64,000 nucleotides of DNA from Microbacterium invictum (lineage in GTDB: Bacteria > Actinomycetota > Actinomycetes > Actinomycetales > Microbacteriaceae), in assembly GCF_014197265.1 (NCBI RefSeq), contig NZ_JACIFH010000001.1, forward strand, positions 2,418,001-2,482,000, in the 5' to 3' direction. The notes beneath the pieces were generated by a model. The model saw only the letters and a program-made list of their open reading frames with translations, was not told where the DNA came from and ran no database searches. Made by a program: the position numbers and the translations under genes. Position 1 is the first letter of the stretch. Each line of letters opens with the position of its first letter. Shown one piece after another: positions 1-64,000 of this stretch.

Positions 1-2
1 TG

Positions 3-1301
3 TGGATTGCGCCAGGCGTTGACGTCGCAGACCAGCGGCTCGTCGGACGCGACGTCCGGCGCGCGGACCGGCAGTATCAGAAGCTCCGGTTCAGCGGACA
101 CAGCGACGCTCACCGGCTCCGACAGCTCGAGGAGTGCGTGGACCGGTGGGCGATCGCCGAACTCAACGAAGCGCTCGATGGCCCATTCGTGTTCGTCTCT
201 GCCGTTCACCTCGTCGTTGCGATCCAGCGACTGTCGGCGGCGGGTGACCTCGCTGAAAACCCGGGCGCGGTCATCGAAGCCGCTGGCCTCGCTCGCCTCC
301 CCCACGCCGTCCTCGCCGACCACCTCCACGGGCTTCTTCGACCGCCGCCGCCGGGCTTCGCGACACCCCACTCGTTCATCCCCGAGCAGGTAGGCAGGTC
401 CGCGTCGTCCTGGTCTCCGACGACGTCGACATATCCCCGCGGGCTGAGGACGCACTTCAGTCAGTTCGTCGCATCTGCCACCGGTCGCACCCCCGCCGAC
501 CACGTCGCGCACCCGACCGACTTCGCCACCTACATGTGCGATAGAGGACACCAGTTCCGATCCTCCGTCTCCCGGCTGCTTCGGCATCGTGTCGACATCT
601 CTTGCCCGCACTGCTCCAACCTGAAGCTCCTTCCTGGTTTCAACACCCTCGCCGACACGCACCCTCACCTCGCAGCCGAGTGGGACCACGACCGGAACCA
701 CCCCCTCACCCCGTCCGACGTCGTTCCCGGCTCAGGGAAGCGGGTGTGGTGGAAGTGCGGGGCGGGCCACTCATTCCCAGCGACGCTCGCATCCCGGACG
801 AAGCGGCACACGACCTGCGGGATCTGCGTTAACCGTGCCGTCGCAGCCGACGTGAATTCACTGAGCATCACGAACCCGAAGCTCGCCGCTCAGTGGCATC
901 CGACGCGCAACGGCAACCTTCGCCCGACCGACGTGGTCACCGGGAGCGGGCGAAGCGTCTGGTGGCAGTGCCCTGAGGGACATGAGTACCATGCTCAGAT
1001 CCTCTCTAGAACTAACGGCGCTGGATGCCGAACATGCGCCTCTGCGCCGAATGCGCTGGGCCGCACTCACCCTGAGATCGCACGCTGGTTCCATCCGACG
1101 CTTAACCGAGAACTCACGCCCAACGAGGTCTCCGCCGGTTCCGACAAGCGCCTGTGGTGGACATGCCCCCGCAGCCACGCGTACGACGCGACCGTCAGCA
1201 ACCGGGTCCGCACGAAGAGCTGCCCGGAGTGTCGGCGGAAGACGGCAGAATCTCCGACGATGGGAGCCGGGCCGACAAGACATGAACGCCCCACTGCTTG
1301 A
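3..1301 (+). CDS. Zinc-ribbon repeat protein, 5' end outside the window
   Basis: The frame is open from the first in-frame codon at position 3, so the gene starts to the left and about 432 C-terminal residues are visible; a GTG at 138 is only an internal candidate start. The C-terminal half carries four zinc-binding units, each with a Cys/Gly/His knuckle (CDRGH, CGAGH, CPEGH, CPRSH) followed about 20 residues later by a CxxC (CPHC, CGIC, CRTC, CPEC). Three are preceded by a conserved HP-x-(L/I)-A-x-(E/Q/R)-W module with NxxLTPxxV, as in the family annotated as probable zinc-ribbon domain (DUF4379). That family often sits beside nuclease-like domains, but no nuclease motif is visible in the part seen here. 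The function is unknown. The location next to HTH and phosphatase genes suggests an accessory island. Confidence 0.75.
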   Translation, partial: WIAPGVDVADQRLVGRDVRRADRQYQKLRFSGHSDAHRLRQLEECVDRWAIAELNEALDGPFVFVSAVHLVVAIQRLSAAGDLAENPGAVIEAAGLARLPHAVLADHLHGLLRPPPPGFATPHSFIPEQVGRSASSWSPTTSTYPRGLRTHFSQFVASATGRTPADHVAHPTDFATYMCDRGHQFRSSVSRLLRHRVDISCPHCSNLKLLPGFNTLADTHPHLAAEWDHDRNHPLTPSDVVPGSGKRVWWKCGAGHSFPATLASRTKRHTTCGICVNRAVAADVNSLSITNPKLAAQWHPTRNGNLRPTDVVTGSGRSVWWQCPEGHEYHAQILSRTNGAGCRTCASAPNALGRTHPEIARWFHPTLNRELTPNEVSAGSDKRLWWTCPRSHAYDATVSNRVRTKSCPECRRKTAESPTMGAGPTRHERPTA

Positions 1302-1683
1302 CATGGTGCTCTTCGCATAGGTGCATGTCGAGTGGGGTCCCGGTCGGTTGGTAGTCGACCGGTACTCGAGCGTGTGCGCGGCAGCCATGCGAACGAGTTG
1401 GAGGGTCGCCGGAGGCCGCGTGACCGGAGCCCGCGGTCAATGCTCGGGGCGCGGTGGTTGAGGTGGCGACAGACCGCCGCCGACGCCTCGGCGACGTCGC
1501 ACGATCCGTGCACTCTTGTCGCGCGAACGACGCCTGGACTTGGCGCCTCGCACGCGAGCGAACGCTGACGTGCGAGATCGGCGTGGGGCAAACCACCCAC
1601 CACGCCGCGCCCATGTCGAATGCGCGCATCGAGTTCAACACCACGATCACACCATCTATACATGGTCTATTAGAAGTGGTGTA
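1302..1683 (+). promoter_or_regulatory. Intergenic region with candidate promoter for the phosphatase pair
   Basis: This stretch has no convincing gene. A plausible promoter lies at its right end: a TTCAAC -35 at 1634-1639, a 17-bp spacer and a TATACA -10 at 1657-1662, about 20 bp before the ATG at 1684. The -10 is flanked by ACACCA (1650-1655) and TGGTGT (1677-1682), an inverted pair that could be an operator. An ATACAT half-site at 1658-1663 recurs upstream of the XRE gene at 4387. The promoter call is by eye. Confidence 0.4.
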
Positions 1684-2598
1684 ATGGGTGAGACGTTCTG
1701 GGCTGGGGAGGTACGTCCTCACACGGAGACCCACGCACAGATCATTCGGGAGGAGCTTGCGGTGGCACTGACCGCGCAAGAGTCCGTCGACACGTTTGAC
1801 CTCGATGACAGAGAGGCCATTGTTGCCGGCGATTGGCACGGGAACCTGGCATGGGTTGGTCGAGCGATCCCTGCCGCGGCGAGGACGGGGGTGCGGACGT
1901 TGTTGCACCTCGGCGATTTCGGCTTCTGGCCGGGTGGGAGCGCGGACCTGCTCGCAACCGTGGATCACTGTGTCGCGAAGTCGTGGGAGCGGACCGTGAC
2001 CTCGGGCATCGAACGCGTTCTTGTAACCCCCGGTAATCATGAAGATTGGGCGAGCCTGGACAGCCTGTTCGCGGCGCATCCTGGGCGCGCGGTACGAGTG
2101 AGTGAAAGCGTGTGGGTGTTGCCGCGGGGGTTTCGCTTCGCGGCCGGAGGTCGGTCGTTCTTGAGTTTCGGGGGCGCGGCGAGTATCGACTACGCGTATC
2201 GCGTCGCGCTTCGCTCGTGGTGGCCGTCGGAGATGCCGTCACTGGATGACATTAGGACCGCGGTAGTGGGTGGGGCGACCGACGTGCTGCTGACCCATGA
2301 TGCTGGGCTGAGTGTGACGCCGCAGATCGCCGCCGTCCTGACCGGGCCGAGCCAGTGGGTAGCCTCAGAGCGGCAGTACTCGGGGATGGGGCGAACACTT
2401 ATCGACTACGTGTTGACAGCCACCAACCCGCTGTTGCAGCTGCATGGGCATCATCACCTCCGCGACACCGGTGTGTTCGAGCGGGAGGGAATGCCGCCGT
2501 TGCGGGTCGAGGCGCTCGGCATGGACGGCCAGGACGGGAACGTCACCCTGCTCAATCTCGACGACTTGTCGGTGACAGACCTGGAGGTGTCCCGGTGA
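1684..2598 (+). CDS. Calcineurin-like metallophosphoesterase
   Basis: This 304-residue protein has the metallophosphoesterase motif series in order: GDWHGN (49-54), GDFG (77-80), GNHED (117-121), THD near 204-206 and HGHHH (254-258). These supply the Asp, His and Asn ligands of a two-metal site, so hydrolysis of a phosphoester is well supported, but the substrate is not. There is no signal peptide or membrane segment, so it is probably cytosolic. I chose the ATG at 1684 because upstream codons lack domain similarity and the candidate promoter ends just before it. The next gene starts at 2595 in a GTGA overlap, so the two are translationally coupled. The pairing with a HAD phosphatase recalls nucleic-acid end-processing enzymes, but that is inference. 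Confidence 0.85.
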   Translation: MGETFWAGEVRPHTETHAQIIREELAVALTAQESVDTFDLDDREAIVAGDWHGNLAWVGRAIPAAARTGVRTLLHLGDFGFWPGGSADLLATVDHCVAKSWERTVTSGIERVLVTPGNHEDWASLDSLFAAHPGRAVRVSESVWVLPRGFRFAAGGRSFLSFGGAASIDYAYRVALRSWWPSEMPSLDDIRTAVVGGATDVLLTHDAGLSVTPQIAAVLTGPSQWVASERQYSGMGRTLIDYVLTATNPLLQLHGHHHLRDTGVFEREGMPPLRVEALGMDGQDGNVTLLNLDDLSVTDLEVSR

Positions 2599-3494
2599 CC
2601 GACGCCAAGTTCCGGCCAGTGGTTGCGATGGACATTGACGGGGTGCTGCGAATCGCGCCCCCACCGCGCACCGGTAAGAAGACACCACGAGCGTTCAGCG
2701 CAACGATCACGATGCAGAGAGACGGTTACCCGACATTCCTGCATCGGGAGCCGGACTGGGACGAGGTCGACCAATGGACCGACGAGCATTGGTTCTCCGG
2801 TATCGGTGCCGCGTGGGTGCGGGACCTGCTCGCCCGCGGCATCGACGTAGTGTGGGCGACCACCTGGCAACACCACGCCAACACGCATTTCGCCCCGATT
2901 CTCGGGTTGCCCGAGCTGCCGGTCGCGGTGCACGGCAGCGGATACTTCAGCGAGTCCTCACCTCATTGGAAGGCGAGGAAGCTGGCCCGGCAGTTCGACG
3001 CGCGCCCGCTGCTCTGGGTCGATGACAACCCGATCCGGGACAGACCTTTCGACCAGCTCCGGCGCCCGCACGACCGGGCCCTCACCAACGCGCACTGGAT
3101 CAAGAGCTGGCACAACGGGATCACCGCCCGGGACGTGACCGAGATGGACGACTGGCTCTCCCTGGCCGCCACCACCGACGGCCAGCAGGAGCTCCGTGTC
3201 CGCCGGCGACGCGCGCTGGACCGGCAACGCGCCCGGCAGCGCCGCCAGCAGTGGGGAAGCGAGACCAGCTATCGGTCCTGGCATGCAGTACGGGCACGCC
3301 TCGAGACCGAACTTGGGCTCGATGACGACGACATCGGCCTCCTCGCCTCACACCTCCGCACCCACCCCGACCGGATCGACCGCGAACACGTCGCACTGCT
3401 GATGGCCGAATTCGGCCATGCCATCACTGTGCCCGCCGAGAGCATCGTGGACATCCTCCGCCACTACCGCCAGGCGTCCAGGAAGCACTCATGA
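2595..3494 (+). CDS. HAD-family phosphatase, RNA-repair-associated type
   Basis: This 299-residue protein starts at a GTG overlapping the upstream stop by 4 bp. HAD motifs are complete: DIDGVL with the nucleophile and general-acid pair D13/D15, motif II ATTW around T89-T90, a Lys near 126, and motif IV WVDDN with D143-D144. The tryptophan-rich ATTW motif is like the HAD domains described with Swiss-Army-Knife RNA repair proteins. The C-terminal third (about 195-299) is Arg-rich and not recognised, and may bind nucleic acid. Coupling to the metallophosphoesterase suggests the two act on the same substrate, for example phosphorylated nucleic-acid ends. The phosphatase fold is well supported; the RNA-repair role is inferred from family resemblance. 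Confidence 0.75.
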   Translation: MTDAKFRPVVAMDIDGVLRIAPPPRTGKKTPRAFSATITMQRDGYPTFLHREPDWDEVDQWTDEHWFSGIGAAWVRDLLARGIDVVWATTWQHHANTHFAPILGLPELPVAVHGSGYFSESSPHWKARKLARQFDARPLLWVDDNPIRDRPFDQLRRPHDRALTNAHWIKSWHNGITARDVTEMDDWLSLAATTDGQQELRVRRRRALDRQRARQRRQQWGSETSYRSWHAVRARLETELGLDDDDIGLLASHLRTHPDRIDREHVALLMAEFGHAITVPAESIVDILRHYRQASRKHS

Positions 3495-3572
3495 CCGTTC
3501 CGGAGAGTAGCGCGGGGCCGCCACTCGAGCTCGGTCCGTTGACTGAGAAGTCCCCGAACGGACGGCAGCAGC

Positions 3573-4001
3573 ATGGCGCAGCTGACACCTTTCCACCATG
3601 TCTCGACCCGGCACCGCCCAGACACCACGATCGACCTCGACGACGCGTTCGCCGTTGTCATAGCCGAACTGCCGGCAACGCGGGTCTCCGTATGGATGGT
3701 CGCGTGCCATGCCTGCGCAAGACCGAACACCTTGTGGTGGGCTGTCGACATCACCCCGTTGTGGGCGCGGGCCAGATTCGAAGCTCACCCGCTGGTGATC
3801 GACGCGGTGGCATTGCATATCCTCGGGGATGTGCCGCTGGCCGACATCGGATGGGTCGTTACAGCGGAAGCCGGTGGCTACGTCGGATTCTCGTGTCCAC
3901 GCACCGAGTGTCGCCAGGTCCAGGGGGACTGGTTCGTGTACGGGGGCCTGACACGCGCGGTAAGTGCTGGCGCGACGACGACTGTCACGGTGCCGCTGTA
4001 G
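3573..4001 (+). CDS. Small Cys-containing hypothetical protein
   Basis: This 142-residue protein is not recognised. It has a CxxC (C45, C48) and a later CPRTEC (C108, C113), a spacing that could bind one zinc ion. It follows the HAD gene by 78 bp on the same strand and may be the third gene of that unit, although no strong ribosome binding site is visible before the ATG at 3573. A competing frame starts at 3491 but gives an Arg/His/Pro-rich product typical of a shadow frame. Function unknown. Confidence 0.5.
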   Translation: MAQLTPFHHVSTRHRPDTTIDLDDAFAVVIAELPATRVSVWMVACHACARPNTLWWAVDITPLWARARFEAHPLVIDAVALHILGDVPLADIGWVVTAEAGGYVGFSCPRTECRQVQGDWFVYGGLTRAVSAGATTTVTVPL

Positions 4002-4120
4002 TCGCGTGTGTCGAGCCCAGACACGACTGCTCTCGTGAACCCAACTGAGTCCGTTTAGGCCCGCTCCGCAACCCGCGAATGCGTCGTCTCGTCACGCATG
4101 CTCCTCGGCAATCTGCCGAA

Positions 4121-4387
4121 TCAAATCTCAGCATCCAACATGAGGTCAGCAACCGAAATCCCGAGGACTCCCGCGAGCCCCGACAGTGTTGCCATGCGCG
4201 GATTGGAAGGTCCGACCCCGTCCTTACGCCCTGTGGAACGGCCAGCCTCAATCAGTTGGAGCTGGTTCTTCGTAATGCCGGCTTGGTAAGCAAGAGCTTC
4301 CTGTGAAAGCCCGAGGTCCGTGCGATGGCGCCGGAGGACGACTCCGAGCCGCTCCGCCTTCTCTTCGTTCCACATCGCTCCCAGCAT
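4121..4387 (-). CDS. XRE-family helix-turn-helix regulator
   Basis: This small protein (up to 88 residues) is almost entirely a Cro/C1-type HTH domain: a basic helix (LRRHRTDLGLSQEALAYQAG), a recognition segment around GITKNQLQLIEAGR, and a closing helix ending in SVADLM, the usual layout of XRE DNA-binding domains. There is an 11-residue insert (RSTGRKDGVGP) between helices 3 and 4. The start may be the ATG at 4387 or an internal ATG at 4375, which has GGGAG close upstream. It is a likely local repressor for the island. An inverted ATGTAT/ATACAT pair lies just upstream (4416-4437) and an ATACAT half-site lies in the phosphatase promoter. Base composition here is less GC-rich than in the core genes, consistent with transfer. 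Confidence 0.8.
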   Translation of the reverse strand: MLGAMWNEEKAERLGVVLRRHRTDLGLSQEALAYQAGITKNQLQLIEAGRSTGRKDGVGPSNPRMATLSGLAGVLGISVADLMLDAEI

Positions 4388-4415
4388 CTAGAAGAGACCC
4401 ATAAAAGCACACCCT

Positions 4416-4437
4416 ATGTATCCAGCCCGTTATACAT
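4416..4437. promoter_or_regulatory. Candidate operator of the XRE gene
   Basis: ATGTAT (4416-4421) and ATACAT (4432-4437) form a perfect 6-bp inverted repeat with a 10-bp spacer, 28 bp upstream of the XRE start at 4387. Centre-to-centre spacing is about 16 bp, more than one helical turn, so binding by a dimer is possible but unproven. Confidence 0.35.
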
Positions 4438-4796
4438 GTCTAAATGATTGCTTCGGCTCCTCGAAGGAGTCGACCTGGCGCGTGAGATCACCCGCGTCTC
4501 CAGCGCGGAAACCGACCACACCTGAGGCTGGGTGGAGAGGCACCGCTACAGGTCCCGCCCGGTCAACTCCTTCTTCGGATGCTCACCCGTGAGCACTCGT
4601 CGAGTTGAACCGGCCCCTCCTCGCCCACCTGACGCTCGCACGGCTGCCGGTGCCCCCGGGCGACGCGTCGATATCACCGCGGTGAGCATGACCAGCCTTC
4701 CTGGCATCCAGGACTCGCCGTAGCAAGAGATTGCTGCACGATGAAACCGGCAGGGGAGCAAATCTCATGCCGGTTTCGTGCGGCGCGCAACCCCGG
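4438..4796. other. Island intergenic DNA without a convincing gene
   Basis: No frame here has a recognisable domain, good start site and natural composition. The only structure is the stem-loop at 4736-4781, described separately. The segment may be eroded mobile-element DNA, but no transposase or integrase fragment is visible. Confidence 0.4.
4736..4781 (-). terminator. Stem-loop after the small HTH gene
   Basis: Left arm 4736-4752 and right arm 4768-4781 pair across GCACGA and AAACCGGCA, with a 3-nt bulge in the left arm. It lies 16 bp downstream of the minus-strand stop at 4797, where a terminator would sit. The following T-content is modest, so termination is plausible but not certain. 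Confidence 0.45.
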
Positions 4797-5063
4797 TTAG
4801 CTCGGATACAGCCGCAACCCCAAGGTCGACTCCAACACCGCGATGGTGTGAAGATCCGGCCAAGCCGCACCAGCCAGCACACGGCGGACCGTCGCCTCGT
4901 TCAAACTCGCTGCCGCAGCCACAGACCGCACACTCCGATCATCGATGGCCCGGCGTAGGCTGAGCGCGAACAGACGGGCCTTCTCACCGGCCGGGTCCAC
5001 GGACGGCACGTCGGGCCAGCTGGTGGTCAGGGACGCGGGTGTTGGGCGAGTCGGGCTAGGCAT
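4797..5063 (-). CDS. Small HTH-like DNA-binding protein
   Basis: This 88-residue protein has a disordered Pro/Thr/Ser-rich first 25 residues, then RLFALSLRRAIDDRSVRSVAA and ASLNEATVRRVLAGAAWPD, which fit helices 1-3 of an XRE-type HTH, and ends with an LESTLGLRLYP segment as in short repressors. A GAGG lies 7 nt before the ATG at 5063. It is the last island-like gene before the acyl-CoA dehydrogenase. Target unknown. Confidence 0.6.
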   Translation of the reverse strand: MPSPTRPTPASLTTSWPDVPSVDPAGEKARLFALSLRRAIDDRSVRSVAAAASLNEATVRRVLAGAAWPDLHTIAVLESTLGLRLYPS

Positions 5064-5198
5064 ATAGGGCCTCGCACACGGCGGTTCCTAGTGATTCCAT
5101 GGGTCAACTCACGCAACTGGCTCAAGCTGAAAATCGAGGATCAACTTCAAGGTGCTCAAGGATCAAGTCCGCTGACGTCTCACAGCTGACGCGGGCGC

Positions 5199-6362
5199 TT
5201 ACTTCTTGCCGACGAGGGCGCGGCTGACGATGTCGCGCATGATCTCGTTCGTGCCGCCGTAGATGCGGTGCACGCGGGCGTCGAGGAACGCGCGGGCGAT
5301 GGGGTACTCGGTGATGTAGCCGTAGCCGCCGTGCAGCTGGACGGCCGCGTCGAGGATCTCCCACTCGCGTTCGGTGGCCCAGAACTTGACGGCCGCAGCC
5401 GCCTCGGCGGTGAGCTTGCTGTCCTTATAGGCCAGCAGCGCCTTGTCGAGGTAGGCCCACATGACGTCGACGGTGGTCGCGATGTCGGCCAGCGTGAAGC
5501 GGGTGTTCTGGAAGTCGGCGATGCGCTCGCCGAAGGCCTCGCGGCTCTTCGTGTACTCGAGCGTCCAGGCCAGCGCGGCCTGCGATGCCGACGCCGCGGC
5601 GATGCCGATGGAGAGGCGCTCCAACGGCAGGTTCATCATGAGCTGGATGAAGCCCTGACCCTCGGTGCCGCTGATGAGGTTCTCTTCGGGGACGAACACG
5701 TCGGTGAACGACAGCTCGGCGGTGTCGTGACCGTGTGAGCCCATCTTGTGGAGCTTCTTGCCGTGGTCGAAGCCCTCCATGCCGTTCTCGATGATCAGCA
5801 GGCTGAAGGCGTCGGGGCGGTTGCCCTCGCCGGTCTTGACGAACGTGACGACGATGTCGGCGGTCTTGCCCGACGAGATGAACGTCTTCGCGCCGTTGAC
5901 GATGTAACCGCCGTCGGTCTTCTTGGCGGTGGTCTTGATACCGCGCAGGTCACTGCCGGCGCCGGGTTCGGTCATCGCGAGGGCGCCGAGGACCTCGCCG
6001 GTCGCCATGCGGGGCAGCCACTTCTCCTTCTGCTCCTGCGTGCCCATGTGCACGAGGTAGGGCACGGCCAGGTCGTCCTGGATGCCGAACGCGCCCGCGA
6101 GCGACCCGGCGCCGGCGCCGATGACCTCTTCGTTCACGATCGTGCGGAAGCGGTAGTCCTGGAGCATGCCGGCACCGCCGAACTCCTCGGGGACCGACAG
6201 TCCGATCAGGCCCGATTCGCCCGCGGCGAGCATGGTGGCGCGGTCGATCTCGCCCTCGGCGTCCCACCGCTCGATCGCCTCGACCGTGGCGTAGCGCTTG
6301 ACGAACTCCTTGACGACGTCGCGGAATGCCTCGTGGTCCTCGTCGTAGATGTCGCGTTCCAT
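5199..6362 (-). CDS. Acyl-CoA dehydrogenase
   Basis: This 387-residue flavoenzyme oxidises acyl-CoA to the 2,3-enoyl-CoA, passing electrons to an electron-transfer flavoprotein. It has the N-terminal helical domain, the FAD-binding LAMTEPGAGSDLRGI segment and FISSGKTADI, the AAASASQAALAWTLEYTKSREAFG segment, the QLHGGYGYITEYP motif, and YGGTNEIMRDIV near the C terminus with the Glu typical of the catalytic base. The start is the ATG at 6362, preceded by AAGGAG; a longer frame reaching 6452 would read through the operator. The gene stands alone with its own promoter and a 16-bp palindrome at 6450-6465, so it is probably under a TetR-type repressor encoded elsewhere. Chain-length specificity cannot be read. 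Confidence 0.92.
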   Translation of the reverse strand: MERDIYDEDHEAFRDVVKEFVKRYATVEAIERWDAEGEIDRATMLAAGESGLIGLSVPEEFGGAGMLQDYRFRTIVNEEVIGAGAGSLAGAFGIQDDLAVPYLVHMGTQEQKEKWLPRMATGEVLGALAMTEPGAGSDLRGIKTTAKKTDGGYIVNGAKTFISSGKTADIVVTFVKTGEGNRPDAFSLLIIENGMEGFDHGKKLHKMGSHGHDTAELSFTDVFVPEENLISGTEGQGFIQLMMNLPLERLSIGIAAASASQAALAWTLEYTKSREAFGERIADFQNTRFTLADIATTVDVMWAYLDKALLAYKDSKLTAEAAAAVKFWATEREWEILDAAVQLHGGYGYITEYPIARAFLDARVHRIYGGTNEIMRDIVSRALVGKK

Positions 6363-6437
6363 ACGTCGAACTCCTTGTGTCGGGGGCACCGTCGGCCCCA
6401 GTGGTCCCGTGGACGGCGTAGCCGTCGTGTTGAGACT

Positions 6438-6465
6438 AGTGTACGCCGACATACCGCGCGGTATG
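6438..6465 (-). promoter_or_regulatory. Promoter and 16-bp palindromic operator of the acyl-CoA dehydrogenase
   Basis: CATACCGCGCGGTATG at 6450-6465 is a perfect palindrome. On the minus strand a TACACT -10 lies at 6443-6438, right after it, so a bound repressor would cover the region between -35 and -10. Size and ATACCG-N2-CGGTAT shape resemble TetR operators; the regulator is not in the window. Confidence 0.7.
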
Positions 6466-6503
6466 GAATTGGATTCCGTGAATAAAGAAACTGAGTACCA
6501 GGG

Positions 6504-7517
6504 TCAGCGGCGGTAATCTGGCGCCGGCTCCAGGCCGAAGAAGTCCTCGAGCGAACGGTATCCGCCCTCGTGGTATACGGCCGCGAGGTCGATTCCGATG
6601 TAGCGCAGATGCCACGGCTCGGCGTCGTAGCCGGTCACGTCCGCCTGCCCGTCCTCGTATCGGACGACGAACCCGAAGCGCCACGCGTTCGCCGCGACCC
6701 AGTCCGCCTGCGCGGTGCGTCCGAAGCCTTCGATGCCTCCGCATCCGCCGCTGCAGGCCACGACGTCGACGGCGAGACCTGTCTGATGCTCGCTGTGCCC
6801 CGGCCTCGCGCTCGTGCGGTCGGCCGCTACCTGACCGAGCGACGAGACGTAGCCGCTGTAGGTCGAGACCTGGAAGTCGTACGACCGGAAGCCGCTGTTC
6901 ACGCCGATGGCACCGGGCCCATCGGTCACCGCAGCGCTCGCCAGATCTTCGAGCGCCGCGGCGACATCGGCGCGCATGTGCCCGCCGCTGGTGCGCTGGA
7001 CGCCGGCGGCCTGCGCTTGCGGGATGGGCCAGTAGTCGATCGGGTCGAGTGGATGCCGCTTGTTCACGACCACCCAGATCCGGTCCGCGGCGGAGAGGTC
7101 GATACAGTGCGCCGCGCCGGTGGCGATCGCGGCACGGAAGGCCTCACCGCCACCGGCGGCTGCGATCACCCCGGCATCCGTCCCCTCATCGAGGGCGGCC
7201 ACCACTGCCGGGTCGTCGCACGGGCTCGGGGTTTCGACGGCCGGCTCGGGGCTGTGCGGTTCGGGATCGGGAATCGAGGCGATCGGTGGCGGATCGACCG
7301 CCGGGCTGCGGTCGTTAACTGCTCTCACCTCGTCGACAGGAGCCGTGAGTGCCGCCGTCACCGCGGCACTGCCGCCCAGGACGAGTGCCGCAGCCACGGC
7401 GATGCCGACCCAGACCAGCCGACGCGAAGACCCGCGGGCGTGGCGCGCGACGGTGCCGTCCGCAGGCAACGCGGCCTGCGCGACATCATGCGCCTGAGGC
7501 GGATCGGGTTCCGTCAC
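6504..7517 (-). CDS. VanY-type D-alanyl-D-alanine carboxypeptidase, membrane-anchored
   Basis: This 337-residue protein has a short cytosolic N terminus, one membrane segment (about residues 32-54, WVGIAVAAALVLGGSAAV), a Pro-rich linker and an extracytoplasmic M15-family peptidase domain. Zinc-site motifs are visible: SGFRSYDFQ, GHSEHQTGLAVDV (His and Asp ligands) and EPWHLRYIG (catalytic Glu and third His). It likely trims the terminal D-Ala of cell-wall peptides. I chose the GTG at 7517; residues encoded upstream of it do not resemble the family and run into the divergent gene's start. The two genes share a 102-bp promoter region with the radical SAM gene. Confidence 0.88.
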   Translation of the reverse strand: MTEPDPPQAHDVAQAALPADGTVARHARGSSRRLVWVGIAVAAALVLGGSAAVTAALTAPVDEVRAVNDRSPAVDPPPIASIPDPEPHSPEPAVETPSPCDDPAVVAALDEGTDAGVIAAAGGGEAFRAAIATGAAHCIDLSAADRIWVVVNKRHPLDPIDYWPIPQAQAAGVQRTSGGHMRADVAAALEDLASAAVTDGPGAIGVNSGFRSYDFQVSTYSGYVSSLGQVAADRTSARPGHSEHQTGLAVDVVACSGGCGGIEGFGRTAQADWVAANAWRFGFVVRYEDGQADVTGYDAEPWHLRYIGIDLAAVYHEGGYRSLEDFFGLEPAPDYRR

Positions 7518-7597
7518 ATCACCATTGTCTCGCGATGCCACCGGGAACAGACCCACCGATAGTGCAGCTTTCTTCGAATCAAGACCCCTGTTTGAAT

Positions 7598-7611
7598 AGA
7601 CATATGTTCTA
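7598..7611. promoter_or_regulatory. Imperfect SOS-box-like palindrome
   Basis: A CATATGTTCTA segment with palindromic core ACATATGT (7600-7607) lies 12 bp before the radical SAM start. The right half matches the GTTC half of actinobacterial LexA boxes (GAAC-N4-GTTC); the left half deviates. A role as a damage-responsive site is tentative. Confidence 0.3.
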
Positions 7612-7619
7612 ATGAAAAG

Positions 7620-8663
7620 ATGCGATGGCAGGGTCAGACGGTCGGCGAGCAAGACGTCGACGCCCTGCCCGGGCTCGAATCGACGGGGGGCCTCGTCCGC
7701 AGCGTGACGACCCCCGAGTTCCAGGGCATGACCTTCCACGAGGTGCTCGCGAAGTCCGCACTCAACCACGTGCCGGGCAGTTCCGCGATGCCGTTCGACT
7801 GGACCGTCAACCCCTACCGGGGCTGCAGTCATGCGTGCGTATATTGCTTCGCCCGCAAGACGCACGAGTATCTCGACCTCGACGCAGGGGCGGACTTCGA
7901 CAGCCAGATCGTCGTGAAGGTCAACGTCGGCGAGGTCCTGCGGCGCGAGCTGGCGCGCCCGTCCTGGCGGCGTGAGCCGGTCGCGCTGGGCACGAACACC
8001 GATCCCTATCAGCGCGCCGAAGGTCGGTACCGCCTCATGCCCGAGATCATCGACGCCCTGGCCTCTCAGGGCACGCCGTTCTCGATCCTCACGAAAGGGA
8101 CGCTGCTGCGACGCGACCTGCCGTTGCTGATGGATGCCGCGACCTCAGTCCCGGTACGCCTGGCGATGTCGATCGCGGTGCCCGACGAGACCCTCCGTCA
8201 CCTGCTCGAACCGGGGGCGCCGTCGTTCTCGGCCCGGCTCGAGACCGTCCGCGCCGCGACGGCCGCCGGGTTCTCGGTGACGGTGTTCCTCATGCCGATC
8301 GTGCCGCATCTGACCGACTCGCCAGAAGCACTCGACGACGCTCTCGCGCGCATCGCGGCCGCCGGCGGTCGCAGGGTCGTGTTCGGGGCGATGCACCTTC
8401 GCCCCGGCGCGAAGCAGTGGTTCTGGCAGTGGCTCGAACGGGAGCGACCCGACCTCGTTCCGGTCTACCGCGGCCTCTATCCCGGGGCTTCGGTGAGCGC
8501 GCCGGAGGGGTACCGCACGATGCTCGCCGCCCGGGTGCGGCCGCTTCTGCGACGGCACCGGCTCGGCGGAGGAGTCGAAGAGGATGCCGAGACGCGGCCG
8601 AGTCGCCCCGGGCCGGTCATGCGAACCACTCCGAGCAAGGCGACGGCGCCGACGCTCTTCTGA
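7620..8663 (+). CDS. Rv2578c-family radical SAM protein
   Basis: This 347-residue protein has the radical SAM cluster motif CSHACVYC (CxxxCxxC), preceded by FDWTVNPYRGC and followed by FARKTHEYLDLDAGADFDSQIVVK, the layout of the Rv2578c family related to spore photoproduct lyase. GTNTDPYQRAEG, LTKGTLLRRDL and FLMPIVPHLTDSPEAL belong to the TIM-barrel core. The substrate is unknown; a link to nucleic-acid repair is suggested only by the family relationship and the SOS-like sequence upstream. The start is the ATG at 7620. It converges with the helicase gene across a strong stem-loop. Confidence 0.88.
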   Translation: MRWQGQTVGEQDVDALPGLESTGGLVRSVTTPEFQGMTFHEVLAKSALNHVPGSSAMPFDWTVNPYRGCSHACVYCFARKTHEYLDLDAGADFDSQIVVKVNVGEVLRRELARPSWRREPVALGTNTDPYQRAEGRYRLMPEIIDALASQGTPFSILTKGTLLRRDLPLLMDAATSVPVRLAMSIAVPDETLRHLLEPGAPSFSARLETVRAATAAGFSVTVFLMPIVPHLTDSPEALDDALARIAAAGGRRVVFGAMHLRPGAKQWFWQWLERERPDLVPVYRGLYPGASVSAPEGYRTMLAARVRPLLRRHRLGGGVEEDAETRPSRPGPVMRTTPSKATAPTLF

Positions 8664-8772
8664 CCGCGAGTGCGAGCGAACCTCGGTTACCCGGCTGAGC
8701 CGGGCATCTCGCTGAGAGCATCCCGCAGTCGCTCGCCGACGGCGCGCCCATCTCGCGCACCCGCGGCACGCA

Positions 8773-8809
8773 CGACAGCACCGAATACCCGGAGGTATCG
8801 GTGCTGTCG
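8773..8809. terminator. Bidirectional terminator between converging genes
   Basis: The arms CGACAGCACCG-A-ATACC (8773-8789) and GGTAT-CGGTGCTGTCG (8794-8809) pair almost perfectly around CGGA. It lies between the radical SAM stop (8663) and the helicase stop (8829) and can serve both. Confidence 0.75.
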
Positions 8810-8828
8810 CGTGTTGTCGTAGAGCGGG

Positions 8829-11054
8829 TTACGCGTCGACGTCGGCCAGCTGACGGCCCGAGAGCTCTTCGAGCACGTCGTCGCCGATGCGGGCGTCCTC
8901 GAACGGCGCGTCGATCTCGGCGCGGTCGAGCATCTCGGTCATGCGCCGGCGACGCTGACGGGTGATGAGCGTCACGACCGTGCCCGAGCGACCCGCGCGG
9001 CCGGTGCGGCCCGACCGGTGCAGGTAGGTCTTGTATTCATCGGGCGCATCCGCCTGGATCACCAGATCGATGTCATCGACATGGATGCCGCGGGCGGCGA
9101 CATCGGTCGCCACCAGTACGCCCACGCGGCCCGACGTCAGTCGCTCCAGGTTGCGGGTGCGCTTGGCCTGATTCAGGTCGCCGTGCAGGGCGACCGCGTG
9201 GATGCCGGCGTCGTCGAACTGCTCGGCGAGCATCTCCGCGTACGCGCGGGTGCGCGCGAACACGAGGGTCTTGCCGGGACGATCGACGAGCGATGTGAGG
9301 ATCTCGGCCTTGTCACGGTGGTCGATGACGAGCACGCGGTGGTTGATGGTGCCCGAGTCCTGGTCTTCGCCGGCGACCTCGTAGACCGCCGGGTCGACGA
9401 GGAATTCGTCGACCAGCGCCGCGACCTCACGGTCGAGAGTCGCGGAGAAGAGCAGCTTCTGCGCGCCGTCTTCGACGAGGCGGAGGATGCGCTGCATCGG
9501 CTCGAGGAAGCCCAGCTCGCTCATGTGGTCGGCCTCGTCGAGAACGACGATGCTGACCTCGGAGAGGTCGAGCTTGCCCTGCTCCTGCAGGTCTTCGATG
9601 CGTCCCGGGGTGCCGATGATGATGTCGACGCCCTTCTTGAGTGCGCCGACCTGGCGTGCCTGAGGAACACCACCGTAGATCTGCGTGGTGAACAGGCCGA
9701 CGCTGCGCGCGATCGGCTGGATCGTCCGGTCGATCTGAAGGGCGAGCTCACGGGTGGGCGCGAGCACGAGCGCGCGCGGCTTGCGGCCGAACTCACGCCG
9801 CGTGCCGGCCTGGCTGCGGAGGATCGACTCGACCAGCGGAGCGCCGAAGGCGATGGTCTTGCCCGAGCCGGTACGGCCGCGTGCCAGAACGTCCTTGCCC
9901 TCGAGGATCGGCCCGATCGTGGCGGCCTGGATGGGGAACGGCGATGGTGCGCCGAGATCGGCGAGCACACGCACGATGTTGTCGCCGAGCCCGAGGCTGG
10001 AGAACGTCACACCGGCGACCTCTTCAGCCTGCACGGCTTCGGCCTGCAGCTTCTCGTGCACGACGTCGACGTGATCCTGGTGCGCCTTGGCTTTCGCGTC
10101 GGCGTTCCAGTCGGAGCGGTTGCCGGCGTACGCGCCGCCCGCAACGACCGCTCCGGCGGCGCGAGCAGGGCGACGGTCGCGGTCGCCGTGCTCCCGGCGC
10201 GGCCGGTCGTCGAACGAGCGTGCCGGACGATCGTTGTTCGAACGAGCCGGACGGTCATCGAACGAGCGAACCGGACGATCGTCCCGACGGGGACGGTCAT
10301 CGAACGAGCGACGGGGACGGTCGTCGTACGAGCGAGCCGGACGATCGTTGGAACGGACCGGACGGTCATTGTACGTACGTGCCGGTCGGTCATCCCGGCG
10401 GGGACGGTCATCGTACGAGCGGGCCGGGCGGTCGCTGTTCGAACGAGCCGGTCGGTCATCCCGGCGCGGGCGATCGTCGAACGAGCGCGCCGGACGGTCA
10501 TTGGTACGGGGACGGTCATCGTACGAGCGCGCTGGACGGTCATCGCGGCGCGGACGATCGTCGAACGAGCGCGCCGGACGGTCGTTCGTCCGGGGACGGT
10601 CGGCCCGGTACGAGGGACGTGCATCGCCGAAGGTGCGGCGGTCGTCGCGGGGCTGGCGCTCGCCACGGGGACGGTCGTCGAACGAGCGTGCGGGACGGTC
10701 GTCGGAGGACCGGCGCGGACGGTCGTCGAACGAGCGGGTAGGGCGGTCGCTGTAGGACCGAGCAGGGCGGTCGTCGTACGAACGCGCCGGACGGTCGGTA
10801 CGAGCGTGGCTGCGAATGCCGCGGGCCTCGTCGCGGCCCGCCTTCTCCTGCGCGCTCCAGCGCTGCTTCTTCTCCGCGTGCGGCGTGGCTTCGTCAGCCG
10901 CGCGATATCCGCGGTGGCCAGGGCTCTTGCTTCCGGGCTTTCCGGCCGAGGCCTGGCCCGGGCGGCGCTTCGCGTCCTGGTACGGGGTCTTCTTGCCGTA
11001 GCGCGGCTCGAAGTTCTGAGCGCGACCGCCGGCGGGCTTCTTGTTCTTGGGCAT
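8829..11054 (-). CDS. DEAD-box RNA helicase with Asp-Arg-Pro repeat N terminus
   Basis: This 741-residue protein joins a long disordered N terminus to a DEAD-box core. Residues about 86-285 contain some 25 DRP units of the type (D/N)DRP-x-R-(S/T)-x. The core, from about 330, has Q-motif FPIQAATIGPIL, motif I ARGRTGSGKT, Ia PTRELALQ, TPGR, II DEAD (DEADHMSELGF), III SAT, V ATDVAARGIHVDDID and VI HRSGRTGRAG, so ATP-dependent RNA unwinding is secure. Such helicases act in ribosome assembly, RNA decay and cold adaptation. The start is the ATG at 11054 with AGAAGGA upstream. A 339-bp intergenic region precedes it, long enough for a regulatory leader. The charged tail probably binds RNA or drives condensation. 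Confidence 0.93.
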   Translation of the reverse strand: MPKNKKPAGGRAQNFEPRYGKKTPYQDAKRRPGQASAGKPGSKSPGHRGYRAADEATPHAEKKQRWSAQEKAGRDEARGIRSHARTDRPARSYDDRPARSYSDRPTRSFDDRPRRSSDDRPARSFDDRPRGERQPRDDRRTFGDARPSYRADRPRTNDRPARSFDDRPRRDDRPARSYDDRPRTNDRPARSFDDRPRRDDRPARSNSDRPARSYDDRPRRDDRPARTYNDRPVRSNDRPARSYDDRPRRSFDDRPRRDDRPVRSFDDRPARSNNDRPARSFDDRPRREHGDRDRRPARAAGAVVAGGAYAGNRSDWNADAKAKAHQDHVDVVHEKLQAEAVQAEEVAGVTFSSLGLGDNIVRVLADLGAPSPFPIQAATIGPILEGKDVLARGRTGSGKTIAFGAPLVESILRSQAGTRREFGRKPRALVLAPTRELALQIDRTIQPIARSVGLFTTQIYGGVPQARQVGALKKGVDIIIGTPGRIEDLQEQGKLDLSEVSIVVLDEADHMSELGFLEPMQRILRLVEDGAQKLLFSATLDREVAALVDEFLVDPAVYEVAGEDQDSGTINHRVLVIDHRDKAEILTSLVDRPGKTLVFARTRAYAEMLAEQFDDAGIHAVALHGDLNQAKRTRNLERLTSGRVGVLVATDVAARGIHVDDIDLVIQADAPDEYKTYLHRSGRTGRAGRSGTVVTLITRQRRRRMTEMLDRAEIDAPFEDARIGDDVLEELSGRQLADVDA
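10203..10799 (-). repeat. Tandem DRP-repeat coding region of the helicase
   Basis: About 600 bp of short degenerate repeats, read on the plus strand as GGACGGTCRTCGWACGAGCG-like units spaced mostly 24 to 54 bp. They encode roughly 25 Asp-Arg-Pro units with Tyr, Phe or Asn after the Arg-Ser. Array length is expected to vary between strains by slippage. Confidence 0.85.
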
Positions 11055-11393
11055 AGTGGTGTCCTTCTGGGTTGTCTCGTGCGAGAACAGCACTCCTCAG
11101 ATCGCGCGTTCGCGCGGCGCCGCACATGCGGCGTGGAGTAACCCGGACATGTCGTCGGCCGGGGGCCATTCACAGTGATGGTCGTCAGAGCGGATTCGCT
11201 CCCACCATCGGCCCCTTGGACTCACAAACCCATCCGTGCAGCATGCACGGTGTCCAGAGCCGACTGCACCACTGTACAGGTCGACTCTGTGAGACCGCCG
11301 CTGGGCGCACCGCGCGCGACCGACCTCGTCGATAGCCTGCTGTGAGGGGGGTGGCCCACCTCCCGCACTCCCGTGACGCCGGGCGTCACCGCC
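11055..11393 (-). promoter_or_regulatory. Long helicase leader with inverted repeats
   Basis: This 339-bp region separates the RND stop from the helicase start. It holds a 17-bp inverted repeat CCGTGCA-GCA-TGCACGG at 11234-11250 and, just after the RND stop, GTGACGCC-G-GGCGTCAC at 11373-11389, which may be the RND terminator although it lacks a T-run. No coding frame here is convincing. A structured 5' leader would fit a cold-shock type helicase, but no promoter position is clear. Confidence 0.4.
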
Positions 11394-14300
11394 TCACTCG
11401 GAGCGGTCGTCGCGATCCGCGGTGTCTTCGCCCGAGGACTCTGCGCGAGGTTCTTCGTCGTGCACGTCTTCGACCGGCGCGACCTCCGTCGACTCGAGCT
11501 CGGACTCGTCGTGGGGAAGCTCCGCGTCGCGCGCACTCTCGGGGGCTTCCGGTGCGGGCTCGGGGGCTTGCGGCTCGCGCTCGTCGGGGGCTTCCGGTGC
11601 GGGCTCGTCCGCAGGGGCTCCGGGCTCGGATTCGTGTTCGAGGAATTCGGGCCCGGTCTCCTCAGCGAGCGGGGACTCCACGTCGGTCTCGCTTCCGTCG
11701 AGCAGAGTCTCGGCCTCATTGTCGGCCACCTCGACCGACGGCCCGGGCTCCGACGACTCCTCGACCGGCAGCTCCACGTCGGGCGACTCCTCGATCAGAG
11801 GCTCGGCGAAGTCCGGCTCGGCCGCACGACCGGCATCCCCTGCGGCATCGGCCGCGCCACCGGCATCCACCACCACATCTTCATCCAGCCCGTCGGAAGC
11901 AGCCACCACGTCAGCCTCACCCGCGCCGCTGACCACGACGACGGGCGCCACCACGACGGGGATGCCGCCGGTCGCGGCCGCCTCGAGCAGCTTCCGCTCG
12001 CGGCGCGTGGCCGGAACAGGTTCGCCGTTCGCCTGTGCCATCACGGCAGCCGGCACCGGTTCGGCGACCGACGCAGGCCCAGCCGCAGCCGCCGGCAGCA
12101 CCTCACCGCGTCGCAGTGCACGACGCTCGCGCGCGCCCTCGACGAGGTTGTACAGCGTCGGCAACACGAGCAGCGTGAGCACGGTCGATGAGATCAGGCC
12201 GCCGATGACGACGATCGCGAGCGGCTGCGAGATGAACCCGCCGTGGCCGGTGATGCCCAGCGCCATCGGCGTGAGCGCGAAGATCGTCGCGAGCGCCGTC
12301 ATGAGGATCGGCCGCAGACGCCGGGCACCACCGGCGATCGTCGCATCGTGCGCCGACAGGCCCTTCTCGCGGTACTGGTTGACCAGGTCGACGAGCACGA
12401 TCGCGTTGGTGACGACGATGCCGATGAGCATCAGCACACCGATCAGCGACGCGACACCCAGGGGCACGCCGGTCGCGATCTGCAGCAGGATCGCGCCGGT
12501 CGCCGCGAACGGCACCGACACGAGCAGCAGCAGCGGCTGGCGCAGCGACTTGAAGGTCGCAACCATGACGATGTAGACGATCAGGATCGCGGCGAGCATC
12601 GCGAGGCCGAGTTGGCTGAACGCGTCCTGCTGCTGCGTGAGCACGCCGCCGATCTCGGCGTCGGCGCCGGTGGGCAGCTCGACGTCTTCGAGTGCGGCCG
12701 TCACCGTCGCGTTGGCAGTCGTGAGGTCGTCACCGGCCGGCGTGACGGCCACGGTCGCGGTGCGCTGACCGCGCTGCGTCGTGATCGACGCCGGGCCTTG
12801 GCTCTCTTCGACCGTGGCAACCTCGTCCAGGCGGATCATGCCGGTCGCGCTGGCGATCTGCAGGCCTTCGAGCTCTTCGATCGTCGCCGGGATGTCGGAC
12901 GCCTGCAGGTAGACGGTGAGGCCTGTCCCGTCGATCTCGACGGTGCCGACCTGGCGGGGCTGCATCGTGTTAGACACGAGCGCGCCGACCGAGACTTCCG
13001 ACAGGCCGAGGGATGCCGCCGTCTCACGGTCGACGGTCACCGCGACGAAGGGCAGCGAGGCGGAGAGGTTCGAGGCGACCTGGCTGATGCCGTCCTCACC
13101 GTCGAGCGCGACGACCACGGCATCGGTCGCGCTGGTGAGCGACTCGGCATCGGGCGCCGTGACGTCGACTTCGATGTCGGTCGATCCGAACCCGCCCTGG
13201 CCTGCCGAGACGGTGACGGTGCCGACGTCTTCGAGACCGGCGACCGCATCCTGCACGTCGGTGCGCACGGCCTCCTGGTCCGCGTCGGGATCGGTGGTGA
13301 TCGAGTAGGTGATGCCCGCGCCGCCACCCGAGAATGCGTCGGCGATCGCCGAACCCGACGAACCGATCGACGTCTGCACCGTATCGATGCCGTCGACGCC
13401 GAGCAGCACCTCTTCGACCTGCGCGGCGGCGGCGTCTTCGGCCTCGAGGCTCGCGGCCTCGCCGAGGGTCTGGGTCACCGTGAACGTGTTCTGACCCGAG
13501 TCGCCTAGGAAGTTCGTCTTCATGAACGGTGCCGCGGCGATCGTTCCGCCGAGCACGAGCACCGCCAGCAGCAGCGTGATCCATGAGTGCTTGAGCGTCC
13601 ACCGCAGGATCGGCAGGTAGCTGCGCTGCAGGCGTGAAGGCGGCGCAGCCGGGTCTTCGGGGTCGATCTGGCGGTCCTGCTCATCGAGCAACGGCTTGCC
13701 GGGGCGCAGGAACCAGTAGGCCAGCACGGGCACGATCGTCAGCGCCACCAGCAGCGACGCCGACATGGCGATCGTCACGGTCATCGCGAACGGCCGGAAC
13801 AGCTCGCCGGTCATGTCACCGACGAACGCGATCGGCAGGAAGACCGCGACCGTCGTGATGGTGGATGCCGTGATCGCGGCCGCGACTTCGCGCACGGCGA
13901 GCAGGATGGAGGCCTTCTTGTCGGCATCCCCCACGTAGTGCCGTTTGATGTTCTCGATCACGACGATCGAGTCGTCGACCACGCGCCCGATCGCGATCGT
14001 CAGGGCGCCGAGGGTCAGGATGTTCAGCGAGTACCCGAACGCCTGGATGCCGACGAAGGTGATGAGCACGCTCGTCGGGATCGAGATCGCCGTGACGAGG
14101 GTGGCCCTCACCGACAGCAGGAACACGAGGATCACGAGCACTGCGAAGACGAGGCCGAGCAGACCCTCTTGCGCGAGCGCCTCGATCGACTGCTCGATGT
14201 ACGGGGCCTGATCGAACACGATCGTGAATTCGGCGTCGTCGCCGATCGCGTCCTGCAGGTCGGGGATCGCCGCGGTCACGAGCCGCGACACGTCGACGGT

Positions 14301-15185
14301 GTTGGCGGCGGGCAGCTTCGTGATCGAGATCGTCAGGGCCGGCTCGCCGTTGACGCGAGAGATCGAGGTGACCGGGTCCTGGCCGAGCGACACCTCGGCG
14401 ACGTCGCCGATCGTGACCTCGCCGGCGGCGAACTGGTCGGCGTTGGTGGGCACGAGCGGCAGTGCGGCGATCTCCTCCACCGAGGTGAGCTTCGTGCCGG
14501 TCTGCACGGTGAGGGTCTGGTCGCCTTCGGTGACCGATCCGCCGGGGAAGAGCACGCCGTTCTGGTCGAGCGCATCGGTGATGGCCGCCTGCGTGAAACC
14601 GGCCTCGGCGAGTTCGCCCTGGTCGGGCACGATGGTGACGCGTTCACCCTGACCGCCGATGATCTGGGCGGCCGCGACGCCGTCGATGTCCTCGAGGTCG
14701 GGGACGACGCTCGTCTCGAGCTGTCCCTGGATGGTGCGGGCATCGTCGTACCCGGTGACGGCCACCGCGATGACCGGCAGGTCGTCGATCGACAGCCCCA
14801 CGACGTTGGGCTCGACGCTCTCGGGAAGGCTGCTCTTGATGCGGTTGATCGCCTGGAGGATCTTCTGCTCGGCGGTCGCGAGGTCGGTGCCGTACGTGAA
14901 GGACGCTTGGACGATCGACGCATTGGTCGTGCTGGTCGCACTCGTCGACTCGAGACCGGGGACGCCCTGGATGGCCGTCTCGATCGGCGTCGACACGTCG
15001 TTGTTCACGACGTCGGGCGAGGCCCCCGGGTAGGTCGTGATGACCGACAGCGCCGGGAACTCGATCGAGGGGATCAGCTCCTGCTTGAGGTTCGTCAGCG
15101 CGAGCCCTCCGAACACCGCGGCGACGATGGTGATCAGGGCGATGAGCGCGCGGTTCTTGAGGCTCAGGACAGCGAGGTTCGACAA
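11394..15185 (-). CDS. RND-family multidrug efflux transporter (HAE1-like)
   Basis: A protein of about 1263 residues. It starts with SNLAVLSLKNRALIALITIVAA, the usual first helix of AcrB/SwrC-type transporters, followed by large periplasmic-type loops and a second six-helix set (ATGAILLQIATGVPLGVASLIG and on). GRVVDDSIVVIENIKRHY is the characteristic helix-4 segment with acidic proton-relay residues. It likely exports hydrophobic compounds using the proton gradient. I favour the TTG at 15185 because the ATG at 15245 lies inside an operator palindrome; this is not certain. About 230 C-terminal residues after the last helix are Glu/Asp/Ala/Pro-rich and disordered, beyond the normal family length. 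No membrane-fusion protein gene is adjacent. Confidence 0.88.
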   Translation of the reverse strand: MSNLAVLSLKNRALIALITIVAAVFGGLALTNLKQELIPSIEFPALSVITTYPGASPDVVNNDVSTPIETAIQGVPGLESTSATSTTNASIVQASFTYGTDLATAEQKILQAINRIKSSLPESVEPNVVGLSIDDLPVIAVAVTGYDDARTIQGQLETSVVPDLEDIDGVAAAQIIGGQGERVTIVPDQGELAEAGFTQAAITDALDQNGVLFPGGSVTEGDQTLTVQTGTKLTSVEEIAALPLVPTNADQFAAGEVTIGDVAEVSLGQDPVTSISRVNGEPALTISITKLPAANTVDVSRLVTAAIPDLQDAIGDDAEFTIVFDQAPYIEQSIEALAQEGLLGLVFAVLVILVFLLSVRATLVTAISIPTSVLITFVGIQAFGYSLNILTLGALTIAIGRVVDDSIVVIENIKRHYVGDADKKASILLAVREVAAAITASTITTVAVFLPIAFVGDMTGELFRPFAMTVTIAMSASLLVALTIVPVLAYWFLRPGKPLLDEQDRQIDPEDPAAPPSRLQRSYLPILRWTLKHSWITLLLAVLVLGGTIAAAPFMKTNFLGDSGQNTFTVTQTLGEAASLEAEDAAAAQVEEVLLGVDGIDTVQTSIGSSGSAIADAFSGGGAGITYSITTDPDADQEAVRTDVQDAVAGLEDVGTVTVSAGQGGFGSTDIEVDVTAPDAESLTSATDAVVVALDGEDGISQVASNLSASLPFVAVTVDRETAASLGLSEVSVGALVSNTMQPRQVGTVEIDGTGLTVYLQASDIPATIEELEGLQIASATGMIRLDEVATVEESQGPASITTQRGQRTATVAVTPAGDDLTTANATVTAALEDVELPTGADAEIGGVLTQQQDAFSQLGLAMLAAILIVYIVMVATFKSLRQPLLLLVSVPFAATGAILLQIATGVPLGVASLIGVLMLIGIVVTNAIVLVDLVNQYREKGLSAHDATIAGGARRLRPILMTALATIFALTPMALGITGHGGFISQPLAIVVIGGLISSTVLTLLVLPTLYNLVEGARERRALRRGEVLPAAAAGPASVAEPVPAAVMAQANGEPVPATRRERKLLEAAATGGIPVVVAPVVVVSGAGEADVVAASDGLDEDVVVDAGGAADAAGDAGRAAEPDFAEPLIEESPDVELPVEESSEPGPSVEVADNEAETLLDGSETDVESPLAEETGPEFLEHESEPGAPADEPAPEAPDEREPQAPEPAPEAPESARDAELPHDESELESTEVAPVEDVHDEEPRAESSGEDTADRDDRSE

Positions 15186-15232
15186 GGGAGGCCTTTGCGA
15201 GCGTTGCGGGATGTGCGAGAGGCCGGGATCGG

Positions 15233-15261
15233 CCGATACACGCATGTATCGGTTCAGTATC
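15233..15261 (-). promoter_or_regulatory. Operator and candidate -10 of the RND gene
   Basis: CCGATACA (15233-15240), CGCA, TGTATCGG (15245-15252) is a perfect 8-4-8 inverted repeat, with GATACA-type arms usual for TetR-family operators. A GATACT -10 candidate (minus strand, 15261-15256) lies immediately upstream. A repressor here would block the RND promoter. No TetR gene is nearby. Confidence 0.65.
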
Positions 15262-15279
15262 CCATGACCGGCCTTTCGT

Positions 15280-15657
15280 TCAGCGCGGCAGCAGCCCGCC
15301 GATCATGAGGCCGAGACCGGCCGCGATCGCGGCGAGCACGAACGTCCCGAGCACGTTCACCCACGCCCAATCGCGGCGGCGGCGCTGGGCGAGGAGCACC
15401 GTCTCGACCGACACGGTGCTGAACGTGGTGAACCCGCCGAGCAGGCCGACACCCAGGATCGTCAGCCACACGGGCGCGAGCAGCGGGCCGAGCCCCGTGA
15501 GCAGTCCGAGCACGAACGCGCCCGAGACGTTGACGATCAGGATTCCCGCCGGGAACGCGTTCTTTCGCCCCCTCATGACGAGTCCGTCGACGAGATACCG
15601 GATGCCGGCGCCGAGCCCGCCACCGATGACGAGCGCGATGATCTCGAATGTACTCAT
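15280..15657 (-). CDS. crcB: CrcB fluoride channel subunit
   Basis: This 125-residue protein has four membrane helices and the Fluc/CrcB signatures GGGLGAGIRY, the NVSGAFVLG segment and GGFTTFSTVSVE, which provide pore Asn and Phe/Thr/Ser residues. It exports fluoride passively as a dual-topology dimer. Its ATG overlaps the stop of the upstream crcB by 4 bp, so the pair is translationally coupled. In many Gram-positive bacteria such pairs form a heterodimeric channel. Confidence 0.92.
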   Translation of the reverse strand: MSTFEIIALVIGGGLGAGIRYLVDGLVMRGRKNAFPAGILIVNVSGAFVLGLLTGLGPLLAPVWLTILGVGLLGGFTTFSTVSVETVLLAQRRRRDWAWVNVLGTFVLAAIAAGLGLMIGGLLPR

Positions 15658-16085
15658 TCGGCGTCCTCGGGCGACAGGGTCTCACCAGGCACGCCGGCCA
15701 GGCGCCGCCCGATGACGAGCCCGACACCGGCGGCGAGCAGACCGGCGAAGATCGACACGACGATCAGCAGGAGACCGACGATCGGCGCCGCGGTGAACGT
15801 GGTGACCGAATGCACGGCGAACGCGCTGTAGGTCGTGAACCCGCCCAGCACCCCGGTGCCGAGGAAGACGCGCAGGTGCGGATGCCGGCCGTCGAAGCCG
15901 CCGACGACAAGGCCCAGCAGGAAGGAACCGGCGACGTTGATGGCCACGGTGATCGCCGGCACGACCAGCGAATGGGAGCCGTCGACGAACGGCGCGGTCA
16001 GCAACGCGCGCGCGGCGACGCCGATCGCTCCGCCGGCGATGGCCAGCAGCAGTGCGACCGGCGAGAACCAGCGAGCGGATGCCAC
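15654..16085 (-). CDS. crcB: CrcB fluoride channel subunit, second copy
   Basis: This 143-residue four-helix protein has GGAIGVAARALL, INVAGSFLLG and GGFTTYSAFAVHS, matching the CrcB signatures with small differences from its partner (Tyr-Ser for Phe-Ser). Its short acidic C-terminal tail (LSPEDAE) is cytosolic. It lies 20 bp after the topoisomerase stop, so no room exists for a fluoride riboswitch directly in front; the genes probably belong to the topoisomerase transcript or have an internal promoter. Confidence 0.92.
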   Translation of the reverse strand: MASARWFSPVALLLAIAGGAIGVAARALLTAPFVDGSHSLVVPAITVAINVAGSFLLGLVVGGFDGRHPHLRVFLGTGVLGGFTTYSAFAVHSVTTFTAAPIVGLLLIVVSIFAGLLAAGVGLVIGRRLAGVPGETLSPEDAE

Positions 16086-16105
16086 GGCCTCACGCTATGG
16101 GCGGA

Positions 16106-17068
16106 TCACCCCAGAAGGAGCGCACGGATCGCCGATTCCGGAGATATCGACGTGTCCAGCAGCACGCCCCGCTTGTATCGCGCGAACACGCGCGGGTCGA
16201 TGTAGGAGCCTCGCGCGACGGCGGGCGTGTTGCCCAGAGCCTCAGCCGTGGCCCGGACGGCGAGGGCCTCTGCCCTCTTGCGATCCGTCTTGGTGTCGAC
16301 CGTGCCGATGCGGGCGAGGGCGTCAGCGGCGAGGATCGTGCCGTGGAGCGTCCGGAAGTCCTTGGCGCTGAACGCGCCCCCGGTCATCGCGCGGACGTAC
16401 GCGTTGACCTCTCTGGGAGTCAGCGGCATCCGTCGCCTCCCCCGCTCGTAGGCCAGCAGCGGCGAACGAGTGCGGCCGGTGACCAGCATTTCCATCGCCG
16501 GCGCCAAGTCGTCGTCGTCGATCTCGAGCGCCTGGCGCTGGCCGCTCTTGCCGGGGAAGGTCAGCGCCGTCACCGTACCCGCCACCGTCGCATCGCGCCG
16601 CCGCAGGGTGGTCAGTCCCCTGCTGCCGTGGCGTTCGAGGTACCGCTCGCTGCCGACGCGCAACGCGGCCTGGTCGAGCAGCCGGAACGAGACGGCCAGC
16701 ACCCGCTCACGGTCGAGCGCATCGCGTCGCAGCGAGGTCGTGACCCGGCCTCGCGCGCGCGGCAGCGCCTCTGCCAGTTGCAGCGTGCGCGCGAACTTGC
16801 CCCTGTCCCGGCCGGTCGACCAGTCGGGATGGTAGAGGTACTGCAGGCGCCCGGCGTCGTCGACACCCGTCGCCTGGATGTGCCCGTTCGGGTGCGCGCT
16901 GATCCACACGTCCCGCCAGGCGGGCGGGATCACGAGGGCCTTTATGCGCTCGACCTCCTCCGGTGGAAGGGGGGCGCCGTCGGTGTCGACGTACCGGAAG
17001 CCGGTGCCCGCGCCCAGCCGCCGGAACCCGGCGTCCGTCCCCGGATTCACCCGTCGCAGTCTCGGCAC
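16106..17068 (-). CDS. DNA topoisomerase IB (poxvirus/eukaryote-like)
   Basis: This 320-residue protein has the bacterial type IB topoisomerase layout: N-terminal domain with GTGFRYVDTDG and IPPAWRDVWISAHPNGHIQATG, then a catalytic domain with FPGKSGQ, GAFSAKDFRTLHGT, and GNTPAVARGSYIDPRVFARY near the end, where the conserved SYIDP Tyr is the nucleophile. It relaxes supercoils through a 3'-phosphotyrosyl intermediate. The Arg/Lys/His tetrad is represented by segments such as LRVGSERYLERHGSRGLTTLRR. It ends 2 bp from the Rho-N-like gene's stop region and precedes the two crcB genes on the same strand. Confidence 0.92.
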   Translation of the reverse strand: MPRLRRVNPGTDAGFRRLGAGTGFRYVDTDGAPLPPEEVERIKALVIPPAWRDVWISAHPNGHIQATGVDDAGRLQYLYHPDWSTGRDRGKFARTLQLAEALPRARGRVTTSLRRDALDRERVLAVSFRLLDQAALRVGSERYLERHGSRGLTTLRRRDATVAGTVTALTFPGKSGQRQALEIDDDDLAPAMEMLVTGRTRSPLLAYERGRRRMPLTPREVNAYVRAMTGGAFSAKDFRTLHGTILAADALARIGTVDTKTDRKRAEALAVRATAEALGNTPAVARGSYIDPRVFARYKRGVLLDTSISPESAIRALLLG

Positions 17069-17070
17069 CG

Positions 17071-17340
17071 TCAGTGGTTGCGCAGCATCTTGATGACTTC
17101 GGCCTTGCGCTTGCCGGAGTACCCCGAAATGCCCAGTTCTTTCGCGCGCTTTCGCAGCTCGTCCACGGTCCAGTCCTCATAGTCGCCGGCCTTGCCGCCG
17201 CGGCTGCCGACCTTCTTGCGGCCGTCGCGGGCGGCGGCGTTCGAGATGCGGGCGGCCTTCTCCTTCGAAGCGCCGTCGTCGCGCAGTTCTTCATAGAGCT
17301 CGGGATCCTTCAGACTGTTCGATCCGCGTCCTCGGGGCAT
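17071..17340 (-). CDS. Small basic protein with Rho N-terminal-like domain
   Basis: This 89-residue protein starts at the ATG at 17340 after a strong GAGGAGG. The first half is Lys/Arg/Asp-rich (SLKDPELYEELRDDGASKEKAARISNAA); the second half, DWTVDELRKRAKELGISGYSGKRKAEVIKMLR, is a SAP-like helix-extended-helix fold like the N terminus of Rho factor. It probably binds nucleic acid. It is followed after 2 bp by the topoisomerase gene, so the two may be cotranscribed. Confidence 0.8.
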   Translation of the reverse strand: MPRGRGSNSLKDPELYEELRDDGASKEKAARISNAAARDGRKKVGSRGGKAGDYEDWTVDELRKRAKELGISGYSGKRKAEVIKMLRNH

Positions 17341-17554
17341 GGTGTCCTCCTCTGTTCCGGATGCCACGACCCTACGACCGGTGCCGATCCGCGCTGAGGG
17401 GCTTGACGCGATGCGCACGCCGGAGTAGCGGGCGCATTAGCACCGTGGCGAATGCCGCGTCAAGGGGATAGGCGGTGTCGAACCTCGCTGGGTACGGTGG
17501 CTTCACATCGATCCCTTGCGCGCCGTTCGTTCGGCCGGGAGAACGGGAGAACAC

Positions 17555-17719
17555 ATGAACATCGCCCTACTGATCATCATCGTCGTCGCGATCGTCCTGG
17601 CCATCGTCGGCGGCCTGACCGAGGCACTGAGCTGGCTGCTGTGGGTCGCCATCATCGTCGGCGTGATCGCGTTGATCGCATTCCTGTTGCGAGTACTCCG
17701 GGGCGGCACCCGAACGTAA
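17555..17719 (+). CDS. Small two-helix membrane protein
   Basis: This 54-residue protein is two hydrophobic helices (MNIALLIIIVVAIVLAIVGG and WLLWVAIIVGVIALIAFLL) joined by a short LTEALS turn, with a basic C-terminal tail. GGGAGA lies upstream of the ATG at 17555. No family is recognised, but similar tiny membrane proteins are common in actinobacteria. It is monocistronic, ending at a strong terminator. Confidence 0.7.
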   Translation: MNIALLIIIVVAIVLAIVGGLTEALSWLLWVAIIVGVIALIAFLLRVLRGGTRT

Positions 17720-17735
17720 CCCCGAGCTGTCCCCA

Positions 17736-17773
17736 GCAGAGATACCCCCGCGTTCGTGCGGGGGCATCTCTGC
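17736..17773. terminator. Bidirectional terminator
   Basis: The arms GCAGAGAT-A-CCCCCGC and GCGGGGG-C-ATCTCTGC form a long stem around a GTTCGT-type loop. It separates the small membrane protein (+) from the TipA-like gene (-). Confidence 0.85.
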
Positions 17774-17801
17774 GTCCAGCCCGTCCTGCGCCGGGCGATG
17801 C

Positions 17802-18566
17802 CTACAGGTGGGTGTCCGCGTACGCGCGCAACGCGTCGCGGACGAACTCCGCCCCGGCCGTGCCGCCGTAGTTCGCGCCGAAGCGCGGGTCGGCGACATA
17901 CATGTCACCGAGACCGGTCACGTACCCCTTGACATCTCCGTCGGCGATGGATGCCGGTGTCCCCGCCACCCCGGTCAGCCACGCCACGTGCCGCTCCGCG
18001 AGCTGCTGGGCCTCGTCGCCGGCGGGGTCGATGCCGCGCTCAGCGGCGGCGATCCAGTCCCTGGAGAGATCGGAGACCCGTCTCTGCCAGGCCGCCTTCT
18101 CGTCGGCGCTCATCGAGCGCCACCATCGGTCGCTGTCGGCATAGGCCTTCTCGCCCCAGCGCTGTTCGACCTCCTCCTTGTACCGGGTGTGGTCGAACCC
18201 GTCGAACATGTTCTCTGCCATCAGTCGTTCACCTCCTTCCACTGCCGCGATGGTCGATTCGACCGACGCGATCTGCCGCGCCAGACGGGTCTGTTCCTCA
18301 CGCAGCCACGCGAGGTGGCCGGCGAGGGCATGGGCTTCGCTCGTCGCCCGCTCGAGGATGTCCGCGATCTGCGGCAGCCCGAGCCCGAGGTCGCGCAGCA
18401 GCAGGATGCGCTGCAGTCGCACGAGCGCCCGTTCGTCGTAGTACCGGTAGCCGTTGCTTCCGATCCGTGACGGGGCCAGCAGCCCGAGCTCGCCGTAGTG
18501 CCGGAGGGTCCGGCTCGTGGTGCCGGCGAGCTTCGCGATCTGCTGGATCGACCATTCGCTGTTCAT
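17802..18566 (-). CDS. MerR-family TipA-like regulator
   Basis: This 254-residue protein has an N-terminal MerR HTH (SIQQIAKLAGTTSRTLRHYGELGLL ... GYRYYDERALVRLQRI), a dimerisation coiled coil, and a C-terminal TipAS domain (about 125-254), which in Streptomyces binds thiopeptide antibiotics; EVEQRWGEKAYADSDRW is typical. It probably senses a multidrug-like ligand and activates its own promoter by untwisting a 19-bp spacer. The start is the ATG at 18566; no ribosome binding site precedes it and the promoter places transcription start at or next to the ATG, so the mRNA is probably leaderless. A longer frame upstream would cross the promoter and is rejected. Confidence 0.9.
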   Translation of the reverse strand: MNSEWSIQQIAKLAGTTSRTLRHYGELGLLAPSRIGSNGYRYYDERALVRLQRILLLRDLGLGLPQIADILERATSEAHALAGHLAWLREEQTRLARQIASVESTIAAVEGGERLMAENMFDGFDHTRYKEEVEQRWGEKAYADSDRWWRSMSADEKAAWQRRVSDLSRDWIAAAERGIDPAGDEAQQLAERHVAWLTGVAGTPASIADGDVKGYVTGLGDMYVADPRFGANYGGTAGAEFVRDALRAYADTHL

Positions 18567-18573
18567 GGAGACC

Positions 18574-18604
18574 ACGCTAAAGGTTGACGTCGCGTCAAAG
18601 TCAA
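18574..18604 (-). promoter_or_regulatory. MerR-type promoter with 19-bp spacer
   Basis: On the minus strand a TTGACT -35 (18604-18599) and a TAGCGT -10 (18579-18574) are separated by 19 bp, the over-long spacing typical of MerR activation. The spacer carries the perfect inverted repeat TTGACG-TCG-CGTCAA (18584-18598). The -10 ends 7 bp before the ATG, which predicts a leaderless transcript. Confidence 0.8.
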
Positions 18605-18625
18605 GCCCACCGGCATCCCGGCCCC

Positions 18626-18678
18626 TTGACAAAGTCGAGATATATCGTGTTATCCTGAACCAACGCGATATATCTCGA
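18626..18678 (+). promoter_or_regulatory. PadR-type operator and promoter of the DUF4097 operon
   Basis: A consensus TTGACA -35 lies at 18626-18631. Two perfect 13-bp arms follow, TCGAGATATATCG (18635-18647) and CGATATATCTCGA (18666-18678), separated by 18 bp. Each arm contains the palindrome GATATATC. Between them is a TATCCT -10 candidate (18651-18656). A repressor on both arms would clamp the promoter; the downstream PadR gene is the natural candidate. Confidence 0.75.
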
Positions 18679-18704
18679 ATCGCCCTCACCATCCAGGAGA
18701 ACTC

Positions 18705-19562
18705 ATGACTCTCGAGAAGTGGCTTGTTCAGCCCGGGCAGACGCGCGTCATCGACCTTGAAGACGTCCGCAAGCTCAAGATCGGCCTCGTCGGCGGCCAA
18801 GTCGACGTCGTCGCACACGACGAACCGGGCGTGCGCATCGAAGTGCACTCGGTCACGATCAAGGACCTCCGCATCGAGGCCGACGGCTCGTCTGTCGAGA
18901 TCGACCACGCGCAGCTGCGCTGGGACAACTTCCTCGAGGCGTTCCGCAACTTCGGCAGCGGCGGCCCCAAAGCCGAGATCAGCGTCGCGGTGCCCCGCTC
19001 GATCGCCCTCACTCTCGGCGTCGTCAGCGCCAGCGCCCTCATCTCGGGGCTGGAGTCCGACGCCAAGCTCAACACCGTGTCGGGTGACATCATCGTCGAC
19101 GGACTCGCCGGCGACCTGTCGGTCAATGCCGTCTCGGGCGATGTCCAGATCCGCGGCCTGACCGGTGCGCTCAGCGCCAACTCGGTCTCAGGCGACGTCG
19201 CCGCCACGGGCACGATCCGCAAGACCGACATCGACACGGTGTCGGGGGCTGCACTCATCGACTCCGATGGGCCCATCCAGTCCGCCGGGTTCAACACCGT
19301 CAGCGGCGCCACCACGCTGCGGCTCGACGAGGGCCTGCCCGCGAACTACGTCCTGCGCAGCGTCAGCGGCAAGCTACTCGTCGACGGCAACGTGCCGCAG
19401 GGTGCAGGCGGCATCGGTGCGAGCTACACCGGCTCGACCGGCGAGCTCAGCGGCTCGTTCGTCGACGTCCGCGCCAACACCGTGTCGGGCGACATCACGA
19501 TCCTGCGGCGCGAGTCGGCCGGTGCCGCTCCCGGCGACGCCCCGACCCCCGAGGAGTGGTGA
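18705..19562 (+). CDS. DUF4097-family beta-strand repeat protein
   Basis: This 285-residue protein lacks a signal peptide and membrane segment. From about residue 95 it repeats a short beta unit with NTVSGD, NAVSGD, NSVSGD, DTVSGA and NTVSGA at the turns, as in the DUF4097 beta-helix family that includes LiaG-like proteins. Its role is unknown; in many bacteria such genes are linked with envelope stress and with PadR regulators, as here. AGGAG precedes the ATG at 18705. It is the first gene of a two-gene operon with the PadR repressor, controlled by the double operator upstream. Confidence 0.87.
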   Translation: MTLEKWLVQPGQTRVIDLEDVRKLKIGLVGGQVDVVAHDEPGVRIEVHSVTIKDLRIEADGSSVEIDHAQLRWDNFLEAFRNFGSGGPKAEISVAVPRSIALTLGVVSASALISGLESDAKLNTVSGDIIVDGLAGDLSVNAVSGDVQIRGLTGALSANSVSGDVAATGTIRKTDIDTVSGAALIDSDGPIQSAGFNTVSGATTLRLDEGLPANYVLRSVSGKLLVDGNVPQGAGGIGASYTGSTGELSGSFVDVRANTVSGDITILRRESAGAAPGDAPTPEEW

Positions 19563-19564
19563 CG

Positions 19565-20191
19565 ATGCCTCCCGTCTTCTCCCACGGCGACCTCCGCCTC
19601 TACCTGCTCAATCTGCTCGACGAGGCGCCCCGCCATGGCTACGACCTGATGCAGGCGCTGTCCGATCGCACGGGCGGCACCTACACCCCGAGCGCCGGCA
19701 CGATCTACCCGCGCCTGGCGAAACTCGAGGAGGAGGGCCTGGTCACCAAGACCGTCGACGGCCGCAAGACCGTGTACGAGATCACCGAGGCGGGGCGCGC
19801 CGAAGTGGCCGCACGCGCCGGTGACCTCGAAGGCATCGAAGCGGGTCTGGCCGACAGCGTCCGGCTCATCGCCGACGAGGTCCGCGGCAGTGTGCGCGAG
19901 GCGATGAAGAGCCTGCAGGCCGATCTCGCCGCGGCGGCGCACTCCGAGCGGGCCGGTGCGGGCAAGCCCGCCACGCCCGGGGGGTCTCACGCCGATGACC
20001 CGCGTGTCGCCTCCCGCGAGCAGCTGCGCCGGGCCGACGCCGCCCTCGCTGAGTTCCGCGCGAACATCCGCGCCGACATGCGCACGCACGTCGCCCGCGG
20101 CGGCGAGCTCACCGCAGCCGTCGTCGACGAGCTGGCATCGGCGCTCGATGAGGCCGCCCGCGCGGTCATCCGCGCGCTGCACCGCGACTGA
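19565..20191 (+). CDS. PadR-family transcriptional regulator
   Basis: This 208-residue regulator starts with the PadR winged helix (DLRLYLLNLLDEAPRHGYDLMQALSD ... PSAGTIYPRLAKLEEEGLVTKTVDGRKTVYEITEAGR), followed by a helical C-terminal region (about 80-208) that probably dimerises and senses a ligand. GAGGAG, overlapping the end of the DUF4097 gene, is correctly spaced from the ATG at 19565; a GTG at 19556 in the same frame is less likely. It should repress its own operon at the GATATATC sites (18635-18678). Confidence 0.9.
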   Translation: MPPVFSHGDLRLYLLNLLDEAPRHGYDLMQALSDRTGGTYTPSAGTIYPRLAKLEEEGLVTKTVDGRKTVYEITEAGRAEVAARAGDLEGIEAGLADSVRLIADEVRGSVREAMKSLQADLAAAAHSERAGAGKPATPGGSHADDPRVASREQLRRADAALAEFRANIRADMRTHVARGGELTAAVVDELASALDEAARAVIRALHRD

Positions 20192-20194
20192 CCT

Positions 20195-20279
20195 CCGGGA
20201 ACTGGCGCTGCATGACTCGCGGCGCCAGTTCCCGGCATCCGCGCCACCTATTTGCAGAGCGGATGCCGGGAATTGGCGC
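20195..20279. repeat. Compound inverted repeat between converging genes
   Basis: The word CCGGGAACTGGCGC occurs at 20195-20208, inverted at 20222-20235, and again with one change near 20266-20279. The segment 20222-20242 pairs with 20259-20279 over 21 bp with one mismatch, enclosing a 16-bp loop. It can act as a bidirectional terminator for the PadR (+) and stress-protein (-) genes, but its complexity suggests a dispersed repeat. Confidence 0.6.
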
Positions 20280-20328
20280 GCCGGCGCGCCGGCCGCCTCG
20301 GAACAGGCGTGCCTGCGCGCGCCGTGGG

Positions 20329-20895
20329 TCAGGAGTCGGGCCAGAGGTCCTCGTCGTCGCCGGCCGGCTCGCCCAGCGGGACGACGAGGATCGGCCGCGG
20401 CTGGCGATGCGCGAGCCGGGCCGCCACCGACCCGGTGAAGAACTCGCGGATCGACTCGCCGATGCCGCGCTTGCGCGTGCCGATGACGAGCAGCCGCGCG
20501 TCGGACTGCTCGGCCAGGTGCTTGAGCGCCAGCGCCGGGTCGCCGACCAGCTGACGCACGCTCCACTCCACATCGCTGTCGCCGAGGGTCTCGCGCGCGG
20601 CATCCTGAATCAGAGAGAGCTGCGCCTCGCCGGTGGAGAGGTCCAGGTCGATCGGTGCGGAGTGCACGTAGCCGTCGGGGTCTTCGTAGGTCACGAAGCG
20701 GGTCACGTCGACGTGCGTCACGATCAGCGGCGCGCCGAGGAGCTTGGCGTAACGGGCTGCCTCGCGCAGCACCCGGGGTGATTGATCGGGGATCACTCCG
20801 GCGATCACCGCGTGCTGCGGCACGGGCCGGTCTTCTTGCGGGGCGATGGCGGGTTCAGAGCCGCCTTCGGCACCGTTCACTCGGTCGTCGGACAT
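20329..20895 (-). CDS. Universal stress protein family
   Basis: This 188-residue protein has an acidic N-terminal tail (about 30 residues) and a Usp domain: AVIAGVIPDQSPRVLREAARYAKLLGAPLIVTHVDV, then DPALALKHLAEQSDARLLVIGTRKRGIG and FTGSVAARLAHRQPRPILVVPLG. The Gly-rich GTRKRGIG...TGS segment is the region used for ATP in binding members, with spacing slightly off the consensus. It probably modulates survival under stress. The ATG at 20895 is the preferred start, with AAAGGG upstream. It is divergent from the DUF3073 gene. Confidence 0.85.
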   Translation of the reverse strand: MSDDRVNGAEGGSEPAIAPQEDRPVPQHAVIAGVIPDQSPRVLREAARYAKLLGAPLIVTHVDVTRFVTYEDPDGYVHSAPIDLDLSTGEAQLSLIQDAARETLGDSDVEWSVRQLVGDPALALKHLAEQSDARLLVIGTRKRGIGESIREFFTGSVAARLAHRQPRPILVVPLGEPAGDDEDLWPDS

Positions 20896-21064
20896 CTCCG
20901 CACCCACCCTTTCCCGCCTGTTCGACCCCATTCGAACCCTGCGCGGTCCGCTTGGGGCCGGGAGCGCCGTGTTATTCTGAATGCTACTCTTCCCGGCGTT
21001 GCGCCGGACGTTATTGCAACGGGCGCAGCAGCCGGCCCGCAATTTAGAAATGAGGGGGTCAGGC

Positions 21065-21229
21065 ATGGGGCGTGGCCGTCAGAAAGCGAAGCACACGAAG
21101 ATCGCTCGCGAACTCAAGTACGACACCTACAACGTGAACTACTCCGCTCTTGAGAAGGAGCTCGGGCACCACGACGACGAGCAGTACGTCGACAAGTGGG
21201 CCGACGAGTACGAGGACGAGAAGGCGTAG
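21065..21229 (+). CDS. DUF3073 family protein
   Basis: This 54-residue protein matches the actinobacterial DUF3073 pattern MGRGRQKAKHTKIARELKY followed by an acidic C-terminal half (DEQYVDKWADEYEDE). The basic N terminus may bind nucleic acid or ribosomes; its function is not established. AGGGGG precedes the ATG at 21065. Its position beside purF/purM matches the conserved mycobacterial arrangement (Rv0808-Rv0810c), which supports vertical inheritance here. Confidence 0.9.
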   Translation: MGRGRQKAKHTKIARELKYDTYNVNYSALEKELGHHDDEQYVDKWADEYEDEKA

Positions 21230-21235
21230 TCGCGC

Positions 21236-22459
21236 TCACCGCCACGCGCCGTGGCGGTGCTCCCATTCGTCTTCGATGGTGCGTGCCCGCACCGCGACGA
21301 TGCCGGCGGGGATGGATGCCAGGATGACCACGGCCAGCACCAGCAACGGCCAGGTCCATGAGCCCGTGCCCGCGTAGAGCATCCCGATCGCGAACGGCAC
21401 GACCGCCGCGATCGCATAGCCGAGGCTCTGCACGAACGCGCTGAGCGCGACCGAGCCCTCGTGCGTCCGCGTGCGCAGTCCGAGCAGCACGAGCGCGAGC
21501 GGGAAGTAGAGCTGCACGAGACCCAGCAGAGCCACCCAGAGCCAGGGCGCGGCCGCCGGCGCGAACAGCAGACCGGCGACCCCGGCGAGGCCGAGCGCGA
21601 CGGAGACGACGTACAGCACCGGCACCACCGCCCGGATCCGCGCGACCAGGACGGGCACGAGCAGTGAGCCGGGCAGTCCCATCGCGCCGAACAGCGCCAG
21701 CAAGACTCCCGCCTGCGCGGGTGTGACTCCGGCCGTATCGATCAGCAGGTCGGGCAGCCAGGCGAATCCGGTGTATGCGATCGACGACGACACCAGGAAT
21801 GTGACGGTCACCGCCCACGCCAGCGGCAGTCGCCACAGCCGCCCGAACACGGGGCCGGGCGCCTGCTCGAGGTCGGCGTCCTCGGCATCCCGGTGTCTCA
21901 CGATCAGGATGATCCACGGCACAGTCGCCAGCAGGGCGAACACTGCCCACATGCCGAGCGAGAGCTGCCAGCCGGCGGTGTCGGCGACGGGCACGGCGAA
22001 CAGCGGCGGCAGGAACGTCGAGAATGCCATCGTCGTGGTGAACAGCGCGGTCATCGGGCCGATGCGATCGGGGAAGTAGGTCTTCACCAGCGGCGGCATG
22101 AGCACGTTGCCCACCCCGACGCCGGCGAAGATCAGCGCGGTGGTGACCAGCAGCATCACCGGGCCGGTCGACAGGCCGCGACCGGCCAGGCCGACAGCGA
22201 CCACGAGCACGGCGATGACACCGAGCCGCTCGAGGCCGAGACGCCGCTCCAGCGCCGGGGCGAACAGGCCGGATGCGGCGAAGCACGCCGGCGGCGCGGT
22301 GGCGATGAGCCCCAGCACCCACGCGGGGACGGTGAAGTCCGCCTCGATATAGGCGACGACCGGTGAGAGCGAGGCCACCGCCGAGCGCAAGGAGAACGCG
22401 AACAGCACGATCCCCAGCAGGGCGAGGGTGCGCCCGCGCCACAGCGGCCGGGTCGTCAA
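21236..22459 (-). CDS. MFS transporter, cyanate/nitroimidazole-type (CynX/NimT family)
   Basis: This 407-residue protein has about 12 membrane helices and resembles the CynX/NimT branch: an early SLRSAVASLSPVV segment, GVGNVLMPPLVKTYFP in the first half, and GFAWLPDLLIDTAGVTPAQAG after the central loop. It probably exports or imports a small compound; the substrate cannot be read. Its ATG overlaps the purF stop by 4 bp, so it is coupled to purine genes, perhaps only for expression. It converges with DUF3073. Confidence 0.85.
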   Translation of the reverse strand: MTTRPLWRGRTLALLGIVLFAFSLRSAVASLSPVVAYIEADFTVPAWVLGLIATAPPACFAASGLFAPALERRLGLERLGVIAVLVVAVGLAGRGLSTGPVMLLVTTALIFAGVGVGNVLMPPLVKTYFPDRIGPMTALFTTTMAFSTFLPPLFAVPVADTAGWQLSLGMWAVFALLATVPWIILIVRHRDAEDADLEQAPGPVFGRLWRLPLAWAVTVTFLVSSSIAYTGFAWLPDLLIDTAGVTPAQAGVLLALFGAMGLPGSLLVPVLVARIRAVVPVLYVVSVALGLAGVAGLLFAPAAAPWLWVALLGLVQLYFPLALVLLGLRTRTHEGSVALSAFVQSLGYAIAAVVPFAIGMLYAGTGSWTWPLLVLAVVILASIPAGIVAVRARTIEDEWEHRHGAWR

Positions 22460-23919
22460 GACTCTTGGGTGCCCTCGACCCAGGCGAGGTACTCCTCAGA
22501 CACGGTTCCGGTGATGTACCGGCCGTCGAAGCAGCTCATGTCGAGGTCTTCGACGTCGGGCGAGCCCTCCAGGATCGCGGCCCTGAGGTCGTCGACCTCC
22601 TGGTACACGAGGTGGTCGGCGCCGAGCTCTTCGGCGATCTCGGGGATCGTCCGGCCGTGGGCGACGAGCTCATGCCGCGAGGGCATGTTGATGCCGTAGA
22701 CGTGCGGGTAGCGCACCGGCGGTGCGGCCGAGGCGAACGTGACGGTGAGCGCACCGGCATCCCTCGCCATCTGGATGATCTCCTTGGAGGTCGTCCCCCG
22801 CACGATCGAGTCGTCGATCAGGAGCACGTTCTTGCCCTTGAACTCGCTCGACATCGCGTTGAGCTTCTGGCGCACGCTCTTCTTGCGCACCGCCTGGCCC
22901 GGCATGATGAACGTCCGGCCGACGTAGCGGTTCTTGTAGAAGCCCTCGCGGTACTCGATGCCGAGCTTGCGGGCCACCTGCATGGCGGCCGGCCGGGCGG
23001 AATCGGGGATCGGCATGACGACGTCGATCGCCCCGTCGGGAGTGTGTTTGGCGATCGTGGCGGCGAGGCGCTCGCCCATGCGCAGCCGCGATTCGTACAC
23101 CGAGATGCCGTTCATCTCGCTATCGGGACGCGCGAGATAGACGTACTCGAACGAGCAGGGCACCAGTCGCGGGTCCTCGGCGCACTGCTTGGTGTGGAGG
23201 TGACCTTCGAGGTCGATGAACACGGCCTCGCCGGGCTCGACGTCGCGGACGACCTCGAAGCCGCCGTTCTCGAGGACGAGTGACTCGGATGCCACGGTCC
23301 ACTCGTACCGGCCGTTGGCCGCCTTGCGGGTTCCGAGGATCAGCGGGCGGATGCCGAACGGGTCGCGGAACGCCAGCAGGCCGTAGCCGGCGATCAGGGC
23401 GATCGCGGCGTACGAGCCCTCGACGCGGCGGTGCAAGCGCGCGACGGACTCGAAGACCTGCTCGGGGTCGAGCTCGAGGCCGGAGATCACCGTCTGCAGC
23501 TCATTGGCGAGCACGTTGACCAGCAGCTCGGTGTCGCTCGAGGTGTTCAGGTGGCGGCGGTCGATGCGGAAGAGCTCCTCGGTGAGCTCACGCGTGTTGG
23601 TGAGGTTGCCGTTGTGCACGAGCACGATGCCATAGGGCGCGTTCACGTAGAACGGCTGGGCCTCTTCCTCGCTCGAGGCAACGCCCTTGGTCGCATAGCG
23701 GACGTGTCCGAGGCCGATCTCGCCCAGCAGCGTACGCATGTCGCGGGTGCGGAACGCCTCGCGGACCTGCCCCTTGGCCTTGGCGATGTGGAAGATCCCG
23801 TTGCTCTCCGCGGTGGCGATGCCGGTCGAGTCCTGACCGCGATGCTGCAGGAGGAGGAGGGAGTCGTAGACCTCTTGATTGGCGTGCCCCTGACTCACGA
23901 CGCCGACGATTCCGCACAT
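22456..23919 (-). CDS. purF: Amidophosphoribosyltransferase
   Basis: This 487-residue enzyme makes 5-phosphoribosylamine from PRPP and glutamine, the first committed step of purine synthesis. It begins MCGIVGVV, with Cys2 as the glutaminase nucleophile and no propeptide. The PRPP loop VLLIDDSIVRGTTSKEI, the YREGFYKNRYVGRTFI segment and KLNAMSSEFKGKNV are in the phosphoribosyltransferase domain. Four Cys of a possible Fe-S cluster as in Bacillus PurF are not all evident. It lies upstream of the MFS gene and 23 bp after purM's stop, so purM-purF-MFS form an operon. Confidence 0.97.
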   Translation of the reverse strand: MCGIVGVVSQGHANQEVYDSLLLLQHRGQDSTGIATAESNGIFHIAKAKGQVREAFRTRDMRTLLGEIGLGHVRYATKGVASSEEEAQPFYVNAPYGIVLVHNGNLTNTRELTEELFRIDRRHLNTSSDTELLVNVLANELQTVISGLELDPEQVFESVARLHRRVEGSYAAIALIAGYGLLAFRDPFGIRPLILGTRKAANGRYEWTVASESLVLENGGFEVVRDVEPGEAVFIDLEGHLHTKQCAEDPRLVPCSFEYVYLARPDSEMNGISVYESRLRMGERLAATIAKHTPDGAIDVVMPIPDSARPAAMQVARKLGIEYREGFYKNRYVGRTFIMPGQAVRKKSVRQKLNAMSSEFKGKNVLLIDDSIVRGTTSKEIIQMARDAGALTVTFASAAPPVRYPHVYGINMPSRHELVAHGRTIPEIAEELGADHLVYQEVDDLRAAILEGSPDVEDLDMSCFDGRYITGTVSEEYLAWVEGTQES

Positions 23920-23942
23920 GGAGTGTTGCTCAGTCCGTTCTT

Positions 23943-25043
23943 TCAGTAGCTGCCGACAAGGCGCACGGCGCCGCCGTCGACGCCCTTGGCGCCCTGCTCG
24001 TAGTCACCGTCGGGGCGCGGGGCGGCCTGGACCGTGCCGACCTGCCACGTCGCGATTCCCTCGGAAGCGAGGGTGGATGCCGCGGCCTGGGCCTGGTCGG
24101 CGGCGACGACCGCGAGGAATCCGATACCGAGATTCCAGGTGCCCTCGGTCTGCATCAGGTCGAGCCCGCCGAGGTCGGCGAGCACCCGGAAGATCGGCGA
24201 GGGCGACCACGTGGATCGGTCGACGTCGACCCAGGTGTGCTTCGGGAGCACGCGGGCGAGGTTGGCGGCGATGCCGCCGCCGGTGACGTGGCTGAGCGAG
24301 TGCACCGCGTCGCCGAACTGCGTGATGAGGCGCAGCAGCGGCGCGGTGTACAGGCGCGTCGGCTCGAGCAGCTCTTCGCCCCAGGTGCGGCCGAAGTCGG
24401 CGGCGTGGTCGCCGTAGCCGATGCCCGCGCCGGTGACGATGTGGCGGATCAGCGAATAGCCGTTGGAGTGCGGCCCGCTGCTGGCGAGCGCCAGCACGGC
24501 GTCGCCGGGCTGTACGCGCTCGGCGCCGAGGACCTTGCTCGCCTCGACGACACCGGTCGCCGCACCGGCGACGTCGTAGTCGTTCGGGCCGAGCAGGCCG
24601 GGGTGCTCGGCGGTCTCGCCGCCGACGAGGGCGGTGCCGGTGGCGGTGCAGCCGTCGGCGATGCCGCGGACGATGTCGGCGATGCGCTCGGGGAACACCT
24701 TGCCGCACGCGATGTAGTCGGTCATGAACAGCGGCTTCGCGCCCACCACGACGATGTCGTCGACGACCATGCCGACCAGGTCCTGGCCGATGGTGTCGTG
24801 TTTGTCGATCGCCTGGGCGATCGCGACCTTCGTGCCCACGCCGTCGGTGCTCGTGGCCAGCAGCGGCTTGTCGTAGGCCTTCAGCTCCGCGGCGTCGAAC
24901 AGGCCCGCGAATCCGCCGACGCCGCCGAGGACTTCGGGGCCGTGGGTACGCCGGACGGCCGACTTCATCAACTCGACGGCAAGATCTCCTGCCGCGGTGT
25001 CGACGCCGGCTTCGGTATAGGGGTTCGGTGGGGACGAGGCCAC
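23943..25043 (-). CDS. purM: Phosphoribosylformylglycinamidine cyclo-ligase
   Basis: This 366-residue ATP-dependent enzyme closes the imidazole ring to give AIR in purine synthesis. Family motifs include YTEAGVDTAAGD, GVGTKVAIAQAIDKHDTIGQDLVGMVVDDIVVVGAKP, FMTDYIACGK, GETAEHPG and VTGGGIAANLARVLP, matching the PurM/AIRS fold with its nucleotide-binding Gly-rich segments. The start is a GTG at 25043. It is first in the purM-purF order on this strand. Confidence 0.96.
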   Translation of the reverse strand: MASSPPNPYTEAGVDTAAGDLAVELMKSAVRRTHGPEVLGGVGGFAGLFDAAELKAYDKPLLATSTDGVGTKVAIAQAIDKHDTIGQDLVGMVVDDIVVVGAKPLFMTDYIACGKVFPERIADIVRGIADGCTATGTALVGGETAEHPGLLGPNDYDVAGAATGVVEASKVLGAERVQPGDAVLALASSGPHSNGYSLIRHIVTGAGIGYGDHAADFGRTWGEELLEPTRLYTAPLLRLITQFGDAVHSLSHVTGGGIAANLARVLPKHTWVDVDRSTWSPSPIFRVLADLGGLDLMQTEGTWNLGIGFLAVVAADQAQAAASTLASEGIATWQVGTVQAAPRPDGDYEQGAKGVDGGAVRLVGSY

Positions 25044-25162
25044 GCACTAAGCCTACCGGCCCGGCGACTGGGTGGATGCCGGGAGCCGGCGCCCCGGCAT
25101 CCACCCACCCACGGGTCGCGCGACCGGGCGTGAGTCGACCCTCCCGCCATAGGATGGGCGGC

Positions 25163-25771
25163 ATGAATGCCGCGGGAAAACCGGAGTGGGTCGTGCGTGA
25201 AGACGCCGGCCTGCCGGTGCTGATCGCGCTCTATCTGCGGCAGACGCTCGGCGTCCGCTCGCCCGACGAGCTGCCGCATCTGCGGCATGTGCCGGCCCTC
25301 ACTCCGCCGGACGATGACGACCACGCCGTGCTCGAACGGCAATGGCGTGCGTTCTGGGCCATGACGGTCGAACCGCAGGCCCACCCCTCGCCTGTGCCGC
25401 TCGACCTGGTCGACGGCTTCGAGATGCTCATCGCGCTGCCCACCGAAGGATTCGACGAGCTCCGTGCGGCGATCGCTCCGCATGGTCCGGATGCCGTGGC
25501 CTATGCGCGCGTGGCCAACGAGCGCTACCGCGCGACGGCGCACGTCGGCACCGGCACGTCGTACCGCGCCTACGCGAGCGCGATCGCGCAGCACGAGCGT
25601 CAGATCGGCCGTCGCGCGCACTCGTTCGAGCTGAACATCCAGGTGCTGCCGCTCACACAGCGCGGCGTGTGGTGGATCGGATCGCTGACGATCGCGGTGA
25701 CCGACGGCCTGCGGGGCGATGTCGTCGCGTTCGACAAAGCGATCGGGCCGGTCATCGCCGACATCGCCTGA
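25163..25771 (+). CDS. Conserved hypothetical protein near purM
   Basis: This 202-residue protein is mixed alpha/beta, with Trp-rich stretches (LERQWRAFWAMTVEP, RGVWWIGSLTIAVTDGL) but no recognised domain, signal peptide or membrane helix. It is divergent from purM and starts at the ATG at 25163 after GGATGGG. Its base composition matches its neighbours, so it is a native gene, but function is unknown. Confidence 0.7.
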   Translation: MNAAGKPEWVVREDAGLPVLIALYLRQTLGVRSPDELPHLRHVPALTPPDDDDHAVLERQWRAFWAMTVEPQAHPSPVPLDLVDGFEMLIALPTEGFDELRAAIAPHGPDAVAYARVANERYRATAHVGTGTSYRAYASAIAQHERQIGRRAHSFELNIQVLPLTQRGVWWIGSLTIAVTDGLRGDVVAFDKAIGPVIADIA

Positions 25772-25779
25772 GGGCGGAG

Positions 25780-26103
25780 TCAGTCTTCGGTGTGGAAGCG
25801 CTCGCGCGAGATGCGGACCTCGTGCGTGCGCTTGCCGGCCACCCTGTCGAGGATGAGCGCGAGGATTCCGGTGAGGGCGAGGCCGATCGGGATGCAGTAC
25901 AGCGCGAGAAAGCCGAACACCTGCCCGGTGGAATACGTCACTCCGATCGCGGGGCTCTTGAAGCCGTCGAAGACGAACGTCAGGATGAGCGCAGCGAGCA
26001 GGCCCACGGCCGCGCCGGCCGCGAGGAACACCCCGTAGCGGGGGCTGCGGCGCACGCGCGCCGTCTCGATTCTGTCGCCGGCGGGTTCGGTCATGGCATC
26101 CAT
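25780..26103 (-). CDS. Small membrane protein
   Basis: This protein of about 107 residues has two or three hydrophobic helices (YGVFLAAGAAVGLLAALILTFVF and VFGFLALYCIPIGLALTGILALIL), a short polar tail and a basic HEVRISRERFHTED C terminus. The start may be 26103 or an ATG at 26094. It resembles small actinobacterial membrane proteins with no known role. It converges with the preceding plus-strand gene, 8 bp apart. Confidence 0.75.
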   Translation of the reverse strand: MDAMTEPAGDRIETARVRRSPRYGVFLAAGAAVGLLAALILTFVFDGFKSPAIGVTYSTGQVFGFLALYCIPIGLALTGILALILDRVAGKRTHEVRISRERFHTED

Positions 26104-26241
26104 TGTCCCACCCCAGACGCGTTCGAGCTCGGGCATCTCCCGTGCTCGCCTGCGATCGCTTACCCCACCTGGTCACACAGCTGCTCCGCTGGTGGTGCCG
26201 CGGCGCCGACGATAGACCCGGCAGAGGATGGACGGCGCGGT

Positions 26242-26598
26242 TCAGGGGCGCAGCGGCAACAGGTCGGCGAGGTCGGCCCGGGTGCCCGAAGCGTGCACGC
26301 GCCCCGAGGCAGCGGCGTCCACCCACGGCTCGGCGCCCGTCGCGACGGCGATCCAGGTCGCGGCATCCATCTCCACCACGTTCGGCGGCGTGCCGCGGGT
26401 GTGGCGCGGTCCCTCGACCACCTGCACCGCGCCGAACGGCGGCACCCGCACCTCGACGGAGTTGCCCGGCGCCTTCTCGGCCAGCAGCTGCAGCAGGTAG
26501 CGCACGGCGGTCGCCACATCGGGACGTGCCGGCTTTTCGGCACCTCTCACGGCGGCGAGCGCCGCGCGGCCGTCGTCGGTGGAGATCTTGCGCGCCAT
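26242..26598 (-). CDS. Sterol carrier family protein
   Basis: This 118-residue protein resembles the actinobacterial sterol-carrier-like family found near purF/purD. It has ALAAVRGAEKPARPDVATAVRYLLQLLAEKAPGNSVEVRVPPFGAVQVV and MDAATWIAVATGAEPWVDAAASGRV segments. A lipid- or ligand-binding role is inferred from the family, not demonstrated. The ATG at 26598 is the likely start; upstream codons run into purD. Confidence 0.75.
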   Translation of the reverse strand: MARKISTDDGRAALAAVRGAEKPARPDVATAVRYLLQLLAEKAPGNSVEVRVPPFGAVQVVEGPRHTRGTPPNVVEMDAATWIAVATGAEPWVDAAASGRVHASGTRADLADLLPLRP

Positions 26599-26625
26599 GG
26601 GGCTACGGTACTCGGGGTGGCACGC

Positions 26626-26719
26626 ACGTAACTCCTTCGATTCGTGCGGGGGCCGATACCCGAACCGCGGAATTCCGCGGATGCCGCCGACAGTCCTGCG
26701 CGGATTGGAGGAGTTACGT
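26626..26719. repeat. Inverted repeat element in the divergent purD region
   Basis: ACGTAACTCC (26626-26635) is inverted as GGAGTTACGT (26710-26719). Between them is a perfect 16-bp palindrome CCGCGGAATTCCGCGG (26665-26680). The region separates divergent genes, so it is not a terminator; it resembles the intergenic elements at 20195 and 28627. Confidence 0.5.
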
Positions 26720-26781
26720 CCTCGCAATGCCCGGGACACCGTCGGTGACACCCCGCAACCACCGCTCGGTAGGCTGAGAGA

Positions 26782-28056
26782 GTGAGAATCCTCGTCCTCG
26801 GCTCGGGCGCGCGCGAGCACGCCATCATCCTCGCGCTGCGTGGGGAGGACGCCGGCCACGAGCTGTTCGCCGCACCCGGCAACGCCGGCATCGCCGCCGA
26901 CGCGGCCCTCGTGCCGTCACTCGACCCGAACGACCCCGCGGCCGTCTCGCAGTACGCGATCGACGAGAACGTCGACCTCGTGATCGTCGGGCCCGAGGCA
27001 CCCCTTGTCGCCGGAGTCGCCGACGCGCTGCGCGAGCGCGGCATCCCGGTCTTCGGGCCCGGTAAGACCGCCGCGCAGCTGGAGGGGTCGAAGTCGTTCG
27101 CGAAGCGGATCATGGAAGCGGCGGGCGTCCCCACCGGCCGCGCCACACGCGCCCACAACCGCGCCGAGCTCGACGCGGCGCTGGACGAGTACGGGGCGCC
27201 GTACGTCGTGAAAGCCGACGGCCTGGCCGCAGGCAAGGGCGTCATCGTGACCGAGGACCGCGACGCCGCCGTCGCGCACGGTGAGTCGTACCTCTCGGGC
27301 GGTGCGGTCCTGGTCGAGGAGTTCCTGTCCGGCCCCGAGGTGTCGCTCTTCTTCGTCTCGGACGGTGATCACGTCCTGCCGCTGTCGCCCGCGCAGGATT
27401 TCAAGCGCGCACACGACGGCGACGCCGGCCCGAACACCGGCGGCATGGGCGCGTACTCGCCGTTGCCCTGGCTCGCCGGCGCGTTCGGCGGCGAGGAGGA
27501 GTTCGTCGCGCTCGTGACCCGTGAGGTCGCCGAACCGGTCATCCGGCAGATGGATGCCGAGGGCACGCCCTTCATCGGCCTTCTCTACGCGGGGCTCATC
27601 CTCACCGAATCGGGCGTCAAGGTCATCGAGTTCAACGCGCGCTTCGGCGACCCCGAGACGCAGGTCGTGCTGCCGCGCCTGGTCACACCGCTCTCGCAGC
27701 TGCTGATGTCGGCGGCGAGCGGTCACCTCGAGGACGAGCCTGCACCGCAGTTCGCCGAGGCTGCCGCCGTCACGGTCGTACTCGCGAGTGAGGGCTACCC
27801 CGAGGCACCCGTGACCGGTCGCGTGATCGAGGGGCTGGAGGCTGCGGCATCCATCGACGGGGTCCACGTCGCCCATGCCGCCACCGTCCAGCGCGGAGAC
27901 GAACTCGTCGCGACCGGCGGCCGGGTGCTGGCCGTCGTCGCGCTCGGCAACACGTTCTTCGAGGCCCGCGATCGCGCCTACCGGGCGATCGGCGAGATCC
28001 GCCTCGAAGGATCGCACCACCGCACCGACATCGCCGCGGACGTCGCCGACCACTGA
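26782..28056 (+). CDS. purD: Phosphoribosylamine-glycine ligase
   Basis: This 424-residue ATP-grasp enzyme joins phosphoribosylamine and glycine in purine synthesis. It starts at a GTG giving VRILVLGSGAREHA, then the nucleotide-binding GPEAPLVAGVADAL, SKSFAKRIMEAAGVPTG, VKADGLAAGKGVIV and the GGMGAYSPLPW motif, and EFNARFGDPETQVVLPRL. All are PurD signatures. It has its own promoter region and faces the sterol-carrier gene. Its stop lies 7 bp from a converging lipoprotein gene. Confidence 0.97.
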   Translation: MRILVLGSGAREHAIILALRGEDAGHELFAAPGNAGIAADAALVPSLDPNDPAAVSQYAIDENVDLVIVGPEAPLVAGVADALRERGIPVFGPGKTAAQLEGSKSFAKRIMEAAGVPTGRATRAHNRAELDAALDEYGAPYVVKADGLAAGKGVIVTEDRDAAVAHGESYLSGGAVLVEEFLSGPEVSLFFVSDGDHVLPLSPAQDFKRAHDGDAGPNTGGMGAYSPLPWLAGAFGGEEEFVALVTREVAEPVIRQMDAEGTPFIGLLYAGLILTESGVKVIEFNARFGDPETQVVLPRLVTPLSQLLMSAASGHLEDEPAPQFAEAAAVTVVLASEGYPEAPVTGRVIEGLEAAASIDGVHVAHAATVQRGDELVATGGRVLAVVALGNTFFEARDRAYRAIGEIRLEGSHHRTDIAADVADH

Positions 28057-28063
28057 CTCAGGA

Positions 28064-28588
28064 TCAGCCGGTCACATCGGGCACGATCACGACGTAGGCC
28101 TCGGCCACGCCGTCGGCCGCGGTGATGACGATCTGCGGCGGCCACTCCGACACGATCTCTCCGGTCAGGAGGAACGGCGATTCCTCGCATCCCACGTCGC
28201 CGCCGGAGATGTTGGACTGCTCGGGGTCGGTCTGGAGGACCTCGAACGACAGCACCGCGCCGGCCATTGTCGCGGTGCACTCGGCCAGAATCGTGTAGAC
28301 CTCACCGGCGACCGGCGCGTCGAGAGTCTCGCTGGTCGCCGTGGGGACGCCGTCGGGGCCTGCGGCGACGAACGTGGCGCGCGCGAGCTCGCCCTCGACC
28401 GGTTCGGGAACGGTCAGCGGGAGTGGCGTCCGGTCGGGGGACGGCGCGATCTCGGTCGGCGGCGCCGGCGGCGTCGTCTCGGCCACCGGTGGTTCGGCGA
28501 TCTCCTCGTCGACCCCGATGCACGCCGTGAGAGCAAGACTCAGCGCGACGGTGACGACGGCGGCGTGCAGCACCCGGGAGTATTTCAT
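28064..28588 (-). CDS. Hypothetical lipoprotein
   Basis: This 174-residue protein begins with a lipoprotein signal peptide; the lipobox LTAC places the lipidated Cys at residue 23. A Pro/Glu/Thr-rich linker (about 26-60) precedes a compact C-terminal domain with two Cys (ILAECTATM and VGCEESP) that may form a disulfide. No family is recognised. It is exported and anchored to the outer face of the membrane. It is monocistronic and converges with purD. Confidence 0.8.
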   Translation of the reverse strand: MKYSRVLHAAVVTVALSLALTACIGVDEEIAEPPVAETTPPAPPTEIAPSPDRTPLPLTVPEPVEGELARATFVAAGPDGVPTATSETLDAPVAGEVYTILAECTATMAGAVLSFEVLQTDPEQSNISGGDVGCEESPFLLTGEIVSEWPPQIVITAADGVAEAYVVIVPDVTG

Positions 28589-28626
28589 GGCGCGACTCTA
28601 CGGCAGGCGCTCACGCAGGCTGAATG

Positions 28627-28677
28627 GGGGTCGCGTGTTGCCGCCTCGGGCCGGGCGACGCGGCACGTAGCGACCCC
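28627..28677. repeat. Intergenic stem-loop between LysR and lipoprotein genes
   Basis: GGGGTCGC (28627-28634) pairs with GCGACCCC (28670-28677), and TGCCGC pairs with GCGGCA inside, giving a two-part stem around a GC loop. It follows the LysR stop on the minus strand and may terminate it. A GCGCGGATGCCGCC word follows, as in the other two intergenic elements. Confidence 0.45.
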
Positions 28678-28700
28678 GAGTTGCGCGGATGCCGCCGAGC

Positions 28701-29600
28701 TCAGCGGGCGGCGAGCTCGGTGGCGACGTCGGCGAGAACGCGGCGGAACATCTCGACGGCCGGGAACACGCCGCCTGATGCGCGCATCGAGGTGAACACC
28801 GTCCGGTGCGGGTCGCCCGGCAGGTCGACGAGGCGGCAGGTGGGTGCGCTGCCCTCCCAGATCAGGTCGGGCAGCAGCGCGACGGCGTTGCCGGTCTCGA
28901 CCAGACGGACGTGCGCCTGCAGATCGGCGGTCTCATAGCGCACATCCGGTTCGAAGCCGGCCGCCCGGCACTGCTGCTCGGCGTAGTGGCGTGAAGCGGC
29001 GCCGCGCGGCTCCATGACCCACGGCAGGTCGGCGGCGTCGGCGACGGAGCGGATGCCGGAGTGCTCGACGGCCGACACGGCCAACCGGATGGCATCGGTC
29101 GTCAGGGCCTGCCGGTCGAGGCCGGCGTGGTGCGGGGCGGCGTGGGCGGGGTACTGCTCGGCCACGACCATGTCGAACTCGCGCATCCAGGTCTCGTGGA
29201 GCGCGGTCTCGGGTTCGCGCTGGACGAGCTGCACCCGCACCCGCGGCGCGAACTCGCGCATCGCCTGCAGCGCGGCAGGCAGCAGGGCGAGCATCGCCGA
29301 CTGGAACACGGCGACGCGGACCGTGCCCGACAGCTCGCCCTCGCTGCCGTGCAGCTCGGCCTCGGCCATCTCCATGATGTCGAGCAGGTCGGCCGTGCGA
29401 GCCACGAGGCGCTCGGCGGCCGGCGTCAGCCGCACCCCCCGGCCGGCCTTGCGCAGCAGTTCGACGCCCGCCTCGCGCTCGAGCTGGGCGAGGTGCTGCG
29501 AGACGGCCGAAGGGCTGTAGGCGGCGGCTTCGGCCACCGCGGTGATCGTGCCACGCAGGTGCAGTTCGCGCAGCAGCCGGAGCTTGCGCAGGTCGAGCAT
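28701..29600 (-). CDS. LysR-family regulator of the putA divergon (ArgP-like)
   Basis: This protein of about 299 residues has an N-terminal winged helix (LDLRKLRLLRELHLRGTITAVAEAAAYSPSAVSQHLAQLEREAG ... TPAAERLVARTADLL) and a two-lobe effector domain (VRVAVFQSAMLALLPAAL and on). It is divergent from putA with a 127-bp shared region and probably controls proline catabolism. The start may be the ATG at 29600 or one at 29609. A GTATT-N9-AATAC element in the shared region fits a LysR site. Confidence 0.88.
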   Translation of the reverse strand: MLDLRKLRLLRELHLRGTITAVAEAAAYSPSAVSQHLAQLEREAGVELLRKAGRGVRLTPAAERLVARTADLLDIMEMAEAELHGSEGELSGTVRVAVFQSAMLALLPAALQAMREFAPRVRVQLVQREPETALHETWMREFDMVVAEQYPAHAAPHHAGLDRQALTTDAIRLAVSAVEHSGIRSVADAADLPWVMEPRGAASRHYAEQQCRAAGFEPDVRYETADLQAHVRLVETGNAVALLPDLIWEGSAPTCRLVDLPGDPHRTVFTSMRASGGVFPAVEMFRRVLADVATELAAR

Positions 29601-29620
29601 CACGGGCATCCAATCGTGAA

Positions 29621-29639
29621 GTATTTGTGAAGAGAATAC
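29621..29639. promoter_or_regulatory. LysR-type site in the putA divergon
   Basis: GTATT (29621-29625) and AATAC (29635-29639) form a perfect inverted repeat with a 9-bp spacer, containing a T-N11-A pattern. It lies 20 bp upstream of the LysR start and about 90 bp upstream of putA. Confidence 0.5.
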
Positions 29640-29727
29640 GCGAGAAAGCGTTGCTTTTCTTTGAATCGGCGTGCGCGCACACTGGTGCCGACCCTTTGCC
29701 TGCCTACGCTCGAACCCAGGAGCAGTC

Positions 29728-32700
29728 ATGACCGCCGACGTCAACGACGACACCATCCACGACACCGATCTGGCGGGCGACACCGTCGCCCTCGTCCGCC
29801 GGTGGCTGCGCGAAGCGGCCGACATCCCCGCGAGCGTCGCCGCGCGCCGCCTGGCCGGTGTGCTCAGCGACCCGAACGGCCTGGAGTTCACCACCGGATT
29901 CGTCGACGGCGTCGTGCGGCCCGAAGACGTCCGCGTCGCCGCTGCCGCGCTGCGGCGGGTCGCCCCGAAGGTGCCCGCCTTCCTGCCGGCACCGCTGCGC
30001 GGGGCCGTGCGGCTGGGCGGCGCGGTCGGTCCCGTCGCCCCGGGAATCGTCGTGCCGATCGCGCGCACCGTGCTGCGCCGCATGGTCGGGCACCTCATCG
30101 CCGACGCCCGCGACGACAAGCTCGGCGGGGCGATCCGCGCGCTGAAGCGTGACGGCGTACGACTGAACATCAACCTGCTCGGTGAGGCCGTGCTCGGCGC
30201 CGCCGAGGCCCAGCGCCGCCGGGACGGCACGCTGCGCCTGCTGCAGCGCGAGGACGTCGACTACGTGTCGGTGAAGGTGTCGTCGATGGTCGGCCCGCAC
30301 TCGCCGTGGGGGTTCGATGAGGCCGTCGAGACCATCGTCGAACGCCTGCTGCCCCTGTACCGCCAGGCGGCGACCGCGGCCACGTCGAAGTTCATCAACC
30401 TCGACATGGAGGAGTACCGCGACCTCGACCTCACGATGGCCGTGTTCATGAAGCTCCTCGACCGGCCCGAGTTCGAGACCCTCGAGGCCGGCATCGTGCT
30501 GCAGGCGTACCTGCCCGATGCGATGGATGCGATGGTCGAGCTCCAGGAGTGGGCTGCCACCCGCCGGGCCAACGGCGGCGCACCCGTCAAGGTGCGCCTG
30601 GTCAAGGGCGCGAACCTCTCGATGGAGAAGGTGGATGCCGAGGTCCACGGCTGGCCGCTGGCCACCTGGCACACCAAGCAGGACAGCGACACCCACTACA
30701 AGCGCATCCTCGACTGGTCGCTGCAGCCCGAACGCGTCGCGAACGTGCGGCTCGGCATCGCCGGCCACAACCTCTTCGACATCGCGCACTCGTGGCTGCT
30801 CGCGCAGCAGCGCGGCGTCACCGGCGCCGTCGAATACGAGATGCTCCTGGGCATGGCCGAGAGCCTCGCCGAGGTCGTCCGCCGTGAGGTCGGCTCGCTG
30901 CTGCTGTACACCCCGGTCGTGCGCCCCGAAGAGTTCGACGTGGCGATCGCCTACCTGATCCGGCGACTCGAAGAGGGCGCGTCGAGCGAGAACTTCATGT
31001 CGGCGGTGTTCGAACTCGACTCGAACCCCGCGCTGCTGCAGCGCGAGACCGACCGGTTCGTCGCCTCGCTCGCCGAAGTGGATGCCGCTGCCGCCCACAC
31101 CCACCGCGTGCAAGACCGCACGGCTGAGCCGGCCCCCGGTCTGACCTCTGGGTTCGGCAACACCCCCGACACCGACCCCGCCATCGGCGTGAACCGGGAG
31201 TGGGGTCGGGCGATCCTCGAGCGGGTGCCCGACTCGGTGCTCGGCATCACGACGGCCGACGCGGCCATCCTGCCCGACGAGGCCGCCGTCCATGCGGCGC
31301 TCGAACGCGCGCAGGGCGCCGCGGCGGCCTGGCAGGAGCTCGGACCCGATGGCCGCGCCCAGATCCTGCATCGCGCCGGCGATGCCCTGGAGCGCCGTCG
31401 CGCCCAGCTGCTGGAGGTCATGGCCTCCGAAGCGGGCAAGACGCTCGACCAAGGCGACCCCGAAGTGTCGGAGGCCATCGACTTCGCCCACTACTACGCC
31501 GAGCGCGCCCGCGAGCTGCCTGGCATCGACGGAGCGACCTACACCCCCGCCGACGTCACGCTCGTGACCCCGCCGTGGAACTTCCCGGTCGCCATCCCCG
31601 CCGGCTCCACCCTCTCGGCGCTCGCATCGGGCTCGACGGTCGTCATCAAGCCGGCGCGCCAGGCCCGCCGCTGCGGCGCGGTCATGGTCGAGGCGCTGTG
31701 GGAGGCAGGTGTGCCCCGCGAGGTGCTGCAACTCGTGCAGCTGGCCGACTCGGCGCTCGGCGAGAAGCTCGTCGCCTCGCCGCTGGTCGACCAGGTGATC
31801 CTCACCGGCGGCTACGAGACCGCCGAGATGTTCCGCGGCTTCCGCTCCGACCTGCGGCTCCTCGGCGAGACGAGCGGCAAGAACGCCATCATCGTCACCC
31901 CGAGCGCCGACCTCGACCTCGCGGCGAAGGACGTTGTCTACTCGGCGTTCGGTCACGCCGGGCAGAAGTGCTCGGCTGCGTCGCTGGTGATCCTCGTCGG
32001 CTCGGTCGCGAAATCGCGCCGGTTCCACGACCAGCTGCTCGACGCCGTGCGCTCACTGCACGTGGCCCTGCCCACCGACCCGACCGCCGAGGTGGGGCCG
32101 GTCATCGCCCCGCCGACCGGCAAACTTCGCGAGGCGCTGACCTCGCTCGGCGAGGGCGAGACGTGGGTCATCGAGCCTCGGCAGCTGCCCGAAGACGAGC
32201 GACTGTGGACGCCCGGCGTCCGCGCCGGCGTCCGCCGCGGCTCGGAGTACCACCTGATCGAGTACTTCGGCCCGATCCTCGGCGTCATGACCGCCGCAAC
32301 ACTCGACGAGGCCATCGCGATCCAGAACGAGATCTCGTACGGGCTCACCGCCGGCATCCACGCCCTCGACGCCGGCGAGATCCGGACGTGGCTGGCCGGC
32401 ATCCAGGCCGGCAACCTCTACGTCAACCGCGGCATCACCGGCGCCATCGTGCAGCGGCAGCCGTTCGGCGGCTGGAAGAAGTCGGTCGTCGGCGCCGGGT
32501 TCAAGGCCGGCGGCCCGAACTATCTCATCGGTCTCGGGCGCTGGGCCGACGCGCCCGTGACGGGCGCTGCGGCCGACGATGCCTCGCCGGCCGGGGGCGT
32601 CGTGACCGCGGCATCCGCTTCTCTCACCGGTGACGAGCGTGACTGGCTGACCCAGGCCGTCGCCACCGACGCCGCGGCGTGGCGCGACGAGTTCGCGGCC

Positions 32701-33162
32701 CCGCGCGATCGAAGCGGCCTGACGGCAGAACGCAACGTCTTCCGGTACCTGCCGGTGGATGCCGACATCCGTGCCGAGAAGGACGCGACGATCGCCGAGA
32801 TCTCCCGCGTCGTGGCGGCCGCGGTGCGCACCGGCAGCCGCGTGCACCTGTCGGTCGCCACCCCGCTGCCCGAGACACTGGCATCCGCCGTGCGCGACGC
32901 CGGCATCGATGTCGTGGTGGAGGATGCCCCGACCGCCTACGCCCGGTACATCGCGCAGCCGTGGCCGCGCGTGCGGCTGATCGGTGCGAGCGGCGTCGAG
33001 CTGATCCGCGCGGCGGGCGGCCGCCCCGACCTCACGGTGTTCGACGGCGCGGTCACGCGCGCCGGTCGGGTCGAACTGCTGCCGTTCCTGCGCGAGCAGG
33101 CCGTCAGCATCACCGCGCACCGGTTCGGCAACCCCGACCCGCTGGCACACGCCGTCTTGTAA
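29728..33162 (+). CDS. putA: Bifunctional proline dehydrogenase / P5C dehydrogenase
   Basis: This 1144-residue fused enzyme oxidises proline to glutamate. The N-terminal part carries the PRODH barrel (KVSSMVGPHSPWGFDEAV, FINLDMEEYRDLDLTMAVF, VKVRLVKGANLSMEKVDAE); the middle carries the aldehyde dehydrogenase half (TPPWNFPVAIPAG, GETSGKNAIIV, and HAGQKCSAASL with catalytic Cys748). The C-terminal 180 residues form the extra domain that seals the substrate channel in long PutA proteins. There is no ribbon-helix-helix DNA-binding domain, so it is not autoregulatory; the divergent LysR protein is the likely regulator. AGGAG precedes the ATG at 29728. Confidence 0.96.
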   Translation: MTADVNDDTIHDTDLAGDTVALVRRWLREAADIPASVAARRLAGVLSDPNGLEFTTGFVDGVVRPEDVRVAAAALRRVAPKVPAFLPAPLRGAVRLGGAVGPVAPGIVVPIARTVLRRMVGHLIADARDDKLGGAIRALKRDGVRLNINLLGEAVLGAAEAQRRRDGTLRLLQREDVDYVSVKVSSMVGPHSPWGFDEAVETIVERLLPLYRQAATAATSKFINLDMEEYRDLDLTMAVFMKLLDRPEFETLEAGIVLQAYLPDAMDAMVELQEWAATRRANGGAPVKVRLVKGANLSMEKVDAEVHGWPLATWHTKQDSDTHYKRILDWSLQPERVANVRLGIAGHNLFDIAHSWLLAQQRGVTGAVEYEMLLGMAESLAEVVRREVGSLLLYTPVVRPEEFDVAIAYLIRRLEEGASSENFMSAVFELDSNPALLQRETDRFVASLAEVDAAAAHTHRVQDRTAEPAPGLTSGFGNTPDTDPAIGVNREWGRAILERVPDSVLGITTADAAILPDEAAVHAALERAQGAAAAWQELGPDGRAQILHRAGDALERRRAQLLEVMASEAGKTLDQGDPEVSEAIDFAHYYAERARELPGIDGATYTPADVTLVTPPWNFPVAIPAGSTLSALASGSTVVIKPARQARRCGAVMVEALWEAGVPREVLQLVQLADSALGEKLVASPLVDQVILTGGYETAEMFRGFRSDLRLLGETSGKNAIIVTPSADLDLAAKDVVYSAFGHAGQKCSAASLVILVGSVAKSRRFHDQLLDAVRSLHVALPTDPTAEVGPVIAPPTGKLREALTSLGEGETWVIEPRQLPEDERLWTPGVRAGVRRGSEYHLIEYFGPILGVMTAATLDEAIAIQNEISYGLTAGIHALDAGEIRTWLAGIQAGNLYVNRGITGAIVQRQPFGGWKKSVVGAGFKAGGPNYLIGLGRWADAPVTGAAADDASPAGGVVTAASASLTGDERDWLTQAVATDAAAWRDEFAAPRDRSGLTAERNVFRYLPVDADIRAEKDATIAEISRVVAAAVRTGSRVHLSVATPLPETLASAVRDAGIDVVVEDAPTAYARYIAQPWPRVRLIGASGVELIRAAGGRPDLTVFDGAVTRAGRVELLPFLREQAVSITAHRFGNPDPLAHAVL

Positions 33163-33173
33163 GCCGGTTCGGG

Positions 33174-34517
33174 CTAGAGGTTCAGCACCGTGATGGCGAC
33201 CGTGAAGTAGACGATCAACCCGCTCGCATCACAGAACGTGGAGATGAAGGGCGTCGAGAAGACGGCCGGGTCGACACGACAGGCACGAGCGACCAGGGGG
33301 ATCACCCCGCCGACCGTCGCCGCGATCGGGCAGTTCAGCAGCAGGGTGACGCCGATGACGGTACCGATCCCGATGTCATAGATCAGCGTCGCGACCGTGA
33401 ACGCGAGGATGGCCAGCACGAGGCCCAGGAGCAATCCGGTGCGCACCTCCTTCCACGCGACGCGCAGGATGTCGCGCAACCCGACGTCACCGAGCGCAAG
33501 CGCGCGCGTCACGGTGGTGGCCGCCTGCGAACCGGTGTTGCCCCCGATGCCGATGAGCAGGGGAATGAACAGCGCCAGCGCGACCTGTTGTGACAGTGTC
33601 GCCTCGAACAGCTCCAACACGTGCACCGTCAGCACGGCGGACACCGCCAGGACCAGCAGCCACACGATGCGGGTCCTGGCGATGCGGCGCACAGAGGTCA
33701 GCAGATAAGGCCGACGCAGCGGTTCGCTCGCACCGGCTCTCGCCTGGTCTTCAGCGACGGCCTCTTTGTCGATGAGGGCGGCGTCCGCGATCGGGAATGA
33801 CCCGACGAGGCGATCCTCCCTGTCGACGACCGGCAGCAGAAGGTCACCGTGGTCGAGGCTGCGCCGGGCGATCCGCTCGACGTCGTCGTCGGTGCGGGCG
33901 CTGACCGGGTCGGCATCCATGAAGGATGCGACCGGCTCGGGCACATCGTGCCGCAGGAGCTCGATCAGGTCGATGACACCGACGAGGACTCGCCCCTGCG
34001 TGAGCACCGGGATCGCCGCGTAGGCGGCGACGCCGCCGTCTGCGGCCCGGACGCGTCGCAGCACGTCGCCGACGGTGTCATCCACGGACGCGGTCAGCGG
34101 TTCGGGCGACATGTGGCGGCCGACCGACCCCGGCCGATAGCCCAGGAGCGCCATCGCGGCATCCCGCTGGTGCGGGTCGAGGGAGGCGAGCATCCGCTTC
34201 GCGACCTTCGCGGGAAGCTCGTCGAAAAGCCGGGTCTGCTCGTCGGGCTCGAGAGTGGAGATCATCTCAGCGAACTCGGTGTGACCCAGCGTCTCGATCA
34301 GGTCGGCCTGGGCGGCTGGGTCGAGCACATCGAACACGGCGATGGCGGTGTCCTTGTCGAGAAGGCGAAACACGAGCGCCGCCTCTGCCGACGGCAGCGA
34401 GCCGATCGTGGCGACGATCTCCCTCACCGGCATCGGCTGCATCGACTCGGACAGCTCGATCAGGAAACGGTCATGGATGAGAGACCGGATGTGGTCGAGA
34501 TCGGAAACGGCAGGCAT
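33174..34517 (-). CDS. mgtE: Magnesium transporter MgtE
   Basis: This 447-residue protein has the full MgtE layout: N-terminal superhelix (VFDVLDPAAQADLIETLGHTEFAEMISTLEPDEQTRLFDELP), tandem CBS domains (RHMSPEPLTASVDDTV and SFMDADPVSARTDDDV), and five membrane helices with LLIGIGGNTGSQAATTVTRALALGDV, the conserved pore segment. It is a Mg2+ channel gated by cytosolic Mg2+ at the CBS region. AGGGGG precedes the ATG at 34517. An upstream ORF sits in its leader (34604-34675), suggesting translational or attenuation control. Confidence 0.95.
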   Translation of the reverse strand: MPAVSDLDHIRSLIHDRFLIELSESMQPMPVREIVATIGSLPSAEAALVFRLLDKDTAIAVFDVLDPAAQADLIETLGHTEFAEMISTLEPDEQTRLFDELPAKVAKRMLASLDPHQRDAAMALLGYRPGSVGRHMSPEPLTASVDDTVGDVLRRVRAADGGVAAYAAIPVLTQGRVLVGVIDLIELLRHDVPEPVASFMDADPVSARTDDDVERIARRSLDHGDLLLPVVDREDRLVGSFPIADAALIDKEAVAEDQARAGASEPLRRPYLLTSVRRIARTRIVWLLVLAVSAVLTVHVLELFEATLSQQVALALFIPLLIGIGGNTGSQAATTVTRALALGDVGLRDILRVAWKEVRTGLLLGLVLAILAFTVATLIYDIGIGTVIGVTLLLNCPIAATVGGVIPLVARACRVDPAVFSTPFISTFCDASGLIVYFTVAITVLNL

Positions 34518-34603
34518 CGCGCCCCCTCAGGAAAGCGGAACGGGCTCGCGGCGTCGGCCCATCGACCGGACGCGTCGGAGCGTGGATTCGCGCCTCGGTT
34601 CGC

Positions 34604-34675
34604 CTAGGGGGTCAAGCGGCGCATCACCAGGCCCCCGGAGGCGTTGCATGATCGACTCGCGGAATCGCGCATCAT
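34604..34675 (-). CDS. Upstream leader ORF of mgtE
   Basis: This 23-codon ORF starts at tandem ATG codons (34675, 34672) right after a perfect AGGAGG and ends 86 nt before mgtE. The peptide begins MMRDSASRSC and ends GGLVMRRLTP-stop. The strong ribosome binding site and placement suggest a leader peptide whose translation controls downstream structure, as MgtL does for mgtA in enteric bacteria. The Arg-Arg-Leu-Thr-Pro end could stall ribosomes. No homology to known leaders is claimed. Confidence 0.6.
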   Translation of the reverse strand: MMRDSASRSCNASGGLVMRRLTP

Positions 34676-34724
34676 GACCTCCTCTCGCCCGGGCCGTGCC
34701 CACGGGCGCCGCCTCAAACGCACC

Positions 34725-34730
34725 AGGCTA
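34725..34730 (-). promoter_or_regulatory. Candidate -10 of the mgtE leader
   Basis: TAGCCT on the minus strand fits an actinobacterial -10; the sequence 17 bp upstream is a poor -35. Transcription from here would give a leader of about 200 nt containing the small ORF. Confidence 0.35.
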
Positions 34731-34920
34731 GCAGACGCCGTGCGGCGCCGATCGGACGTGGTGAGCCGCCCGCTCGGGCACCGCGTGAACAACCCGGCAA
34801 TCTAGGCTTGCGCTATTGGTGGGGCCCATACGTTGCCGCGACCCCGGCATTCGCGTGATGCTGGAAGGTGCCCGTCACCGACCCGCACAAGCGCCGCGGT
34901 GGCGCTTCCAGGAGGTCTTT

Positions 34921-36369
34921 GTGAGCATCATCGTCGAATCCAACCTCATCGCCGGACGGTTCACCGCCGACGGTGCGGGCGACCCGATCCCGGTGCTGAA
35001 CCCGGCCACGGGCGATGTCATCGGGCACGTTCCCGCAATGGGTCCCGCTGAGGTGGATGCCGCCGTCTCGGCCGCCGTCGAAGGTGCGAGGGTCTGGAAG
35101 AAGACTGGGCAGCTCGCCCGTGGCCGGGTGCTCCTGGATGCCGCGGCACTCATCCGCGCGGAGGGCGACGAACTCGTCGAGGTCATCGTCGCAGAGATGG
35201 GCAAGACCCGCGCCGAGGCGACCGGCGAGGTCGGCAAGACGGCCGAGTTCTTCGAGTACTACGGCGGCGTCGGCCGGCTGCCCTACGGCGAGCTCATCCC
35301 CGACGGCCGTCCCGGCACCTTCGCCCTGCAGCGGCACGAGCCGATCGGGGCCGTGCTGCTGGTGACGCCCTGGAACGACCCGCTGCTGACCCCGGCGCGC
35401 AAGATGGCTCCCGCCCTCATCGCCGGCAACGCCGTCGTCATCAAGCCGGCGACCGAGACTCCCCTCGTCACGCTGCGCCTCGCCGACATCCTGCACCGTG
35501 CAGGTCTTCCCGCGGGCGTGCTCGGCACCGTCACCGGACGCGGCTCGCAGATCGGCGACGTCCTGACCACCGACCCCCGGTTCGCTGCGGTGTCGTTCAC
35601 CGGCTCCACCGAGGTGGGCCTCGCCCTGCAGCGCAAGCTCGGCGGCACCGGCGTGCGCGTGCAGACCGAGATGGGAGGCAAGAACGCCGCCGTGGTCCTC
35701 GCCGACGCCGATCTCGATCTTGCCGTGCCGATCCTGATGGCCGGCGCATTCGGCCAGGCCGGTCAGCGGTGCACGGCGACCAGCCGGCTCATCGTGGAGC
35801 GCCCGATCGCAGAGGAGCTCACCGCCCGTCTGACGGCTGCGGTCCAGGCGCTGCGGGTCGGGCCGGGCGGCGCCGACGGGGTCGACCTCGGCCCGGTGGT
35901 CAGCCTCGCCCAGCAGCGCGACATCGCCGCGCGCGTCGACGCCGGCCTGGCCGGGGGCGCCGAGGTGATCGCCAAGACGGCGGTCGACGTCGGCTTGCTC
36001 ACCGGCGGTGCGTTCGTCGAGCCGATCCTGCTGACCGTCGACGCGCAGAACCCGCTGTGGCGGGAAGAGGTCTTCGGGCCGGTCCTCGGCATCCGCGTCG
36101 TCGACTCCATCGACGAGGCCATCGACGCGGTGAACGATTCTGCCTACGGCCTGTCGAGCGCCGTGTTCACCCGCAGCCTCGAGTCCGCCTTCCGCTTCAT
36201 CGACGATGTCGACACCGGCCAGGTGTCGGTGAACCAGCCCACCAGCGGCTGGGACATCCACCAGCCGTTCGGCGGCTTCAAGGAGTCGGGTTCGGCGTTC
36301 AAGGAGCAGGGCCTCGACGCCCTCCATTTCTACACGCGCGTGAAGACCGTCGCGGTGAGGACGCACTGA
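34921..36369 (+). CDS. NAD(P)-dependent aldehyde dehydrogenase (semialdehyde type)
   Basis: This 482-residue enzyme has the ALDH motifs VTPWNDPLLTPARKMAPALIAGNAVVIKPA, FTGSTEVGL, EMGGKNAAVVL (general base Glu) and GQAGQRCTATSR with catalytic Cys284, and FGGFKESGSAFKEQG near the end. It is closest in style to alpha-ketoglutaric or succinic semialdehyde dehydrogenases, but the substrate is uncertain. The GTG at 34921 has GGAGG upstream; an in-frame ATG at 34816 would include an unusual N terminus. Its TGA overlaps the lhgO ATG, so the two are coupled, and the context with L-2-hydroxyglutarate oxidase suggests a 2-oxoglutarate-related product. Confidence 0.88.
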   Translation: MSIIVESNLIAGRFTADGAGDPIPVLNPATGDVIGHVPAMGPAEVDAAVSAAVEGARVWKKTGQLARGRVLLDAAALIRAEGDELVEVIVAEMGKTRAEATGEVGKTAEFFEYYGGVGRLPYGELIPDGRPGTFALQRHEPIGAVLLVTPWNDPLLTPARKMAPALIAGNAVVIKPATETPLVTLRLADILHRAGLPAGVLGTVTGRGSQIGDVLTTDPRFAAVSFTGSTEVGLALQRKLGGTGVRVQTEMGGKNAAVVLADADLDLAVPILMAGAFGQAGQRCTATSRLIVERPIAEELTARLTAAVQALRVGPGGADGVDLGPVVSLAQQRDIAARVDAGLAGGAEVIAKTAVDVGLLTGGAFVEPILLTVDAQNPLWREEVFGPVLGIRVVDSIDEAIDAVNDSAYGLSSAVFTRSLESAFRFIDDVDTGQVSVNQPTSGWDIHQPFGGFKESGSAFKEQGLDALHFYTRVKTVAVRTH

Positions 36370-37571
36370 TGGGGGAGCAGATCGGCGTCATCGGCGGTGG
36401 GATCGTCGGTATCGCGCTCGCCCGCGAGCTGTCGGCGGCAGGCGCTGAGGTCACGGTTCTCGAGAAGGAGGCCCGGCTCTCGCAGCATCAGACCGGCCAC
36501 AACTCCGGCGTCGTGCACGCCGGGCTGTACTACGCGCCCGGCTCGCTGAAGGCGACGCTGTGCGCGAAGGGCCGCGACCAGATCCGCGACTACTGCATCG
36601 AGAAGGGCCTACCGTACCGCGAGGTCGGCAAGCTCGTCGTCGCCGTGGACGAGAGCGAGCTGCCCGCGCTGGCCGAGATCGAGCGTCGCTCCCTCGAGAA
36701 CGGGGTGCCCGGCCTCACCCGCATCGACGACGTCACGCGGCTGCATGAGATCGAGCCGCACGTCGCGGGTGTCGCGGCCGTCCACTCGCCGCACACCGCG
36801 GTCGTCGACTACGCGAGCATCACCGAGGCGATGGCCCAGGACGTACGGGCCGCGGGCGGGAAGATCCGCCTGCACAGCGAGGTCACCGGCATCCGCCTCG
36901 AGAACGGCCGGGTGCGAGTCATCTCGACCGGCGGCGAGTTCGTCTTCGACCGGGTGATCGCCGCCGCAGGCCTGCAATCCGACGTCATCGCGAAGCTCGT
37001 CGGCGCCGACGCATCGCCGAAGATCCTGCCGTTCCGCGGCGAGTACTGGGAACTGAGGCACGACCGCACCGACTTGGTGAAGGGCATGATCTACCCCGTG
37101 CCCGATCCGCGTTTCCCGTTCCTCGGCGTGCACTTCACCCGCGGCGTGTACGACAACGTGCACGTCGGCCCGAACGCCGTGCCCGCACTTGCCCGCGAGG
37201 GCTACAACTGGCTCACCGTCTCGCCGAAGGACACCTGGGAGTCGCTGCGCTGGCCGGGCGCCTGGCCGCTGGCCAAGCAGCACTGGCGCATGGGCGCCGA
37301 CGAGATCAGCGCGTCGTTGATCAAAGTGCGGTACTTCCAGAAGGCGCGACGATTCGTCCCCGAGCTGACGATGAGCGATCTCGACTACAAGAGCGCCGCC
37401 GGCGTCCGCGCGCAGGCGTGGGGACGGGGCGGCGAGCTGCTGGACGACTTCGCCGTCGATCAGGTGGGCCCGGTCACTGTGCTGCGCAATGCGCCGTCGC
37501 CGGCCGCGACCAGCTCGATCGCGATCGCCCAGTACGTCGTCGAGCACTTCCTCGCCGACACGCGCGCGTAG
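36369..37571 (+). CDS. lhgO: L-2-hydroxyglutarate oxidase
   Basis: This 400-residue FAD enzyme begins with an FAD-binding GVIGGGIVGIALARELSAAG and has HQTGHNSGVVHAGLYYAPGSLKATLC, PFRGEYWEL, MIYPVPDPRFPFLGVHFTRG and FVPELTMSDLDYKSAAGVRAQAWGRGGELLDDF, all characteristic of the LhgO family that oxidises L-2-hydroxyglutarate to 2-oxoglutarate. Bacterial LhgO passes electrons to the membrane quinone pool. Here a flavodoxin gene follows 9 bp downstream, so a flavodoxin acceptor is worth testing. Confidence 0.92.
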   Translation: MGEQIGVIGGGIVGIALARELSAAGAEVTVLEKEARLSQHQTGHNSGVVHAGLYYAPGSLKATLCAKGRDQIRDYCIEKGLPYREVGKLVVAVDESELPALAEIERRSLENGVPGLTRIDDVTRLHEIEPHVAGVAAVHSPHTAVVDYASITEAMAQDVRAAGGKIRLHSEVTGIRLENGRVRVISTGGEFVFDRVIAAAGLQSDVIAKLVGADASPKILPFRGEYWELRHDRTDLVKGMIYPVPDPRFPFLGVHFTRGVYDNVHVGPNAVPALAREGYNWLTVSPKDTWESLRWPGAWPLAKQHWRMGADEISASLIKVRYFQKARRFVPELTMSDLDYKSAAGVRAQAWGRGGELLDDFAVDQVGPVTVLRNAPSPAATSSIAIAQYVVEHFLADTRA

Positions 37572-37580
37572 GCTGCCCGG

Positions 37581-38027
37581 ATGCGGACCATCGCGCTCTA
37601 CGGCACCGAGTCCGGCCGCGCCGAGGCCATCGCGGAGACCATTGCACGCACCTTCCCCGACCGAGACGTCGAGGTCGTCAACATGGCGGATGCGGAGACC
37701 GGCATCTTCCGGCCCGGCATCCTGTATCTGATCGTCTGCGCGACCCATGGGGGCGGTGAGCTGCCCGGGTTCGCCCAATTCCTGCACGATGACCTCGCCG
37801 ACCTCTCTCCGGATCTGACCGGCGTGACGTACGCGGTGTTCGGCCTGGGCGACACCGGATACGTCGGCAAGTACAACCGTGGCTCGCACCAGTTCGACGA
37901 GCTGCTGACCGGTCTCGGTGCGACGCGGGTGGGCCCCTTCGGGGAGCATGACGAGAGCACCCACGAAGACCACGTCGCCCTCGGGACGCAGTGGGTGCAG
38001 GCGGTCTTCGACGCGACTGCGCCATGA
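37581..38027 (+). CDS. Flavodoxin-like protein
   Basis: This 148-residue protein has a flavodoxin fold with FMN phosphate loop YGTESGRAEAIAE at the N terminus, CATHGGGELPGFAQFLHDDL and FGLGDTGYVGKYNRGSHQFDELLTGLGATRV. This is the MioC/CysJ-type short flavodoxin. It carries one or two electrons between redox partners. It lies between lhgO and the MFS gene and overlaps the latter by 4 bp, so the partner is probably encoded in this operon. Confidence 0.88.
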   Translation: MRTIALYGTESGRAEAIAETIARTFPDRDVEVVNMADAETGIFRPGILYLIVCATHGGGELPGFAQFLHDDLADLSPDLTGVTYAVFGLGDTGYVGKYNRGSHQFDELLTGLGATRVGPFGEHDESTHEDHVALGTQWVQAVFDATAP

Positions 38028-39286
38028 CCGCGGGCTCGGTCGATCCCGGCACTCGGCAGATGCTGTGGCGCTTCGCGCCGATGATCTACGGGCCGACGCT
38101 GCTGTTCGGTCTCGGTGAGGGCGCCCTGCTGCCGCTGCTGCCGGTCATCGCGGCCTCGCTCGGCGCAGACATCGCACAGGCCGCGCTCATCGCCTCGGCC
38201 CTCGTCGTCGCCCGGCTGATCGGCAACCTCCCCGCGGGGTGGCTCGTCGCCCGCATCGGCGAGCGGTACACGATGGCCATCGCCGGACTCCTCGCCCTCG
38301 CCGGCGCGTGCGGCGTGCTCGTCGCGCCGAATGTCGGCGTGCTCGCGGTCTCGGTCTTCGGAATCGGCCTGTGCGCGTCGGCGTTCGGGCTCGCGCGGCA
38401 CGCCTTCATGACCACGCGCGTGCCGCTCGCCTACCGTGCGCGCGCCCTGTCGGTGCTGGGCGGCTCGTTCCGCCTCGGCATGTTCACCGGGCCGTTCGTC
38501 GCGGCAGCGGTCCTCGCGATCTGGCACGACGAACGCGCCGTCACGTGGTTCTTCATCGCCTGCCTCGTCGCCCTCGTCGTGCTCGTGCTCGTCGGGCGCG
38601 ACCCCGAGGATGAGCTCGCCGCCGAGGGCCATGCTCTGCACCGTAGCGGCCGAGCCGCCGCGGCAGAGCGCGCAGCCGTGCCGCCGGCGGGCGTGTTCCG
38701 GACGATGTGGCACCACCGCGGCGTGCTCGCCCGTCTCGGCGTGTCGGCCGCAACGCTGTCGGCGATGCGGCAGGCGCGCGTCTACCTGTTGCCGTTGTGG
38801 GGCGTCTCACTCCAACTGGATGCCGGGGTCATCGCTCTGATCGTCGGGCTCACCGGCGCGCTCGAGTTCGCCCTGTTCTACTCCAGCGGCCAGATCATGG
38901 ACCGCTGGGGACGCCTGTGGGCGTGCCTGCCCTCGATGCTGATCATGGGTTCCGCATTCTTCGGGCTCGCCTTCACGCATGACGTGCCGAACGCGACCGG
39001 GTGGTTCATCGCGGGAGCGGTGCTGGTCGGCGTCGGCAACGGCCTGTCGGCGGGCATCTCGATGACCCTCGGCGCCGACGTCGCGCCACGACCCGAGCCG
39101 GCCGCGTTCCTGGGATCGTGGCGCACGCTCACGGATGCCGGTGGTGCGGCCGCACCGCTGCTCATCGCCGGCTTGTCCGCCGCCGTATCGCTGCCGTTCG
39201 CCACCGCGGTCATCGGCGTCGTCGGACTCGTGGGGGCCTTGGGATTCTGGCGGTACGTGCCACGGTACGTCCCGCACGCCGGCTGA
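38024..39286 (+). CDS. MFS transporter
   Basis: This 420-residue protein has about 12 membrane helices and an MFS loop signature (GWLVARIGERYTMAIAG between helices 2 and 3, and MDRWGRLWACLPSML in the second half). The substrate cannot be read; position after lhgO suggests export or uptake of a hydroxy acid or a related compound. The ATG at 38024 overlaps the flavodoxin stop. It ends the four-gene unit. Confidence 0.88.
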   Translation: MTAGSVDPGTRQMLWRFAPMIYGPTLLFGLGEGALLPLLPVIAASLGADIAQAALIASALVVARLIGNLPAGWLVARIGERYTMAIAGLLALAGACGVLVAPNVGVLAVSVFGIGLCASAFGLARHAFMTTRVPLAYRARALSVLGGSFRLGMFTGPFVAAAVLAIWHDERAVTWFFIACLVALVVLVLVGRDPEDELAAEGHALHRSGRAAAAERAAVPPAGVFRTMWHHRGVLARLGVSAATLSAMRQARVYLLPLWGVSLQLDAGVIALIVGLTGALEFALFYSSGQIMDRWGRLWACLPSMLIMGSAFFGLAFTHDVPNATGWFIAGAVLVGVGNGLSAGISMTLGADVAPRPEPAAFLGSWRTLTDAGGAAAPLLIAGLSAAVSLPFATAVIGVVGLVGALGFWRYVPRYVPHAG

Positions 39287-39323
39287 ACCGCCGGCCGGCA
39301 GTCGCGACATACGGACGGATCAT

Positions 39324-39614
39324 TTACAGCGCCGTCGCCACCGTGACCTGCGTGGGTGCGACCGTCAGTCCGGCGAGCCCATCGCGCAGCACCTGGACGG
39401 CAGCGCCCGTGTTGTGGGCGGCGAGCGCCTCGCGCGACGCCCACCGCTCGACGATGACGAACGTGCCGTCGTCGGCGAGGTGGGGATCGTACTGCCGGCA
39501 TCCGTCCTCGGCCCGGATGCCGGCCACAGCGGCCTGCACTGCCGCCACCGCGGCATCCACCCGCTCCCGGTCGGGATGGACGCGCGCGACGACCGTGACC
39601 TCGGCCCCGCTCAC
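39324..39614 (-). CDS. Antibiotic biosynthesis monooxygenase-type small protein
   Basis: This 96-residue protein has an ABM fold: EVTVVARVHPDRERVDAAVAAVQAAVAGIRAEDGCRQYDPHLADDGTFVIVERWASREALAAHNT. Small ABM proteins can oxidise quinols and related aromatics or protect against them. It starts at a GTG overlapping the upstream stop (GTGA) and is last in the nine-gene aromatic operon, which fits a quinol- or hydroquinone-related role. Confidence 0.82.
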   Translation of the reverse strand: MSGAEVTVVARVHPDRERVDAAVAAVQAAVAGIRAEDGCRQYDPHLADDGTFVIVERWASREALAAHNTGAAVQVLRDGLAGLTVAPTQVTVATAL

Positions 39615-40663
39615 GCCTCGTTCCCCCACACCATGGTCGCGAACGTCTCGACGTGCTCGAGCTTCTTGCGCTGCTGCTCGATCGTGAGCGGCGCGGCCAC
39701 ATAGTGGATCGGCTGGAAGCCGCGGTGCGGCAGCAGCCCGATGCGGTCGTAGTCGTGCTGCTCGATCGCCAGGTCGAGGCGTGACATCACGGTGTCGATG
39801 TCTTCGAGCTCGGCATTGAACGCGTCGACGATGCCGAGTCCGAGCTGCTTCTCATCGGGCACCAGCTGCGGCAGGTTCTGCGCGACCGCGGCATCGGTGT
39901 GGAACGGGAAGGTGAACTTGTCGTACTCGGCGGCGAACAGCTTCTCGGCCCGCGCGACGTCGACCGGCTGGTCGAGATGGTCACCCCACCCGATCGTGAG
40001 GGCGATCTTCTGATCTTCGTCGCGGTCGAGGCCGGCCACCACCGCGTTGTCGATCTGCAGTGCGTCCTCGAACGACAGCTCACCCACCTCCGCACCGGCC
40101 AAGTAGGCCGAGTAGTCGGGGTTGTCGAACTGCACGAACTTCACGCCGATCTCGAACAGCAGCTCGACCTCGTCGCGCAGCAGCTCGGCGATCGCGTCGC
40201 CCAGTGCGGCCGCGCCGGGATACGCGCGGACGGTCGTGTCGGAGTATGTGTGCGCGGCGATGTGCGATGCCGACGGCAGCTTCACCTTGATCGGGAAGCC
40301 GGTGTTCTCGAGCAGGAACCGCGCGCCGTCCGTCGCGATCGGCTTCTTCTGCTTGAGAGGCCCTTCGACCGTCCAGATCCCCAGGCCCTCGGGCGTCTTG
40401 GCGTCGGGTATGCGCGCGAAGCCGCCGACCGACTGCAGCACAGCGCTGCGGTAGTCGCCGTCGCGGAAGTTGCCGTCCGAGAGGCACGACAGCGTCAGGT
40501 GCCGCTGGTAGGTCAGGAAATCGAGGATCGCCTCGTCCTCGACGTCGCGCCGCTCTTCGGCCGTGATCTCGCCGGCGCGGAAGCGGTGGCGCGCCTCCTG
40601 GATCCTCTCGGGCCGGACGTTGTCGCCGTGGTTGTCGATGCGATACGAGAACAGATTCGCCAT
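39611..40663 (-). CDS. MetE-like protein with lost zinc ligands
   Basis: This 350-residue protein resembles the C-terminal half of cobalamin-independent methionine synthase (COG0620 type): RHLTLSCLSDGNFRDGD, GWGDHLDQPVD, TFPFHTDAAV and GLGIVDAFNAELEDIDTV. At the usual HxC zinc site (often HVCRGN in this group) it reads WGDHLDQ, and at the later Cys it reads LPHRGF, so the thiolate ligands appear lost. It may therefore not use zinc-activated homocysteine and could act on another nucleophile or be non-catalytic. It overlaps the monooxygenase gene and follows the HbpS-like gene in the same operon. Confidence 0.8.
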   Translation of the reverse strand: MANLFSYRIDNHGDNVRPERIQEARHRFRAGEITAEERRDVEDEAILDFLTYQRHLTLSCLSDGNFRDGDYRSAVLQSVGGFARIPDAKTPEGLGIWTVEGPLKQKKPIATDGARFLLENTGFPIKVKLPSASHIAAHTYSDTTVRAYPGAAALGDAIAELLRDEVELLFEIGVKFVQFDNPDYSAYLAGAEVGELSFEDALQIDNAVVAGLDRDEDQKIALTIGWGDHLDQPVDVARAEKLFAAEYDKFTFPFHTDAAVAQNLPQLVPDEKQLGLGIVDAFNAELEDIDTVMSRLDLAIEQHDYDRIGLLPHRGFQPIHYVAAPLTIEQQRKKLEHVETFATMVWGNEA

Positions 40664-40666
40664 GCT

Positions 40667-41137
40667 TCAGTCCTTTTCGATGGATGCCGCTTCGCGGGCG
40701 CCGGCCCACTCGGCGAAGTCGGTTTCGTACCCGAGCTCGGTGAGGATCAGCTGCGCGATCGCCTCGTCCTCGCCGGGCGTGCCGCCCGAGACGCCGACGC
40801 CGCCGACGAACTCGCCCTCGCGCTTGAGGGTGACGCCGCCGCCTGTCGCGACGATCGGGAACTGGCCCATGTCGCCGACCTTGCCGAAGAACACCGGGTC
40901 GGACTGCGACCAGCCCTTCAGCATGCCCGAGGGGCGCTGCATGACCGCCGAGGTGTACGCCTTCGACAGCGCGATGAGCGGCGTCATCGGGCGCGCCCCG
41001 TCGAAGCGGCGGATGCTCACGACGAAGCCGCCCGAGTCGACGACGGCGATCGACAGGCCCTTGCCCAGCCGCAGCGCCTCGCGTTCGGCGACCTCCATGA
41101 TCTTCTCTGCGTCATCCTGCTGCACGTTCTTCGGCAT
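40667..41137 (-). CDS. GlcG/HbpS-family protein
   Basis: This 156-residue protein has the GlcG/HbpS fold: EREALRLGKGLSIAVVDSGGFVVSIRRFDGARPMTPLIALSKAYTSAVMQRPS and FPIVATGGGVTLKREGEFVGGVGVSGGTPGEDEAIAQ. Family members bind heme or assist corrinoid or glycolate metabolism, but here the partner is an aromatic catabolic operon, and a chaperone or cofactor role is a guess. The gene lies 1 bp after the hydrolase stop. Confidence 0.85.
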   Translation of the reverse strand: MPKNVQQDDAEKIMEVAEREALRLGKGLSIAVVDSGGFVVSIRRFDGARPMTPLIALSKAYTSAVMQRPSGMLKGWSQSDPVFFGKVGDMGQFPIVATGGGVTLKREGEFVGGVGVSGGTPGEDEAIAQLILTELGYETDFAEWAGAREAASIEKD

Positions 41138-41138
41138 G

Positions 41139-41909
41139 TCAGTTCCCTTCCAACTCGTCGACGAGCTTCTTCACAGCGGCGTTGAACAGGTCCGGCCGCT
41201 CCCAGTACATGGAGTGCGGGGCACCGGGCACGATCTCCAGCAGCGAGCCCGAGACGAGCTCGTGCGCCTTGGTCACGGTGGCCGGGCTCAGCACGGCGTC
41301 CTTCTCCCCCGCGAGGAACGCGATGCCGAATGCGGCGGCGGCGATCTGCTCGATCGACGGTCCGTCGCTCGAGAGGTTTCGCAGATCCTGCATGCGGGCC
41401 TTGTTGAAGGTGCCCATCTGCGTGAAGAGGAATGTCTTGGCGGCCTCGTCCTCGCGGAACCGGGTGGTGAGCAGTCGGTCGATGACCGGCAGCTTCTCTG
41501 CCTCTGCCCGGTCTGCGGTGACCAACGGCGTGATCTCGGGGTGATCGATGCCGCCCAGCGAGTGGGCCAGGATGACGCCGCGGATGCGGTCGGCCACCCG
41601 GAGTGCCGCTTTCAGCGCTGCGGCCGCGCCGATGGACTGGCCGAGCAGCACCGCGTCGTGCAGATCGGCATCCTCGATGACGGCGACGATGTCGCCGGGG
41701 AAGCTCCGGCTGTCGTACGTCTCGTCCTTGTCGGAGTTGCCGAAGCCGCGCAGATCGAGCGTGACGACGGTGTGATGCTCGCGCAGCGCGACGACCTGCT
41801 GCCACCAGGCGGCGTGGTGCCCGCCCGAGCCGTGCACGAACAGCACGGGCGATCCGGAGCCGTGCACCTCGTAGTAGATCTTGGTGCCGTCGTTGTCGAC
41901 GATGGGCAT
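41139..41909 (-). CDS. Alpha/beta hydrolase (meta-cleavage hydrolase-like)
   Basis: This 256-residue protein has the oxyanion HGSGGHH motif, nucleophile elbow GQSIG (GxSxG), acid in GEKDAVLS and His in GAPHSMYW, giving a complete Ser-Asp-His triad. Size and context fit C-C bond hydrolases of meta-cleavage pathways that open HOPDA- or HMSA-type products, but the substrate is unproven. AAGGA upstream of the ATG (41909) supports the start. Confidence 0.85.
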   Translation of the reverse strand: MPIVDNDGTKIYYEVHGSGSPVLFVHGSGGHHAAWWQQVVALREHHTVVTLDLRGFGNSDKDETYDSRSFPGDIVAVIEDADLHDAVLLGQSIGAAAALKAALRVADRIRGVILAHSLGGIDHPEITPLVTADRAEAEKLPVIDRLLTTRFREDEAAKTFLFTQMGTFNKARMQDLRNLSSDGPSIEQIAAAAFGIAFLAGEKDAVLSPATVTKAHELVSGSLLEIVPGAPHSMYWERPDLFNAAVKKLVDELEGN

Positions 41910-41969
41910 GGGTCCCTCCTCAGGGCGTGGGTGTCGACGCCGGTCGGGGCCGGCGCGGGAGTGTGTGCC

Positions 41970-42425
41970 TCAGGCGGGACGCTTGCCGTGGAAGACGAGC
42001 TCGATCATCGTGTGGTCGGGGTCGTGGATGTAGCAGAACTTCGACTGGTTCTCGGGGCGCTCGACGGGTCGGGTGTGGCGGATGCCGAGGCTGTCGAGGT
42101 GGCCGAGGAAACCGTCCCAGTCCTCCACCTCCATGGCGAAGTGGTACGGCGCCATGCGGTCCATCTCCTCGACCGGGGTGAAGTGCAGGTCGAAGCGGCC
42201 CTTGGTCATCAGCACCACGCGGGTGTTGCTCTTGGGCATGACCCGCTTGAGGCCGAAGACCTTCGTGTACCACTCGACCGTGCGGTCGATGTTGGTCGTC
42301 GGGAAGTTCACATGGTGGATGTACTTCGGCTCGATGCTGCGGCCCTGGTCGTCGAACTTGGGCTCGGGCAGCGCGAAGCCCTTGGCCACGTCGGTCGGGC
42401 CGGCGGTCGTGTCGGTGGTGCTCAT
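41970..42425 (-). CDS. VOC-family metal protein
   Basis: This 151-residue single VOC fold has the likely metal triad in YIHHVNFPTTN (His), PYHFAMEVED (His) and TMIELVFHG (Glu). The 36-residue polar N-terminal extension is unusual. It could be a second dioxygenase or an isomerase. The ATG at 42425 overlaps the FAH-family stop by 4 bp, so it is tightly coupled in the ring-cleavage operon. Confidence 0.8.
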   Translation of the reverse strand: MSTTDTTAGPTDVAKGFALPEPKFDDQGRSIEPKYIHHVNFPTTNIDRTVEWYTKVFGLKRVMPKSNTRVVLMTKGRFDLHFTPVEEMDRMAPYHFAMEVEDWDGFLGHLDSLGIRHTRPVERPENQSKFCYIHDPDHTMIELVFHGKRPA

Positions 42426-43231
42426 CGCGGCATCCTTTCTGTTGGTTCGTTGTCGCGCCCCTCGGCGACGACGCGGTTGGTGAGTGTGCCGATGCCCGAG
42501 ATGTCGATGTCGATGACGTCGCCGACGGCCATGGGCGTGTTGCCGTCGGCGCCCATCCACAGGACATCGCCGGGCTGGAGGGTGATGTACTTCGTCATCT
42601 CGACGATGAAGTCGTACGGGTCGAAGATCATGTCGCCGGTGGCGAAGGTCGCGTCGACGACGCCGTTGCGGCGGACGGTGGTCGTGGATGCCAGGGGGTC
42701 GACGTCGGTCGAGATCCACGGCCCCATGGGCTTGAAGGTGTCGGCGTTCTTGGCCCGGTAGAACGTGCGATCGGCATGCTGCCATTCGCGCGCCGAGACG
42801 TCATTGCCGATCGTCCAGCCGAACACGGCCGCCTGCGCCTGCTCGCGTGTCGCATGCTTGAGCGTCGTGCCGATCACGGCGACGACCTCGGCCTCGGTCT
42901 CGAACCGGCCCTCGACGCCGGCCGGCTTCACGATGGCGGCATCGTGGCCCACCAGGGCGCTCTGCGCGCGGTAGCCGACCTCGGGCCGGTCGCCGACCTT
43001 CACCGGGTCGTACCCGAGCTCTTCGTGATGGCGGTTGTGCGCCTTGTAGTTGAACCCGGCGGCGTAGAACGTCGGCGGCACGACGGGCGGCAGCAGGACG
43101 ACGTCGGCGAGTGGATGCCGGAGCCCGCGCTCGTGGGCGAGCCACGGCGCCGCCGAGATCTCGATGACCTCACCCTGCTCGACGATCGCGAAGAACTCGC
43201 GTCCGTCTCGCGCACACCGGGCGTACCGCAT
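42422..43231 (-). CDS. FAH-family hydrolase/isomerase
   Basis: This 269-residue protein has the fumarylacetoacetate hydrolase fold: PPTFYAAGFNYKAHNRHH, RFETEAEVVAVIG (paired Glu metal ligands), IGNDVSAREWQ (Asp ligand) and YRAKNADTFKPMGPWI. In meta-cleavage pathways such enzymes hydrate, decarboxylate or isomerise oxo-dienoates (HpaG- or DmpH-like). The exact step is not clear, but its place after the semialdehyde dehydrogenase fits a processing step of the ring-fission product. Confidence 0.87.
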   Translation of the reverse strand: MRYARCARDGREFFAIVEQGEVIEISAAPWLAHERGLRHPLADVVLLPPVVPPTFYAAGFNYKAHNRHHEELGYDPVKVGDRPEVGYRAQSALVGHDAAIVKPAGVEGRFETEAEVVAVIGTTLKHATREQAQAAVFGWTIGNDVSAREWQHADRTFYRAKNADTFKPMGPWISTDVDPLASTTTVRRNGVVDATFATGDMIFDPYDFIVEMTKYITLQPGDVLWMGADGNTPMAVGDVIDIDISGIGTLTNRVVAEGRDNEPTERMPR

Positions 43232-43255
43232 CGTGGTCCTCTGTCTTCTGCGAGA

Positions 43256-44746
43256 TCAGCGCAGCTTGTGGCTGACGCGCTTGGTGATGAGATACGCCTG
43301 CACGCCCTCGGGGCCGGACTCGCGGCCGAGGCCGGATTCCTTGACGCCGCCCGATGGGGCCTCGGTGACCGAGCCGCCGCAGTGATTGATGGAGAGGATG
43401 CCGGCTTCGAAGCCGCGCGCGAGGATGTCGGCCGTCGACGCCGACTCGGTGAACCCGTAGGCGGCCAGGCCGAACGGCAGCGAGTTGGCGATGCGGATCG
43501 CCTCGTCGAGGTCGGTGAAGGTGGTGATCGGCGCGATGGGACCGAACGGCTCTTCGGACATCACCTCCGCATCCAGCGGGACGCCCGTGAGGATCGTGGG
43601 CGCGTAGTAGTAGCCGCCCTCGGCGCGCCCCTCACCACTGAGCCGTTCGCCGCCGAAGGCGACCGTCGCGCCGTGAGCCACGGCATCCTGCACCAGATGC
43701 TCAGTCGCCTCGACGCGCTTCTCGTTGATGAGCGGACCCATCGTGACGCCTTCGGCGAGAGGCTCGCCGACGACGAGCTCGGCCGCGAGCCGCACCAGCT
43801 CCGCGGTGAACTCGGCGGCGATCGACTCGTGCACGAAGATGCGGCTGGGCGACGTGCAGACCTGGCCGGCGTTGGCCCACTTCGCCGCCGACGTGCGCCG
43901 TGCGGCCTGGACCGGGTCGGCGTCGGCCGCGATGATGACGGGTGCGTGGCCGCCGAGTTCCATGATGGTGGGCTTCATCAGGGCACCGGCGCGGGCGTTC
44001 AGCTGTTTGCCGACGGGCACCGAGCCGGTGAAGGCGATCAGGCGGGTGGCGGGCGAGTCGATGAGGTGCTCACTGGTCTCGGCGCCGCGGCCGAAGACGA
44101 GGTTGAGCACGCCCTTCGGCAGGCCCGCATCGTGGAACACCTCGGCGAGGGCGCAGACGGTTGCCGGCACCTCCTGCGACGCCTTGATCACGAGGGCGCA
44201 GCCGGCCGAGATCGCGGCCGACATCTTGCGCATCGGAGATCCGGCCGGGAAGTTCCAGGGCACGATCGCCCCCACGACGCCGACGGGCTCGTAGCGCACC
44301 GTGAGCGACGTGTCGACGTCGGTCGGGATGATCCGGCCGTAGAGGCGGCGGGACTCCTGCGCGCACCACTCGAGGGTGCCCGAGACGCGCGTGACCTCGG
44401 TCACGGCATCCTTCAGCGGCTTGCCCTGCTCGATCGCCATGAGCCGGCCGATCTCGGGGGCACGCTCGCGCAGCAGCGCGACGGCCTTCAGGAGGATGCG
44501 GCTCTTCTCGAACGCCGAAGTGTCGCGCCACAGCGGGAACGCGCGCTCGGCGGCGGCGAGTGCGTCGTCGAGGTCGCTCGTCTCGGCGCGCGGAACCTGT
44601 CCGATGACCTCGTTCGTGGCGGGGTTCAGCACGTCGAAGACGCGGCCGGCGGCGCCGGTGCGCCACTCGCCGTCGATGTAGAGGCCGAGTCGGGCCGTGG
44701 CGTAGATCTCGGCCGCGGTGCTGGGTGCTTCAGTGAGGATGGTCAT
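43256..44746 (-). CDS. Semialdehyde dehydrogenase (ALDH)
   Basis: This 496-residue aldehyde dehydrogenase has PWNFPAGSPMRKMSAAISAGCALVIKAS, FTGSVPVGKQL, ELGGHAPVIIA and NAGQVCTSPSRIFV with catalytic Cys297. Gene order directly after the extradiol dioxygenase suggests oxidation of a hydroxymuconic semialdehyde-type ring-fission product to an acid. Its ATG overlaps the dioxygenase stop by 4 bp. Substrate identity is inference. Confidence 0.88.
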   Translation of the reverse strand: MTILTEAPSTAAEIYATARLGLYIDGEWRTGAAGRVFDVLNPATNEVIGQVPRAETSDLDDALAAAERAFPLWRDTSAFEKSRILLKAVALLRERAPEIGRLMAIEQGKPLKDAVTEVTRVSGTLEWCAQESRRLYGRIIPTDVDTSLTVRYEPVGVVGAIVPWNFPAGSPMRKMSAAISAGCALVIKASQEVPATVCALAEVFHDAGLPKGVLNLVFGRGAETSEHLIDSPATRLIAFTGSVPVGKQLNARAGALMKPTIMELGGHAPVIIAADADPVQAARRTSAAKWANAGQVCTSPSRIFVHESIAAEFTAELVRLAAELVVGEPLAEGVTMGPLINEKRVEATEHLVQDAVAHGATVAFGGERLSGEGRAEGGYYYAPTILTGVPLDAEVMSEEPFGPIAPITTFTDLDEAIRIANSLPFGLAAYGFTESASTADILARGFEAGILSINHCGGSVTEAPSGGVKESGLGRESGPEGVQAYLITKRVSHKLR

Positions 44747-45681
44747 GGCAGAGCCGTTCCTTCCGACGTGTTGGGTGCGGGGGTGTCGCGGTTGGTCTCG
44801 AGCACCCAGATGTGATGCGGCGGGGTCTCGGCGTGGACGTTGGGCCCGTAGGTGTCGTCGACACGGTCCATGTCGGCGGCGTACTCGACGCGGCCGCCCG
44901 CCGGATTGTGGATGAAGCGGAAGACGTTCGATCCCACCGTGTGCCGTCCGAGCCGGCGCGCCTCGCGCCAGCCCTTCTGGATCATGTGGTTGCCGCCCTC
45001 GATGACATCGTCGAAGCCGGACACCTCGTACGAGGTGTGGTTCGTGCCCGCGCGGTCGGGACGGTGGCACAGCAGGAAGTTGTGCTGGTCGTCGTCGCCC
45101 TCGACCTGCATGAACACGCCCATCGGCTCGACGATGTCGGTCGCACGGAAGTTGAGGCGGTTCAGGTAGAAGTCGACGGCCTCGTGCCGGCCCTCCTTGG
45201 GGATGTTGAGCGCGACGTGGCAGATGCGGATCGGCGTGATGTCGGTGATCTCGGTGTGCGGCTGGTTCCAGCGCTCGACCCGGCCCGAGCTGTTGTACTT
45301 GCGCGGGTCGTAGTTCAGCTGCACCGGGTCGGTCAGGGCGAGACCGAGTCCGAATCCGGTCTCGTCGTAGGTGTGGGCGACACCATCCTGGTCCACGTCG
45401 ACTTCGCGGTCGGTCCGAAGGTTTTCGACGAGGGCATCGAGCGCGGCCTGCGAGTCGACTCCCCACACGACCTCGCGGATGCCGGGGGTCGCCTCGACGG
45501 ATGCCGGGAGCGTCGGGTCGTCGTTCCGCTTGAGTACGAGGCGCTGCTTCACCTGCGTGGTCAGGACGACGCGGTCCTCGGTGTGCTCGACGAGCTCGAG
45601 GCCGAAGTCGACGAAGAAGCGCGCGCACTCATCGAGGTCGTCGACGCCGTAGACGACGGACTCGATGCGTTCGATGGACAT
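44743..45681 (-). CDS. Extradiol-type ring-cleaving dioxygenase (VOC family)
   Basis: This 312-residue protein has two VOC domains. The second carries the usual Fe ligands: ICHVALNIP (first His), NHTSYEVSGFDDVIEGG (second His) and GGRVEYAADMD (Glu). That fits extradiol dioxygenases which open catechol-type rings next to the hydroxyls. The first domain (1-110) is degenerate. The substrate is not readable; candidates are homoprotocatechuate-, protocatechuate- or gallate-like catechols produced by the demethylases at the right end. It begins 15 bp after the MarR stop. Confidence 0.85.
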   Translation of the reverse strand: MSIERIESVVYGVDDLDECARFFVDFGLELVEHTEDRVVLTTQVKQRLVLKRNDDPTLPASVEATPGIREVVWGVDSQAALDALVENLRTDREVDVDQDGVAHTYDETGFGLGLALTDPVQLNYDPRKYNSSGRVERWNQPHTEITDITPIRICHVALNIPKEGRHEAVDFYLNRLNFRATDIVEPMGVFMQVEGDDDQHNFLLCHRPDRAGTNHTSYEVSGFDDVIEGGNHMIQKGWREARRLGRHTVGSNVFRFIHNPAGGRVEYAADMDRVDDTYGPNVHAETPPHHIWVLETNRDTPAPNTSEGTALP

Positions 45682-45696
45682 GATGCTGTGCCTCTC

Positions 45697-46296
45697 TCAG
45701 CGAAGGGGGGACGGTTCGGGGCGCGCCCGGTCGGCACCCGTGCCGGCCATCACCGTCGAGTCTGCGGCGCTGGCCACCGGTTCGGGACCCTCCGCTGCGA
45801 ACGATGTGCTTGCGCGGTCTGCAATCAGCCCCGAGCGGATGCGATCGAGCACCTCGATGGCCTGTCCGGGTGAGTTGCCGGCCGGATCGTCGCCGCCCGC
45901 CCAGGCATGCGCGATGAGATCCGCCCACGACGCACGGAGGCGCTCGATGGTCTGGTCGGCGAGGCCGGTCGACGCGATACGGATGGCGCGGCCGTCGACG
46001 TCGTCTCGTCGTGACGTGATGTAGCCGCGACCGCGCAGCTCGCGCAGCGCCGTGCTGACGTTCGCCCGCTGCAGCCCGCTGCCGTCGGCGATATCGGATG
46101 CGGAGCACTCCGGGTGGTTGTGCACGTACCTCATGACCTGACCCTGGGTCTGGGTGAGCGGCACCACCGGAGTGGTCTGGACGGCCCGCAGCTGGATCTC
46201 GCGGGCGACGTCGATGACGAGTTCGGCGAGCAGACGGAACTCCGGAGCGGCCGATCCGTCGTCGGGTACGTCGCTCCTTCGGGCGTCTTTGCTCAT
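45697..46296 (-). CDS. MarR-family regulator of the ring-cleavage operon
   Basis: This 199-residue protein has a MarR winged helix: TQTQGQVMRYVHNHPECSASDIADGSGLQRANVSTALRELRGRGYITSRRDDVDGRAIRIASTGLADQTIERL. A disordered Ala/Ser/Pro-rich tail (about 165-199) follows. It is the first gene of the operon and should repress it from the TGATTAT-N6-ATAATCA palindrome overlapping its start, with a ring-derived acid as the likely inducer. Confidence 0.88.
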   Translation of the reverse strand: MSKDARRSDVPDDGSAAPEFRLLAELVIDVAREIQLRAVQTTPVVPLTQTQGQVMRYVHNHPECSASDIADGSGLQRANVSTALRELRGRGYITSRRDDVDGRAIRIASTGLADQTIERLRASWADLIAHAWAGGDDPAGNSPGQAIEVLDRIRSGLIADRASTSFAAEGPEPVASAADSTVMAGTGADRARPEPSPLR

Positions 46297-46297
46297 T

Positions 46298-46317
46298 TGA
46301 TTATCAAAACATAATCA
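46298..46317. promoter_or_regulatory. MarR operator in front of the aromatic operon
   Basis: TGATTAT (46298-46304), CAAAAC, ATAATCA (46311-46317) is a perfect 7-bp inverted repeat ending 2 bp before the MarR start codon (46296). It is AT-rich against a GC-rich background and overlaps the likely promoter, fitting autorepression. Confidence 0.75.
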
Positions 46318-46383
46318 TCATCCGATGGCAAGTGACCGTCGGATGACCGCGGTGGCCCATCAGCGGGCGGGTGCGGCGGCCCG

Positions 46384-47289
46384 TCAGCGGGCGGGCGCGG
46401 TGCGGCTGCGGAACCAGGCCGTCATGAAATCGAGGAAGATGCGCACCCGCTCGGGCGTGCGGCCACCGGGTCCGTGCACGGCGTAGAGGGCACGTGCCGG
46501 CGGCTGGTAGTGCGGCAGCACCTCGATGAGGTCGCCGGCTGCCAGCCGGGCCGCGGCCGGGCGCCGCGGGATGAGGGCGACGCCGCACCCCTGCTCGACG
46601 AGCTTCTCGATCACGAGGTAGGAGTTGGCCACCACCGTCGGATCCTGCACCTTGTGATGGATCGTGTCGGCACCCTCGCCCAGCCGCCACACCGGATCGT
46701 TCGGGTGCATCAGACAGTCGTGCTCGCCGAGGTCGGCGACCGTCTCGGGCGTGCCCTTGCGGCGCACGTAGTCGGCGGACGCCGCGAGGACGAACGGCAG
46801 CTCCGACACCCGGCGGATCAGCACGTTGGAATCGCGCAGATCGCGGGTGTGGAATGCCACGTCGTACCCGCGATCGAGGAAGTCGTAGTTGCGATCCGAC
46901 ATGCCGCCGAGTTCGAAGCGGACGGTGATCTTCGGATGCTCCCGCACGAACGCCGCGATCGCGTCGCCCACCTCGAGCGTGCCGATCCATTTCGGGCAGA
47001 TGATCGAGAGCGTCCCCTCGGGGGCGTCCTGCGAGCCGGAGAGCGAGGCATCCTCATCATCGATCTCGTCGAGGATGCGCCCGGCGAACTCGGCGTACCG
47101 GCGGCCCGCGTCGGTGAGACTGACCGAACGCGCGGTGCGGTTGACGAGGCGGACGCCCACCTGGCGCTCGAGATCGGCGACGTGCCGCGACACGAGCGAT
47201 CCTGAGATCGCGAGTTCGCGCGCCGCCGCGCTGAAGCTCGACGACTTCGCCACGGTGACGAAGGTCCTCATCACGACAAGTCGGTCCAT
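46384..47289 (-). CDS. LysR-family regulator
   Basis: This 301-residue protein has a LysR winged helix (MDRLVVMRTFVTVAKSSSFSAAARELAISGSLVSRHVADLERQVGVRLVNRTARSVSLTDAGRRYAEFAG) of the subgroup with strong resemblance to CrgA-type regulators, and an effector domain with GVALIPRRPAAARLAAGDLIEVLP near the end. It lies between the aromatic operon and the ABC importer and could control either. No divergent partner is visible. Confidence 0.85.
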   Translation of the reverse strand: MDRLVVMRTFVTVAKSSSFSAAARELAISGSLVSRHVADLERQVGVRLVNRTARSVSLTDAGRRYAEFAGRILDEIDDEDASLSGSQDAPEGTLSIICPKWIGTLEVGDAIAAFVREHPKITVRFELGGMSDRNYDFLDRGYDVAFHTRDLRDSNVLIRRVSELPFVLAASADYVRRKGTPETVADLGEHDCLMHPNDPVWRLGEGADTIHHKVQDPTVVANSYLVIEKLVEQGCGVALIPRRPAAARLAAGDLIEVLPHYQPPARALYAVHGPGGRTPERVRIFLDFMTAWFRSRTAPAR

Positions 47290-47385
47290 CGGCTCTGGTC
47301 TCCTTCGCCCGGATGTCGCCGCCGGGGAGCGGCGCGCGGTGACGATTCTATGCGCGAGCGCGAAGCCCCATGTCGTCGGGTGAGG

Positions 47386-48294
47386 TCACACCTCCGGAAC
47401 GATCCCCTCGGCGAGCGCTTTCGCGAACGAGACGCGCACGGCTCGACGGCCCTCCCGACCCTCGGGGTGCTCGGCCGGCGTGGCTCCGAGCAGCTTGCGG
47501 GTGTACGGATGCTGCGGATGCTCGAAGACCTGCTCGGCGTCGCCCGATTCGACCAGTTCGCCCAGGCGCATCACGGCGATGCGGTCGGAGATGTGCCGCA
47601 CGATCTCGAGGTTGTGACCGATGAACAGGTAGCTCATGTCGGTTTCGAGCTGCAGATCGACGAGGAGGTCGAGGATCTGGTTCTGTGTCGACAGGTCGAG
47701 CGCGCTGAGTGCCTCGTCGCACACGACCAGTCGTGGCTTGAGCACGAGAGCACGCGCGATCGCGACCCGCTGCTGCTGCCCGCCCGACAGCTCGCTCGGA
47801 TACCTGTCCAAGTGCGCGCGGGTGAGGCCCACGTGATCGAATGTCTCGGCGGCGAGGCGGGCGCGGTCGGCCCGGTCTCCCAGCCCATGGCGCTTGAGCG
47901 CCGCCGTGACGGCCATCGAGACCGGCTGCCTCGGATTGAGTGACATCGACGGGTCCTGGAACACGGCCTGCACGTCACGACGGTAGGCCAGCGGGGTGCG
48001 GTGGCCGAACGCGCTCAGGTCGCGTCCGTCGAAACGGATCGACCCCGCAGAGGGGGCGATCAGCCGCAGGATCGCACGGCCCACGGTCGACTTGCCCGAA
48101 CCCGACTCGCCGACCAGACCCAGAGTCTCTCCGGGTTTGATGTGGAACGTGACATCCTCGACGACATTGCGCCGCGCATGGCGGAAGACGTTGCGCGCTT
48201 CGTAGCTGATCGACAGTCGATCGACGACGAGCAGCGCCTCGGCCGTCTCGCGGGGATGTGCTCCGGTGTCGGGCGAGCTCACCTTCGTCGTCAT
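47386..48294 (-). CDS. Peptide-type ABC transporter ATPase (DppF-like)
   Basis: This 302-residue ATPase has Walker [11 protein letters not shown]-loop [15 protein letters not shown], signature [15 protein letters not shown] and Walker [13 protein letters not shown], with H-switch [12 protein letters not shown], and a C-terminal oligopeptide-type extension ([15 protein letters not shown]). It pairs with the ATPase half of the fused protein upstream. The ATG overlaps the previous stop by 4 bp. Confidence 0.92.
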
Positions 48295-50195
48295 CGCGCC
48301 ACCTCCTTCGTCGGGCGTGGGCGTCTCGCCCGTGCCGCCAGCAGCGACTTGGTGTAGGAATCCTGAGGTGCGTCGAACAGGGCGGCGGCCGTCTCGGTCA
48401 CTTCCACCAGTTCGCCGTTGTACATCACAGCCGCGCGATCGCATGCCTCGGCCACGACCCCCATGTCGTGGGTGATCAGCAGGATCGCCATGCCGTACTC
48501 GTCGCGCAGGTCCAGCAGCAGATCGAGCACCTGAGCCTGCGTCGTGACGTCCAGGGCGCTGGTGGCCTCGTCGGCGACCATCAGCTGCGGCTGCGAGGCG
48601 AGGGCAATGGCGATCGCCACGCGCTGGGCCATACCGCCGGAGAACTGATGGGGGTAGTGCGTCAACCGCGACTCGGCGTCCTTCACGCCCACGCGATCGA
48701 GCAGCTCGATGGAGCGCGTGCGGATCTCGGCCTTCGACAGGTCGAAATGTGCTCGCAGCGGCTCGCCGAGCTGCTTGCCGATGGTGTGCACCGGCGAGAG
48801 CGCCGCCATAGGGTCCTGGAAGACCGCGGCCATGACATTGCCCCGCACACCGCGCAGTTCCTTCTCTGGCTTGCCGGCGAGCTCCTGACCTTCGAGCAGG
48901 ATTGAGCCGTGCGAGACACCGATGCCCGGCGCGAGCAGCCCCAGCACCGCGCGAGCGAGCGTCGACTTACCCGACCCGGACTCACCGATCAGCCCGACGA
49001 TCTCGCCGCGCCGGATGTTCAGCGACGCGCCTTTGACGAGCTCGATGGTGCCCTTCTCCACACTCTGGAACTCGATGTGCAGATCGCGGATCTCGAGGAT
49101 GTTCGCCGAGTCGAAGGGCGCACCATCGGCATCCACCTCATCGCGGACGATGGGCGCGACGACGACCCCCTCCGGCGTGCCGACCGGGGACGTCGTCGAC
49201 ACGAAGCCGCCGGCCTCGGCCGCGGCGACGGCCGCCGCCGCGGGAGCCTCGTCCGCTGCGACACGGGCGACGTCGTCGGCGATCTTGATGGGGCGACGGA
49301 AGAGCTTGCGCCGCCCGACGCCAAGGGCCTCGTTGAGGCCGTCGCCGATGGTGTTGAATGCGAGCACGGTGCACACGATCACGACACCCGGCGGGATGGC
49401 CATGAACGGCTGCAACGCGAGCTTGGCTGCGGCAACGCCCAGCAATCCGCCCCAGGACGGCACCGCGGATTCCAGCCCGATCCCCAAGAAGCTCAGCGCG
49501 GACTCGATGATGATAGCTGTGCCGGTCATGATCGCCGCCTGCACGATGAGGGGCGAGGCGAGGTTCGGGAGCACCTGGCCGAACACGATCGACCGTTCCC
49601 GCAGCCCGCTCACACGCGCCGCGTCGACATAGAGCTTGTTGCGCTCGGCCATCGTGATGGCGCGCGCCATGCGGGCGAAGTTCATGCAGAACATGAGGCC
49701 GATCGCCAGCAGCACGGGCCCCAGACCACGGCCGAGGATCGAGATCACCGCGAACGCCACGAGGATGCCGGGCATGGCGTCGAAGACGTCGACAAAGCGC
49801 GTGCCGATGCGGTCGGTCCAGCCTCCGCGGAACCCGAGGAGCAAGCCGATCGGCACGCCGATGAGCATGGCGACCATCACCGCACCGAACCCGACGGCGA
49901 GCGCGACGCGCGCCCCGTAGATGATGCGGCTGAGGATGTCGCGGCCGTTCTCGTCCGTGCCGAGCCAGTGCTCGGCAGTGGGCCCCTGGAGCACACTCGT
50001 GAAGTCGTTCTCGAGCGGATCGTAGGGTGCCAGCCACGGAGCGAAGATCGCCCACGCGACCACGACCAGCAGCCAGGCGAAGGCGATGACGGTGAGCGGC
50101 TGCCGCAGCAGCCGCCGCACGACCTTCGCGCCCTGCTTGTGCCCGGACGTCTTCGTCTTGATGGCGACGGTGCTGCCGTATTGCGATTCGGTCAT
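48291..50195 (-). CDS. Fused ABC permease-ATPase (DppC-DppD)
   Basis: This 634-residue protein joins a DppC-like permease (residues 1 to about 290, with HWLGTDENGRDILSRIIYGARVAL and DAARVSGLRERSIVFGQVLPN coupling loop) to a DppD-like ATPase (about 350-634: [69 protein letters not shown]). The linker (about 290-350) is Ala-rich and acidic. It overlaps the upstream permease gene by 4 bp. Fusion fixes subunit stoichiometry of an importer for peptides or, here, perhaps aromatic conjugates. Confidence 0.92.
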   Translation of the reverse strand: MTESQYGSTVAIKTKTSGHKQGAKVVRRLLRQPLTVIAFAWLLVVVAWAIFAPWLAPYDPLENDFTSVLQGPTAEHWLGTDENGRDILSRIIYGARVALAVGFGAVMVAMLIGVPIGLLLGFRGGWTDRIGTRFVDVFDAMPGILVAFAVISILGRGLGPVLLAIGLMFCMNFARMARAITMAERNKLYVDAARVSGLRERSIVFGQVLPNLASPLIVQAAIMTGTAIIIESALSFLGIGLESAVPSWGGLLGVAAAKLALQPFMAIPPGVVIVCTVLAFNTIGDGLNEALGVGRRKLFRRPIKIADDVARVAADEAPAAAAVAAAEAGGFVSTTSPVGTPEGVVVAPIVRDEVDADGAPFDSANILEIRDLHIEFQSVEKGTIELVKGASLNIRRGEIVGLIGESGSGKSTLARAVLGLLAPGIGVSHGSILLEGQELAGKPEKELRGVRGNVMAAVFQDPMAALSPVHTIGKQLGEPLRAHFDLSKAEIRTRSIELLDRVGVKDAESRLTHYPHQFSGGMAQRVAIAIALASQPQLMVADEATSALDVTTQAQVLDLLLDLRDEYGMAILLITHDMGVVAEACDRAAVMYNGELVEVTETAAALFDAPQDSYTKSLLAARARRPRPTKEVAR

Positions 50196-51139
50196 GCCGG
50201 GCGCGCCTTCGGATTGATGAGTCCGTACGAGATGTCGAGGACCATGTTGACGATGATGACGATCACGCCGACGACCAGCGCGACGCCCTGGACGACGGGG
50301 AAGTCCTTGGCCAGCACGCTCTGCAGCATCAGTGTGCCTATGCCCGGGAAGCTGAACACCTTCTCCATGACCAGGCTCACGCCGATCAGCACGCCCACTG
50401 CCAGTCCCACGGCCGCCAGCGCCGGTACGAGCGCATTCTTGAATGCGTAGGTCCACAGGATCCGCCGACGATCGACGCCGGCCGCCACGAGCGTGTCGAT
50501 GTAGCGAGAGCCGAGCGCCGCGGCCACCGCGGTGCGGGTCTGGCGGGCGATGAGCGCGGAGGTTCCCACCCCGAGCGCGATGGCCGGGAGGATGAGACCG
50601 GCAAGCCACCTGCCGACGTCCTGCGACGGCGGCGTCCACGCGAGCACCGGCGCGACCTGCAGCTGGATGACGAAGACGACGACGAGGATCTGGCCGAGCC
50701 AGAACTCGGGCACCGACTGCATGAACGCTGTGATCCCGGTCACCGCCCGGTCGCGCGGCTGGCCGGCCTTGATCCCCGCGAAGATGCCGAGACCCATGCC
50801 GAGGATGACGGCGACGACCAGACCACCGACCACGAGCGACAGCGTCGCGGGCAGTCGCTGCGTGATGAGGTCGGTCACCGCCTGCCCCGACAGCAGCGAC
50901 GTGCCGAGATCTCCCTGCAGCGCGGCTGCGTACCAGTCGAACAGGCGTGTGAAGAAGGGCTTGTCGAGGCCAAGGTGCGCTTCCAGTTCGGCGATCGCCG
51001 CCGGTGTCGCCGCCGCATCTCCGAGGATGGCGGCCGCGACGCTGCCCGGCACCAGATAGGTGAGCGAGAAGACCAGCAGCGAGACGATCAGAAGCTGCGG
51101 CACAGCCAGAAGGAGGCGGTAGCCGATGAGCTTCAGCAT
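50192..51139 (-). CDS. ABC transporter permease (DppB-like)
   Basis: This 315-residue protein has six membrane helices, starting YRLLLAVPQLLIVSLLVFSLTYLVPG, with DppB-type segments ATPAAIAELEAHLGLDKP, MQSVPEFWLGQILVVVFVIQLQVAPVL, and the coupling loop YIDTLVAAGVDRRRILWTYAFKNALVP. It forms a heterodimer with the permease half of the fused protein. A strong stem-loop separates it from the substrate-binding protein gene. Confidence 0.92.
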   Translation of the reverse strand: MLKLIGYRLLLAVPQLLIVSLLVFSLTYLVPGSVAAAILGDAAATPAAIAELEAHLGLDKPFFTRLFDWYAAALQGDLGTSLLSGQAVTDLITQRLPATLSLVVGGLVVAVILGMGLGIFAGIKAGQPRDRAVTGITAFMQSVPEFWLGQILVVVFVIQLQVAPVLAWTPPSQDVGRWLAGLILPAIALGVGTSALIARQTRTAVAAALGSRYIDTLVAAGVDRRRILWTYAFKNALVPALAAVGLAVGVLIGVSLVMEKVFSFPGIGTLMLQSVLAKDFPVVQGVALVVGVIVIIVNMVLDISYGLINPKARPA

Positions 51140-51210
51140 CTGGGGCCCCCGGGTGGTGGCATTCGCCGTGGCATGGTGGCGCTCTCTCCTTCGACGGTGA
51201 AAAGTGTCTT

Positions 51211-51242
51211 CCCGCGGTGCCGCTCGGGCGCGGCACCGCGGG
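51211..51242 (-). terminator. Stem-loop between binding protein and permease genes
   Basis: CCCGCGGTGCCG and CGGCACCGCGGG form a perfect 12-bp stem with an 8-nt loop, 9 bp after the binding-protein stop, followed on the minus strand by a T-bearing GACACTTTTC. It probably acts as a leaky terminator or mRNA stabiliser, raising binding protein over permease as in other importers. Confidence 0.7.
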
Positions 51243-51250
51243 AGCTACGG

Positions 51251-52804
51251 TCAGTCGGCCGTAACGGGATAGATGGAACGGTAGTCGATCAGGTTGATCA
51301 TGAAGGGCTGGTGCGGAGCCGGCTGCACGCCGGCGACCGTATCGGTGTTCCAGCCGATCGTCTGCCCGCCGACGACGAACCCGCACGCGAGTGCCTCGTC
51401 GTCGATGATGATCTTCATGACCTCCTGCCAGAGGGCGTCGGCCTCGTCGGAGGAGCCGGCGGCCTTGGCTGCGTCGGCTGCGGCCTTCAGCTCCGCGCTC
51501 TCGTAGCCGGAGGGGTTCTGCCGTGCGGAGCCGGCGAACCAGCTCTGGTACCAGTCGTAGGGCGTGATCTCCTGGTTCTGGCCGACGCCCAGGCCATACT
51601 GGCCCGAGTTCCAAGTCGACTGGAAGTCGGGGACCGGCAGATCCTGCACCGTGATGTTCACGCCGTCGAGCTGGTTCATGTTGTCGGCGAAGAACTCGAG
51701 TTGCCCCTTCAAGAAGGGTGCAGCCGGGAACGTGCCCTCGACCGTGGCGCCATCGAGAAGCGACTGCGCCCCGTCGAGATCGAAGTCGTAGCCGACGATA
51801 TCGGCGTTATAGCCGGGCTCACCCTCGACGAAATGCTGGTTCGGGGTGTCGAGCGTGTCTGCCGCGAACTGCGCGTATCCTTCACGGTCGAGCGACATGC
51901 ACAGCGCCTTGCGGACGTCGACGTCACCGAATTCGCCATCGGGCGCGCGGTCGAAATAGACGACGTTGTTGCGGACGGCTGCGTAGTCGTACGAGTCGAT
52001 GTTGGCGACCCCGTCGATGCGAGGCTGCTGGTCGAGTTCCACATCGGTGACGTGCAGTTCGCTACCGAGCAGGCCGGCGACGGCCGAAGTGTCATCGGCG
52101 ATGGAGTAGAGCTCGACGTTCTCGAAGTGGACCGGCTCGCCCCAATATGCCTCGTTGAGCGTGAACGCCGCCTTCGTGCCCTCGACCGAGTTTCCGGCGT
52201 CGTACTTCCAGGGCCCCGTGCCGACCGGCTCGGTCACCACGGTGCCGTCGGCGATCGCCGTCGGGCTGGCGATGAGCACGTTGTTGCGAGTGAGCATGGT
52301 GAGGAACGTCGGCGACGGGAAGGCGAAGTTGACCTTCGCCGTGAATTCGTCGACGATGTCGACCGACTCGACGGCCTGGAGCGGACCCGAGTATGCCCCC
52401 GGGTTGTCACGGACGTACTCGAGGTTCGCCTTTACGGCCTCGGCGTTGAAAGGCGTTCCGTCGTGGAAGGTGACGTCATCGCGCAGCGTGAGGGTCAGCG
52501 CCATCGGCTCCTCGACCCACTCGGTGGCCAGGTTGGGCAGAATCTCGTTGTCCTCGCCCAGGAGCACGAGTGACTCGTAGGGGACGTAATAGTAGCCGGG
52601 CTCGATCCGGGCTCCCGGCGCCCAGGTGCTCGGTGCGGAACCCCAGTTGATCCGCAGCGTGCCGGTCGGTTCGCTCGGTGGACCCGAGGTCGTGCCGTCG
52701 TCGGTGGGCGCGGGCTCTTCGCCGCTCCCGGAACAGCCGGTGAGCATCACACCGGCGATGACCAATGGGGCCATCACCTTGATCCATCTGTTCTTCGTCG
52801 CCAT
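51251..52804 (-). CDS. Extracytoplasmic substrate-binding lipoprotein (peptide type)
   Basis: This 517-residue SBP family 5 protein has a lipoprotein signal (lipobox LTGC, Cys24), a Thr/Ser/Pro linker, and the lobes of DppA/OppA-like proteins (TLRDDVTFHDGTPFNAEAVKANLEYV, VVTEPVGTGPWKY). Family 5 binding proteins capture oligopeptides, nickel chelates, glycosides and other compounds, so the ligand is open. The ATG at 52804 follows a GGAGG-like site. It is first in the importer operon. Confidence 0.92.
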   Translation of the reverse strand: MATKNRWIKVMAPLVIAGVMLTGCSGSGEEPAPTDDGTTSGPPSEPTGTLRINWGSAPSTWAPGARIEPGYYYVPYESLVLLGEDNEILPNLATEWVEEPMALTLTLRDDVTFHDGTPFNAEAVKANLEYVRDNPGAYSGPLQAVESVDIVDEFTAKVNFAFPSPTFLTMLTRNNVLIASPTAIADGTVVTEPVGTGPWKYDAGNSVEGTKAAFTLNEAYWGEPVHFENVELYSIADDTSAVAGLLGSELHVTDVELDQQPRIDGVANIDSYDYAAVRNNVVYFDRAPDGEFGDVDVRKALCMSLDREGYAQFAADTLDTPNQHFVEGEPGYNADIVGYDFDLDGAQSLLDGATVEGTFPAAPFLKGQLEFFADNMNQLDGVNITVQDLPVPDFQSTWNSGQYGLGVGQNQEITPYDWYQSWFAGSARQNPSGYESAELKAAADAAKAAGSSDEADALWQEVMKIIIDDEALACGFVVGGQTIGWNTDTVAGVQPAPHQPFMINLIDYRSIYPVTAD

Positions 52805-52825
52805 GAGACGCCTCCTCGCGTCGAT

Positions 52826-52847
52826 CCGAGTGCAGCGATGCACTCGG
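52826..52847. promoter_or_regulatory. Inverted repeat upstream of the binding-protein gene
   Basis: CCGAGTGCA-GCGA-TGCACTCGG is a perfect 9-4-9 inverted repeat 21 bp before the start. It could be an operator or a leader hairpin. Confidence 0.5.
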
Positions 52848-52988
52848 CACTGTCTGTCAGGTCACCCCAGTAGGTGCTCGGGTCCTGCAACGGTACATAC
52901 GTGCTGCCCGCCGGACCCAGCCCCCAACCGGCAAGCTAACCGTGCATGATCTGCGGGGTGCCCCGCCGGTGCCGGATGCCGGTGGTGA

Positions 52989-54566
52989 TCACGAGTTCGC
53001 CTGCCATGCGGGCAAGCCCCGCGCCTCATACATCGCGACCAGCTCGGGGAACGGGATCACCCCATGCGCGTCGGCCCATGCCTGCCAGGCGGTGGCGAGC
53101 TCGGCGACCAGCTCGGCGCGCTCTGCGGCGAGGTCGCGCCGCTCGGCACGATCGATGTCGAGGTCATAGAGCTCCCACGCCATGCCGACCTCGCGGACCA
53201 GCTTGAACCGGCCGCGCCGGATCGCGGCATTGCCGATGTGCTCCCAGCACAGGTCGCGCTCCGGCATCCGCTCGCCGCGGAGCATGCCGACCAAGCTCAC
53301 GCCGGTGACCGCCTCAGGCAGCGAACCGTCGGTCGCCTCGAGCACCGTGGGAAGCAGGTCTGTGACGTGCGCAGGGTCGTGGACGACATCGCCGCCGCCG
53401 ACGCCACCGGCGGGCCAGCTCACGATGAGCGGGGCCGCGATGCCGCCCTCGTGGACCCAGGACTTGTACAGCCGGAACGGCGTGTTCGAGAGGTGCGCCC
53501 AAGCGCGCCCGTAGCTCGCGTAGGTGTCTTCGCCGCCGGGAAGGATCGAGGGGTCGTTGCCGATCGCCACGGGTCGTCCGTCGCGGGTGCTGTCGGGCGT
53601 GACGTGCGGTGCGAAGCGTCGCCCGATCGGGATCTCCATGGCTTCGGCGCCGTTGTCACTGAGGAAGAGGATGAGGGTGTTGTCATAGGTGCCGGCGGCA
53701 TCCAATTCTGCCAGCACACGTCCTACGGCACGATCCATCGCCACGACCTGGGCCGCGTAGACCTCCATCCGGCTGGCCTGCCAGTCGGGCTGTTCGGCGT
53801 CTTCCCATGCCGGAACCTCCTGGTCACGCGGGGCCGGATGGATCTGGGTCGGGAAGAGCCCCAGCTCGGTCTGCCGTGCGCTGCGCTGCGTGCGGAGTGC
53901 GTCCCAACCTGCCGCGTAGCGGCCGGCGTGCGTCGCGATGTCTTCCTCGAACGCCTGCAGCGGCCAATGTGGCGCGGTCAGGGCGAGGTATAGGCAGTAC
54001 GGCTGCCGCTGGGCCGTCTGCTGCCGCACGAAATCGGCCGCGTGATCGGCCAGCGCGTCGGTGAGATAGAAATCGGCCCGCTGCGCGTCGGCCTCGGCAT
54101 CCGCTTCTCCGGCACGGAACGCCTTCGGATTGAAATAGCTCGTGCCGCCGCCGAGTATGCCGTAGAAGTCATCGAAGCCACGCCGGGTCGGCCAGGTCTC
54201 ATCGGGCTCGGTTACCTCGCTCGACAGGTGCCACTTGCCCGTGAGCGACGTCACGTACCCGGCGTCGCGCAGCAGCGACCCGAGCGTCGGAACATCGGGA
54301 TCGAGCGAGCCGCGGTACCCGACGGGCCGGGTGAGCACGCCGATCCCCACCTCGTGCGACGGTCTGCCGGTCAGCAACGACGCCCGTGTCGGACTGCATC
54401 GCGGGGTGGTGTAGAAGCTGCTGAAGCGGGTGCCGCGTTCGGCCAGCCGATCGAGGTTCGGAGTCGGGATCTCCCCTCCATACGCCGCGAGGTCCGAGAA
54501 GCCGAGGTCGTCGACGAGGATCACGATCACGTCGGGTCGGGCGGGCGGGCTGGCAAGCGGCGTCAT
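52989..54566 (-). CDS. Arylsulfatase family enzyme
   Basis: This 525-residue sulfatase has the formylglycine motif CSPTR (Cys57, in the set CSPTRASLLTGRPS), metal Asp pair VDDLG, GKWHL and HEGGIAAPLIVSWPAGG. The active-site Cys must be oxidised by a formylglycine-generating enzyme encoded elsewhere. There is no signal peptide, so the enzyme is cytosolic and acts on imported sulfate esters. I chose the ATG at 54566 after AAGGA. It stands alone between the importer and the demethylase and could free phenolic groups before demethylation. Confidence 0.92.
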   Translation of the reverse strand: MTPLASPPARPDVIVILVDDLGFSDLAAYGGEIPTPNLDRLAERGTRFSSFYTTPRCSPTRASLLTGRPSHEVGIGVLTRPVGYRGSLDPDVPTLGSLLRDAGYVTSLTGKWHLSSEVTEPDETWPTRRGFDDFYGILGGGTSYFNPKAFRAGEADAEADAQRADFYLTDALADHAADFVRQQTAQRQPYCLYLALTAPHWPLQAFEEDIATHAGRYAAGWDALRTQRSARQTELGLFPTQIHPAPRDQEVPAWEDAEQPDWQASRMEVYAAQVVAMDRAVGRVLAELDAAGTYDNTLILFLSDNGAEAMEIPIGRRFAPHVTPDSTRDGRPVAIGNDPSILPGGEDTYASYGRAWAHLSNTPFRLYKSWVHEGGIAAPLIVSWPAGGVGGGDVVHDPAHVTDLLPTVLEATDGSLPEAVTGVSLVGMLRGERMPERDLCWEHIGNAAIRRGRFKLVREVGMAWELYDLDIDRAERRDLAAERAELVAELATAWQAWADAHGVIPFPELVAMYEARGLPAWQANS

Positions 54567-54705
54567 CGCAGTTCCTTGCGGGTCATTGGCGGGATCCAAC
54601 CAGTCTGACGTGGTCGAGGTCACTCCTGATGCACACCAAGAATGCAGGCGGCACGATGGAGAGCCGAGAGGGTCGCGACTCCTCCCGGCTCTCGTCAGCG
54701 CTGTG

Positions 54706-56091
54706 TCATCCGGCAGTGGACATGGTCAGCCCGCGGTTGCCCGAACCCTCGGTGGTGTCCGAGAACGGGCGCGGGATGACGGTGGCGCGCACCCGTGTCT
54801 GGGCGTGCCGCTCGTAGAACGGACTGTCGACACTTCCCGCGGGCTCACCCCAGATGAGTTCGACCTCGTCGCCCGCTTGCACGTCTTCGTCGATCGAGCC
54901 CAGCGAGATCCAGCTGCGCGTGTTCGAGGAGTAGATCGTGAGGTTCATGTTGCCGACGTGGGCTCCGGCCTTGTCGAGACGATCGAACTGACACGCGGTG
55001 TAGGTCGCGAACGGCATCTCCAGGTACTTGCTGCGCGCTGCCCCGCGGTCGTACATGCTCGCGAAGATGCCGGCCACATCGTCCTTGTTCCACTCCACCC
55101 ATGCCTTGCGGCGGTGGGGGTCGCCCTGGCGCGCCTCGAGCGCCGCGCGCCCGATGAAGTCGTGGTCGAACTTCGCGATGTGCGTGTAGCCGAGGTCCCA
55201 CGGGGTGACGTAGTAGTCCTCGATGCGCTCGGCGACGAAGCTGCCCGCCAGAGCGAGAGTGCCTTCGAACGACCGGGCGTTCTGCCATTCGCGGAACGGC
55301 TTCATCTCGGGCTGCGAGTAGACGGCCGGGAGGGTGTTCGCGATCCAGCCCGACTCGGTGGCCACCGATGCGTATGCCCGGCCGCCGATCTGGGTGATGC
55401 CGAACTCCGCCCCGGCCTCGAGCAGGGTCTCGCGCACGCCCTCGAGCTCGGAGTACGGTCCGAAGAACTCGAGCCCGGGGAAACCCGACATGCGGTGGTT
55501 CAGCGCCGTGGCCTCGTACTTCCCGATCTTGAACCTTCCCATGTGGAAGAACTTGATCTCGGGCATGGGGCCGCCGTTGACCTTCTCGAAGATCTCCCCA
55601 GCCGTCGGGCCCTGCAGCTGAAGGCGGTACAGCTCGCGGGTCCCCGTCGGATTCATGACAAGACGCTCGTCCTTACGGACCTCGACGTTCCAGCCGCCGG
55701 TCTCGGCGTGGAACTGCACCCAGTTCAGCGCCGGCGGGCGACCGACGATCCGCACCAGGTTCTCGCCGAGGCAGAACAGGATGGCATCGCCGACCATGTT
55801 GCCGTCATGGCCGACGGCGATGAGCTGCTTCGCCTTCATCGGGCCGAAGTTGCGGAAGCTGTTCGCGCCGAGGTGCTCCAGAAGTCGGAAGACGTCGGGG
55901 CCTTCGACGATGAGGTCGGGCATGTGGAGCGACAGGTCCATCAGCGCCGCCGTCGTGCGCCAGGACTCCTGCTCGTCGCGCCAGTTCGTGAACTCGGGCT
56001 TGACCGGGAACACATACGCGCCGGAGCGACCGCTGCGCAGCAGCTGCAGGGGTCCGCCGACTCGCTGGATCTCATCTTCGAGGCTTGCCAT
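54706..56091 (-). CDS. LigM/DesA-like THF-dependent O-demethylase 1
   Basis: This 461-residue GcvT-family protein resembles vanillate/3-O-methylgallate and syringate O-demethylases (LigM, DesA), which move an aromatic O-methyl group to tetrahydrofolate. It has SGRSGAYVFPVKPEFTNWRDEQ, the active-region DLSLHMPDL, GPTAGEIFEKVNGG, GGRAYASVATESGWIANTLPAVY, DYYVTPWDLGYTHIAKFDHDFIGRAAL and VEWNKDDVAG. Tyr and His of the LigM aromatic pocket are present in part. AAAGGA precedes the ATG. It is divergent from a MarR gene, with an 8-4-8 operator between. Confidence 0.9.
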   Translation of the reverse strand: MASLEDEIQRVGGPLQLLRSGRSGAYVFPVKPEFTNWRDEQESWRTTAALMDLSLHMPDLIVEGPDVFRLLEHLGANSFRNFGPMKAKQLIAVGHDGNMVGDAILFCLGENLVRIVGRPPALNWVQFHAETGGWNVEVRKDERLVMNPTGTRELYRLQLQGPTAGEIFEKVNGGPMPEIKFFHMGRFKIGKYEATALNHRMSGFPGLEFFGPYSELEGVRETLLEAGAEFGITQIGGRAYASVATESGWIANTLPAVYSQPEMKPFREWQNARSFEGTLALAGSFVAERIEDYYVTPWDLGYTHIAKFDHDFIGRAALEARQGDPHRRKAWVEWNKDDVAGIFASMYDRGAARSKYLEMPFATYTACQFDRLDKAGAHVGNMNLTIYSSNTRSWISLGSIDEDVQAGDEVELIWGEPAGSVDSPFYERHAQTRVRATVIPRPFSDTTEGSGNRGLTMSTAG

Positions 56092-56138
56092 CTTTCGTCC
56101 TTTCAGGCTGTCTCCGCTGCTCTGCGGAACGATTCGAC

Positions 56139-56158
56139 TGTATCAGTTCCCTGAAACA
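56139..56158. promoter_or_regulatory. 8-4-8 inverted-repeat operator A
   Basis: TGTATCAG-TTCC-CTGAAACA lies between divergent demethylase 1 and the MarR gene. Seven of eight arm positions pair. Related elements lie at 61381-61400 and 61626-61645, so it is the best candidate for a shared operator of the region. Confidence 0.65.
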
Positions 56159-56249
56159 TTGGCAGTGGTAACCATATATTTGCGATCCGCTCATAGATTG
56201 CAGGTTCGTGCAAGAATGGGCCGATCCCGCGACGAACGAGAGGCAGCGG

Positions 56250-56732
56250 ATGCCGAAAGACGACACGCCGGACTGGCAGAGCGGTCTGCCGTTCACCCTG
56301 TGGCGGACTCAGCACGCCGTCCATCGTCGCGTGCAGGAGGCGTTCGAGGGCATGGACGTCACGATCACGCAGCTCGGGCTGGTGGTCCATCTCGACGACC
56401 TCGGCCACATGTCGGCGTCCGACCTGGCGCGTCGCTTCCGGCTGACGCCCCAGAGTGTGACGACCGCCCTGGGCGGGCTGGAACGCGCCGGCTGGGTGCG
56501 GCGGCTTCCGCATCCGGTGCACCGTAAGGTCATCTGGTACGAACTGACCGCCGACGGGGTCTCCCGTGTCGCGGAGGCGCGCACGCGCATGAGCCGGGTG
56601 ACGGCACAGATCGATGACCTGATCGGCGCAGACCGGCGCCGCGAACTGACCGAGAGGCTTTCGGAACTGGCCACCGCGATCGACGGCGAACTGCCTCCCC
56701 CGGGACCGCTGTGGCCCGCACCGCGGGCGTGA
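56250..56732 (+). CDS. MarR-family regulator of the demethylation region
   Basis: This regulator of about 160 residues has a MarR winged helix: MDVTITQLGLVVHLDDLGHMSASDLARRFRLTPQSVTTALGGLERAGWVRRLPHPVHRKVIWYELTADGVSRVAEA. The ATG at 56250 has AGAGG upstream; a GTG at 56208 in the same frame is possible. It is divergent from demethylase 1, and probably binds the 8-4-8 repeats shared by the demethylase and purU promoters. Confidence 0.88.
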   Translation: MPKDDTPDWQSGLPFTLWRTQHAVHRRVQEAFEGMDVTITQLGLVVHLDDLGHMSASDLARRFRLTPQSVTTALGGLERAGWVRRLPHPVHRKVIWYELTADGVSRVAEARTRMSRVTAQIDDLIGADRRRELTERLSELATAIDGELPPPGPLWPAPRA

Positions 56733-56763
56733 GCTCGCCGGCGGGCCGCGATTCGAGCCGTCC

Positions 56764-58116
56764 CTAGAGACGCGCCAGTGCGTCGATGTCTTCGAGAAAG
56801 TCGCGCACTGCGCTCTTGGAGACGGTGGCACGCGTCGAACGCAGCGCGCGCAGGTAGTGCGCCGTGCTGAGCAGCACGGGCGAATCGTCATCCGTTTCGG
56901 GCAGCACGATCGTGCCGGTGGCCGTCGACACCGGCGCCGCGCGAAGCGCGCCGGCCAGCGCGTCCTGGGCCGCGTGCCGCACGGCATACTCGATGTCGGC
57001 GGGGGTGAGGCCTTCGCTGGCGTCGACCAGCGCGTCGAGGTCGATGCCGTCGATCACACCGACCGGCACATATCGCCCCCAGATCGCCCGCCGGGCCTCG
57101 GCATCGGGAAGCCCGATCGGCACAACGTAGTCGAACCGCCCGTGGCGCAGGAACGCGGCGTCGAGAGCGCGTACGAAGTTCGTCGCGCAGATGAGCAGCC
57201 GGCCGTCGAGATCACGGAACTCGGACAGCAGCTTGAGCAGTTCGTTCGTCACGCCCTGCGTCGGCGACGGCGGGTCGCCACGGCGCCGTGAGGCGATCTC
57301 CTCCACTTCATCGATGAAGACGACCGCGTGCTCGAGTTCGGCGACCGTCTCGAACGTCTGGCGGAGTGCCGCCGGGAGCCCGCCCGGTGAGTCCGCGAGG
57401 CGCGAGGGGAAGAGCTCTACGAACGGCCAGTCCAGTCGCGAGGCGATCGCCTTCGCGAACGTCGTCTTGCCCGTTCCCGGTGGCCCGAAGAGCATGACGG
57501 CGCGCGGCGGCAGGACGCCGTAGCGGCTGGCCAGCGCCGGCCGCGCGAGCGGCGTCACGAGGCGCTCCTCGAGGAGCATCTTCTCCTTGGTCATGCCCGC
57601 GACGTTCCGCCACAGGTGTCGCGGCAGGATGCGTCCGCCGACCTCCTTCAGCAGATCGAGCTCACGGCGCTGCACCGGAAGCGGGCGCTCGAGGTATCGC
57701 AGCTGATGCCGCACCTCGAAGCCGTTCCCGACCAGGTGCGACACGCCGTTGCCTGAGTCGGCGACCAGAACCGACAGCTTGCCCAGTCCGAGCGGTGCCA
57801 TCCGGCGCTCGAGCCGGTCGAGCAACGCGGCACCGATGCGCTCCGGCTCGGCTGCGGGGGCCTCGTCGGTGAAGACGGTGAAGAACACGATCCAGCCCTG
57901 CGCGTGAGCAGCTCGGCCGACGGCGGCACCGAGGATTCGCTCGCCCGCGACCGCGACGACGGCATGGTCGGCCTGGCACGATGCGATCACTTCGGCCAGG
58001 GAGTACACCGGCGCTTCGCCGGTGTCGTGCGCGTGCTCCCACAGCCGGACGATCCCATCGAGGTCGTCGTCGTGGAAGTCGCGGATGTGCGCGTGGCTCT
58101 GCGTCCGGTGGTTCAC
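56764..58116 (-). CDS. GNAT-AAA ATPase fusion protein
   Basis: This 450-residue protein has a GNAT-like N-terminal domain (about 10-145: HIRDFHDDDLDGIVRLWEHAH, HAVVAVAGERILGAAVGRA, VSHLVGNGFEVRHQLRYLER) and a C-terminal AAA ATPase domain: Walker A GPPGTGKTT (211-219), Walker B VVFIDEVEEIA (D269, E270), sensor ICATN (Asn313), and RHGRFD with likely Arg finger. The combination is unusual. It is the last gene of a purU-metF-demethylase 2 unit, 63 bp after demethylase 2. It could remodel or modify a demethylase or a folate-linked enzyme; no function can be claimed. GGAGGA precedes the GTG at 58116. Confidence 0.85.
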   Translation of the reverse strand: MNHRTQSHAHIRDFHDDDLDGIVRLWEHAHDTGEAPVYSLAEVIASCQADHAVVAVAGERILGAAVGRAAHAQGWIVFFTVFTDEAPAAEPERIGAALLDRLERRMAPLGLGKLSVLVADSGNGVSHLVGNGFEVRHQLRYLERPLPVQRRELDLLKEVGGRILPRHLWRNVAGMTKEKMLLEERLVTPLARPALASRYGVLPPRAVMLFGPPGTGKTTFAKAIASRLDWPFVELFPSRLADSPGGLPAALRQTFETVAELEHAVVFIDEVEEIASRRRGDPPSPTQGVTNELLKLLSEFRDLDGRLLICATNFVRALDAAFLRHGRFDYVVPIGLPDAEARRAIWGRYVPVGVIDGIDLDALVDASEGLTPADIEYAVRHAAQDALAGALRAAPVSTATGTIVLPETDDDSPVLLSTAHYLRALRSTRATVSKSAVRDFLEDIDALARL

Positions 58117-58179
58117 GCCGTGTCCTCCGATGTCGTTTGCGCGGGTCGCCGACGTGAGTCCGCAGGCGACCCGCACACG

Positions 58180-59535
58180 TCAGACCGTCGCGTTCGCCCG
58201 GTAGGCGGTGCGCGCGAACTCGTCATAGGGCGAGTTCTGCACGGTCGCGCGGATACGCGGGAAGCCGAGGTCGGCCTCCGGCGCCGTGCCGTGACCGGGA
58301 TGCTCGCCCCATACGACCTCGACCCGGGTGCCGGCGGCGGCGACCGAGTGATCGACGAGCGCCAGTGACAGCACGGTGCCGACGGGTGCGATGTTCGAGG
58401 TCCAGAACGTCATCCCCTGCAGCCGGCCGTCGCGCTCGATGCGGAAGCGGCTGTACGTGTTCAGGTAGTCCGCCGCACCCGTCCCCAGCACGCGCGCGAC
58501 GTCGTCGCGGTCGAACTCGAGGGTGACCTTCGTGCGGCGCGCCTCGTCGCGGGCCGCCTCGAGCGCGTCGCGGCCGATGAAGTCGTGGGTGAACGAGATC
58601 GAGCGGCCGTAGCCGAGCTCCCACGGCGACACGTAGTAGTCGGCGATATCGTCGGAGTAGAAGCTGCCGCCGAGCGGTTTCATGCCCTCGTACGAGAACT
58701 TCGGCAGCCAGCGCCGGTAGTCCTCGAGGCGAGGGTCGGTGTAGATCGCGGGTGTCGGAGTCGGGATCCAGCCGCTCTCCACGCCGTTGGTGAAGTACGC
58801 CTTGCCGCCGACGGGATGGATGCCGAACGACTCACCGGCGGTCAGCAGAGCCTCTTTGACTGCGTTGTAGTGGACGAAGTCCCCGATGAACTCGTAGCCG
58901 GCCTGTCCCGCCATGCCGTGGCGCAGTGCGCGGACGGGGATGCCGTTCAGTTCGACCTGCACGGAGTGGAAGAACTTGACTTCGGGCAGCGGTCCGCCGA
59001 ACGCGCGCTCGACGGCGTACGCGGCGAGCGGACCCTGCACCTGGAAGCGGAACAGCTTCGGGTCGCCGTGCTTGCGGACCGACGAGTCGGGGTCGGTCGT
59101 GTACGCGACGTCGTATCCGCCCGTCGCGGCGTGGTACTTGACCCAGTTCTGCGCAGCGGGGACCCCCGTGAGGGTGAACGCCTCCTCGCCGGTGCGCAGC
59201 AGGATGCCGTCGACGATGATGTTGCCGTCGTACGACACCGGGACGAACTGCTTGGCCTGCCCGATCGCGAAGCTGTCGTAGTTGTTGGCGCTGACCTCGC
59301 GCAGCAGGCGCACGGCATCCGGCCCTTCGAGGAAGGTGTCGAACATGTGGAACGACAGATCGAACAGCGCGACGTTCTGGCGCCATGCGGCCTGCTCGGC
59401 ACCCCAGCCCGCGAACTCGGGCTCGACGACGGGAACCGTCCAGGCCGGCGCGCCGGGCTTCCAGAGCAGCTCGATCGGGGAGCCGGCCTGATCGATGGCG
59501 TCCTGCAGGGTGGGGGCGTTCACGGGGGCGTTCAT
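58180..59535 (-). CDS. LigM/DesA-like THF-dependent O-demethylase 2
   Basis: This 451-residue protein belongs to the same GcvT family, with DLSFHMFDTFLEGP, IGQAKQFVPVSYDGNIIVDGILL, LRHGMAGQAGYEFIGDFVHY, GGKAYFTNGVESGWIPTPTPAIYTD, DYYVSPWELGYGRSISFTHDFIGRDAL and VVWGEHPGHG. It is much closer to demethylase 3 than to 1; at the N terminus it reads SPIELLWKPGAPAW where 1 has SGAYVFP, implying another substrate. CAGGAGAG precedes the ATG. It lies 23 bp after the metF stop. Confidence 0.9.
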   Translation of the reverse strand: MNAPVNAPTLQDAIDQAGSPIELLWKPGAPAWTVPVVEPEFAGWGAEQAAWRQNVALFDLSFHMFDTFLEGPDAVRLLREVSANNYDSFAIGQAKQFVPVSYDGNIIVDGILLRTGEEAFTLTGVPAAQNWVKYHAATGGYDVAYTTDPDSSVRKHGDPKLFRFQVQGPLAAYAVERAFGGPLPEVKFFHSVQVELNGIPVRALRHGMAGQAGYEFIGDFVHYNAVKEALLTAGESFGIHPVGGKAYFTNGVESGWIPTPTPAIYTDPRLEDYRRWLPKFSYEGMKPLGGSFYSDDIADYYVSPWELGYGRSISFTHDFIGRDALEAARDEARRTKVTLEFDRDDVARVLGTGAADYLNTYSRFRIERDGRLQGMTFWTSNIAPVGTVLSLALVDHSVAAAGTRVEVVWGEHPGHGTAPEADLGFPRIRATVQNSPYDEFARTAYRANATV

Positions 59536-59558
59536 GGTTCTCTCCTGGGTGTGGCGCA

Positions 59559-60407
59559 TCAGCGCGCGCGGAAGTCGCGGATCCACTCGCTCGTGGCCGT
59601 GAGGCCGCCGAACGTGTAGAAGTGAAGGTGCACGCGGCCGTGCCGTGCGGGGTCGTAACCGGCGGCCAGCGCGCCGATGAGCTTGTCGGGTCCTGCGGTG
59701 CCGATCAGGTTCGTCAGCGAGAAGCCGTACTTCTTGACGATCATGGCGTTCGCGCCGATGCCGAAGCGCCGCGCGAAGCCGATCAGTCGCTTCACACCCG
59801 CCGGACCGGGCACCCCGATGCGGATCGGCAGGTCGATCCCCTCGGCGCGCACCTTCTCGATCCATGCCAGCACCGGCGACTCGTCGAACGCGAACTGCGT
59901 GATGATCGTGCCCTCGAGCCCTTGCTCGCGCAGCGCCGCGGCCTTGCCGCGCAGCGCGGCCCACAGCACGTCGTCGGGGATGTCGGGATGGCCTTCGGGG
60001 TAGCCGGCGATGCTGACGTGGCGCACGCCGTACTTCGGGAGCAGGCCGGTGCGGATCACGGACTCGGAGTCGGCGTACGGGCCTTCGGGCGTCGCCGGAT
60101 CGCCGCCCACGGCGAAGATGCTCTCGCTCGCCCCGGCGGCCTGCAGCGCGCCGAGGTACTCCTCGAGCTCGGCTCGGCCGTGCAGCCGGCGCGCCGAGAT
60201 GTGGGGCACCGGTGTGAATCCGCCGCCCAGCACCGCCGCGGCTGCGGTGAGCCGCATCGGCAGGTCCTCGTTGCCGAGGAAGGTGACGTTGATGCGTGTG
60301 CCGGCCGGGATCGCGGCGGCCGCCGATCTCAGATCCTCGGTGTCCTTTCCGGTCATCTCGAGCGAGAAGTCGGTGAGCAGAGCGATGCTCGTGGCGGGGT
60401 TCGTCAT
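59559..60407 (-). CDS. metF: Methylenetetrahydrofolate reductase
   Basis: This 282-residue protein is a short MetF: FSLEMTGKDTEDL, RINVTFLGNEDLPMRL, FAVGGDPATPEGPYADSESVI, TIITQFAFDESPVLAWIEKVRAEGIDLPIRIGVPGPAGVKRLIGFARRFGI. It uses FAD and probably NAD(P)H to interconvert 5-methyl- and 5,10-methylene-tetrahydrofolate. In a demethylation cluster it runs oxidatively, regenerating the carrier. In Sphingobium SYK-6 metF sits with ligM, which supports this role. Confidence 0.93.
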   Translation of the reverse strand: MTNPATSIALLTDFSLEMTGKDTEDLRSAAAAIPAGTRINVTFLGNEDLPMRLTAAAAVLGGGFTPVPHISARRLHGRAELEEYLGALQAAGASESIFAVGGDPATPEGPYADSESVIRTGLLPKYGVRHVSIAGYPEGHPDIPDDVLWAALRGKAAALREQGLEGTIITQFAFDESPVLAWIEKVRAEGIDLPIRIGVPGPAGVKRLIGFARRFGIGANAMIVKKYGFSLTNLIGTAGPDKLIGALAAGYDPARHGRVHLHFYTFGGLTATSEWIRDFRAR

Positions 60408-60445
60408 TGAAAGTGCCGTTCTCTTGTTGTGGGTAGTGAATGGCG

Positions 60446-61345
60446 TCAGAACACGACGGTCTCGCGCCCGTTGCGCATGACGCGGTCCTGGCAGTGCCAG
60501 GTGACGGCTCGGGCCAGCACGGCGCGCTCCACGTCGGCGCCGCGTCGCTGCAGGTCGGCCGCGGTGTCGGCGTGCGTGACCCTCACGACGTCCTGCTCGA
60601 TGATGGGGCCCTCGTCGAGGTCGCCGGTGACGTAATGCGCGGTCGCCCCGATGAGCTTCACGCCGCGCTCCTTCGCCTTGCGATACGGCCCGGCCCCGAT
60701 GAAGGCGGGCAGGAAGGAGTGGTGGATGTTGATGACCGGGACGCCGACCTTCTGCAGGAAGTCTTCGGAGAGGATCTGCATGTACCGTGCGAGCACCACC
60801 AGGTCGACGTTGCCGACGAGCAGGTCGAGGATGCGGGCCTCGGCATCGGATTTGTCGGCGCCCTGCGAGGGGACGTGGACGAAGGGGATGCCGAAGGACC
60901 GCACGTCGTCGGCGACGGCGGTGTGGTTGGACACGACCATCGGGACAGTCATCGGGATCTCGCCGCGACGCTGCCGCCACAGCAGGTCCAGCAGGCAGTG
61001 GTCGGACGTCGACGCGAGGATCGCGACGCGCTTGGGCGCCGACCGGTCTGACAGCGTCCAGGTCAGCCCGAGTCCCTTGCCGAGGGCATCCTGCAGCGAC
61101 TGCTCCAGGACCGGGCGGACCGCCGCGTAGTCGTCGACGTGGAAGACCGTGCGCTGGAAGAAGTTCCCGCCCTCTGGGTCGTCGGTGTACTGGTCGAGCG
61201 ACACGATGTTCACACCGTTCTCGGCGAGCGCCGACGAGGTCGCTCGCACCAGTCCCGGGCGGTCCTCGCCCTGGACCAGCAGTACGCCTTCGTCGGTGGG
61301 AAGCTTCAGCGCCGTGTTCGGGGTGCGGGGTGCGACGATCGTCAT
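60446..61345 (-). CDS. purU: Formyltetrahydrofolate deformylase
   Basis: This 299-residue enzyme has an N-terminal ACT domain (LLVQGEDRPGLVRATSSALAENGVNIVSLDQYTDD) and a formyl transferase-type catalytic domain: VVSNHTAVADDV (catalytic Asn), VINIHHSFLPAFIGAGPYRKAKERGVKLIGATAHYVTGDLDEGPIIEQDV (catalytic His and Asp). It hydrolyses 10-formyl-THF to THF and formate. Here it is the exit for methyl carbon from the demethylases. An AGGAG precedes the ATG. It heads the purU-metF-demethylase 2-GNAT/AAA unit. Confidence 0.94.
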   Translation of the reverse strand: MTIVAPRTPNTALKLPTDEGVLLVQGEDRPGLVRATSSALAENGVNIVSLDQYTDDPEGGNFFQRTVFHVDDYAAVRPVLEQSLQDALGKGLGLTWTLSDRSAPKRVAILASTSDHCLLDLLWRQRRGEIPMTVPMVVSNHTAVADDVRSFGIPFVHVPSQGADKSDAEARILDLLVGNVDLVVLARYMQILSEDFLQKVGVPVINIHHSFLPAFIGAGPYRKAKERGVKLIGATAHYVTGDLDEGPIIEQDVVRVTHADTAADLQRRGADVERAVLARAVTWHCQDRVMRNGRETVVF

Positions 61346-61380
61346 TGTCCGTGCTCTCCTTTGTGACAGTTATCTGGGAT

Positions 61381-61400
61381 GCTAACAGGCATCTGTAACA
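61381..61400. promoter_or_regulatory. 8-4-8 inverted-repeat operator C
   Basis: GCTAACAG-GCAT-CTGTAACA lies 36 bp upstream of purU. It has the same 8-4-8 layout and CTGwAACA half as site A. It overlaps a possible purU -35, with GATAAC (minus strand, 61374-61369) as the -10 candidate. Confidence 0.6.
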
Positions 61401-61502
61401 TATGGCATCCTTCGCGCCATGCTCGATCGTCCACCTACGCATGCAGATCCTGCCGCGGTCACAGTGGCACGATGGTGCCCGCGACGCAGAGAGGAGAGCA
61501 CG

Positions 61503-61574
61503 ATGGCACGCACCGGCGAGTGGTACTGCGACGACGACGAGTGCGAGTACTGCGACGGCGCCGAGACCGACTGA
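61503..61574 (+). CDS. Cys-rich 23-residue ORF
   Basis: A short ORF starts at 61503 after GAGAGGAGAGCA and ends TGA at 61574. The peptide contains WYC-D4-type spacing, CxxxxCxxC, with many Asp and Glu. A strong ribosome binding site supports translation. It lies between purU and demethylase 3 and could be a metal-binding or regulatory microprotein. It has no recognised homology, and coding is unproven. Confidence 0.5.
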   Translation: MARTGEWYCDDDECEYCDGAETD

Positions 61575-61625
61575 ACCCGACTCAACCCCTTCGATGCGGC
61601 CGATCCGACGCCGAGGTGGCGAGAT

Positions 61626-61645
61626 TGTTTCAGTTACCTTACAGT
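61626..61645. promoter_or_regulatory. 8-4-8 inverted-repeat operator B
   Basis: TGTTTCAG-TTAC-CTTACAGT lies 69 bp upstream of demethylase 3. The left arm matches sites A and C; the right arm is degenerate. A TTGTTT -35 (61625-61630) overlaps it. Confidence 0.5.
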
Positions 61646-61713
61646 TCTTCATACAACTGATTGCACACCCGATCGCGCGGGCAAGTGCTGACCGTGAGGC
61701 AAGGGAGCCGAGC

Positions 61714-63045
61714 ATGGCGTGGGACTTCGTCAGTCTTCAGCAGGGAATCGACCAGGCGGGATCACCGATCCAGCTGCTGTGGAAGCCGGGATCGGCACCG
61801 TGGAAGCCGCCGATCGTCGACGATGAGTACGTCGGGTGGGCGGCGGAGCAGAATGCCTGGCGCAGCGGCGTCTCGATCTCGGACCTCTCGTTCCACATGT
61901 CCGACACGTTCGTGCGCGGGCCGGGAGCAGCCCGTCTGCTCAGCGACGTCAGCGCGAACAACATCGAGACCTTCGAGATCGGCCAGGCGAAGCAGTTCGT
62001 TCCGGTCGCTGCCGACGGGAACATCATCACCGACGGCATCCTGCTGCGCGAAGGCGAGGAGTCCTACGTGCTCTCCGGGGTTCCCGCGGCACAGAACTGG
62101 GTCACCTACCACGCGTCGGCCGGCGGCTACGACGTCGACCTCGATACCGATCCGGACCGATCGTTCACACCCGGCGACCCCCGGCTGTTCCGGCTGCAGG
62201 TGCAGGGGCCCGCCGCCCTCGAACTGGTCGAGCGCGCGTTCGGCGGCCCCCTGCCCGAGACGAAGTTCTTCCATTCCGTCGAGGTGTCGCTGGGCGACGC
62301 CCGCTTCCGTGCCCTGCGGCACGGAATGGCCGGGCAGCCCGGCTACGAGTTCATCGGCCCCTACGTCCACCACGACGCCGTCAAGGACGCACTCCTGACG
62401 GCCGGGACCTCGCTCGGCGTGATCCACATCGGCGCGCTCGCGTACGCGACCAACGGCGTCGAGAGCGGGTGGATCCCCACTCCCACGCCGGCGATCTACA
62501 CGGATCCGACCCTCGCGGACTATCGCGCCACCGTCGGCCTGTACACCTATGAGGGGCAGAACCCGCTGCACGGCAGCTTCTATTCCGACGACATCACCGA
62601 CTACTACACGTCGCCGTGGGAGCTCGGCTACGGCCGCTCGATCTCGTTCAACCACGACTTCATCGGCCGCGATGCGCTCCGGGCGGCCAAAGAACGCGTG
62701 CGCCGCACCAAGGTGACGCTCGAGCTGAACCGAGATGACGTGCGTGACGTCTTCGGCGACAGCGGCTACCTGAACGACTACGGTCGGCACCGCATCGAGT
62801 CGAACGGTGCGCTGGTCGGCACCACCTTCCAGGCCGCGCGCATCGACCCGGTCGACGACGTGCTGGCCCTGTCGCTCGTCGACGCCGCGGCGGCCGAGCC
62901 CGGCACCGAGGTGGAGGTCGTCTGGGGACAGCACCCCGGGCGCGGCACGGCGCCCGACGCGGACCTCGGCTTCCTGCGCTTGCGTGCGACGGTGCGTCCC
63001 GCGCCGTACAACGAGTACGCCCGCACCGCCTACCGCGCGGACTGA
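61714..63045 (+). CDS. LigM/DesA-like THF-dependent O-demethylase 3
   Basis: This 443-residue GcvT-family protein is the closest relative of demethylase 2, sharing IDQAGSPI-x-LLWKPG, DLSFHMSDTF, IGQAKQFVPVAADGNIITDGILL, VERAFGGPLPE, LRHGMAGQPGYEFIGPYVHH, NGVESGWIPTPTPAIYTD and FYSDDITDYYTSPWELGYGRSISF. A LigM-type methyl transfer to THF is inferred. The close pair on opposite strands suggests duplication within the cluster and split substrate use. AAGGGAG precedes the ATG at 61714. Confidence 0.9.
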   Translation: MAWDFVSLQQGIDQAGSPIQLLWKPGSAPWKPPIVDDEYVGWAAEQNAWRSGVSISDLSFHMSDTFVRGPGAARLLSDVSANNIETFEIGQAKQFVPVAADGNIITDGILLREGEESYVLSGVPAAQNWVTYHASAGGYDVDLDTDPDRSFTPGDPRLFRLQVQGPAALELVERAFGGPLPETKFFHSVEVSLGDARFRALRHGMAGQPGYEFIGPYVHHDAVKDALLTAGTSLGVIHIGALAYATNGVESGWIPTPTPAIYTDPTLADYRATVGLYTYEGQNPLHGSFYSDDITDYYTSPWELGYGRSISFNHDFIGRDALRAAKERVRRTKVTLELNRDDVRDVFGDSGYLNDYGRHRIESNGALVGTTFQAARIDPVDDVLALSLVDAAAAEPGTEVEVVWGQHPGRGTAPDADLGFLRLRATVRPAPYNEYARTAYRAD

Positions 63046-63090
63046 CCGGCCTGCACAGGGTGGACCGGCCGCCGGCGGTGCGATGAGGCG

Positions 63091-64000
63091 TTACCAGGCC
63101 GAGGCGACAGCCGCGTGCGTCTCGAAGATGCCCTCGGTCGTCCCCGCCGGTGCCCTTCCGATGCCGCACTCCGTCGCCACACCGAACACAAGGGCATGCC
63201 GCAGCGCGGTCTCGATGCGACGGGCAGCGCCTTCGACGCCGTCCTCGCGGTGGACGAGGCCGAGGTAGAGCTCGGTTCCTTCCGGCAGCGCGAGGTCGTC
63301 GAGCGGCGCGAAGTACGCGTCGTCGTCACGGTCGATCGGAACGGGCAGGTGCAGCCAGGTGATCGGGCGGGGGGATGCCGCGAACAGGCGGTTCGCGAAG
63401 GCCACCAGATTCGCGGTGTCGACGGGCTCGACGAAGTGCTTCTCGGCGACGTCGCCATAGCAGAGGTGGAAGCCGGCCTCGACATCGGCCGGGACGGCGC
63501 CGGCCTGCTCGGCGGCGCGTTCGGTGAGCCCTGCCCAGAGGTCGTCCCACCACGGGTCGAGCACGCCCTTGCCTCGTTCGGCATAGGTGGCCTGCTCGAT
63601 GATCTGGAACTCGACTGCGTTGTTCCACTGGATCGCGAGGTCCTGGTGCGGGATCGCCGCGACGATCTCATCGAGCTCGCGGAACAACGCGTCCCGGTAA
63701 ACGGGCTCGATCGCCGCCCGCTGATCGGCGGGGAAGAACGCGCCGACGACGGCGAGCGGCGTGGGCAGCGACACCTGGAAACGCACGCCGGGACGCACGA
63801 CGCCCTCGTCGCGGAGGCGGCGGAACAGCGCGTACGACTCCACCGCGGCAGCGGCATAGCCGAGCGGGGGGAACCGGATCGACGCGGGGTCGACACCGTC
63901 GGCCACGCGGACCGGTCGGGCGTCGAGCATCCTCACCGGAATCGGGTTCTCGCCGACCCGCTCGATGCCGTCGGCTTTCCCGAGAACGTCGGCCTGGAAG
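63091..64000 (-). CDS. MetE-like methyltransferase core, 5' end outside window
   Basis: At least 303 residues are visible; the frame is open to the right edge, so a GTG at 63936 is only an internal candidate. It resembles COG0620 proteins (cobalamin-independent methionine synthase core): FQVSLPTPLAVVGAFFP, IQWNNAVEFQIIEQATYAERG, AGFHLCYGDVAEKHFVEP and VATECGIGRAPAG. HLC and the later TEC keep the zinc ligands, unlike the 39.6 kb copy. It may transfer methyl groups from 5-methyl-THF, an alternative sink to MetF/PurU. It converges with demethylase 3. Confidence 0.82.
   Translation of the reverse strand, partial: FQADVLGKADGIERVGENPIPVRMLDARPVRVADGVDPASIRFPPLGYAAAAVESYALFRRLRDEGVVRPGVRFQVSLPTPLAVVGAFFPADQRAAIEPVYRDALFRELDEIVAAIPHQDLAIQWNNAVEFQIIEQATYAERGKGVLDPWWDDLWAGLTERAAEQAGAVPADVEAGFHLCYGDVAEKHFVEPVDTANLVAFANRLFAASPRPITWLHLPVPIDRDDDAYFAPLDDLALPEGTELYLGLVHREDGVEGAARRIETALRHALVFGVATECGIGRAPAGTTEGIFETHAAVASAW

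Follow-up and report, generated by a model that had tools for sequence, protein, structure and literature searches.

Three GcvT-domain proteins of LigM size lie beside metF, purU and a MetE-like gene within less than 10 kb of the Microbacterium invictum genome, which raises the question of what these proteins would demethylate and where the methyl carbon would go. The genes belong to a 64,000-nt stretch of DNA (GCF_014197265.1, contig NZ_JACIFH010000001.1, positions 2,418,001-2,482,000 of the forward strand; genome label G000), analysed as a whole and referred to here as the window. This grouping, pointed out in an initial annotation, was confirmed as ORFs, with the MetE-like gene crossing the window end. 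We consider it likely that these genes form part of a supercluster for the catabolism of a methoxylated aromatic, in which O-demethylation to tetrahydrofolate (THF) would be followed by conversion of the methyl group to formate and by opening of the ring through a linked operon.

Family and active-site residues of the three GcvT-domain proteins

P1 (54706..56091, minus strand), P2 (58180..59535, minus strand) and P3 (61714..63045, plus strand) are intact GcvT-domain ORFs for which PF01571 is the sole Pfam family listed (113, 120.8 and 121.5 bits, respectively). Against the LigM and DesA profiles the three proteins score 376-510 bits, compared to at most 78 bits against GcvT models. For P2 and P3 (376-434 bits), the scores against the TMAO demethylase, sarcosine oxidase alpha and DMSP demethylase models are at most 64, 58 and 50 bits. 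Neither curated equivalog is reached. P1, P2 and P3 score 495, 412.1 and 376.7 bits against LigM (NF047885, cut-off 580 bits), and 510.1, 434.4 and 376.2 bits against the syringate O-demethylase DesA (NF047633, cut-off 800 bits). The earlier label "LigM/DesA-like" holds for the superfamily and fails for both curated families.

A tree of 105 rows was built after removal of 52 near-duplicates, with one GcvT row as outgroup and no DmdA- or sarcosine-type rows. In a 67-row subset, drawn without GcvT, 15/18 f6 rows and some of the P2 rows, P2/P3 and P1 form two clades, each with support of 100/100, separate from LigM and DesA. The deep joins of the trees lie on long branches, and the order of clades is therefore not claimed. 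The profile scores show no grouping of the three proteins with aminomethyltransferases or sarcosine-type enzymes; on this point the trees carry the single GcvT row and no sarcosine or DmdA rows. By sequence, P2 and P3 form a branch apart from LigM and DesA that is spread over Actinomycetota and Pseudomonadota.

The structure of LigM from Sphingobium SYK-6, a vanillate/3-O-methylgallate O-demethylase (PDB 5x1i/5tl4), allows the active sites to be compared; P1-P3 have its superfamily, catalytic tyrosine and size in common. Residues are given in LigM native numbering, which we take to be the 5x1i chain number minus 3. H60, Y247 and W256 are kept in P1, P2 and P3, in 53/53 rows of the P2/P3 clade and in 14/14 rows of the P1 clade. 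Y247 and W256 are also present in 6/6 LigM and 4/4 DesA rows. Y247 is found in 1/18 f6 rows and not in the lone GcvT row, and W256 in 0/19 of the f6 and GcvT rows. H60 and R122 are His and Arg in that GcvT row as well, so these two by themselves are no mark of an O-demethylase. Profile scores and residues together support the assignment of P1-P3 to the LigM/DesA O-demethylase superfamily, and the earlier reading of the three as putative THF-dependent O-demethylases is backed by scores, clades and active-site residues alike.

Arg122 is presumably the carboxylate anchor of the LigM substrate pocket. It is kept in P1 and in 14/14 rows of its clade, and replaced by Val in P2 and P3, with a non-Arg residue in 51/53 rows of the P2/P3 clade. 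Q57 is Leu in P1 and is also changed in P2 and P3. P1 probably takes a benzoate-type substrate, and the substrates of P2 and P3 are probably methoxyphenols, or larger aromatics, that have no benzoate carboxylate.

A literature search at title and abstract level, with subscription journals mostly outside its coverage, found neither an assayed member of the P2/P3 branch nor any mention of MetE1 (described below). Among known systems of a similar kind, Dmt, Dmt50 and Dmt06 of Rhizorhabdus dicambivorans are THF-dependent aryl (dicamba) demethylases according to PMC9404685. Dmt06 has 473 aa, the P2/P3-type proteins about 440-460 aa, the comparison being one of length. The set of three had been thought little described. 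It is not unique, since P1 together with at least two P2/P3-type genes, labelled by best hit, occurs in 6/70 other loci with P2/P3-type genes (L059, which is among them, has a 33% copy). PMC9296663 already reports DesA-like aminomethyltransferases from thermophilic MAGs, several of them actinobacterial, that carry the catalytic Tyr and are putative THF O-demethylases; they are described as emerging from the DesA branch, and the comparison with P1 is by description.

Genes for the predicted route of the methyl carbon

Between P2 and P3 lie metF (59559..60407, minus strand) and purU (60446..61345, minus strand), with P3 divergent from purU across a gap of 368 bp. PurU passes the cut-off of the formyl-THF deformylase model TIGR00655 (351.4 bits, cut-off 285.95). 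MetF is far from the classical MTHFR model TIGR00676 (35.7 bits, cut-off 293.7). Its nearest PDB entry is 7xg9, with 137/275 aligned residues identical (50%). We take 7xg9 to be S6MTHFR of SYK-6, listed in the PDB as 5,10-methylenetetrahydrofolate reductase. The SYK-6 MTHFR is reported to oxidise the methyl-THF made by LigM, in an organism said to have no glycine cleavage system (PMC12585457), whereas G000 has a GcvT. MetF1 of R. dicambivorans is named a 5-methyl-THF dehydrogenase in a paper title. The window layout resembles the ligM-metF-ligH operon of SYK-6 in having metF as neighbor, and differs in having purU in the place of ligH and a ring-cleavage operon linked (PMC6888825).

At the 70 other loci, metF is found near P2/P3-type genes in 60, purU in 59, folD in 40 and all three in 39. 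The gap between metF and the nearest P2/P3-type gene is at most 500 bp in 51/59 cases, and that between metF and purU in 55/58. Since these adjacencies recur in most of the loci, the clustering is not due to chance. The folate-synthesis genes pabB, folP and folE are present at 22, 15 and 7 of the 70 loci. Neither metF nor purU is found at 9/70 loci, including L029, a carrier of the ring-cleavage operon. With metF and purU beside P2/P3-type genes at this frequency, the predicted exit of the methyl carbon as formate through MetF and PurU, suggested in the initial annotation, is well supported. The genome also has a formate-THF ligase, so the C1 flow need not stop at formate.

The MetE-like protein had been offered as another methyl outlet. 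Its gene, here MetE3, occupies 63091..64000 of the window on the minus strand (full ORF G000:2481094-2482146) and starts 146 bases past the window end. The zinc site of MetE consists of HxC and a distal Cys. The corresponding H227, C229 and C327 of MetE3 are invariant in 24/24 aligned homologues (picked from 120 listed), so the zinc motif noted earlier was borne out. It is from this motif alone that the putative "MetE-like" label derives. At E 0.001, MetE3 is matched by neither a Pfam family (PF01717 included) nor an NCBIfam model; a profile of the 24 homologues finds nothing in the PDB at E 0.1, and the profile comparison with MetE1 is weak (probability 1.5%). MetE3 is near 3/70 other loci, and among 150 Microbacteriaceae genomes it occurs together with LigM-like genes in 3, compared to 1.8 expected (p 0.27). 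With this rarity and lack of enrichment the role of methyl sink is not supported, and we reject MetE3 as a general part of the module, outside of which it probably stands.

The proposed ring-cleavage operon and its linkage to the demethylases

An eight-gene operon at 39.6-47.3 kb, all on the minus strand and overlooked in the initial annotation of the module, is headed by a LysR regulator (46384..47289). It is followed by a VOC-family protein (44743..45681), an aldehyde dehydrogenase (43256..44746; PF00171, 512.4 bits), a fumarylacetoacetate-hydrolase (FAH) family enzyme (42422..43231; PF01557, 167.8 bits) and VOC2, a small putative glyoxalase-fold protein (41970..42425) 75% identical to an Acidimicrobiia copy. 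An alpha/beta hydrolase (41139..41909), whose best solved relative is a gamma-lactamase and whose others include meta-cleavage-product hydrolases, an HbpS-like protein (40667..41137) and MetE1 (39611..40663) complete the operon. The eight genes are complete and colinear in 14/17 other loci having MetE1.

The VOC protein is proposed to be an extradiol ring-cleavage dioxygenase. Its matches to the HpaD, BphC and catechol 2,3-dioxygenase models are weak (38-51 bits, cut-offs 320-366; HpaD, 50.6 bits, cut-off 321.4). By eye, its translation has His, His and Glu in ICHVAL, NHTSYEV and RVEYAA, a pattern of the extradiol type. The flavonoid (fde/ifc) pathway, as described in PMC11069340, also has a glyoxalase-type dioxygenase and a hydrolase, a possible analogy at the level of description.

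In a profile comparison, MetE1 finds structures of the MetE family (1ypx, 9.5e-39). It scores 88.7 against the PRK06520-type MetE-like proteins (cut-off 313). Of its zinc ligands, the His and the distal Cys are missing in 5/5 sequences, while L029 and L066 have a Cys close to the middle ligand. In Trebonia kvetii, MetE1 is fused to its HbpS-like neighbor.

Co-occurrence was used to judge whether the operon is a catabolic unit of its own that shares no more than an island with the demethylases. In the window, about 17.5 kb separates P2 from MetE1. Among 394 actinobacterial genomes, 13 have MetE1 and 6 have P2-clade genes, and all 6 are within the 13 (naive hypergeometric 3.4e-10, with shared ancestry ignored). 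In the five genomes besides G000, the two genes are about 6-12 kb apart in three, about 39 kb apart in one and on different contigs in one. Separate units would fit the 7/13 MetE1 genomes without a P2-clade gene, and also the 24 hand-picked P2-clade genomes, of which 10 have the VOC gene and 10 MetE1, two of these weak. With each gene missing from 14/24, the operon is not obligatory. Given the complete overlap among the 394 genomes, we regard separate units as rather unlikely.

Proposed pathway and other readings of the demethylases

In the pathway that we infer, P1, P2 and P3 would each pass an aryl O-methyl group to THF. The neighboring MetF would oxidise 5-methyl-THF to methylene-THF, FolD of the genome would produce 10-formyl-THF, and PurU would release formate and free THF. 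The demethylated catechol-type ring would then be opened by the VOC enzyme, and the product handled by the aldehyde dehydrogenase, the FAH-family enzyme, the hydrolase and the HbpS-MetE1 pair. A more specific version is put forward tentatively, in which P2/P3 would represent a third class among the THF-dependent aryl O-demethylases, act on methoxyphenols that have no ring carboxylate and feed an undescribed extradiol pathway; the zinc-free MetE homologue and the HbpS-like protein may act there on the ring-cleavage product and not in methionine synthesis. If true, the aryl O-demethylase branch across Actinomycetota and Pseudomonadota could serve in the conversion of lignin and plant phenolics, as demethylation with THF requires no oxygen. 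A methionine-synthase homologue without two zinc ligands would also sit in an aromatic ring-cleavage operon, as a concrete protein family.

An ordinary vanillate/syringate module, with P1-P3 as plain actinobacterial LigM and DesA acting on lignin acids, would share the superfamily, the catalytic Tyr and the R122 kept in P1. The MarR-type regulator (56208..56732, plus strand), divergent from P1 across 116 bp, is by its place next to P1 reminiscent of DesR of SYK-6 (PMC6888825); a divergent MarR relative is within 400 bp of P1 copies in 10/25, the window copy counted. However, all three proteins miss both cut-offs and fall in separate clades. The genome carries six LigM-superfamily genes, three of them 0.5 Mb from P1-P3. 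Two of these three, LigMa (897.9 bits) and LigMb (865 bits), exceed the LigM cut-off and lie near a further metF-purU pair and near GalD-like and PIG-L genes. Of ten proteobacterial genomes that have P2-type genes, nine from sphingomonads and one from a Nitrospirillum, 7 hold a DesA above cut-off as well. We find this reading doubtful.

It is highly improbable that P2/P3 use a non-aromatic or N-/S-methyl donor, like DmdA or sarcosine-type enzymes, sharing the fold only. Several donors are known for the GcvT fold, and R122 and Q57 are altered; but the scores favor LigM/DesA by the wide difference given above, Y247 and W256 are invariant, and the ring-cleavage operon is linked. Demethylenases for methylenedioxy rings (like SesA and BrdA), yielding methylene-THF directly, exist as THF-dependent enzymes in Rhodococcus, Arthrobacter and Sinomonas, but metF at 60/70 loci would be superfluous for a methylene-level donor and one BrdA, known by description, is 26.7% identical to LigM and DesA (PMC5547118), making this reading extremely unlikely for P1-P3.

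Under the preferred reading of a methoxylated aromatic, local genes were considered as substrate clues. A sulfatase with a CSPTR motif (52989..54623, minus strand; a local addition), the protein encoded 3 bp downstream of P2 (56764..58176, minus strand), which combines a GNAT-like part with an AAA ATPase part, and a rhamnosidase (L010:941-3766) are present at 0, 2 and 0 of the 70 loci and were dropped for this reason. Plasmid carriage was also rejected, 327/327 matching plasmid records being below 60% identity to P2. A putative Dpp-type ABC importer (47386..52843, minus strand), recognized by reading of translations, is a candidate for substrate uptake; relatives of its binding protein are found at 5/70 other loci.

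Layout of the module and the proposed C1 route

The genome is a single contig of 3.58 Mb, of which the window covers bases 2418001-2482000. The initial annotation had described three GcvT-family proteins together with metF and purU, and this is confirmed: P1 (54706-56091, minus strand), P2 (58180-59535, minus) and P3 (61714-63045, plus) are all intact GcvT-domain proteins, and metF (59559-60407, minus) and purU (60446-61345, minus) lie alongside. The methoxyaromatic C1 module is real and extends beyond what had been reported; its chemistry is already known, one branch of its enzymes stands apart, and an odd protein family is linked to it. On the minus strand, the order purU, metF, P2 and the gene of a GNAT-AAA protein has gaps of only 38, 23 and 3 bases, so these four genes appear to form a single operon. 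Between P3 and purU, which are divergent, there are 368 bases, and P1 is divergent from a MarR gene across 116 bases. The GNAT-AAA protein (56764-58176), which begins 3 bases past P2, has a GNAT-like N-terminus and an AAA ATPase C-terminus, and it also occurs in Agromyces allii (L014) and Microbacterium cf046 (L013).

Scanning named genomes with the P2/P3 alignment gave 70 loci from the best 80 of 84 matches, three of which (L073, L075 and L079) contain only LigM- or P1-type genes. All locus counts that follow in this section refer to these best 80 of 84 matches. By tblastn, metF is present at 60 of the 70 loci, purU at 59, folD at 40, and all three together at 39. The gap from the P2/P3-type gene to the nearest metF is ≤500 bases at 51/59 loci, and that between metF and purU is ≤500 bases at 55/58. 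The window MetF shares half of its residues with PDB 7xg9 and is dissimilar to classical MTHFR. An SYK-6 MTHFR, working with LigM, reportedly converts 5-methyl-THF to methylene-THF (PMC12585457), and a second report describes a ligM-metF-ligH operon with the MarR regulator DesR (PMC6888825). Given this gene linkage, the 7xg9-like MetF and both precedents, the best reading is that the methyl carbon would be converted to formate through MetF, FolD and PurU. Elsewhere the genome has a single folD match and a single formate-THF ligase, and recapture of the formate is possible. Genes for pabB, folP and folE occur at 22/70, 15/70 and 7/70 loci, with Streptomyces providing 11 of the 15 folP loci. It is noted that in Streptomyces loci, including L038, L040, L044, L045 and L047, pabB and folP (at a few, folE too) adjoin the demethylase, metF, purU and folD.

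Superfamily, clades and active-site residues

In PDB searches run on P1 and P3, LigM is the top relative of both (5e-121 and 1.9e-90, respectively). P1, P2 and P3 score 495, 412.1 and 376.7 on the NCBIfam LigM model, below its curated cut-off of 580, and 510.1, 434.4 and 376.2 on the DesA model, below the cut-off of 800. The NCBIfam GcvT models give ≤78 bits for the three proteins, far under these values, and the scores on the models for TMAO demethylase, sarcosine oxidase and DMSP demethylase are likewise far lower. Of the eight GCV_T matches in the genome, six are LigM-superfamily genes, one is GcvT and one, at 271429, is partial.

Two trees were built, one of 105 rows with a single GcvT row as outgroup, and a second of 67 rows with bootstraps; neither had rows for DmdA, sarcosine-type enzymes, Dmt, Dmt50, Dmt06, SesA or BrdA. 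P2/P3, P1, LigM and DesA form separate clades in both, supported in the bootstrapped tree at 100/100 (31 rows), 100/100 (14 rows), 100/100 (6 rows) and 100/99 (4 rows, all above the DesA cut-off), respectively.

In LigM native numbering, which we take to be the 5x1i chain number minus 3, Y247 is kept in P2/P3 (53/53), P1 (14/14), LigM (6/6) and DesA (4/4), and is absent from the single GcvT row. W256 is found in all 77 rows of these four clades and in 0/19 rows of GcvT and a further GcvT-family type, f6. H60 is present in 53/53 P2/P3, 14/14 P1 and 5/6 LigM rows (the sixth being gapped), the GcvT row also having a His, and Q57 is replaced by Leu in 51/53 P2/P3 and 14/14 P1 rows. Position 122 is Arg in 6/6 LigM, 4/4 DesA and 14/14 P1 rows, as well as in the GcvT row, and in just 2/53 P2/P3 rows. 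If R122 is the residue that holds the benzoate carboxylate, P1 would act on benzoates and P2/P3 on compounds lacking that group; this substrate distinction depends on such a role for R122. The f6 type (L026:7381-8742 and 17 other rows) occurs near P2-type genes; Y247 is found in 1/18 of its rows, the other 17 being without the LigM catalytic Tyr, and none of the PF01571 matches of the window's genome is assigned to it.

The proposed ring-cleavage operon and the MetE1-HbpS pair

An operon at 39.6-47.3 kb reads, in transcription order, LysR, (MarR), VOC, ALDH, FAH, VOC2, alpha/beta hydrolase, HbpS and MetE1. VOC, the proposed extradiol dioxygenase, scores weakly on extradiol models (50.6 bits on HpaD), and inspection by eye finds a His, His, Glu pattern, presumably that of extradiol enzymes. 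A search with MetE1 alone gave matches in 13 of 394 genomes of the class. The full eight-gene order is present in 11 of the 12 such genomes besides the window's, the exception being G809, in which the match is MetE2-type. Among all MetE1 loci besides the window, the order is complete at 14/17, a count in which L026 and L161 are apparently one Pseudofrankia place.

At a threshold of E 1e-140 or better, P2-clade genes occur in 6 of the 394 genomes, and all six belong to the 13 MetE1-match genomes (naive p 3.4e-10, relatedness ignored; 6.1e-9, likewise naive, without the window's genome and with G809 scored as lacking MetE1). However, 7 of the 13 contain no P2-clade gene, and among 24 hand-picked P2-clade genomes VOC and MetE1 are each found in 10. 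The operon is therefore one partner of the P2/P3-type demethylases but is not obligatory for them. P2-clade members are rare in the genus, occurring in 5/295 genomes (including the window's).

The MetE1 profile matches solved MetE-family structures (1ypx, 9.5e-39). All of five MetE1 sequences lack both the zinc His and the distal Cys, and two of them have a Cys near the middle ligand. The HbpS gene adjoins MetE1 at 18/18 places, including the window, and both are joined in a single open frame of 556 residues in Trebonia kvetii (L076:5922-7592). We infer that HbpS and MetE1 may act jointly on a ring-cleavage product.

MetE3, the second cluster and further neighbours

Family and PDB searches with MetE3, the MetE-like protein beside P3, gave no match; H227, C229 and C327 are present in 24/24 aligned homologues. 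MetE3 occurs in 25 of 150 Microbacteriaceae genomes and LigM-like genes in 11, and the two are found together in three, including the window's (expected 1.8, p 0.27). P2-type genes have MetE3 nearby in Demequina (L022, L028) and in one Sphingomonadales record (L046), so occasional recruitment to demethylase loci is possible.

A second demethylase cluster is located at 2967-2989 kb of the same genome. Two of its genes exceed the LigM cut-off (897.9 and 865 bits), and a third, divergent relative reaches 479.1 bits on the DesA model, under the cut-off. The cluster carries its own metF-purU pair nearby, and its other neighbours are a PIG-L protein, a 4-oxalomesaconate tautomerase barely at threshold (440.2, cut-off 440), a catechol-2,3-dioxygenase-like protein (277.1, below 320.2) and a PRK06520-type MetE-like protein (532.9, above 313). 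The canonical vanillate module is thus located outside the window region.

Four genes that lie beyond the window end, at a distance of 6-12 kb (L010), have relatives near some of the 70 loci (best 80 of 84 matches, as are the other counts out of 70 below): a thiamine-diphosphate enzyme (8/70), an amidohydrolase (7/70), an Ldh_2-type dehydrogenase (tblastn only, 5/70) and a CMD-family protein (5/70). At 47.4-52.8 kb is a Dpp-type importer, so called from a reading of its translations; relatives of its binding protein occur at 5/70 loci. Sulfatase relatives are found at 0/70, which indicates a local gene. An alpha-L-rhamnosidase adjoins the cluster just past the window (L010:941-3766) and was not found in the 70 loci; it could hint at a glycoside substrate. 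Rieske oxygenases with a VanA C-terminal domain, identified by Pfam on one representative, lie near P2-type genes at 11 loci (L032:2218-3354 and its family).
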